NCBI RefSeq assembly: GCF_000485595.1
Contig: NW_014577088.1
Span: 536,496-577,814, forward strand
Direction of reading: 5' to 3'
DNA from: Priapulus caudatus
Lineage: Eukaryota; Priapulida; Priapulimorpha; Priapulimorphida; Priapulidae
Length of the DNA stretch: 41,319 nucleotides
The notes beneath the pieces are model-generated. The model was not told where the DNA came from and did no database searches. It worked only from the letters and a program-made list of their open reading frames with translations. Position 1 is the stretch's first letter. The number at the start of each line of letters is the position of its first letter. The position numbers and the translations under genes were made by a program. Below are positions 1 through 41,319 of this stretch, piece by piece.

Positions 1-157
1 CTTCTGACGGACCACTTTCTTAGACCTTCAATAACAGATTTCCAGGTAGGGTTGCTCCACAACCTTTGCTTCACCTGAGACTGAAACATAGGGATAAGCT
101 TATCTCGTAGGACAAGCTAACAGGCCAATTATGATTATAATTATAATTCTCGTGCAG

Positions 158-1764
158 GATACGCAACAGCGTGGAACGCCTGCGTACGAACAGCATAGCG
201 AGAACCACAAAGACGGTGACGTCTGTAGACCTAGCAGTGACCACGAGAGCGCCCTGTGTTACGGTGACGACAGCCACGATGCACTTTTGCAACGACTGGC
301 TGAGGTTGAGGAGGTATATACATGGTACATGTTCCTTTGTGTTTTTTCTTTTTTCTTTATAGTTATATTATGTTCGCAGCTGTTGGCATATTGGGTGCAA
401 GTCTGTTGCATCCCAGCATGTATGGTTGGCCGAGAATGTGATACGAATAGGGATGCCATACTGTCTCTGCCTCTCGTAATCGAATGCATCGACAGATTGT
501 ACATGCAGTACACGTTATGTCTTATATTGTGGTATATTCATGTAGCCAATTGTTGGCACAGGGGTAGTTTAGTTTCATCGTGCTAACTGACAACTATGGA
601 GACAAAGCATGAAGTAAGGTGTTGTAAACTCGAGCACGCGCGTATGTGTGCATGCGTGCGTGGGTGCGACGGACGCGTGTTAAACGACCGGTATAAAACG
701 GTTATACGTACCTAGAACTTGACAGAAACATGCCTGCAAATTCGCCCATGCTGAAAAGCTGACGTTGGGGATGACGTGGCAAGTGACGAAAGTGGCTAAA
801 AGGATGCTAAGATGAAAGTATTCTCGTGCAGCGCATTATTCTACGATGACATGCACCCACCTTTGCTTGTAAACTACACGAAGTTATAGTACAATGTAAC
901 TCGTAGGTTTGTAATGCAATCATGAGTATACAATACAACCCGTGTTTATGTAATTTAACCACGGTTACTCAATGCAGCCAAAACTGCTTACGCGTGATAC
1001 AACATGCATTTGGGAGGTATTTGCTCCAACTCATGACTCATCTGATGTGCAACCTATAATTTTGCAACATACAACACATAGCTACAATATACAATATACA
1101 ATATACAACACATAACATATATAATTTTGCAACATACAATACATAGCTACAATATACAATATACAACACATAACATATATACAACACATAACATATATAC
1201 AACACATAACATATATACAACACATATATATAACATATATGACTGTACTTGCGACTGAATACGTAACTTGTATGTTGTGTACCATGGTAGGTCATGGAGA
1301 GGGGCATGGGGGGCAGGGGGAGGTTATGGTTGGGCAAGATAGCCCATAACAATGTGACAACACCATGTAAATGACATCATTAACTAGCAACTGCGTGATG
1401 CATCCAATGGTTGCCAAATGCAACACATGTGCTCCTTTATTGCGCGATGCTGCGTGTTGTTGCACATTGTTGCGGGGTTGTATGACTGTGTGATGCGCAA
1501 CCGACAGCTGCTTGACACAACATTGTGCGATGACAGCGGGGCGCCGTGAAACCAAAGTTCTTACTTGGTGTCTATTTTTTTCTGTCCCAGCAGCATCGTG
1601 CCAAGCTGTGTGGAGAGAACAGCACGCTCAGAGCTCAGCTGAGCGCTGCTAATGAAGAAGTGCACAGTCTGCGCGAACACATCGGGACAATTCGCGAGCA
1701 CACGGTCACCTTCATTCTCAACCAGATGGACATATTCCATATGCAGAAGGATACTCAGGTGTGA
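158..1764 (+). CDS. Unidentified coiled-coil protein, two (or more) exons, partial
   Basis: I do not recognise the family. Exon 158-313 follows an acceptor (ttctcgtgcag) and ends at GAG|GTATAT. Exon 2 starts at 1591 after a pyrimidine-rich acceptor (tttttctgtcccag). Both are phase 0. The join reads ...LLQRLAEVEE then QHRAKLCGENSTLRAQLSAA, a continuous leucine-heptad coiled coil, which supports the splice. After the coil come HTVTFILNQMD and a possible C-terminus MQKDTQV. If TGA at 1762-1764 is the true stop, the protein ends in TQV, a class I PDZ-ligand pattern. The bases over the stop (CAG|GTGTGAGTGAG) are also a near-perfect splice donor, so exon 2 may instead end at 1758, phase 0, and continue to a candidate exon at 6392. 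The 5' end lies outside the window or is unseen. The 1.28-kb intron holds AT-rich tandem repeats. Confidence 0.6.
314..1590 (+). other. Intron of the coiled-coil gene, with a tandem repeat
   Basis: This is non-coding sequence between the two phase-0 exons. From about 1070 to 1232 it carries an irregular tandem array built from ATACAACACATAACATAT-like units. Apparent ORFs on the minus strand here are translations of that repeat. Nothing else is supported. Confidence 0.5.
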
Positions 1765-1849
1765 GTGAGCCGGGAAGAAGCTTCCTGCCTAGCATACATC
1801 TCATCTCGATTGACTATCCCCCTTGCCCAAAACACGTCTCTGACTTGTA

Positions 1850-2530
1850 GACCTCCTAGGCCAGCCTGCTCAGTATATGTCCCAGTCTCCTTGGCCAGCC
1901 TGTCGAGTCAGCATATGCACCAGTCTCCATGGCTAGCTTGCCCAGTATATGACCAGTCTCATTGGCTATCCTGTCCAGTCAGTATATGCACCAGTCTCCA
2001 TGGCTAGCCTGCCCAGTATAGCAGATAAGGTCTATGTCTCCCTGGGTACTGCCGGAACGTACCCTGGGTACGGTCCGGTATACCGGAACGTACCCTGGTA
2101 ACTATCTGATATGGTTAGGGTTAGGTGTAGGGTTAGGGAGTAGGCGTAGGCGACTCCCTAGACTCGTTAGTGTAGTAGGCGAGTTACGGTCCGGCATATT
2201 AGATAGTTACCAGAGTACGTTCCGGTATACCGGACCATATCCAGGGTACGTTCCGGCAGTACCCAGGGAGACATAGACCCTATCAGACTGTCCAGTATAT
2301 GCCCCAGTCTCCATGGCTAGCCTGCCCAGTATATGCCCCAGTCTCCTTGGCCAGACTGTCTAGTATAGGCCCCAGTCTCCATGGCTAGCAAGCCTGTCCA
2401 GTATATGCCCCAGTCTCCTTGGTCAGCCTCCCCAGTATATGCCCCAGTCTCCTTGGCCAGACTGTCCAGTATATGCCCCAGTCTCCATGGCTAGCCTGCC
2501 CAGTATATGCCCCAGCCAGTCTCCATGGCT
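1850..2530. repeat. Minisatellite, about 30-33-bp units, split by a MITE
   Basis: Imperfect tandem units alternate around CCAGTATATGCCCCAGTCTC and CATGGCTAGCCTG or TTGGCCAGCCTG. About eight or more units can be read on the two sides of the foldback element at 2028-2282. Units on both sides share the same phrases, so the MITE landed inside a pre-existing array. Confidence 0.85.
2028..2282. mobile_element. Foldback MITE with long TIRs and a TTAGGG-like core (copy 1)
   Basis: The ends are inverted copies: left GGTCTATGTCTCCCTGGGTA and right TACCCAGGGAGACATAGACC. Complementarity continues inward for roughly 90 bp (GCCGGAACGTACCCTGG, GGTCCGGTATACCGG). The centre contains GGTTAGGGTTAGG and GTAGGGTTAGGG, resembling metazoan telomere repeat. 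No transposase is present. A TA duplication is possible but not certain. A second, more degraded copy lies at 24241-24538. Confidence 0.8.
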
Positions 2531-2536
2531 AACCTG

Positions 2537-2745
2537 CAGGGGCGTAGCTACGAGGGGGGCCTGGGGGAAAATTTTCTGTGCCCCCCCAGGTGCCCCCCCA
2601 CTGAAAATTCATGCTTGATAAAAAAAAATTGAATTAAAAACAATGCCGTTAGAACAGTATAATACAAAGAAAAGTTATATATTGTGCCCCCCCAACAAAA
2701 ATGTAAGGCCCTCCAGTGCCTCCCGATGAAAAAATGCCCCTTATG
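2537..2745. mobile_element. Fragment of hAT-like element (CAGGGGCGTAGC end)
   Basis: CAGGGGCGTAGCTACGAGG is typical of hAT terminal repeats and is followed by G- and C-run-rich sequence (ccccccag, gccccccca). It interrupts the minisatellite. I could not find a matching right TIR or an 8-bp duplication, so it is probably truncated. Confidence 0.4.
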
Positions 2746-2940
2746 CACCAGTCTCCTTGGCCAGCCTACCCAGCACATTCCTCGGCCTGCTTGGGCTGTC
2801 TGACCAGTATATTTCTCCAGCCCTGAAAACACTGGTTAGCCTCCAAGCCCACTTCTCTTTCATTTTCCAGCTTCACACTTATATAAAGCTTCACAATTAC
2901 CAAGCATAGCCTCTATTTACATAGAGTTACAAAATGTAGT

Positions 2941-3098
2941 TATCTATATAATGAATGCTGTCTACATAGAGTTATATTATATTCATATTTAGTTATCTAC
3001 ATTGAATTCTTACTTGGTATATCTATATAATGAATGCTGTCTACATAGAGTTATATTATATTCATATTTAGTTATCTACATTGAATTCTTACTTGGTT
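2941..3098. repeat. Two-copy 79-bp tandem duplication
   Basis: The segment from TATCTATATAATGAATGC to GAATTCTTACTTGG occurs twice in a row; ATGAATGCTG starts at 2951 and again at 3030. The copies are virtually identical, so the duplication is recent. It is AT-rich with no coding signal. Confidence 0.9.
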
Positions 3099-4181
3099 CT
3101 CTGCCTTTTCCTTCTACTCCAACTACACTTTTAGTGCCATGTCTTTTTTCCTGCCTAGTACACCCTAACACTTTGAGTGCATTTATCGTTCTATTATACT
3201 CCCTGTCTAGCTTGCTGTGAACAGTATTACTGCACTACCTCCCTACCATCTATGCCATCTATCCACTCCCCTACCATATAATCGTTATACCGTTATAATA
3301 CTTTGTTTTCCTTCTGTTATCCCTGCCTAGTCCCCCTAACGTTTAGTATCTTGCTTCCCTGCCACCTTCCCCGATACTTTTTCTACCCTTCTTCTACCTA
3401 CTGATGCCTATCCCAGAGATGAGAATGGCTTTCAAAGGCAATTGCTCGCCGATTTGGAGAATTACAACTATGCGCGCTCCTCGTGAATGTCATGACGTGG
3501 TGTTTACTCATGAATATAAGATGTGCGATGAACTCTTTAATTTGGTGCAACGTTTATTGTGCAGTACACTGTGATGGCACATGTAGACACTATTTGATGC
3601 ATTAATTAACAGTGAAACGCTTTTGCATATCACCTCGTATCTATAAAGGTTTGACTGTTTGCCACTAGAGGGTGCTGTAGTTTCACATCGATAAGCCATC
3701 AGTCATCTACCATAGTAGGATGGATTGTTGAGTAGAGTTATTAAACGGTATGATGTAACGCAGTGAGAATCAAAGCAATGCTGATCATTGCTGCTATATC
3801 AACGAAGTATCTGTCCTCAAATATGTGATTATGTATCCGATGCAAGCTCTATCTCAGAAAATCCATCACTTACAGTATGTTAGATATAGTTGTACCGTAC
3901 ATAGATGTCACTCTAGTGTCCTCTGGGTCACTGGCCAATGCTATTGGAATGTACTAGCAATATTAATGAACTGGTGTGGCATTTCTGCATTTGATAGAAG
4001 GCTTAAAATGTGAGGTTTGTAGAATGAACTTCATAGAAATTCTTATCTAAATCGTCACTTCTCCCCAAATAATATCTCATATTTCACGATATTTTACAGT
4101 GATGTGTTACCATATTGCATGTTTGTATGCACTATGTGAACTCACCTGAAAGAATTTATCACAGAACTAAACCAACTTTAG
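3099..4181. other. AT-rich intergenic or intronic sequence
   Basis: I see no gene, RNA or transposon here. Small ORFs at 3508-3699 and 3825-4013 have no recognisable domain and no splice context that would support them. Confidence 0.4.
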
Positions 4182-4530
4182 GGGTATTATCCACTTTCAA
4201 CTTTTGAAAATCTATAAAAACTGCAATTATGACCCTGAGAATGATGATTACAATCTGGAACAAATCACAACGCCGCTTCGCGCGGTAAAAGTATGCAAGT
4301 CTGGCAAGTGTTTAGAACCAGTTGATTCGTTGTCATACCAACAAGTCGCAATTCGGCTCCCTACTCAGTTAGTTGTCACTTCTGAAAAAGCATATAGTAT
4401 GACCACTGTTCACTGTGTTTGTGTTAAGATTAAAGAAAAAAAAACAAATATTGCTTCCACAGAGCCCACCAATGTATCAACTGCTCGAGATGTCAATGCC
4501 TGTAATGGCCATAACTATATCACATGTTGA
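4182..4530 (+). CDS. Possible IL-17-family cytokine C-terminal exon
   Basis: The frame is open from 4171 to a TGA at 4528-4530 after a plausible acceptor (actaaaccaactttag, AG at 4180-4181). It reads YDPENDDYNLEQ, then VCKSGKCLEP, then YQQVAIRLPTQLVV, then TTVHCVCVKI. This is the layout of the IL-17 cystine-knot C-terminal half: the acidic DPE segment, CxxxxC, a strand after a Ser/Gln-rich turn, and a final V-x-C-x-C-V strand (IL-17A has CRHLGC and VSVGCTCV). IL-17 proteins are secreted, disulphide-linked cytokines; related genes are reported in invertebrates. A basic Asn/Thr-rich tail of about 35 residues follows. Upstream exons, including a signal peptide, were not found, and the exon sits between candidate exons of the coiled-coil gene on the same strand. 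It could be a nested gene, a pseudogene fragment or a chance resemblance. Confidence 0.42.
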
Positions 4531-6034
4531 TACGTGGGTTTCTGGCTTTGTTCAAACTTTAGTTGTTCCCATTCAGTTTCAGAGATCATTCTTCATATTA
4601 GTAAAGATAAATCTAGTAAGAAAAATACTATCATCCATGCAACCCATTGGTATGCTGCAGTCATCGTCTTTAAAAAATTCCAGATAAATGTGTCACTGCG
4701 TTGTTTTCACAATTGGTAACCCTGCCACATTTTTCAAAGTGTAGTGCTGCCAACTGACCTGTAAAAGCATGGTCGTGTGTTCTTTGATATAGCTTTATGT
4801 AAGCCAATGACTGATTGACATAAATCAACTAGGTAAACAGGAGATATATAGAAATCTTCTCGTTGAACGTATACTCGGCACCATGCCAGGAATTTTTTTG
4901 CTTGGGATATATGTCCACATACTGCACAATTTCTCTATATATATATATATCATTTTGAAAGTTGGCCAGTATGACAGAGCTCAACTGCTGGAATGATAAC
5001 TGTGTGGACATTCTTCTATGTAATGACAAGTTCAACCCAGGAGTCAAACTGTTTTTATTCTCAACATCACTGTAATTGTGCTAGATACAGGTAACCCCCT
5101 ACAGAACAGTCATATATAGTTTAATTTATATAGCTGTATCATATCTAGTTAGCCATAATATTAAATTCACCACCAGGTGGCACTTGCATACACCTGATAT
5201 TGTTACAAACAGCATAATATAAGTACATGCACAAATGAGTGGCAGTGTGATGAATGTAACTATACAATGCTTAGGGTTTTCTAACCCTGTTATTTATGAC
5301 TGATAAGTGCTGACGTGCATTGTGAAAAGCATGCAAGACATAATGTGCATGTTGACATTCAGAATGGTACATCCTCATTCCCAACCCAAAACTCGTGTGT
5401 CCCACACCCTTGTAGACTTTATGTACGTACCCCAGTAGTGTAAACTGTAGCCAGACAGCTGCACCAGTCAGGGTACAAACATAAACAAGGGAAGTGCACC
5501 CCTTCCTTGTGGAGCTGTATTATGTACACATACTATACTAGGGGATGCAGACTAGTCAGGTATGTAGCCAAACAATTTCGAGGTGCAAAGGAGGATATCC
5601 CACCTTTAATTATATTCAAACGCTAGACTGCAGTGCTGGGAGAAATGTGGCTATATTATCAAGTCCATAATAAAAAATGTTCTATTATGGACTCTTGATA
5701 TTATTGATCATCACCGCAAGTAAATGCAGCTAGTAAAAACATTTAAATTAGTATTTGCAGTATAGCAATCAAATTCACGAGTGTAAGTCTTGCAAACGAC
5801 CTCACAGACCTGACTGACCTCACCTTAAACTGCATGTGACCTCCCAAATATTTGCATCACCCACCTGCACCCATTAGTTTAAATATGATCACCTACAAAG
5901 ACTCGCACACCCTAGTATATATATATGTAATCAGGAGCCGTGTCAATTGGGTATAACAGGTTTATATACTACACCCTGTATAATTGTTTGTGTACATGTG
6001 AATTATGAGCTGCCACATTATATTCAATATATAT

Positions 6035-6076
<42 letters not shown>

Positions 6077-6391
6077 CTGTTAGTGTTAGTTTTAGTGCAC
6101 ACAATGTAGATAGTAGGCTACGATGCAGTGGGGAACTTCAAGCTCTGCATACTTGCTCTTGTATTTTTATATCACAACAAAGTGTTAAATATTTGCTGTT
6201 TGTACAGTATAAAAGTATACATTGAAAACCTGTTAGCCAAAGTGTTATATAGAGTATATATAGTATGTACAACGTGTATACTATCTGTATAGGTATATGT
6301 ATGCACAGACCCATATACATGTATATGTATGCATTCTATACAAGGGTATGTATACATTTATATACATACATCTCTGTATGTTTTACTAGAG
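4531..6391. other. AT-rich sequence without supported genes
   Basis: A hairpin is visible: arms 5657-5672 and 5683-5700, 11 bp perfect, then a 2-nt bulge, then 5 bp. A (TA)n tract lies at about 6029-6074. Short ORFs have no recognisable content. Confidence 0.4.
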
Positions 6392-6445
6392 GATACTGCT
6401 GTCCATCAGGTCATGCAGGAGCAAGATGTGGTTGCTGATGGGCAG
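6392..6445 (+). CDS. Candidate 54-nt phase-0 exon
   Basis: Acceptor ttttactagag, then 18 codons reading DTAVHQVMQEQDVVADGQ, then donor CAG|GTACTG. The exon is phase 0 at both ends, which matches the phase of both upstream exons on this strand (158-313 and 1591-1758). It could therefore be the next exon of the coiled-coil gene if the donor at 1758 is used. There is no homology evidence; splice-site and phase agreement only. Confidence 0.35.
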
Positions 6446-6988
6446 GTACTGTCTGTTACATGTACATAATCATTCTACTTGACACGTTTGTGCCGAGATG
6501 GAAGAACATAGTGATAACAAGAATGTATATAATACAGATGTACCTAATTGCTGGAATGTGTAACAACATACAGCAGTTTTTATTAAAAATAAAATGTACA
6601 GAAAAATGAAATTTATTTTACAATGTGTTTATAATTTGCATGCCTATTATTTTTTCTAGTATATAGTTGTCATTGTATAATGCCTTCACTCATGTAAATT
6701 CACTTCAATTATGTAAATATATCAGCAACCACATTACCAAGGCTGCACATATTTTAGCTTCATTATCATATCAGTAGTAGCCATTATACGTGTATGCACT
6801 GTGTACACTGATGTTCACACTAAGTGAATAAAATTCTTAATATGCATGTTTCTGTGTGTGTGTGAAACCTAACCTTATTCTTGCACACAAGTGATATGAC
6901 AAGTGCATACATAGATGTAACACTAGCAGATGGAAAATGATTAAATGGTAGATGCTGATACCCAATAAAGGAAGATTTTAATTCACAT

Positions 6989-6994
6989 TTTATT
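6989..6994 (-). promoter_or_regulatory. Poly(A) signal of the secreted-protein gene
   Basis: AATAAA on the minus strand about 245 bp downstream of the stop codon at 7239. It is the first canonical hexamer I noticed after that stop. Confidence 0.5.
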
Positions 6995-7238
6995 GACGTT
7001 TAAGGTTCTAAAAAGTAACAAAGATTAAAGAGCTTTTCCATAACTTTAGTTTCATTGATCAAATGTAGGTTGAAATCAGTAGTTATAGACGTGCCACTTG
7101 CAATGCACATCTAAGAAGGCAGTAGGTAGAGTGTGACAGCATAACAAGACGGCAACTGTGAATTAATGTAAATGGCAAGGTGCAACTTTATATGTAATGT
7201 GAAATTTGAACACTAAAACAGCAATCAATGAGACACCT

Positions 7239-7569
7239 TCATCGTCCAGCTCCTGCAGTGTTAACGGCGCCACCTGTGTTTCCTGGACCATTCTGATCCT
7301 CTAGATCACATAGTAAGGATGAGCCGCCATTCATGCCACAAGAACGTGTCCTACAGCATAGAATACGAAGATATAATAATATAAGAATGCCATAAGAACG
7401 TGTCCTTGAGCATAGAATATGTTATAACTATACGATGAGGAGAGGGTGAGAGCAAGACAAGGGACGAGAGAGAATCAAGAGGGAGAGAGCGAGAATGAGA
7501 TACAGGATATATAATTTATATATATATATATATATATATATACAGAGAGAGAGAGAGAGNNNNNNNNNN

Positions 7570-7631
<62 letters not shown>

Positions 7632-8457
7632 TCCTGCGACTGAGGTCAAGAGATGGGGGAGAGATAAATCGTTTTTAAGAAAGACAACAAGTGATATGCC
7701 AGAATGCCAGAAGTTGGAAATGAGTTCAAAAGTTGATGTTTTTCAACAAATCGAGTTTATCAAAAAAACTAATGTTTGTACAAATATTCAACAAACATGC
7801 ACACGTACGAACGCAAGCACCCACGCACACATGCACAGCTCTAATAATTGTGATCCTATTCGCATACTATCAGAAAGTGGCAATACATACATCCTTATCG
7901 AGATTTCCGAGATCTGATGAGTAGCTTCATCTACAATTCTTCTGAGTAGCAGCTGCTGTATCAATAGCTCCTTCAGCTGCCTGTAATGGTACGTCTCAAT
8001 GTATCGTACGTACAGCGTCCTAACTTTGACCATACACATCACTGAATAACAAGCGATGCAAATAGGACTGCAAATAGGACTGCAAAGCTAGGAGCCCAAA
8101 CATATACACAGTGTGTGTGTAGGGGATGGGCGGTGAAACATCGATATAGTGATTTTGACTGTGAAATTGTGGCTTATATGATACTAGAGAGAAAATTAAC
8201 TAAAAAACATTTAACCTTTAAATGCTCCGAATAAGGTAATCATACCTTTCAAACAATTCCTTGTTTGAATCCTGCGCCTTATATTGCAACAATTGCATCA
8301 AGTGATGCAGGTCCTCTTGTCTGCTAGCTAGCTGAGCTCTCAGCCCCTTATCCTGCTTGCTCAGCTGCTGTGTAAGTGCCTGCAGCACACTTGCTCCTTC
8401 CATCTGATGCAGGAGTATCGTGAACACAATGGCACAGGACAGAACGAGTGTGCGCAT
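7239..8457 (-). CDS. Small secreted coiled-coil protein, three exons, complete (137 aa)
   Basis: Exons on the minus strand: 8457-8246, 7980-7891 and 7350-7239. Donors are GAAAG|GTATGA and AGGAT|GTATGT; acceptors are cattacag and atgctgtag. Exon lengths of 212, 90 and 112 nt keep one frame through both phase-2 junctions to TGA. The N-terminus MRTLVLSCAIVFTILLHQ is a clear signal peptide, likely cut near MEGA. Residues about 25-100 form a Leu/Gln-rich amphipathic helix (LQALTQQLSKQDKGLRAQL, QLKELLIQQLLLRR). The last exon encodes a Gly/Asn-rich tail (GMNGGSS, GPGNTGGAVNTAGAG) with two Cys. A TATA box lies about 140 bp upstream and AATAAA lies downstream, so the gene is nearly whole. I do not recognise the family; function is unknown beyond secretion and probable helical self-association. 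Confidence 0.72.
7331..7420. repeat. Short duplication at the last-exon acceptor
   Basis: The phrase AAGAACGTGTCCT followed by AGCATAGAATA occurs twice, about 49 bp apart. On the minus strand this duplicates the acceptor and first bases of exon 3 (tag|GACACGTTCTT and caag|GACACGTTCTT), so an alternative upstream acceptor is possible. Confidence 0.6.
7518..7628. repeat. (TA)n then (GA)n microsatellite with a 10-N gap
   Basis: A TA run at about 7518-7540 passes into GA repeats. Ten Ns at 7560-7569 sit inside the GA tract, an assembly gap of unknown true size. It lies in the intron between exons 2 and 3 region of the secreted-protein locus (downstream of exon 2 on the minus strand). Confidence 0.95.
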
Positions 8458-8593
8458 GATGATAACTTACTATAATAACACAGTTTCACATAATATTCAT
8501 CATACACGCGTTAGAATTATCAAACGAGAACAAACTACATAGCCACGTTTAGTGTGTTCCACGAGCAGAATGCACGTACAACGGATGTAGCAG

Positions 8594-8604
8594 CTTTATA
8601 TAAA
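8594..8604 (-). promoter_or_regulatory. TATA box of the secreted-protein gene
   Basis: Minus-strand TTTATATAAAG within GGGTTTTATATAAAGC, about 140 bp upstream of the ATG at 8457. Transcription would start near 8565-8575, giving a 5' UTR of about 110 nt. Confidence 0.6.
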
Positions 8605-9403
8605 ACCCGCCTACTTCTAAATACACACAGTCCTGATTTAATCAATTGCAGCATATCATGGTAAATAGGAAAATCAGTGACCAAGAAAAAACATAGACAG
8701 GCTACTCTCTCTTTGCTCTCTCTTTCTCACAACGTGCAATTATGTTGGACACCCTTATACCTATGGATGATGCTCCCTAACTATATCTGCAAACTACTTA
8801 TTATTAGACAAGCAAAACCACTGATACATCACTTATGCCACTGTTTGCCAGCTACGTTTGCACTGCAAGATGCAACAGATAACAACAAATTATACATGTT
8901 TCAATGCGTGCACTTATGATACCTACCTGCAAGATAAGGTGCCATACCGTATTGACAAAACAGTATGAAGGATAGACAAACGTGCACGGGAATGTAGTTT
9001 ATTCCTTCACAGAATGCATTTCATTAAAACGCCTCATATTTAATGTACTAATATGTAGAAGTACAGAGCGATATCTTAACAGTAGCAGTGATCAAAAAAG
9101 TAATCACCGATGTCTTATTTATGTCACGGTATTTATTTGTATACACATGGAGATTTCCTGTTCTTTCACATAAAAGCACACCACACAACCACCAGAGAGT
9201 AAAATAGACTGCACCGTAGAGGCTTGGGCTGCTTGGGAAACAAATTGCCAAAGACTCACGTGTCCCACAAAACCTTCACTCACAGTGCAACTAGAAAACT
9301 TTTCAATGACAATAGCAAACAAAATCTCATACCACAATCAGCGTTTTTGTGGATAAGGAACATATTTAATATTTGGCTAGCACAGCTATAGCAGTTGTGG
9401 TTG
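8605..9403. other. No supported gene; left flank of the composite insertion
   Basis: This is AT-rich sequence with only short unsupported ORFs. The last four bases (9400-9403, GTTG) are the proposed target-site duplication, repeated at 19442-19445. Confidence 0.4.
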
Positions 9404-9808
9404 TGTTAGTGATTACACTATTGGTTAACGCGTGTTCAAGTGTTAACTGTCACGATACTATTCGGTACTATATGAGTAATATAGTGTTAGAGCCAACCGG
9501 GAAGGTTCTTAGAATCCAAACTGAAACCGACTTGTTATTCATTATCTGGTTCTGTGTGAACTGGTTGTGTTATCGTGTGGCTTGTTAAATAAATGTGTTC
9601 TGTTCATTAAAAGATATATAGTTCGTGGTATCCTGAACGCGACATTAACATATAGCTAGTGACGGTGGCTCCTGCGGCCCAGACTGCCGTGTATAATCGC
9701 TGCACGTGAGGCAGTCGCTCTCTTTACATCATGTAAGCAAGCCACACTGACGTGTGAATAAACTGCTCATAAGTTACTCACAATCTTATACGTTTCTATA
9801 ACGCAACA
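9404..9808 (+). mobile_element. LTR (405 bp) of a gypsy-type retroelement
   Basis: It starts TGTTAGTG and ends CGCAACA, giving TGTT/AACA terminal inverted bases. AATAAA occurs at 9588-9593 and 9757-9762. It is followed with no gap by a tRNA-complementary PBS. The last 41 bp (9768-9808) recur at 19401-19441 with one mismatch. The 4-bp flank GTTG matches the base quartet after that right-hand copy. The start is inferred from the TG and TSD; the end is firm because of the PBS. Confidence 0.85.
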
Positions 9809-9827
9809 TGGTGGCAGCGGTGGGATT
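9809..9827 (+). other. Primer-binding site, tRNA-Leu
   Basis: TGGTGGCAGCGGTGGGATT is the exact complement of AATCCCACCGCTGCCA plus CCA, the 3' end of animal tRNA-Leu (AAG-type isoacceptor, from memory of the human sequence). It begins at the first base after the LTR, as expected for minus-strand DNA priming. Confidence 0.85.
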
Positions 9828-11922
9828 GGCTAGGTCAATTAAGCTAGGCCAGGCGTGAACTTTCCCATCTGATTCACCATGCCCCAAAAATCTCCTGAGT
9901 TCGCTGACATTGGTTGGCACAGGCATGTTCCTGACAGCACCAACCTTTTCAGGATCAGCTGTGATGCCATCTGTAGACACTATCTGACCTAAACACTTGA
10001 TGGAGCTCTGGCTAAAGACACACTTGTCTCGGTTCAGAGTGACTCCGGCGTTCTCTAGGCGAGTAAGAGCTCTAGTCAATTTAACACCATGTTCTGCTTG
10101 GTTACGACCAAAAACTATGACGTCATCCATTTGTGAAACTGCCCCCGGAATACGTTCTAGAATCTGAGCTATTCGCTTCGAGAAGTGTTCCGGAGAGCTG
10201 GAGATCCCGAAGGAAAGACGCTTGAAACAGAATCGACCAAATGGAGTGATGAACGTCGTCAGCTTCCTTGACTTCTCTGATAAAGGAATCTGATGAAACC
10301 CTGCATTAGCATCTACCTTAGAGAATACTTTCGCATTGGCCAGCTGCCCGAGTACATAATCGACTGGCGGTAACATGTCTTTCACGCTGGACTGCCACGT
10401 TGAGCTTAGTCAGATCCACACACAGGCGAACGTCTCCTGATGGCTTCGGCACAACAACTATAGGAGCACACCAGTCCGCCGGCTCTTCCACCGACGAAAT
10501 AACTCCTATTGCCTGCAGTCGGCTGAGCTCTTCTTTCACCCTGGGAAGAAGAGGGAGGGGAATCCTTCGTGGCGCACTGATAGTGTACGGATGTACGTCT
10601 TCTCGCAGCTTTATCTCGTATGGAGTCTCAAGCTTCCCCAGTCCGGTAAACAAACTTGGAAACTTCTTTTCCACTGAGCCAACAACGGAGATGATTCCAA
10701 GTTCATGGGAAGCTTTGCCGCTCAACAGATTTGAGGCTTTCTCGAAGATGTAGACTTCCTCTACACACGACTTTTCTTTGAACTTTATCTCAGCACGGAA
10801 ACAACCATAGGTATGGATAGGCTTATGATTAGCCCCAAGGATTACTCTAGAGGATGACTCCAGCCTGGTCCCCGGAAACTCACGGTCGAACACTTGTCGC
10901 AACATTACAGATACATCTGCCCCTGTGTCCACACGAAACTTCACCTCCTTATCACACACAGTGATAGGAAATGTCCACTGTGGGTCGCGACCTGACTGGT
11001 TGCCCACACTTACTTCTCCTAGGAAGACATCAAACTTCACCTCCTTATCACACACAGTGATAGGAAATGTCCACTGTGGGTCGCGACCTGACTGGTTGCC
11101 CACACTTACTTCTCCTAGGAAGACATCTGACAAAGCGTATGAACAAGACTGTGTAGTTACTTCATTTACTGTCTTGGCCTTCCGACATACCTTCTCAAAA
11201 TGCCCTTTGAGTTGGCGTCGCCGGCCGTTTACATTTTTGGCAGGGCATAGAGCGATTATGAGCAGTTTCCACACCACGGACACCTCTTCTGACCATACTG
11301 TGACGTCGAACGTGCAGACTTCTTCTTGTCATATCGACCTTTGGCATGTACGGCTAAAGCTTCAGCACCGACTACCGTAGTTGATGTCAACTTTCTTACC
11401 TGGTTCTTTACCTGGGCTGACTGACGAGCCAGGTCTGTTGCAAGCTTCAGGGTTAAGTCCTTATTTACTTGCATACGCTCAGAGAGATGCTTGTCTCGGA
11501 TGCCAACAACGATTCTGTCCCTAATTAGCTCTTCCTTTAGAGTGCCGTACTCACAATGTTCGGCGAGTGTGTGTAGAGCAGTAATGAAGGAATCAATTGG
11601 TTCATCCAGACCTTGCACTCTCCCGTTGAATTTAGCTCTTTCAAAGATGTGTTATGGCGGACAATAAAGTATTCCTCGAACTTCTTCTTGACACAATCAA
11701 AGTCTTGAGACTCATCACTTGCTTCTGATACAGCAAATGTAAAGGAAGAAAATATCTCGTCTGCCTTCTCTCCCATACAATATGTCAAAGTGTTCACCTG
11801 GTGCTGTGGGGATTTGTTGTCTAACCCTGAGGCTACCTTAAATCGTTCAAACCGCTTTATCCACCTGGTCCATGAGTTAGGCTGAGAGAAATCGAACGGC
11901 TCTGGTGGTGAAAATTCGCCAT
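9828..11922 (-). pseudogene. Inverted, truncated gypsy gag-protease-RT fragment
   Basis: Order on the minus strand: gag from about 11922 (SPPEPFDFS, WTRWIKRFERFKVASGL), a zinc-knuckle region near 11290-11180 (CPWCG, CPAKN, GHFEKVCR), an aspartic protease with DTGAD at 10929-10915, then reverse transcriptase with VDANAGFHQIPL (motif A) and MDDV (10130-10122, motif C), ending after ELRRFLG near the RT/RNase H connection. Integrase and most of RNase H are missing. Frameshifts are visible near the gag start, near 11540-11620, near 10390-10320 and near 9900; an in-frame stop follows. A 96-bp in-frame tandem duplication precedes the protease. The fragment is antisense to the LTR and PBS it touches at 9827/9828, so it is not an ordinary internal region of that element. 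Confidence 0.9.
10936..11127 (-). repeat. Perfect 96-bp in-frame tandem duplication in gypsy
   Basis: The units 10936-11031 and 11032-11127 appear identical and encode the same 32 residues twice (from DVFLGEVSVG to DKEVKF) just before the protease DTGAD. Exact identity in an otherwise decayed ORF means the duplication is late or an assembly effect. Confidence 0.9.
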
Positions 11923-12076
11923 AACACTTACAGTATAGTGCTCCCGACACAGACGTGTGCACGTGAATTCGTTGCACGTGTGAATCCCGTTTTAGCTGGC
12001 TTGCACAGTCTTGCCTGTTTACTGGGTCAACCCTGCTGAATTATCTCCAGATAAGAAGATAACTAACAGCTGTTAA
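11923..12076 (-). other. Gypsy 5' leader between PBS-like site and gag
   Basis: About 155 bp between the PBS-like sequence and the probable gag ATG (11922-11920). The length is usual for a gypsy untranslated leader. No LTR lies beyond the PBS-like site; viral sequence starts there instead. Confidence 0.5.
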
Positions 12077-12090
12077 CACTGCTGCCACCA
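12077..12090 (-). other. Second PBS-like sequence at the virus-gypsy junction
   Basis: Minus strand TGGTGGCAGCAGTG matches the PBS at 9809 in 13 of 14 positions, including the first ten. The base before it belongs to the viral side (GTAGCTTTGT), not to an LTR ending in CAACA. The viral segment is thus joined at the exact outer edge of the PBS. Confidence 0.65.
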
Positions 12091-12107
12091 ACAAAGCTAC
12101 CCACTCC
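12091..12107 (-). other. Probable residual viral trailer
   Basis: Seventeen bases (minus strand GGAGTGGGTAGCTTTGT) lie between the L gene-end signal and the PBS-like site. By position they would be the start of the viral trailer. Assignment rests on position only. Confidence 0.4.
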
Positions 12108-12117
12108 TTTTTCTTAA
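12108..12117 (-). terminator. L gene-end (transcription stop/polyadenylation) signal
   Basis: Minus strand TTAAGAAAAA, the same ten bases as the signal upstream of L at 18561-18570. Here it is not followed by the GTAAC gene start, as expected for the last gene. An A/U-rich motif ending in a short A-run is the usual mononegavirus gene-end form. Confidence 0.75.
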
Positions 12118-15100
12118 TATTTGATTCAATGATTCAGTCAGGCATACTCGTTACACCAACCACGGCCAAAATACGACCAAAAGGGAGCACTCCGCACACT
12201 TGAACGTGCACGAGCACCGCTCCTGTTGCTATACTGTGATCTTCCCGACAGACGGCGGCACTAGCTCAATATACTTATCCAGACAGCATCGATGGCCTCT
12301 CACATTTGAGACTCTTCAACATACCCATACTCTCTTCTGCGCCCGAAGAACCACCAGTGTTCAATCAAGGGGGAGGACAAACGCCAGTCTTCAGCCTCTA
12401 GCATAAATTCAAAATTAGACTCTTCACAATCCACTTGCCAGCACAAGCGGAATGGTTCCTGCTCGTGTCCGTGTAGGTGGAGAGATATATCTCTTTGGAA
12501 GAAAATTCGATCATCATACGATAACTGGCAAGCTCTTCCGAGACAGAGCTCTTCTAGGAGTCATGATCCTATTATCACGATTATCTCTCTGTATTGCCGA
12601 TACAGGATCATCACTTCCCACTCCCATTCGTGCCCAGGAGGAATCTCTCAGTTTCGGTCCGCGCTCGTATTGATACTTCATCAGCGAGTGCTCCAGTTCA
12701 GTCGAGTCAAAGGATGCAAATCCAAAAAAGGACCTTGAGGAGATGAGTTTCGACAGGCAACTTGTTGAGTAGAGACCCATCTGGGACTCCGATAGAGATT
12801 ATAGCGTCAGCACTCCCCAGCAGGTGCCTATCGCTCTTAGGCCGAACGTGATAGGGCCTTGTGGTTGTCTGGCTCTTGTAATCAATGATACCATAGTACC
12901 ATATGTCATTTCTAATCACAGATCTTTGTGAGTGAATGATGTGGCCCGGGAAGAAGTCACAGCTCCTCCTTATCAGATGCATTCCCTGAGGAAGTTCCAT
13001 GTGAGAGTGAGACGAGTTGTCGATGATCAGATCACCCTCAAGGAAGTCTGGTAGTATGTGAGCAATGTTACACTGTAGTGTAAGACCTATGTTCAAGGCC
13101 AATCTGCAGGCATCATTCCTTACGCTCCCCGGATGTAACTCTACACAATACCCTTCTGTATATCTATTCTCGCTTTCTATGACGACGCATAACAATCACC
13201 TCCATCATCTGCTAAACTAACCACCATCTTTATGCCATCTTTCGCGATCTGGTGAAGGAGCACCAATAGGTCGAATGTTAGAGGGTTACAAGCTCCTAGA
13301 ACCCACGATGCTTCTGCCTCTCTTCATGGGGTGGTGTGAGTCTCGGTCTCCTGTCGAATCGCGCGGTATAGCGGTCGCTCATAGTCTGATGTGCATGCGA
13401 TCATGCGGAGGCACGTCTGAACAGGCATACCCTCGACGCGCGCCCCACTGACGTAGAATTCCTCTGAGTCCAATACAGTGGGCTCATTACACCCCTCGAG
13501 TAAAGACTGATCCGTAGATCCGATTGATGATCCTTGCCTGATCGTTGGCTTGCGGCACAAAAGTTCCACTGATGACGTAGTTGTAATGAGTATTATATCA
13601 TTGTCGTACTATCGTGACTGTATAGTGGTCGCGTATATGCTTGGTACTAAACGTCTATCATATGCGTATATAAATTACTCAAAAGTGATCTACGTATTTA
13701 GAGTACAATCACATCTTTAATAACAATAACCTAAACTAACATATACGCCCATGAACAAGGCAGATTACGTGTACATAGGTGTACGCGGCACAAAACACAA
13801 CTTACGATTCTAACGGTCGATAGGATGCTCACACACGCAAAGATATATACGTCTTGTTCTGTCAGAATACCGAGAGGCAGAGGCAGAAGGACGCGCACAA
13901 AGGCGTGCTCCTTTAAATATCGCGTCCCCTCTATTGTCTTACATTCTGGTCACGCGGGCATATCGACCGCTCTCATTGGCTGACACGTATAGTGGTCGTC
14001 GCGTGTGGGTGGTCAGCGTTTAAACAAAGACTTCTGTCTCCAACTATTTCTTATTCTATCTATATTTGTCTATTACTAGTTATTTGCATATTTACTTATT
14101 AACTCATTTCTCTGCATTACATAGTTGTAGTGCACTAGGTCTGCCCCATGTTTAATTCTGTCAATTAGGATTTGGGCTAGGGATTTCGACGCAGTGTGGG
14201 GACTGTGTGGTAGGATTCCTCCAAAGTATGTCCTAACCTCTGATGCGAATCCGCATTCTACGGTTGAACCGAGTACGGTTGCGAGCATGACAAGCGGTCC
14301 AGCTGATCACCCGACGGTTAGGAGATCTAAGATGTTATTTAGTGTGTCTCCCAGTTCGACCACGAACCAACAGTTGTAGTGCTAGGCTGTGGATGAACAC
14401 ATCGAAGGCCATCAAGGTAGTGTCAGTCAAGCTGACAAAGCTTGGCCTTAGGGTTGATGTAGATGACTCTTCATTGACCACTCGTAGCATGCTGCCCCTC
14501 CAAGCTACCAGATGTTCCGCCCATTTCCATGCGATGTAGACAGCTAGGCCCGAATTCACATCCACATGAGCACCTTCTGCTCGAATAGCGCGTTGTTTCT
14601 AGAAAATCAACTAAGTGGCCTAATGGTACCCCAGGATATAGGGGGCTTCTTCCTAGAGTATAAGCATCCTCTAGTACGATCCTTGTGTTGCCGTCGTCCA
14701 ACACAGTCAATGCCCATTCCCCGCTTACGTCCTCTCCACATAATTCTCTCAGGGCAAGGAGGTTAATGCCATAAAGGATTACGGTCTGGAAGCATAAGAA
14801 TACATCTCTTGTAGACCTCGAGTACTTGATGGCTGTATTTGTCACAATCTTGCAGTGAGAGGAGAAGTTGATTTTTATGAAGGAAATTTATCATCAAACC
14901 GCCAGCTCCACTCACTTGGTTCAGTCTATGAGCTAAACTCCCTCCTGTTATGTGGTCAGCAGCTGCTTCTAGATCATTCTTGCTGATCGACATCTTCTCG
15001 GCGAGTAGGATATCCAAAAGTTTCCCGAATTTTTCATCTTCTGTGGAACGCATCCAAGGGCCAATGGTGAGGATCTTCTTGAGGTTGGTTACCATGCTGT

Positions 15101-18100
15101 CTGTATCCAAAATTTCCCAATTCGATTTCAGTTTTAACTTTAGTGCGTGATCCAGCGTATGGACTCTCCTCTCCCCTGCTCAATGGCTTGAAGCTCTCCG
15201 TATCGACTACGATCAAGATAGAACTCTCTCCATCGCCTAGGTTTTCACTCCACCGGGATAGCCTAGCTTGATGGTTCGGGCATGCGTGTCACGCCCACCA
15301 TAGTCGCTCCCCACGTTTGTTCTCTCAGCCGATCAGCTATTTCAACTATCGGTATGTCTACTGGTCCTTCAAGCACCTCCTCTAAAGTTCGGATCCTTTG
15401 ACCTTCTCTTCTCAGCAGATAGAAATCTATTCCCGTTTTGTCGAAGAGGTCAACTGAATCCTAAAACTCCGACTCTGGGATGATGGTGGTTCCTGCAAGG
15501 CTCGTCCTCACTGATCGCAAATTAGCAAACTTTCCAACGCTCCTGTCAATCAAGGACACATTTGCCAGCCTCATTAAGTAATTCGCAATAAGCGGGTTGA
15601 ACGGGGTAATCGTAGCAAGGTCTTTAATCAGTAATCTCTCGCTCTCGGACGATCGGGCTGTGAAGAGAGAAGCCAGCGTTGGGTTAACCACCTTTCCGGT
15701 CTCAAGTAGTGAGTCTCTAACAGCCAGTCTGACCTTTTTTCTGCCTGAATCGGGAGGCTTACGTTGAGGCTATAGGGATCTTTGATCAATAGCGAGATGT
15801 CTCTATTCTCCGAGGGCCTGAGATCAATCAGTTGCGAGATCTCAGCAAAGACCTCGCTGTCCATAGATGAGCAGGTCATGATCGTGCTCAGGGCACTAGT
15901 CAGCGGGTCCATCTAACCTCGATAACAAAAGGAGGAAAACCCAGCCACAGGCTAGCCTCCCAGTTGTCGAGGGATAAGGCACAGAGTAGCTAAAGTCACG
16001 GCCGACATTTCATGCCACTCTAACAAGGCACTCGTAGCCTCTATGACAGCTAACACGTAGCACGCAACTGGGTTATGATCATTTCTCGCAATTGACATGC
16101 CCGATGAAAAATATGACGACAATCGATTTGACAGCGTCCTAATCCCGTTGTTTGACGCTAACCCCATTCTTGATGCCTTCTTTAATGCCGCACTAACCTC
16201 CGCCCCGCTGAGGTAATATCGCTTAGAATACTCAAATAGTACGGAAGAAAACCACGTCTCCGACCACTTGACCTCCCAACCAAGTTTTACTGACTCCTCT
16301 ACCAACGTGAAGACAAAACTGTCCACAAAGTTCTGCACAGTAATCCTCTTCTGGAGCATCGTCTCTTCAGACGGCACGCGAGCGACGGTGGTTGTCGCCC
16401 TGACCCAGGAGAGCTGCCGCGACATCTGGAATCATAGCGACTTTTGTGATCATAATAATTGTCGCCCATGTCCAACCCTTCTGTCGCAGCCCCTCCATCC
16501 AGTGCCCAACTCCTTTTGTGCTTAGTGTGGTCTCAACTGGCTCGTCGGCAACGTACAGAGGCGGCCAGTAGCAATCTTGAATGACCAGCAGGCACTCATG
16601 AGGGAAGATTTGGGAGTACGCAAACGAGCGCTGCAGCCCAAGCATGCGATCGAGACATCCGAAAAGCGGATCAAGCGCTTGATGGCTCATCCTCAGGCAC
16701 CATAGCACAAAGTCCAAACTAAAGAAGATGAACTTCGATGGCCCCTTGGAGAATGGAAAGGTCAGTCGGAAGATGGTGTTGATCAGGAGGACCTCGTCCA
16801 TTGTCATACTCTGACTACGCACGTACGGGAATAGTCCTTCCCCGATGTTTTTCTCCGTTGCTACCTGGACTAGTCGCATGTTATACGTCAATTTGCAGAA
16901 ACCTAGTGCCTTCTCAATCTTGGGCTCCCTCTCCTTAAATACGGCTGTCAGGATCTTGTCGCTATCAGGAACATCCCGCCTCTCTACAGCTTCTATCGCA
17001 TCCTTCACGGAGATCGTATCAGTGAACAGGAAACGAGGGATTACCCTCCGACCAGCCTCCCCTGATCTTCTAGGTGGCGGTTTTCCATAGTACGCTCGGT
17101 ACGCACTCGCATCATAATTCTGTATAGAATTCTTCCTCCCTGTGCTGATCGCCTTATCGGCTAGCAGGTCCGATGCCTCTATGAAGTAATCAAATGACAA
17201 GCATTTGGTTACAACAATATGCTGGAAGTCGAGCGCATCCCAACCCCGTCTACCTGGCTCGTTCCATCGGCGAGAGGTGATGCTGTCTCTAATATCGTCG
17301 CGGATGGGGCCAGTTAAATTGGTTAACCAATTAACCGCTTAAATGGCAGGTGGTCACCCCTTGTTTCTATGGAAAAACTCCTTACAAAACATGTAAGTCG
17401 CCATGTAGCCCCCCCCCAAAGCTGCTAAAGTGTCCACTATTACTGGTTTCTTAATGTCTTCCATGAGAGCTTTTGCTGATTTCTCGGTGTCAATGACCGG
17501 GAAACCGAAGGATTTCCATAGGCCCCCTATCTCAAGTCGCATCTGGCCTTGCCAGGTTGTCCTCACTGGACTGAGCATGTATTGACACAACCTAGAGTTG
17601 GCAAAGTTGCGAGTCTCCTCTTCCATTGCGTTAACAAACTCGTTCTTGACTACCCTCTCGACGTCACGAAGTATAGCAGCAATGGCCAAGGTGGGCACTA
17701 ATTTGATCACGTTGTGAATGTTGTTCCCGTACATCTCCAGATCGTCCAATCCTGCAGCGAGGAATTCAGCTACTTCTTGATGTAGAGATATGCCTGGGTA
17801 TTTTTGGCATTTGTCGCTGATGATCGCCTATTGTAGTGAAGAGTAGAACGATAATACACAGAATTGAGCACTCAGCCATAACTGGTAGGTGCCAAAGATC
17901 TTTCTCATCCCCTCTCTTCGGGCCAGTATGACAACGACAAGCTCGCCGTAGAACTCTACTGTGAGAGCTGTGGGAGGTGAAGCTAGAGCGACTCTCGGTA
18001 CTATTTCCACATCTTTTATAAGCTTTCGCAAAGAAGATCTTCCAACTGAACCAGCGCTGCATCTCAGGGCTAATGAGGTCGTCAGGTCTTAAAGACGGCA

Positions 18101-18404
18101 CATGGGTGGCTCCACTCAGCCGCATCCAGTCAACACACCCAATCGCAAGACACCGACAAGCGGCAATAATGGGCTGTACTACGCTTGGCCGGCCTTTGTG
18201 CGAGAAGGCCTCATTTGTGCTCATGAACCCAACTAGATCCCGCTGGAAGTGCCTGATGTCGTAACTTCGAACAAGTTCCAAGTTGGTAGAAATGAGTTCT
18301 CGGTGTTCCTTCCGTAAGCTTCTAGGACTATCTGAGAAACGTTGAATGAACTCAACCTCTCCATCGAGGATTGGTGAAGCAAGGTGTCGGTCGCATCGAA
18401 ACAT
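12118..18404 (-). pseudogene. L: Endogenous mononegavirus L (RNA polymerase/capping/methyltransferase), frameshifted
   Basis: Proposed start is the ATG at 18404; an in-frame TAG lies upstream. N-terminal ASPILDGEVEF fits the conserved SPL/I region. Successive frames give GGLWKSFGFPVID (near 17540-17480), DKAISTGR, KEREPKIEK (near 16930), motif A SLDFVLWC (near 16720), motif B GLRQKGW (near 16490), motif C GQGDN (GDN 16399-16391) and the SETWFSSVLFEYSK region near 16250. The capping domain shows GSRT (15153-15142) and HR in GGSLAHRLNQ (14930-14925). Sequence near 13630-12700 (DLLVLLHQIAKDGIK) fits the methyltransferase region. At least eight frame changes and stops break the gene. The L transcription unit (18560-12108, 6.45 kb) is full-length for the order. 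Family within Mononegavirales is not decidable by eye. L is the viral replicase; this copy cannot be translated intact. Confidence 0.9.
13615..14009. other. LTR-like insertion within L, tentative
   Basis: A segment of about 370 bp without viral-like frames is bounded by imperfect direct repeats: TGACTGTATAGTGGTCGCG at 13615-13633 and TGACACGTATAGTGGTCGTC at 13981-14000. On the minus strand it has TATTTAAA near 13913 followed by GC-richer sequence and an ATTAAAG poly(A)-like signal near 13713, a layout like a solo LTR. Terminal TG/CA and a TSD could not be fixed. It could also be a non-conserved stretch of L. Confidence 0.3.
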
Positions 18405-18505
18405 CGCATTTGAGCAAGTTCTATGTGCGTGAAATCGCTCTTTATCCCTATGCTCGTTCGTCGAGCTCTATATCGATCGGTGAAGGCTTTAGAGTCCTCT
18501 ATCTA

Positions 18506-18542
18506 AGCGTTCTCTGGGGCTTAATTATCTCGAGAGAACGCT
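18506..18542. other. 10-bp hairpin in the L leader
   Basis: AGCGTTCTCT at 18506-18515 pairs perfectly with AGAGAACGCT at 18533-18542, with a 17-nt loop. It lies in the 156-nt untranslated leader between the L gene start and the L ATG. Confidence 0.7.
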
Positions 18543-18555
18543 ATATCTTATAATA

Positions 18556-18570
18556 GTTACTTTTTCTTAA
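18556..18570 (-). promoter_or_regulatory. Viral gene junction upstream of L
   Basis: Minus strand TTAAGAAAAA (18570-18561) followed with no intergenic base by GTAACTATTA (gene start from 18560). The TTAAGAAAAA-GTAAC pair resembles the other junction at 19076-19092, which supports a shared viral stop/start signal. Confidence 0.8.
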
Positions 18571-18761
18571 TTCCATTAGTCGTGATTGGAGGAGATGTCT
18601 TTCAGATCCTAGTAGCTTTGTCTCTCTCTCTCGTGCTTGGAAGGATGATGTTGGGTAGATTCTACATCTTTCTCTTCGCCGATGATCGGGTTTGTCTTGT
18701 TGGTGATAAGGACTGGCTTGGTAGGACTACCCTATCGCGAGTGAATCGTACCACTGGAGAT
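18571..18761 (-). other. 3' untranslated region of the small viral gene
   Basis: This lies between the TAG at 18762 and the gene-end signal at 18570. I see no additional ORF of note. Confidence 0.5.
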
Positions 18762-19070
18762 CTATTGCCATGAAGCCAATAAGCCGGTACATGATAACCT
18801 TCTTCGCAGATCTTCAACGTCAGAGGAAGCATGTTTTCCTTGGGCCCCCTTGTACCAGGAACTCAGCGGACATGACAGATTTTCATTTAAAATAAAACTC
18901 CATTCGCCTTTGAAGCATATTAAATCATGTAGGAGTGATGCTCCAATAAGACAAGATAATGTCTTAATATCCTCTAAGGTCCAGATGTAGAAAGATAGCT
19001 CAAAACGATTCACACCTCCGTTGAATGTTGTAAATTGGTAGTCAAGGTAGAGATGACTACTATCCTCCAT
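18762..19070 (-). CDS. Small viral ORF between two gene junctions (102 aa, intact)
   Basis: The ATG at 19070 lies six bases past the GTAAC of the upstream junction (GTAACCAATCATGG), a very short leader typical of mononegavirus mRNAs. The ORF runs uninterrupted to TAG at 18764-18762, and a 3' UTR of about 190 nt leads to the next gene-end signal. It starts MEDSSHLYLDYQFTTFNGG and contains aromatic-rich stretches (FELSFYIWTLED) and Ser/Gly-rich C-terminal sequence. I see no signal peptide, membrane segment or known domain. By gene order it is an accessory gene just before L. Unlike L it has no visible lesion, though at 309 bp chance preservation is possible. Confidence 0.7.
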   Translation of the reverse strand: MEDSSHLYLDYQFTTFNGGVNRFELSFYIWTLEDIKTLSCLIGASLLHDLICFKGEWSFILNENLSCPLSSWYKGAQGKHASSDVEDLRRRLSCTGLLASWQ

Positions 19071-19075
19071 GATTG

Positions 19076-19092
19076 GTTACTTTTTTTCTAAA
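19076..19092 (-). promoter_or_regulatory. Viral gene junction upstream of the small ORF
   Basis: Minus strand TTTAGAAAAAAA (19092-19081) is followed directly by GTAACCAATC (gene start from 19080) and ATG at 19070. The pattern matches the junction before L with an A-run two bases longer. Confidence 0.8.
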
Positions 19093-19400
19093 GGAGTTAT
19101 CTTTCGTATCTAGTTGTTATCAATAGTTTATATCTTGAGTATCTTCTCTAATCTAAAGATACTAATAACCATAAAAAAGCTGCCTTTCTTAGACGCACTC
19201 AATCGATGATGCCGTCCGTCACCACCCCGCTCGAGGCCACTCATGTGTTGCTGACCATGCATGTCAAAATGGAAGCTTAGGAGCTCTAAATTCAGTTTCA
19301 TTAAGGCCAGAGGGACTTTCAAAGCTTAACCCCAACACTCCGGTCAGGACCCGGGTGGGCGCTGGGTTGATTGAAGCCAGTCTCAAGGGAGGCATGGGTA
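19093..19400 (-). pseudogene. 3' end of an upstream viral gene, truncated
   Basis: Two overlapping frames are open here: one from the segment edge (about 19396) to about 19270 (contains RVLTGVLGLSFESPSG), and another from about 19322 to a stop at 19128. A frameshift probably links them. About 35 nt of 3' UTR then lead to the gene-end signal. Its place before the small ORF and L suggests the gene that usually precedes L-proximal accessories (often glycoprotein or matrix), but no domain is recognisable. Confidence 0.45.
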
Positions 19401-19441
19401 CATAAGTTACTAACAATCTTATACGTTTCTATAACGCAACA
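19401..19441 (+). mobile_element. 41-bp terminal LTR copy, right end of the composite
   Basis: Identical to 9768-9808 except one base, ending at the same CAACA. Nothing upstream of CATAAG resembles the rest of the LTR; viral sequence abuts it. It is followed by GTTG (19442-19445), the proposed duplication of 9400-9403. Confidence 0.85.
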
Positions 19442-19445
19442 GTTG

Positions 19446-20658
19446 TCACAAGCAATAATTAATACAGAATGCATTTAAGGATACTCTCAAGGTTTTAGGA
19501 AAAATTTTACCGATTTTTCATTTTCAACTTTATTCGATGGCTAACACTATGTGCCACCTGTGTACGTGCTCATTTCTCCATATAACGGTACATGTGAACT
19601 GTCAGAGCGTTTTGCTTGCCCGCATACATGTGTAGTGAGTCGCGGCTGACGCCATTATGACGTCAGACACATGATACAACCAGCATTTTCACGATATTCA
19701 CTGAGCCAGTATCCGTCAACATCAGGACCCTATTATCTACTCCTGATCAACATCAACCCTGCTACAGCTGTACTACTACCCTGATCCAATAAGTATCCCA
19801 CAAGAGCCTAAAATAGTTCTCACACCTCGCAACGCACCTTACATAAAGCGCGCGTTTGTTGACAGTGACGTCAGGCAATGGGCGGGTTCACGCCATTTGC
19901 ATGGAATTGCGTTGGTCACCTCGTAATTTCTCAGAATTTCTCAAGGTGCATGGAACATTTTACCAATTTAGTGGCGTCAGTTAGTCATGGATATGTCGCA
20001 GTAAGTATTAACAGTAGATATTTCACATACGTTCACCCATTTTACACACAGGCGGTCACTCATTGTGAAAAATAGAAAAACGATGACTTCTCCGTTTCGA
20101 TTTCTGACATAGTAGCCGATGTATAAATGGATATTTCTCTGTAATTACAACTCGGATTAATTAAATTTTACACTCGTTTTAATGGTAACATATTGCTGTA
20201 AAGAAGTGCGTCAGGGATTGTTATTAAGTGCCGTATTTTATTAGTTATGCCTCTTTATTCACTAAAATTTTCAATTCTAACACACAACTTGATTTTTAAA
20301 CAGTTTTTTCCAGTTTTCTCGGTAAATATGAAAATTAAAGAAAAATCCAGACGCACTATTTTGGTCCATATTGTGCTTAACATGTGGCAAAATTTTTGTA
20401 TCCTCACTCTTTCTGGTAGTTGAGAAATATCCAAAATACCATTTTTACATAAAAATTCAAAATTTGTGTGGTAACATTAGGTGCTGGAAATTTCATGAAA
20501 TTTTTTGGCTTGAGCATAGAGATATATCTCCTCTATAAATAAAACAAGTGATTGATTCGATTCATTCGCCAATAAACGTTTAATCTTCACTAGAGCAATA
20601 CCCGTGTAAAAGGTGGAGAGTAACCTCAATCGCTTTGCTAGCACAATATGGCTGCGGA
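19446..20658. other. AT-rich host sequence, no supported gene
   Basis: Right flank of the composite insertion and region downstream of ZNRD2. The 66-codon ORF at 19878-20075 has no recognisable feature. No RNA gene or repeat was identified. Confidence 0.4.
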
Positions 20659-22524
20659 TCACCTCATACCAGCTCTGAGTTGCTGCAGGGCTAACATGGC
20701 ATCTGCGCATGCTTTGACCAGTCCACACAACTGGGTGCTGTACTCAACACTATGACTACGAGCGAGTTCTATCGTTGCCCACTGCAGCTTGTCCTGCAGG
20801 GCCCCCCATGGCGAGGCCAGCCCTTCCGTTTCACATACTGTCACTTGCTTCGGTAATGCCGTGTCTGCATCACTTGGTAGAAAGACTCTTTGCATTGGTG
20901 GCGAGTTGAGAGTTGAGGAGGTGGGGAGAAGAGCAGTCGCCCCCAGGTCTGGGACGAGATGCACTTCCTGCTCCTTGATTACACTTGCAACAGCTTGCGG
21001 TTGCCCCTCTGCTTCTCTTACTTGGGTCCTAGCTGCCGTGTAGTTGAATGCTACAACATCAATATAGCAAGTCTTTATTCGAAATTGACAACTCTCCACT
21101 GCTCCTACATCCATCATTCCACAAAATAATATGAATATACTTCGAAGTTGGATTTTTAATATGGCTAGCGACCTGCAGCCCCACCAAATGCTACAGTATA
21201 ACTACGTGAAAAAACATTACTTGGAAAATACTGCGGTCAAACCAAAAAATTGGCACGTGCTACAATTGAGACGTAAGGAATTAGGTTCAACAATTCCATA
21301 CAGCAATGCTCCGCCATACTATGAAGGTTAATGTTATGAACATTAGACCATAAGAATTGTGCAAATTATTATCACTAAACTTGCCTTTGCCAAGTTTTTT
21401 TTAAAAATAATGAGTGGGCTTTACTAAAGTGACCAACTCAATCGCTGTAAATAAATGTTGTCAAATCAAATATACCCCAGTGGCTGGAATCCAGCTAAAT
21501 GAATGTGCAGGCATTCATACAGCATCAGCAGTGCAAACAGTTTCATCACATACACATAAAACATGCAATGCTTTCTCACCTGATCTTTCTTTAAAAATAA
21601 TCCTAATGAAAAAACATGTACACTGATACAGCTAAGACACACCTCCACACATGACAGGGCATAGAGCTTTAATGTTGATGCCCATGCTTGGCTAACACAC
21701 CTGGATTATCTTTGATATTTTCCTCATCAAGCTCACTGCATGTGATGCAATAGTCATTGTCTTTCTTGTCTCTTAGTAATATAGTCTGAAAATACATCAG
21801 AAACCCATTTTAATATTTACACCTACATGCTCTATTGTTATTTTATTAATTGCCCTTACTCCTTGATCTTATCCAACAAGTAACAATATATGTAGCCTGG
21901 CACCAGGTGAATACTATGCATTTTTCAATGCCAAAGCTGATACAACCTTCCCACATGGATCCAAATAGCAGGTCATATAAATTTAAAGTCAAATAATTCA
22001 TCACAGTGTATCACTTTACAAATTACAGTCAGAATTATCAAGGTGTTCACACTTTGTCTTTGTTTCCTGTTACTTTCTTAGATAATACAATAAACGTTTT
22101 TAGTAACTTATAACATGGACACACCTTGTATAGAGAAGTTCATGCTCACAACCTACTCCATCCACAAACTATAGACAAAAATGGTTTTTAACAATGAAGG
22201 CAACCCATAGGCATTTATAATAATTCCTGACCTTTTCCTTAATTTGCATCTCTTTCCTTTTAACCCCCGCCCCCAATTTCTGAAGTTATTGGGTTTCAAT
22301 TGAGCATGCAGCAAATACTGTTTAATTAATGCAAGCAGTTTTTTTACATGGTCATTGCAGACTTGGCAAGATGTTCCTAGCATCTTGTAACCCTTCAGTA
22401 GGTACTCTGACATCAGCTTGCTGATCTTGGAACTGCGATCCTGTCGCGCACGAATCACTTTCATCTCAGCTTCGGTGGGCGGCTGCCAGTTGTCTTCACC
22501 TAACACAGAGCAATGCACATACAT
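20659..22524 (-). CDS. ZNRD2: ZNRD2 (SSSCA1) zinc-ribbon autoantigen homologue, three exons
   Basis: Exons on the minus strand: 22524-22348, 21785-21701 and 21032-20659; 636 nt, 211 residues (human about 199). Donors are CAT|GTAAAA and CCAG|GTGTGT; acceptors are tattttcag and acacggcag; phases agree. The N-terminal region has PPTEAEMKVIRARQDRSSKI, ISKLMSEYLLKGYKMLG and CQVC. Exon 2 has TILLRDKKDNDYCITCSELD, completing the four-Cys zinc ribbon. The C-terminus (LQWATIELARS, QLCGLVKACADAMLALQQL) matches the family's conserved end. Using the ATG at 22524, Trp13 aligns with the human start-to-Trp spacing, so no extra exon is required, although a tag|GTGAAG acceptor lies just inside. The human protein is a small zinc-ribbon antigen linked to mitosis and tankyrase binding. 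Spacer residues between exon 3 start and the C-terminal motif are poorly conserved and Ser/Pro-rich. Confidence 0.9.
21161..21331 (+). CDS. Small ORF inside ZNRD2 intron 2, uncertain
   Basis: An ATGG start (MASDLQPHQM) opens a 56-codon ORF ending SNAPPYYEG on the strand opposite ZNRD2. The composition (KKHYLENTAVKPKNWHVLQL) is protein-like, not low-complexity. There is no poly(A) signal close by and no recognised domain. It may be a nested small gene, a retrocopy fragment or chance. Confidence 0.25.
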   Translation: MASDLQPHQMLQYNYVKKHYLENTAVKPKNWHVLQLRRKELGSTIPYSNAPPYYEG

Positions 22525-22539
22525 TCATTCAAGTTTGTT

Positions 22540-22586
22540 TATATATATATATAGATATAAACATATATATATATATATATATATAT
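22540..22586. repeat. (TA)n tract upstream of ZNRD2
   Basis: TATATATA runs in two blocks just 5' of the ZNRD2 start on its sense strand; it may contribute to promoter melting but has no specific motif. Confidence 0.6.
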
Positions 22587-22692
22587 CAGATACGAGCGCT
22601 GCAATTATTAGTGGCTAGAAGTTATTGCATTACTATTTCATAACAATTAAATTTATAACAACAATTGATAATCACTAATGACCACTTATTAG

Positions 22693-22868
22693 CATCCCTC
22701 TTAATTATATCACCAATATGTTCAATTTTATCAAATGTCTCGATTATTAAGTTGGATAACATTTTAGATATATGCTGTTGCAATGTACATAGTGGTGGTG
22801 GTGAAATGCTGCTCAAGTGCCAGTTCATCTCCAAAGCACTGGATCTTATAGCAACTCCCTTCGTAGAG
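22693..22868 (+). CDS. Candidate exon of an unidentified helical protein
   Basis: The plus frame is open through an acceptor-like cacttattag to a strong donor (GTAGAG|GTATGTAC at 22869). It reads SIIKLDNILDICC, then GGGEMLLKCQFISKALDLIA, a helical alternation. A second acceptor (gtacatag, exon from 22793) is also possible. The minus strand is open here too, so strand is uncertain. It lies divergent from ZNRD2. No family recognised. Confidence 0.3.
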
Positions 22869-23960
22869 GTATGTACATCAACGTGGCAGAGCAAAGTGTC
22901 CTACCATGTATGGCACAGCTAGCTACTGTATTGGTGACCTAATGATTATTATGGTTAATTATCTTAATTTGATCAGGGATTTTATAGCCTAAATTGCTTT
23001 GTTTGCACTTGAATTACTCGTCATATCATATCAGTTCTCATGCATCAAATCTCACAAAAGACATCACACATTGTTTTAAAACAGCATCAATTCTCATTAT
23101 CAATGATAGTGATCATAGGCACTTCGGCCAATCAATGATAAAATGTACACAAATTAACGCAAGCCTTAACGTTTATTTACACTCCACTACATAATAGTTC
23201 CAGGTGAATGCCGTTCAAATGCAATCTTATAATGCAAAGAATCCATGTCAGCACTATTCAATTATTTTACCAATGAACATAATCATGTATATGATGTCAC
23301 TCTGATCCAAATCATCCTGGCTTGGCTTGGAGCAGAGTAGCAGGGCTCGTCTTGGAGCATGAAATAAGGTCGTAATTCAACAAGAATGCAATGCACTGCC
23401 ATTGCTCATGTATAAACTAAGATTGGTCCCATTTACATAACTGTTAAAAGACAGTTTTTGCCAGATTTTACGTGATTTCTCAAGGTTAATTATTTTTTAT
23501 TCAAGTTCAAGTGTGATCATTTGAACAAGTGATCGCTCGACTCTGCACAGATACCGAAATGGGTGTGTATTTAATGCTGTCACCGTGTGACACGAAGGAA
23601 GTGATGTGCAAATTTGGCGTTTGCGCCTTCCTACCAACTGTATCTTTCGTAAGCTTCTGCACAACACCAGTCGTATACATATGATAACATTGTGTGTTGT
23701 AGATGAGCATTTGAACGGATTTACGTGGAATTGCTACGTGATAGAGAATATAAAGTAACCCATTGATATTAAATACAAATTGTGTTTATTTACCATCATT
23801 TTATTATTGAAATGGCACAAGTACATATGATACTGATACACTGTGATAATATCAGTGACAAGGACAGTATCAGTCTAAGAATTGTATCTTTCATATCATG
23901 ACATAATTATATCAGTTCAATTTCAAGCTCTAGTCTCGATTATCTTGAGTGTTTACATTG
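22869..23960. other. AT-rich sequence without supported genes
   Basis: Only short ORFs without domains are present. No RNA gene or transposon ends were identified. Confidence 0.4.
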
Positions 23961-23984
23961 ATACGTATTACACGAACGTTCATA

Positions 23985-24055
23985 CTCGCCCACACACGCA
24001 CGCACGCATGCACACATACGCACGCACACACACACACACATCCACACGTGCGTGG
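23985..24055. repeat. (CACACG)n microsatellite
   Basis: Alternating purine-pyrimidine repeat of CACACGCACG type, potentially Z-DNA-forming. Confidence 0.8.
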
Positions 24056-24104
24056 CGCACAGCCATCATGCATGGTGCTGCTGCCGGTGCATAGTCCACA
24101 AACA

Positions 24105-24181
24105 GAGGAATTGCTCCGACCTGTGATTGGAGGATAAAAATAGAATTTTTAACCTCCAATCACAGGTCGGAGCAATTCCTC
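24105..24181. other. Perfect 29-bp hairpin
   Basis: Arms 24105-24133 and 24153-24181 are exact reverse complements (GAGGAATTGCTCCGACC...), separated by a 19-nt AT-rich loop. The stem is GC-mixed, not simple sequence. It could fold as a small RNA precursor-like hairpin, be the tips of a tiny foldback element, or be an assembly fold-back. Confidence 0.9.
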
Positions 24182-24240
24182 GATCTCTTTAGACGCATGT
24201 CTGATGTCACAACTTGCGAATGAAGTAACTTAGGCTCATA

Positions 24241-24538
24241 GGGTCTATGTCCCCCAGGGTACTGCCGGAACTAACCCATGGCGTACGTCCGGATATACCG
24301 AAAACTTACCCTGGTCACTATTTATATGTTAGCCTGTTAGGATGAGGTTAATGTACGGGTTAGCGCTCGGTTTCCTAAGGTTTAGGAGTAGGGTAGGGAC
24401 CCTGACTCGTGAGCTGCGAGTAGGCGAGGTCAGTCCGGCCATATTAGAATAGCTACCAGTGGTACGGTTCGGTATACGGACCGTACCAGGGTTACGTACG
24501 TTCCGGCCATACAGCATGGGGACATAGTCACTAGACCC
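24241..24538. mobile_element. Foldback MITE with TTAGGG-like core (copy 2, degraded)
   Basis: GGGTCTATGTCCCCCAGGGT at the left and ACATAGTCACTAGACCCTCT at the right match the ends of the element at 2028-2282, as do internal CCGGAAC, CCGGTATA-like blocks and the GGTTAG-rich centre. Differences from copy 1 are largely single-base insertions and deletions. Confidence 0.75.
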
Positions 24539-24950
24539 TCTCAGCGTAGGCCCGACCAGGCTGTGCGACCGGATTGTCTATACTATCCTATAGTACGGGT
24601 ATCCTACGGTATCCTAACCTACCGATACGCTTTCTTGGAGCCTACTCTCAGCTAACTTAGGTAAATCTGATCTTAGTAAACATCAGCACCAAACAACTCC
24701 AATTAACACTAGCGATTATTGAATTTATTAACATAAAATACCCCTACCGTTACTCAACAAGAGTTACCCCCCCCAAACTCAGTAAAGAGATACTCAATAG
24801 TTTACTTCGACACATTCGCGCTTACATGCTTACCATCATTCATCCATGATTGATGCGATGATGCGCATCATGGGAATATTTCGGCTCGCCATCTAACGAC
24901 TCTATAACATGACGCCAACTATTGTTTGCAAGCCTCTTCTTCGCGCTATC
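24539..24950. other. No supported feature
   Basis: Intergenic sequence between the MITE and the CT microsatellite; nothing recognisable. Confidence 0.4.
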
Positions 24951-24952
24951 CC

Positions 24953-24954
<2 letters not shown>

Positions 24955-24991
<37 letters not shown>

Positions 24992-25078
24992 CTCGCTCTC
25001 TCCTCTCTCTCTCTTCTCCTCTCTCCTCTCTCTCTCTCTCTCTCTCTCCCCTCTCCTCCTCTCTCTCTCTCCTCTCTA
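24955..25078. repeat. (CT)n microsatellite
   Basis: Imperfect CT dinucleotide tract at the left edge of duplicated block A; a (CT)n tract also opens block B at 32825. Confidence 0.9.
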
Positions 25079-25256
25079 AATTCCTTCCTGTCCTCACATC
25101 CCCCCCCATTCTAATATATCTAATATATGTCTCCAACTCCACTATAAATGCTATCGCGAGTAGATCATCTCAAAAGTAATTACACAGGAAATACTTTTGG
25201 GGTTACTAATATCTGCATTAACTATAACCAGCAAAAATTGATAGATTATTACCACT

Positions 25257-26296
25257 CACCGGGCGCAACACTGGGGGAACTTTTATGTGGACCTCCCTAA
25301 CTCTGAACACCTTATTTTCGGGTGAGCCAAAAATGTCGATAAGGTTATTATCGTAAAACAATCCATATTACACAGTATAATTAAAATAAATAAAAACCCA
25401 GGTGTCAATGCAGCCAATCAATTGATGCAAATTCAGACCGATATCTAAATTAGAAACCTTCTTAATATCATTAAAATCGACAGTTTCACCTAGAATAGTA
25501 AGACAATCTCACGGGCCATGGGAACGGACCAAGACATTCACCACGCGCTTCGCAGCGAACTGTTCTATAATAGCTACGTAACTCCACACACGAACCGCCC
25601 ACCTTCTCTAATCGCTGCTAGCTTCTTCAAGCAAGGGACACATATTCTGCGACTTCTCCCTTACTATTCCCTGTACAGTGCAAAAGCAGCAGAGAGCTTT
25701 CTGTCTGCGTCTGCTGAGAAACTTAATCTTTGAAGCTCAATGCCCAGCAAAGCCTCAACCACCTTCTTTATTTGCACTTCATCAATACATGACAAATGCG
25801 AATCTATATTCAAGCAATTGCAAAATATTTGTGAAATTGACTCAAAGGAACGTCACATTGGCTTCTAAACACTGTCTCTTTCCGTGTCATACAGCTTTTG
25901 CATTATGATTTCCTCCTTCATCTTGAATTCGATGCGTAACTGTGGTCACCATTAGCACAGTCTGTGTGTGCTTTGAGCTACTTAGCTAATCTAAGAATAA
26001 ACATTTTGATTTGATCTATAAATGCATCCTAGTAATTTCATTATGACCATCATTGATTCATGCATATGAATGATTGAATATTTGATGAATTGATTGAATG
26101 ATGAATGATGATGAATGAATGATGAAGAATGAATTATTGAATGAGTGATGATTGCATGCAATAATGACATCACTAAGCCCACACTCTCCAAATTAAGACC
26201 TACTGAAATACTGAGTAGTTCGCTTCCGCCGGCCAGACTCACGTCTAATTGGTCTCTGCTAACCCCCCCCCACTTCAACACGGGTTTCCGCCCTTG
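25257..26296 (+). mobile_element. hAT element, internally deleted (copy A)
   Basis: Same element as at 33053-34118: left TIR CACCGGGCGCAACACTGG after TTACCACT, right end near CCGCCCTTG. The transposase C-terminus is present but broken by indels (SSAKAAESFLSASAEKL at about 25670-25730). The right target duplication is degraded. Confidence 0.7.
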
Positions 26297-28154
26297 TACA
26301 CTTATCGCGATACTAAGAAAAACTCGACTCATCTAAATTTTTCAAAAAATGATGGGAGTTTTTTGATGTAGCAACTCAAAACTGGCCTGTCTACTACTAA
26401 GTCGCTAATAAAAAATTATGCAAACCACTAGATGACTATGCCAGTTACAACACGTCCATGTGGTTCGCATGTTAAGTTACCCGCTTCGCATCACATTTGT
26501 ATCTGTGATCGTTTAGATAGAGAGCGTGATATTATACGAAACTGATGTTAGACCGAATAATCAATTTTAGATTAATGGAGGCTACAACCGAGTAATAATA
26601 GATTAGATGATCGCACAAGTAAAAATGGGTTGTCAGCTTAAGTTAGTTGACCAGACCTTAGCCAGTAGAGTATACTAATATTATTTACGAAATGATTTGG
26701 CAGACATGAAAGATACGAGATGTCACTTAATGATACGCAGTTTGAAGAACGAGCATGAGAGAGAGAGTAAACTATGAGAGGATAGAAAAGATATATATAG
26801 CACGGCACACCGTAGACCGTACGTTGATAATAGACCATTACACATCGTATGTGTAAAACACGGCGCTGTATTTGCCCATCATATAACGAGCAGTGAAAGA
26901 GACGCCGCGAGCGGGGCCGAGGCACGAAGCTACAGCACAAAATCTGCGCAAGTAAGAACCGATCACCACCGGATTGCCACCCCAGAACCCCCGATGATTG
27001 TTTTATTAGACATCACAGCCACTCTGGACTCTAGAGCATGGCGACGAGTCTGAGACCTCAGCGCAGCCGACCAGATCTGGAGAAACAATACTCAGCATAG
27101 ACAAGCACCTCCCTCTTTTGAGCGATACAAAATCCCGCACCCGAACAAACCGAGACCGAATAGATAAGAGTGTGTCCGTTATCCTCACCATGTAGACGCT
27201 GCACCAATACTCAGCCGTTACAGTATATTAGAAGAGAAGACGCGAAGCGTGGCAGGCCCTGATGATTATATCTACAATGTGAAGAGCTATGATTACCGAT
27301 ATGAAAGATCGAGAGAGAGAAAATAGGATGTAGTTTAGCAATATAGCAGAACGACGATTGAATAGTAATTACTCTAAAACGAGCGAACAAGTTTGCTTCA
27401 ATATGATGAACTCAAAATAAAGTAGAAAGAAAAAGAAGTAGTATGACGAGCAAACTGGTTACGAATTGTAAGGTGAATAGACCCGAAGAATCAACATGAG
27501 ACATGCGCAAAAATAGGCTTAGTTCACACACCACACCCTAGCACACTCGAAACCAGCCTCCCTACTCCCCACTTCGCCTCAACACCCATCAATTCTGTAC
27601 ACATCACAGTATATTAGCTCGCCCCCGAGCAATCGCACCCGGTTCCTTGCTAATAAGGCTCTCCTCCCTGTCATAGCACGCTATCCTCCGCTCGAGTGAT
27701 CCGCCCTATGATGCCATGGGCCCACGGGCCCTGTCGTCGCGAGTGAATCTTTCTGATCCAACTCGCGATACCGCTATCTGATATTTTATTGACTCTAGAC
27801 GCCTATCAGAACCTAAATGCACCTCGAGGTAGCTATCGAAGACTGCAACTCCAACGTCACATCCTCACCACACCTTCGCCTCTTATTAACACCGAATTAG
27901 ACCCCTATGTTGATTGACCCGATATACCGAGCCCCTATCCTGCTGCCAGCGCACTTCCAGCATACAAGTCCACTGCTCATCAAAAGAGACCCTACGTACG
28001 ACCCGACCATCTTGCGCGATGCCTGACTGTATTAGCTTGTACTGAAATGTTGAATTTTTTTGGATTTTGATTGAGTATGGAGATCTCAGAGGCGCCCCAT
28101 AGCCCCCCTGGACTAACGCGCATCACGCGGTAATTATAGCGTACCCCGCGGTAA

Positions 28155-28325
28155 TTATCTCTTTGCTGGGTTTTCGGGTGGTAGTGGGGGGGCTGGGGGT
28201 GTTGGGCAGATCTCCGGCGGTGGGGGGTGTTGGGGGTGCGGTGTACTGAGCCTGTGGCATGGTGGGGGAACATTTTGTGGGGCGGGTGTCCGTTCTGGTG
28301 GGGAGGAGGGAAACATTTGCGGGTG
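28155..28325. other. G-rich segment with G-quadruplex potential
   Basis: The plus strand has many closely spaced G-runs (GTGGGGGGGCTGGGGGTGTT, GGTGGGGGGTGTTGGGGGTG). This segment lies in material present in copy A but not in copy B of the duplicated block. Confidence 0.6.
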
Positions 28326-29160
28326 CGCGTTTTCCTCAGTGGAGTAAGTATATATATCCCCTCGGCTGTCTCAGTTGGAAATTTCTTTGGTTGGGTGCGT
28401 TGTTTCTTTGTTTGTGTCTGTGCTGCTTGGGGGTGTGAGCACTTCTCGTTCTCTGACAATCACGTGCTCCTTTCTCTCTCGATCGACTCCTGACACTGGA
28501 GGTTGTTACTACAATTTCAAGAGACTTTTTTTAGCGTAAACATGATTCCATTAGAGCGCGATCCTGATAACAATTAACTTGATTATGTACATACATGTAA
28601 CGTCAAATCACATAACAATGTGAGATTATGAGATGTAAACTATGAATTTAGTGCATCGATGAAGTGGTATGTTGAGTATATGAATGCATCTGTACGCCGA
28701 CTTTCGGTATAGAGAGAGATATTTCTTCCCGCAGAAACGCTATACCATTTCTGAATGATTTAATACAAGCAGCGAGTACTACAAATGATTAGAATTAAGA
28801 GTACTTCTAATATCCCTCTACTAGATATCTTTAATACAGTCGAGAGATAAGAGAACAGATATGATCAATAGATTCAGTCGAAGGTATTTTACATGAGAAA
28901 GCAACATTACGTAACAGCCTACTGTAGATACCTTTTGATATATTAGTAAAAGCCTACTTCACAACAGAACCTCGTATTATTAAGGAAGATACAGGAAGGT
29001 ATTGACGAGAAATACGAAGTGCTGAGGACAAATACGCGCCGTTGAAACGGATCTCTAGTTCACACGATCTTTTATCTCCGCTCTCTGTCTATCAAGAAAT
29101 ACCCGTATTGCCGATCTGCGGCACGCCTGCGTTTAAACACAAGCGAACAATGCGAAATAA

Positions 29161-29664
29161 ACAACTGCAATGCGCACCAACTGCCGAATAACAATACTAG
29201 GACTGCTCGCCTCGACAGTGCCAACTCGGCTTACACTGAACGTCGATCGCAGACAGCTCTTATAAAATACGCGGCTTCAGAATCGTATAGCTTTCACACT
29301 AGAAATGTGCGTCAGAGATCCGTATTCTCAAAGACGGCAAATATCGGTCTGGAAGCGGTATTTACATCAAATACCGGATCTGTTTAACTACCGTTATTCT
29401 TGCGACCGCGCCATTTTGCCCTCGTCTCCGTGAACGCTAAATACCGCTTTCTTGCTACTGTGAACGCGGCCTATAGCGTTACAAGACGCCAGTTCGTATA
29501 CAATCGAAATTCCATTCTAAAACAATAAAAAAAATAACATATAGGAATACTTTGTACGATCCGCCATCTCGTGTGATAATTTCGCACAGGTCGTGGTAGT
29601 GACATTGTGTCGAAGACTTCTACACATCCACGACACGGTTCACAAATCTCTGAGAAGATATGTG
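29161..29664. other. No supported gene
   Basis: Contains short palindromic phrases of the CGGTATTT...AAATACCG type, related to the tandem repeat at 35831. Nothing coding. Confidence 0.35.
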
Positions 29665-29672
29665 ATCCCCCC

Positions 29673-29704
<32 letters not shown>

Positions 29705-29889
29705 CTCTCTCTTCTTTCTCTTCTCTTCTCTCTTCCATCTCAGTCTCTGCCTCTCTATCTCTCTCTCCTCTCTCATTCTCTCTCCCTCTCTCTCTCTGCT
29801 CTCCTCCCTCTCCCCTCTCACTCTCTCTCTCCTCTCTTCTCTTCTCCCTCTCGCTCTCTTCTCCTCTCTCTCTCCTCTCTCCATTCTCT

Positions 29890-29927
<38 letters not shown>

Positions 29928-29932
29928 TCCTC

Positions 29933-29974
<42 letters not shown>

Positions 29975-29979
29975 GTTCT

Positions 29980-30012
<33 letters not shown>

Positions 30013-30120
30013 CTCTCTCTCTCTTCTCACCGCGCCGCTCTCCTCTCTCTTGCTCCTCCTCTCTCTCTCTCCTCTCTCCTCTCTCCTCTTTCTCTATCCC
30101 TCCACTCTCTCTCTCTCTTT

Positions 30121-30166
<46 letters not shown>

Positions 30167-30206
30167 TCTCTCCTCTCCACTCTATCTCTTTTCTTCCAAC
30201 CTCTGG

Positions 30207-30245
<39 letters not shown>

Positions 30246-30296
30246 CTCTCTCTCTCTCTTTCCTCCTCTTCCCGCTTCTCGATCTCTCTCTCTTGT
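29665..30296. repeat. Long (TC)n tract, about 630 bp
   Basis: Almost pure TC/CTCC sequence, polypyrimidine on the plus strand, capable of H-DNA. All long ORFs here, on either strand, are translations of the repeat (Ser/Leu or Arg/Glu strings). Confidence 0.95.
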
Positions 30297-30489
30297 CGGT
30301 AACGTATCATAAATCTACCGGTTATAGCTACACTTTAATTTTTATCCGTGAATCCAACTTGGTGACGCAAGCATATCCTCGGGTTCATCCCTGCTTACCA
30401 AGATTCTAATTCAAACTCCTCGCAGTCAGGTATGTGCAGAGCTTGCGTCACATTCATGTGTACTTGCACAATCTAACCCATCTACTAAG

Positions 30490-32823
30490 TAATGCGTTCC
30501 AAAAAACCCTGTATCTCGAAAATCCATAACGTGAATCATGTTTCCTGAATACCTGCCATATCAAATAATTATAATTACCTCCCCAGAGTTTTTTCGCCCT
30601 GCCGTTATTTTTTTTACCTCCCCAAAAGACAGTATTTGCCCCCGTTATTTATGTTGTTGTTATTTTTTTCTTCAACACATATGCAAAAATACGACGATTC
30701 ATGAATTTTTTTGACGGTTGTCTACGTCCAACAACCAATCGATAGATTTTGTGTGATCCGATCCAATCTGATCCAGTATTTTATAATTTATTATTTTGTG
30801 CGAAAACTTCGGACCGCCATTCAAAAATCATAAAAAACATCATCTATTCTTCAATTTTTTAAATTTTATCAAACTCATATATTTGGTACCAGCAAAGATC
30901 GGGGGGCGACTTTACTCTGTGCCTGCTATCCGCTAATCGTCGAAAGGATCTGCGCTTATAGCGTTGGATCAACACACTCCTTTTCGCAACGTTCTCTAGT
31001 ATCCGTCTCACTGGACGGTGTCTTGGCCAAGAACAATCGATTATATTTGGTCGGTGAATCAATCCAGATCTGGATCAAACATTTTTTGGAAGATTCTCTC
31101 AGGGTCTAGTCTCCGTCTGCCTTGTCTGCCTGTCGTCTGTCTGTCTGCCTGGTTGTGTGTGTGTGTGTGTGTGTGTCTGTCTGTTTATCGGACTATCTGC
31201 CTCTCTGTCTCGCCCCTCTATTTCGGGCTCCCTCTTTCTCATTCTGTCGCAATTAAACAAACGACCATGCACGTGCACGCGCATACACGCCTGCGCGCAC
31301 GATCCCACACGCATGCACACAAGTATGCACGTACGCATGCTTACGCGCGCACACCGGGACATTATAGATATGTATGGGGTTTGTTTTGTATATTGTTTTG
31401 TAATATATGGGTATACATTTAATATCGATCGAGGATAACCAATACATTCACTTTACCATAAATTGTACATTTGTACACGTCTAGACCTATCCTATGTAAC
31501 AGAATAATGTAATAGTGAAACCAACGTTAGCGATAGTGTTAAATTATTGCAGTGTATTATCATAAAATAAACGGGCAAAATCTGAGCTCAATTAATATAG
31601 AAACTTCTACAAACACGAGAAGTAATAATAAAACGCTACCAAATTAAGTACAAAGGCTCGTAATAATAACGAGTCTTCACTAATAATAAACAAGTGCACA
31701 TGACGTCATGGTTGGCGCAAACAAGATGGCATTATCTTTCCATTGCTCCTCCGATAATTTCATACGTTTCGTGCATTAAGTTTCGAATTAGACGCGTAGT
31801 TTACTTACATGGAGAGAAAGAAGCATGCAACGAAGCAACCGCCGAGGAGTTTTAGCCCAGTGGTTGGCAGGCGGTTCGAAAGACCAAATGGAAAAGTATG
31901 CCCGTTTAGTTACAGTTACTGAGTTAGTGTCTGTACACTGTACTGTGTACAGTGTGAGTGTAGCTGTGTACTCTCCTGTGTACTATGTAGCCTTGTAAGT
32001 TGTAATTGTCATGGCATTATTGACTTGGTCGCTACGTCGGTACTGTAGTCTGTGATTGTATTGTCGGTGCAATAACTAGGCATACATCTTTCGCAATGCA
32101 AACCGTATACGGTATAGACATCTACCATCTATACAGTCTAGCTTCTAGAATTACTACTAGTACTAGTACTAGTACTAGTACTACTACTACTAGATGTCTA
32201 GAGCCTGCATTACTCAATTTACTGGAGCCTGGAGGCCATAAGTTTATAACATTAACAGACATACATGTGTGTCACGCAAGTCTGAACTGTAGTTTAATCT
32301 GTAGGGTGTAACTGTATACTGTAGGGTGTAACTGTCTCAATCATACTTTAGAACACCCCAACCTATACATATGTCATCACCATATGCATATCATCATCAG
32401 CATCATTGTGTATCATCACCAAGCATAACCCCACCCCTTTTAGCATTATATTAGTATTTATTACCTAAACCGAACTTGTTCCCAACCCATCATCATGTTG
32501 TATGTATGCAGGTCATAATATTAGGTAGAATAGACACATCATTCTAAGTTATTAGCCTGCAAAGTGTGACATTAGGCTTAAAGCCTTAAACACAGGAGTT
32601 AAAAAAAACTAGATGTTCACACAAGTTTTTTATGATGGACCATTATGTATCATGTAAATTTACAGACCTTAAAACGATCATTGCGAGAATTTTGCTCAGA
32701 AAAACTAAATATAGCTGAATATAGTCTCACCTGACAGCGAAAATATCACTGATTACACCAACATTCAAAACACCAATATTTTATGCAGTTATAGCATAGA
32801 AAAATTGATTTGACCACATCATA

Positions 32824-32824
<1 letters not shown>
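30490..32824. repeat. Large inverted repeat, left arm
   Basis: Reverse complement of 36505-41319 minus an insertion there. Anchors: CGAAAATCCATAACGTGAAT (30517; complement near 41300), TTGGCCAAGAACAATCGATT (31023; 40715), the CACGTGCACGCGCATACACG-type tract (31270; 40400), AGGAGTTTTAGCCCAGTGGT (31843; 39810), (ACTAGT)n at about 32155-32192, CTAGAGCCTGCATTACTCA (32200; 37130) and AATTGATTTGACCACAT (32800; 36510). No intact gene is seen in it. Confidence 0.85.
31155..31345. repeat. (GT)n and (CA/CG)n low-complexity tracts
   Basis: GTGTGTGT at about 31155-31174 and alternating purine-pyrimidine CACGCATG-type sequence at 31265-31352. Both recur inverted near 40330-40580. Confidence 0.8.

Positions 32825-32866
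<42 letters not shown>
32825..32866. repeat. (CT)n microsatellite at the arm-spacer border
   Basis: Pure CT repeat where the left arm ends and the spacer (duplicated block B) begins. Confidence 0.9.
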
Positions 32867-33052
32867 AATTCCTTCCTGTCCGCTCACATTCCCCCATTCT
32901 CTCATATCTAATATATGTCTCGCAACGCCACCGAGTTAGATGCTATCCGGCGAGTTAGATGCTATCTTCAAAGTAATTTACACAGTAAAATACTGTGTAC
33001 TAATACTCTGCATTACGATAAGTCCAGCAAAAATTGATAGATTATTACCACT

Positions 33053-34118
33053 CACGGGCGCAACCACTGGGGGGGGGATACTTTTATGTGGACCTCCCCA
33101 ACTTCTGGAACACCTTATTTTCTGGTGAGGTCCAAAATAGTCCGATAAGCGTTTATTATCGTGAAACATCCATATTTCACAGGTGAAAGTTAAAATAAAT
33201 AAAAACCCCAGGTGGTCAAGTGCAGTGTAATAACTGTGATTCAGATTCAGATATCTAAATAGAACCCTTGTTAATATCATTTAGATTCGACAGTTTCGAC
33301 CTACATAGTACATGCAATCTCACGTGCATGGAACGAGCAAGACATTCACCACGCGTTCGCAAGCCAACTGTGTCTATATAGCTACGTATCTCCACACAAG
33401 CGGCGCGGCACCGTTCTGCTAATCGCTGCTAAAGCTGTTTAATCAAGTGGACACATTCCTGCGACTTCTGCTTACTATTCCCTGTAGCAGTGCAAAAGCA
33501 GAGAGAAGCTTTTCTGGTCTGCGTCGGCTGAAGACTTATCTTCGAAGCTCAATGGCCCAGGCAAGGCTCAACCACCTTGCTGTTTTGCACGTTCATCAAG
33601 ACATGACAGATGGAATCGATATTGAAGCAATTGCAAAATATTTTGTTGGAAAGTGTGACTCAAGGAAGGTCACATTTGGTTTCTAACACTGTTCTCTGTT
33701 TTCACGTGTCAGACACTGTTTTGCATTATTATTTTCCTCTTCATCTTAATCATGCTAACTGTGGCACACAGTTAGCACAGTCTGTGTGTAGCTTTACTAC
33801 TAGCTTAATCTAATTAATAAAACATTTTGGTATTTTATGTATACATGATCCTAGTAATGTCATTAATGACATCACTTGATGTCATTGATTGATTGAATGA
33901 TTGAATGATTTGATGCATTGATTGAATGATGAATGATGATGAATGAATGATGAATGATGAATTGATTGAATGATTGATTGATTGTCATTAATGACATCAC
34001 TTAATGCAACACTTCCATTAACACGCTGAAATACGTGATATTCGCTCGCCCGCAGATCACGTTGCTATTGGCTGCTTGAGACCCCCCCCCCAACTTTCAA
34101 CACGTGGTTGCGCCCTTG
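33053..34118 (+). mobile_element. Internally deleted hAT transposon with 8-bp TSD
   Basis: TIRs: left CACGGGCGCAACCAC, right GTGGTTGCGCCCTTG, 14 of 15 matching. Exact 8-bp target duplication TTACCACT at 33045-33052 and 34119-34126, the hallmark length for hAT. At 1066 bp it keeps only the 3' end of the transposase gene, so it is non-autonomous. A (TGAATGAT)n-like microsatellite lies at about 33880-33990. Confidence 0.92.
33447..33686 (+). pseudogene. hAT transposase C-terminal (hATC dimerisation) remnant
   Basis: An open frame of 79 codons ends at TAA near the 3' end of the element. It contains LRLLLTIPCSSAKAERSFS and LRRLKTYLRSSMAQARLNHL, the conserved hATC signature (SSA-x-AERSFS-x-LRR-K-xLRS-M), which mediates transposase dimerisation. 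The RNase-H-like catalytic core and N-terminal zinc finger are absent, deleted together with the rest of the element. The counterpart in copy A is frameshifted. Confidence 0.9.
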
Positions 34119-34126
34119 TTACCACT

Positions 34127-35063
34127 TTACTCGCGATACGTAAGGAAAACTCGCCTTCATGTAATTTTTCAAAAAAATGATTGGGATTTTTAACTCAAAA
34201 ACTGGCCGTGTCTAGTACTAAGTCGTAAATAAAATTTATGCACACGTAATGACTATGCCAGTTGACAACACGTCATGGTGGTTCGTCATTGTTAAGTACC
34301 GCTGTCGCATGAGTTTTATCTGTATCGTTTATATTGTTTTATTTCAGACGTAGTTGCCATAACTTGAATTTATTATACACAACGTTTAGATTTATCAATA
34401 TGATTTAGTATTGGGTTGCCCGAGACCTAGCAGTATATACCTAATATTTATTTAAATGATTTCAATGCAAATAATGTTATATTCAGTTTGAAACAAGCTT
34501 TATACATTGTTGATACATATATATACACGCACCGGTAGACATACGTGTAATAGACATACATGGTAATGTAAACATGCCCGCGTGTATTTGCACATATACC
34601 GAGTGAACGCACGGAGCGCGGGCGCACGAGTACAGACAAATCTGGCAAGTTAGAAGTTACCCACCGGATTGCCCAGTTTTCTTATAGCATCACAGCCACT
34701 CTGACTCTGTGCATGTGCACGAGTCTGAGCTCAGCCCAGTCCGCCCTGGAAAAATATCAGTTACTTGTCGGATAAAAAATCCATGTAAAAATTTCACTTG
34801 ATCGTCACCTGTAGCGCTGCACCAATCGCAGCAGTATTTGAAAACAACCGGCAAGGTGGAGGGCTGATTTATTTGTACATGTGATATATTACAAAGTATC
34901 AGTAGTTATAGATATTGTAATTATATATTACTTAAAACGCGAAAGTTGCTATTATGAACCTTCAAATAAATAAAAAAGTGTATGGCACGTCTTTTGTACC
35001 CTATACTACTCGCAATGTTAGTTCACCACACCCCACACCTAGACTCTGTTGAGACGTTATGGC
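34127..35063. other. Block B sequence without a gene
   Basis: AT-rich sequence between the two hAT-type insertions, shared with copy A (26300-27540). No coding potential is evident. Confidence 0.5.
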
Positions 35064-35341
35064 CAAGGGCATAGCCAGGAATTTGGATTGAGGAGGGGGG
35101 GGGTTCTCGGGCGAGTAACAAGGGTCTGAAATTTTTTTTTTAGTTAAATGTAAAAATAGTGCTTTAAAATCAATTTAAACACTGTTTTGTTGACAAGACT
35201 ATTTCCTCTGCAGCCCTACATCGAAACCTAACCCGACCATGCTGTGACTTTTTTGTTGTTGAAATGTTTGAAATTTTTTTTGGGATTTTGATTTTGATTG
35301 GGGGTCCTAGGGCCCCCAGGACCCCCCTGGCTACGCGCTTG
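35064..35341. mobile_element. hAT-type MITE, 278 bp
   Basis: Left end CAAGGGCATAGCCAGG, right end CCTGGCTACGCGCTTG; 14 of 16 matching as inverted repeats. Flanked by GTTATGGC (35056-35063) and GTTATAGC (35342-35349), an 8-bp duplication with one mismatch. Interior has G-runs beside the left end and C/G-runs beside the right end. No coding capacity. A damaged right end is visible in copy A near 28095-28140. Confidence 0.85.
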
Positions 35342-35629
35342 GTTATAGCCCCGGACTCGTGAAACGCTCTCTGGTGATACTCTCGCCCGCTGACAATAGT
35401 GTTCCTTCCTCTCCCTCGATCCCAGTAACTACAATTCAAGAGACTTTTTTTTGCCTAACAGTGTTACCATGATACTGCATTGTACAATTAATATGTGTAA
35501 CATTACATGTAACGTAAACATAACATGTAATATTGTTAACATGTTTAGTTGCATCGATAGTGTTGTTATTATAATGCATCTTTTAGTTGAGAGATTTTCC
35601 GTAGAAACGCATTTCTAATTATATAATAC

Positions 35630-35665
35630 CAAGAGCGTATTAAGTACCTTCTTAATACGCTCTTG
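35630..35665. other. 15-bp perfect hairpin
   Basis: CAAGAGCGTATTAAG (35630-35644) pairs with CTTAATACGCTCTTG (35651-35665) across a 6-nt loop. Confidence 0.85.
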
Positions 35666-35830
35666 ATAATACTATTAATAGCAGTCAATAAAAAAAAAAC
35701 GTTTATCAAGTTAAGGATCTTCGTAATGTTTTTTTACTGGAACACATTACGTAACACGCCTACTTAGACTACCTTTTTGGATTTATTAGTAAGATAAGCC
35801 TCGTTCACACGAGACCTCGTATTTATGAAA

Positions 35831-35996
35831 TACGGTATTTGCGAAATACCGAATCTGAGACAAATACGCGGCCGAGTGTTCACACGCTGATTCGCGGCTC
35901 CAGAAATACGGTATTTGCGAAATACCGAATCTGAGACAAATACGCGGCCGAGTGTTCACACGCTGATTCGCGGCTCCAGAAATACGGTATTTGCGA
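35831..35996. repeat. 76-bp tandem repeat with internal palindromes
   Basis: TACGGTATTTGCGAAATACC begins at 35831 and 35907, and a partial third unit begins at 35983. Each unit contains the palindrome CGGTATTTGCGAAATACCG and the phrase GAGTGTTCACACGCTGATTC. Identity between units looks complete. Confidence 0.9.
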
Positions 35997-37164
35997 GCTG
36001 CGAGCTGCTTTAAACACTCAAGCGAACAAGAATGCCGTGACCTGTTGTTGCTTGAGTAAACAGTAATTTGTTGAAATAACAGATTAAATCATGTCTTGAG
36101 AACCGCATGCAAAGTACATGAAACCATTGCACGATTATCAATTTTGCGTTTCTCCTTGTTGATTCGCTGTCATGTCTCGCACACTTTCTCCGCGGTATCC
36201 GGCGAAACGTCAAGCAAGGGTGCAAGTAATGCAAAATCGCACCGGAACGATATTTTTGTCAGATGTAAACCACAGCGTAACACAAACAAGAGGTGTAACG
36301 TTTGTAACCTCATAAATATTAGTCTTCAAAAGTCCTAGGGACTATATAAACGAAACGGAAGAGAGAAGTGGATCAAATCGATGTATCAATTCACTGCGGA
36401 TTATCACACACAAATAGATGCCGCCTTTGTTTAATTATGTCGCGTTGTTTGAGACGGCCATTTGTGATTTTGAAAAGTCCTGACTCCGAAAAATTTATTG
36501 CTGTATATGTGGTCAAAATCAACTTTTTCTATGCTATAAATGCATAAAATAATTGGTGTTTTGAATGTTCGTGTAATCAGTGATATTTCGCTGTCAGGGT
36601 GAGACTATACTTCAGCTATATTTAGTTTTTCTGAGCAAAATTCTCGCAATGATCGTTTAAGGTCTGTAAATTTACATGATACATAATGGTCTCATCATAA
36701 CAAACTTGTGTGAACATCTAGTTTTTTTAACTCCTGTTTGTAAGGCTTTAAGCCTAATGTCACACTTTGCAGGCTAATAACTTAGAATGATGTGTCTATT
36801 CTATACACTCGTAATATGTATGACCTGCATACATACAACATGATGAGGGGTTGGAACAACGTTCGGTTTTAGGTAATAAATACATATAGAGTGCTAAAAG
36901 GGGTGGGGTTAATGCTTGGTGATGATACACAAGAGGCTGATGATGATATGCATAGGTGATCGACATATGTATATGGTTGGGGTGCTTCTAAAGTATGATT
37001 GCAGACAGTTACACCTACAGTAATACAGTTACACCCACAGATTAAACTACAGTTCCAGACCTGCGTGACACATCATGATGTCTGTTAATGTTATAGAACT
37101 TATGGCCTCCAGCTCCAGTAAAATGAGTAATGCAGGCTCTAGACATCTAGTAGTAGTAGTATGT

Positions 37165-39465
37165 CTAGTACTGAGGGATACTGGTCGAAAAATTTTATAG
37201 ATAAAGGTATAAGCCCATAAATAGCACACTGGCATAGATCTCACCAGTAGATTAAAACAGTGATACTTGAATTGTTCATGATTGGTTTAATGGGTTTTAG
37301 GAGCTAATCGCGGATTTAGTGAACGTCGCTGGGGTTAATTTTCTCAGGCCGTTTCCGAGTGTGTGTTCTGAAAGCAGCCCGCGTAAAGATTTTGTTTGTT
37401 CAATTGCAAAGTAAATAAGTTCATACACCCATATCAACTTCGCTCGAGCTTGCAATAACGGATGATGATCTGCTTATATAACAATGACTATTAACTGCAA
37501 CCTACGAGACTGCCTTCCGCATCTTTTATAGTATCGTAATAAATATGCTCCGTATCCCAGCCAATTTATGTTTTGTATCAGAGACGGCACCAGAACCCAA
37601 AAAATGTTTTGGTTGAGGCAATTCTCCTTTTGAGGTAAAATTAATTAGGGTGCTGCCTACCTACCACCCACTGAGAATTTATGTACTGGTAAGAAAACTG
37701 GCATCCTTTAGAGCATGTTTCTCAAAGAAAATTACATTTAAATGGCACGCAATTATTTTATATTCAGCAAATTTGGAGGAAATTGAAAAATTTTTTTGAA
37801 AGTCAAACTTTCGAGCTGCCCGTTTTCCGTAACAAAAAGTATTATTGTCTGGTTCAAATAAAACATAGTTTCACGCTCTAGATATAAAAAATTTGGCATA
37901 GTAATTGGCCGGACACCATAGTATGTGAAATATGCTTGAGTAAAGTAATGTAAAGTGTGCAAGGGGAATTGTATATGGACATCAATTTTTGGGAAAAATG
38001 TAAAATTATCAAAAATCGAACAATGAATTAATGAAATAATTTCCTACTTATAAGCTTGCCAGAAATACAGCGCATACTATAGTGCATAGCAAACACGTCC
38101 GTAGTATATATGTAGAGCAATTAACATGAAAATTGTATGAATCTAATTATATATGCAGAAACACCAAAGAACGCGGAGTAAATACAAAAAGTAGTTTGTC
38201 GTAAACAGTTTTGAACTGTGCAGTTCGAGACACACTTAATGGAGAGGCATCTAATAAAACGCGAGCCGTAATTGAAGTTTATTTTCTTTATTTAATTGCG
38301 CACAAGCACTAATAATGGAATTGATAGATATAATTATTAATTAAACTAATCAGCAACGAGTCCAGTCAAACTAGAAATTACACCACCTAGTTTCCAGTTG
38401 TTTACATTTTGAACCTCATATTCAGTCATGTTCGTTCAAATACAAACTCACGTGTATTACCAGACTAATATCAAACTAAATATAGGCTTCTATCTTTGTG
38501 TAAATTCTGGATAAAATTGCAGAGAACATCTAAAATAATAATAAATACTGCGACAAGCTAACCACGTCTAACATCTGAAGTTAGGCCTTGCATCATGCGG
38601 CTAGCTTTCTTGCCCGGTTTACCCAGCGTACGACTGTGGTACCCGTCGATTAGTTCCACAACGCTACACTACGTGTCAGTGGCAAACGGGTACCAGTCTA
38701 TTACCAACACTGGAAAAACGAGTGACACGCCATGTCCGTTCAGCCAATCAGCAAACAGCTTACACCCTTTAGATTCCCCTAGCTTGTAATGCCACGGTGA
38801 TTGGTTTCCAAAAATCTTTTCAAGCGCAGTATAAGAACTCTTGTTTTTTCATTGGTATGATTTGACGTATCTAATATATGTTATCGTGACTGAATGAGGA
38901 TTGCATATGTGGTGGTTTCTTTTTCCATTCGATGTCTGGAAATGTTGGTTTTCGAAGCGTTTGTTATTTAAAGAAATACAATATTTACACTATTTATTGA
39001 TGTAACTATTTTAACAGAAAAAGAAATCACCCTTTACAGATAAACAGTAAGGTATGTTTCCCTAGCATTAATTATAATTTATATTCAATAACAAGTGATA
39101 TTAATTGATTCTTATACGCCTAAAATCGGCTCAAAGTTTTGGTCCCGTTCTGATTTAAAATTGTCGGTTTTGCCTGGGCGCGCTTCATTTGCCAAGGTCG
39201 CTGCTAGCCCCGTTTCTAGCTTGTGTGCGTTTTTAGCACGATTCTTATCCAAAAACGGTTACGGTAAAAATTCTGAAAAATAAGTAACAATGAACGAGTT
39301 GAGCGCTTCTCACTTCAGACTACCAAGTTTGATTTAATAATCTGATATATATTTTTAAAAGTTACGTCATCTGAAAGTGCTACATTGACTCGATTGAAAT
39401 GATGTGTTGCTCAAAATATAGACAATATGGCGCGAGCGAATCGCATCGCTAAGCTAGTAACTAGT
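37165..39465. other. Segment present only in the right arm
   Basis: About 2.3 kb interrupts the arm at the ACTAGT/CTAGTA repeat; the left arm reads straight through at 32155-32192. I found no transposon ends, target duplication or recognisable protein. Short ORFs at 38595-38789 and 39095-39283 are not low-complexity but match nothing I know. It is either an insertion here or a deletion in the left arm. Confidence 0.55.
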
Positions 39466-39653
39466 ACTAGTACTAGTAGTAATTCTCAGAGCGAGACTGT
39501 ATAGATGAGTAGTTCTATACCGGTATAACCCGGATTTGCATTGCGAAAGAGTATGCCTAGTTATTGCACCGACATACAACAAGACTACAGTCCCGGACGT
39601 AAGCGACCAAGTACAATAATCCATGACAATTACAACTTACAAGCACATAGTAG

Positions 39654-39692
39654 AAAAAAAAAAAAAAAAAAAATAAGAAAAAAAAAAAAAAA
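39654..39692 (+). repeat. A-rich insertion in the right arm
   Basis: Two long A-runs separated by TAAG. The left arm at the corresponding place (near 31975) lacks any A/T run, so the tract was added after arm duplication or is a sequencing or assembly effect. Confidence 0.85.
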
Positions 39693-41319
39693 CACAGGAG
39701 TACACAGCTACATCTCAGACTGTAACAGTAACAGTGTACAGACACTAACGTCAGTAACTGTAACAAACGGGCATACTTTCCATTAGGTCTTCGAACCGCC
39801 TGCCAACCACTGGGCTAAAACTCCTCGCGGTTTTGCCTTCGTTGCATGCTTCTTCTCTCGCATGTAAGTAAACTAACGCGTCTAATCGAACTTAATGCAC
39901 GAAAACGTAATGAAATTATCGGAGAGGGCAATTGGAAAGATAATGCCATCGTTGTTTCGCGCGACACCCATGACGTCATGTGCACTTCGTTTATTATAGT
40001 GAAGACTCGTTATTTATTACGAGCCTTTGTACGTTAATTGGTCACGGTTTATTATTAGCTTCTCCGTGTTTGTAGAAGTTGCTATATTAATTGAGCTCCC
40101 AGATTTGCCGCCGTTTATTTTAGATAATACACTGCAATAATTAACACTATCGCTAACGTTGTTCACTATTACATTATTCTGTTCATAGGATATATAGGTC
40201 TAACGTGTACAAATGTACAATTTATGGAAAGGAATGTAGCTGTTATCCTCGATCGATATCAAGTATACCCATATCTTACAAAACAAAATACAAAACAAAA
40301 CAGCCATATCATATCTCCTAATGTCCCGGTGCGCGCGTAAGCATGCGTACGTGCGACCTTGTGTGCATGCGTGGTGGGATCGTGCGCGCAGGCGTGTATG
40401 TGCGTGCACGTGCATAAGGTCGTTTGTTTAATTGCGACAGAATGAGAACGAGGGAGCCCGAAATAGAGGGCGTAGACAGAAGAGCAGGATATCCGATAAA
40501 CAAAACAGACACACACACCCCACACACAGCACACACACACACCACACCACACCAGCACATCACAACACACATCACAACAGGCAGACAGACAGGACAGACA
40601 GCAAACAGGCAGACAGGCAGCCCAGACTGATGAGAATCCTTCAAAAAATTACGTTGATCCAGAATCTGGATTCGGATCACCACCAAATACTCTAATCGAT
40701 TGTTCTTGGCCAAGACCAACCGTCCAATGAGACGGGGACTACTAGAGAAGCGTTGCTGAAAAGGAGGTGTTGATACCCAAGCGCATATAAGCGCAGATCC
40801 TGCGCGCAATTCCGCGACAAGCTGCACGCCGCCACAGCGTAACAGTCCCCCCCACCATCTTGCTGTACGCCCAATATAGAGTTGCATAACATTTAAAAAA
40901 AATTGAAGAGAAAATAGATCAATGATTTGTATGAATTTTGAATGGGCGTCCGAAGTTGTCTCCACAAAAAAAATAAAAATATATAAAAAACCTGGATCCA
41001 TATCTGGAATCCGGATCACCACCCAAAAATCTAATCGATTGGTCTGTTGGCTCAAGACGCCAACTCCGTCCAAAAACAAATTCAATACAAAAATCCGTTC
41101 CGTATTATTTTTTACATATCGTGTTGACGACAAACCAATAAACAAACCAACAAAACAAACCTAACCAGGGGCGAAAACATACCCTCCTTGCGAGGTAAAA
41201 AACAAACGGACAGTGGGCGACAAACCTCGCTTGCGGAGTAAATTATAATAATTACTGATATGGTCAGTACAATTAGAAACACATGATTCACGTTATGGAT
41301 TTTCGCGATACGAAGGCGT

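What the first reader, a model, noticed from the sequence alone, without database searches (positions are those of the whole stretch)
9400..19445. A mononegavirus segment bounded by LTR-retrotransposon ends and a shared 4-bp TSD
The left end is LTR plus tRNA-Leu PBS; the right end is a 41-bp copy of the last part of the same LTR (40/41), ending at the identical CAACA. GTTG flanks both outer ends. Between them are only gypsy sequence and a viral gene block. Seen: the repeats, PBS and flanks. Known: retrotransposon reverse transcriptase can switch onto non-retroviral RNA, and such chimeras have been integrated. Inferred: after copying about 41 nt from the PBS, minus-strand strong-stop DNA jumped onto viral RNA. 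The plus strand here equals viral genomic sense, so the template would have been genomic RNA. The composite would be a fossil of RNA-virus capture by a gypsy element, integrated by its integrase.
Basis: partly seen in the sequence, partly recalled or inferred. Interest (0 to 1): 0.92.

Follow-up and report, generated by a model that had tools for sequence, protein, structure and literature searches.

The report
RNA-virus fossil packaged by a retrotransposon
A stretch of marine-worm DNA holds a broken piece of an ancient RNA virus that a jumping gene apparently copied into DNA and inserted into the worm's genome, and the joints still show how the copying went astray.

Summary
The host genome (COX1 100% identical to Priapulus caudatus) holds sister copies of the LTR element. 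They show that GTTG on the left is the LTR's own 5' end (TGTTG...CAACA) and that the family makes 5-bp target duplications. With those ends the composite has a perfect 5-bp duplication, GTTGT (9394-9398 = 19442-19446). The left LTR is followed by 19 nt complementary to host tRNA-Leu; the family's genomic PBS matches about 14 nt. That is the expected 3' end of plus-strand strong-stop DNA. It joins directly to an INVERTED gag-pro-RT piece of the same family, which ends exactly at its PBS, the natural 3' end of minus-strand DNA. Next comes a negative-strand viral block: inferred trailer, broken L gene, two gene junctions. Then the last 41 bp of the LTR. Best explanation: aberrant reverse transcription by a gypsy-type element switched between its own intermediates and full-length viral RNA, and integrase inserted the product. 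Which viral strand was copied cannot be told. Retroelement capture of RNA viruses is already in print; the preserved intermediates make this an unusually readable variant. Later insertions sit in the LTR and in L.

The parts
9394..9398 (.). left copy of the 5-bp target-site duplication GTTGT
   Evidence: matches 19442-19446; 5 bp is the family's length, exact in 8 of 11 other paired ends
9399..9808 (+). LTR of a gypsy-type element, U3 end TGTTG (here GGTTG) to CAACA; about 208 bp native plus a nested insert
9443..9649 (.). nested insertion in U3: 197-bp repeat 9448-9644 (TGTCACG...GCGACA, solo-LTR-like) flanked by TTAAC on both sides
9809..9827 (+). PBS, 19 nt identical to the complement of host tRNA-Leu 3' end plus CCA; reads as the 3' terminus of plus-strand strong-stop DNA
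   Evidence: 19-nt run; host tRNA-Leu AAG and TAG genes; 6 of 6 sister LTR-PBS borders leave the tRNA after about 14 nt and run on as TTAACAGC or TTGACAGC
9828..12090 (-). inverted internal piece of the same gypsy-type family: RT, protease, gag region, 5'UTR, ending exactly at the PBS complement (12077-12090); carries a 96-bp tandem duplication 10936-11127
   Evidence: best sister copies 94-95% identical, others lower; RVT_1 1.6e-21; end at 12090; duplication
12091..12107 (-). 17 nt beyond the L gene-end motif, inferred viral trailer, directly abutting the gypsy PBS
   Evidence: sequence and motif position; that 12091 is the true viral terminus is inferred
12108..12118 (-). L gene-end-like motif ATTAAGAAAAA
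12303..18467 (-). broken L (polymerase) gene of a mononegavirus, in pieces in different frames with many stops
   Evidence: PF00946; solved L proteins E 1e-29; related endogenous copies match pieces across it
13578..14129 (.). transposon of about 536 bp (13586-14121) inside L with 8-bp duplication TAGTTGTA; hAT-like only by duplication length
   Evidence: repeat copies; duplication
18556..18570 (-). gene-junction-like motif TTAAGAAAAA|GTAAC upstream of L
18571..19080 (-). inferred small viral gene Y upstream of L (ORF 18762-19076)
   Evidence: bounded by two junction motifs; no homologue found
19076..19092 (-). gene-junction-like motif TTTAGAAAAAAA|GTAAC
19093..19400 (-). stretch found nowhere else in the genome, inferred 3' part of the preceding viral gene
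   Evidence: no homologue
19401..19441 (+). last 41 bp of the same LTR (end of U5), ending CAACA
   Evidence: 40/41 to 9768-9808; sister LTR ends 89-98% identical
19442..19446 (.). right copy of the 5-bp target-site duplication GTTGT

Best explanation
In the germ line of a priapulid worm, particles of a gypsy-type LTR retrotransposon that also held replicative RNA of a mononegavirus made one hybrid DNA during aberrant reverse transcription, and integrase inserted it. Shown by sequence: the two LTR ends, the 5-bp duplication, the PBS that matches tRNA further than the family's own PBS, the inverted unit ending at its PBS, the viral block with two gene junctions and sequence beyond the L gene end, and the 41-bp U5 end. 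Inferred: the order of copying. Route R: tRNA-primed minus-strand DNA of 41 nt jumped onto viral genomic RNA, ran to its 5' end, jumped onto the 3' end of a gypsy minus-strand DNA (PBS end), copied back into RT, then jumped onto the 3' end of plus-strand strong-stop DNA. Route F is the reverse: plus-strand strong-stop DNA, with its tRNA-copied PBS, was extended on gypsy RNA inside RT, ran off at the PBS, jumped to the 3' end of viral antigenomic RNA, and finished on minus-strand strong-stop DNA. I put R at 0.55 and F at 0.45 within this explanation. The locus is now dead DNA: L is broken, and the LTR and L carry later insertions.
For: Perfect 5-bp duplication at family-defined LTR ends. 19-nt tRNA match against about 14 nt in 6 of 6 sister LTR-PBS borders (host tRNA genes). 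Left unit = LTR + 18-19 nt, the known extent of plus-strand strong-stop DNA (stop at modified A58: recalled). Inverted unit ends at 12090, the outermost base of the PBS. One sister copy, C831, also has no LTR there and stops at exactly the same base before unrelated sequence, so this end is plausibly a real terminus of the element's DNA. The PBS is present twice, once in tRNA-templated and once in RNA-templated form. LTR and inverted unit belong to one family: contigs C1395, C192, C205, C1989, C831, C371 and C527 carry both. No near-identical second copy of the viral block (best other DNA match 70% outside the nested transposon). No run of N between 9394 and 19446.
Against: No reads, second individual or relative could be examined; no empty site was found. 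A 5-bp match has a chance of 1 in 1024, and so do the 5 extra tRNA nt, so neither alone is proof. The first LTR base is G, not T. Other LTR elements of the genome carry GGGAT-type PBS (5 of the 20 short sites read), so the extra bases could have come from such an RNA. 3 of 11 sister pairs show no exact duplication. That 12091 is the viral end is not tested. The junction motif was defined after seeing it. The 19093-19400 stretch is unassigned. Three or more template switches are needed.
Confidence: 0.82

Rival explanations
1. Serial insertion or break repair: an ordinary gypsy element inserted first; later a double-strand break inside it was patched with viral cDNA and an inverted gypsy fragment, deleting most of the element but leaving its two outer ends and duplication.
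For: LTR ends and duplication would be kept; nested later insertions show the locus is open to insertion.
Against: Does not predict a left break exactly 18-19 nt past the LTR with tRNA-specific bases absent from 6 of 6 sister borders, nor an inverted fragment ending exactly at the PBS.
Confidence: 0.1
2. Simple capture followed by inversion: the original insert was LTR-PBS-gag-pro-RT-virus-U5 (one or two template switches) and the PBS-to-RT part later inverted at the DNA level.
For: Needs fewer template switches; the inverted unit is precisely the part that would lie next to the PBS.
Against: Inversion leaves one PBS, but two differing ones are present: 9809-9827 with GGATT, and 12077-12090 with TTAACAGC next to it. 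Staggered breaks could duplicate it but not add tRNA bases.
Confidence: 0.05
3. Assembly artefact joining unrelated repeats and a viral fragment.
For: Draft assembly with a 10-bp N run nearby (7560-7569); no reads available.
Against: A false join would not be expected to create a 5-bp duplication at family-defined ends or tRNA-specific bases; no near-identical second copy of the viral block was found and no N run lies inside the composite.
Confidence: 0.03

Closest known systems
IAP-LCMV recombination in mouse cells (Geuking 2009, Science 323:393; content recalled, seen only as a reference entry and a citing sentence)
   Same: LTR element reverse transcriptase switches onto RNA of an unrelated RNA virus and the hybrid integrates.
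   Different: Experimental and arenaviral; here a natural genomic copy, a mononegavirus, a gypsy-type element, an inverted unit and a tRNA-copied PBS.
eBxnv-1 of Bursaphelenchus xylophilus (Cotton 2016, PMC5177903; abstract, outline and passages seen)
   Same: Non-retroviral RNA-virus polymerase inside an LTR element with PBS and polypurine tract; copy-choice reverse transcription proposed.
   Different: Nodavirus in a degraded Bel/Pao element with 132-nt matching truncated LTRs; the passages seen describe no tRNA-copied PBS, inverted unit or target duplication.
LTR-mediated retroposition of host mRNAs (Tan 2016, not held; as described in PMC5408686, passages seen)
   Same: Template switching between LTR element RNA and other RNA in particles, then integrase insertion.
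   Different: Cellular mRNAs joined at short similarities; here viral full-length RNA and joints at natural ends of intermediates.
Jingchuvirales glycoprotein capture by mosquito elements (PMC10084718; passages seen)
   Same: Negative-strand virus gene associated with Gypsy and BEL-Pao elements.
   Different: Glycoprotein gene amplified as part of an element; here a single dead insert dominated by L.

Membership tests
Gypsy (Metaviridae) LTR retrotransposon | LTRs with inverted TG..CA ends and fixed-length target duplication | tested here: met
   TGTTG..CAACA, 5 bp exact in 8 of 11 paired ends
Gypsy (Metaviridae) LTR retrotransposon | gag, aspartic protease and reverse transcriptase in order after the PBS | tested here: inconclusive
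   RVT_1 1.6e-21; protease 6e-4, below the Pfam cut-off; gag by position only, no gag family match
Gypsy (Metaviridae) LTR retrotransposon | integrase after RNase H in pol (versus Copia order) and placement in an RT tree | not tested
   absent from the composite; pol of sister copies not classified
Mononegavirales endogenous viral element | L polymerase homology | tested here: met
   PF00946 2.6e-36; solved L chains 1e-29
Mononegavirales endogenous viral element | conserved gene-end/gene-start junctions between genes | tested here: met
   two junctions A-run|GTAAC, the only two in the window on both strands; pattern set after seeing them, so suggestive
Bornaviridae or Nyamiviridae | placement by whole-L phylogeny | not tested
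   closest solved chains are 1711-1756 aa L proteins, bornavirus-sized by recall; whole-gene reading referred
Retrotransposon capture by template switching | hybrid bounded by LTR ends and one target duplication | tested here: met
Retrotransposon capture by template switching | junctions at reverse-transcription intermediates | tested here: met
   9827/9828 and 12090/12091
Retrotransposon capture by template switching | empty site shows a single event | tested here: inconclusive
   no empty site in this assembly; no relative held

The most novel reading that the evidence does not exclude
Priapulus LTR elements of more than one family captured mononegavirus RNA repeatedly, by end-to-end template jumping between natural termini of retroelement intermediates and of viral RNA. 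The window would be the best preserved case; an L copy fused to a BEL/Pao-like gag without an LTR between (C1398) and an L copy abutting a gypsy RNase H (C78) would be others. That would make retrotransposon particles a main door for such viruses into this germ line.
Probability: 0.25. Interest if true: 0.82.

Novelty: new variant of a known kind. Interest (0 to 1): 0.66.

Why it matters
How RNA viruses without a reverse transcriptase enter animal genomes is usually inferred from nearby transposons. Here the joints keep signatures of the copying itself: a tRNA-copied PBS that is normally replaced, the natural end of minus-strand DNA, sequence beyond the L gene end, and the integrase duplication. 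It makes the capture pathway testable joint by joint and gives a search rule (LTR + 18-19 nt of tRNA joined to foreign or inverted sequence) for finding more.

Tried and rejected
Rejected: GTTG as target duplication; a 4-bp or 6-bp duplication; a simple DNA inversion (two different PBS copies); viral mRNA as template (gene junctions and sequence beyond the L gene end); the viral block as a repeat family (no near-identical second copy; the repeat found is the nested transposon). Led nowhere: two scans of viral contigs for a free relative; homologues of gene Y and of 19093-19400; Rfam; ARAGORN on the window; an empty site. Literature: eight searches; no listed title or abstract start reports this locus or endogenous viruses in Priapulus, but only open-licence papers are held and long lists were capped (25 of 34; 15 of 49).
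Full report
Setting. The window is C28:536496-577814 of a 385-Mb genome held as G000. A COX1 gene of that assembly, read with the invertebrate mitochondrial code, is 100% identical over 447 aa to Priapulus caudatus and 93% to Halicryptus spinulosus. The host is therefore a priapulid worm.

Observation. The 41-bp repeat is real: 9768-9808 and 19401-19441, 40 of 41 identical. Sister copies change the rest. GTTG is therefore part of the LTR, whose ends are TGTTG and CAACA. For paired ends the script printed 14 rows. I leave out the window, one row that is a 3' LTR with a purine tract to its left (C205, 8365), and one without a partner end (C527). Of the remaining 11, 8 have an exact 5-bp duplication; the misses match 3, 2 and 2 of 5. 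The pairing of ends at C205 is mine. With the same ends the window has GTTGT at 9394-9398 and 19442-19446, 5 of 5. Its first LTR base is G where the family has T.

LTR. Queries with 9404-9830 matched sister copies in two blocks that are adjacent elsewhere (query 1-44 and 242-405), while 45-241 matched many other places alone. The insert, 9448-9644, begins TGTC, ends GACA and is flanked by TTAAC on both sides. It looks like a solo LTR of another element, and the native LTR is about 208 bp.

The PBS. After CAACA the window reads 19 nt identical to the complement of host tRNA-Leu plus CCA. The exact 20-nt tRNA 3' end occurs at two places in the genome, and ARAGORN calls both tRNA-Leu, anticodons AAG and TAG. 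In the element's own family all 6 loci where the LTR-PBS border was read (C1395, C192, C205:279989, C1989, C527, C1868) leave the tRNA after about 14 nt, some with point differences inside it, and continue TTAACAGC or TTGACAGC. Of 26 sites with up to two mismatches to the LTR-end/PBS pattern, the 20 not yet fetched were read in 56-57 bases. By their flanks they appear to be other elements, and 5 of the 20 contain GGGAT (L076, L079, L082, L092, L094), so such a PBS exists in the genome but was not seen in this family. Plus-strand strong-stop DNA copies about 18 nt of the primer tRNA up to a modified adenosine (recalled; the passages seen did not give this detail). The left unit, LTR + 18-19 nt, is just that molecule.

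The inverted unit. From 9828 the sequence is RT, then protease, then the gag region, all on the minus strand. The best sister copies, such as C1395 and C192, are 94-95% identical over the RT-side half; other copies and halves range lower, to 81%. The same contigs carry the LTR family. In sister copies the six bases before this point are CGCATA in place of GGGATT in 4 of the 5 loci printed (L031, L032, L036, L038; L033 differs), so the join shares only AT, one base short of the joint. At its other end the unit stops at 12090, the outermost base of the PBS. Of 9 sister loci aligned there, 7 reach the PBS and all 7 alignments end at it or within two bases. In 6 of the 7 the LTR follows; in the seventh, C831, there is no LTR and unrelated sequence begins at exactly the same base. 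That base is where minus-strand DNA normally ends. In the window the PBS is thus present twice, tRNA-templated on the left and RNA-templated on the right.

The virus. Separate stop-to-stop pieces from 12303 to 18467 match endogenous L copies elsewhere in the genome, Pfam PF00946 and solved L proteins (E 1e-29; these 1711-1756 aa chains are bornavirus-sized by recall). A protein search of one piece found 20 relatives at E <= 1e-5, nearly all unnamed, best 59-60% identical; full-length L proteins were outside its length limit. On the minus strand two gene junctions of the form A-run followed by GTAAC lie at 18556-18570 and 19076-19092; a scan of both strands of the window found no other, though the pattern was set after seeing them. 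An L gene-end-like motif lies at 12108-12118, followed by 17 nt up to the gypsy PBS. An L mRNA polyadenylated at that motif would not carry those 17 nt, and it would not span the upstream genes. The template was therefore most likely full-length genome or antigenome RNA. That 12091 is the exact viral end is an inference. Gene Y between the junctions and the stretch 19093-19400 found no homologue. A transposon with an 8-bp duplication TAGTTGTA (13578-13585, 14122-14129) split L later.

Mechanism. Both the plus-strand strong-stop end and the minus-strand PBS end, the partners of the normal second strand transfer, are present but not joined to each other. Two directions of synthesis fit, one using viral genomic RNA and one antigenomic RNA. 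The sequence does not choose; I lean slightly to the genomic route because tRNA priming naturally starts with U5. Integrase then needed only the two LTR termini. The left flank joined to the right flank matched across neither side of the join except at C28 itself, as two separate pieces; the right flank from about 19475 is a high-copy repeat, and 40 of 396 candidates were scored.

Rivals. Break repair inside an older element, a later DNA inversion, and misassembly each leave the tRNA bases, the PBS-exact end, or the duplication unexplained. None is excluded without reads or an empty site.

Novelty. Capture of non-retroviral RNA by LTR elements is in print: an experimental mouse case (recalled; reference entry), a nematode nodavirus in a Bel/Pao element, host mRNAs, and chuvirus glycoproteins. 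In the passages seen, none describes a tRNA-copied PBS or an inverted unit ending at the PBS. A search for Priapulus caudatus with endogenous viral element found no paper; one search listed 15 of 49 papers on priapulids and viruses, none on endogenous RNA viruses by title or abstract start (one is on a virus-like LTR element lineage, Troyka).

Wider context. L-like pieces occur on 11 other contigs by one query (E <= 0.001, some weak) and on C56 by another. Two other copies touch LTR-element coding sequence without an LTR seen between: C1398 (L end, A-run, then a DUF1759 gag) and C78 (L within about 30 bp of gypsy RT-RNase H). These could be further captures or plain juxtaposition; the window's own gypsy family was not found at them.

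Noticed in passing
L035 (G000:C831), about 3377: A sister element has no 5' LTR and stops exactly at the outer base of its PBS before unrelated sequence, the same terminus as window 12090; perhaps another stalled minus-strand DNA joined to other DNA.
   Followed up: partly
L070 / L096 (G000:C1398:10075-16100): A related L copy ends in an A-rich tract plus GTAACAATC and is followed about 30 bp later by a BEL/Pao-like gag (DUF1759, 1.5e-7) and RT-like ORFs with no LTR seen between; more L pieces follow from 16369.
   Followed up: partly
L058 (G000:C78), about 2355-2385: An L copy on the minus strand abuts a gypsy RT-RNase H reading frame on the plus strand (RT_RNaseH_2, 2e-24) within about 30 bp.
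   Followed up: partly
L069, L071 (G000:C56:689-698 kb): An L copy is split by about 5.6 kb; an ORF in the fetched part of the gap weakly resembles a retroviral-type aspartic protease (1e-4, below the Pfam cut-off).
   Followed up: partly
L031 (G000:C1395), 4735-5002 minus strand: A sister element has its 5' LTR followed by a second copy of the last 63 bp or so of the LTR before the PBS, another odd reverse-transcription product.
   Followed up: no
L055 / L073 (G000:C1374): An L copy with long open stretches (521 aa; one stop within the match), 67% identical to the window piece; looks younger.
   Followed up: no
window 10936-11127: A 96-bp tandem duplication inside the inverted protease region.
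   Followed up: no
window 22153-22524: Minus-strand ORF with a match to PF06677 (autoantigen p27, 1.9e-7), perhaps a host exon.
   Followed up: no
window 24900-35000: Several direct repeats spaced about 7.8 kb (25072/32860, 25527/33335, 26080/33908) suggest an old large duplication or two copies of one element.
   Followed up: no
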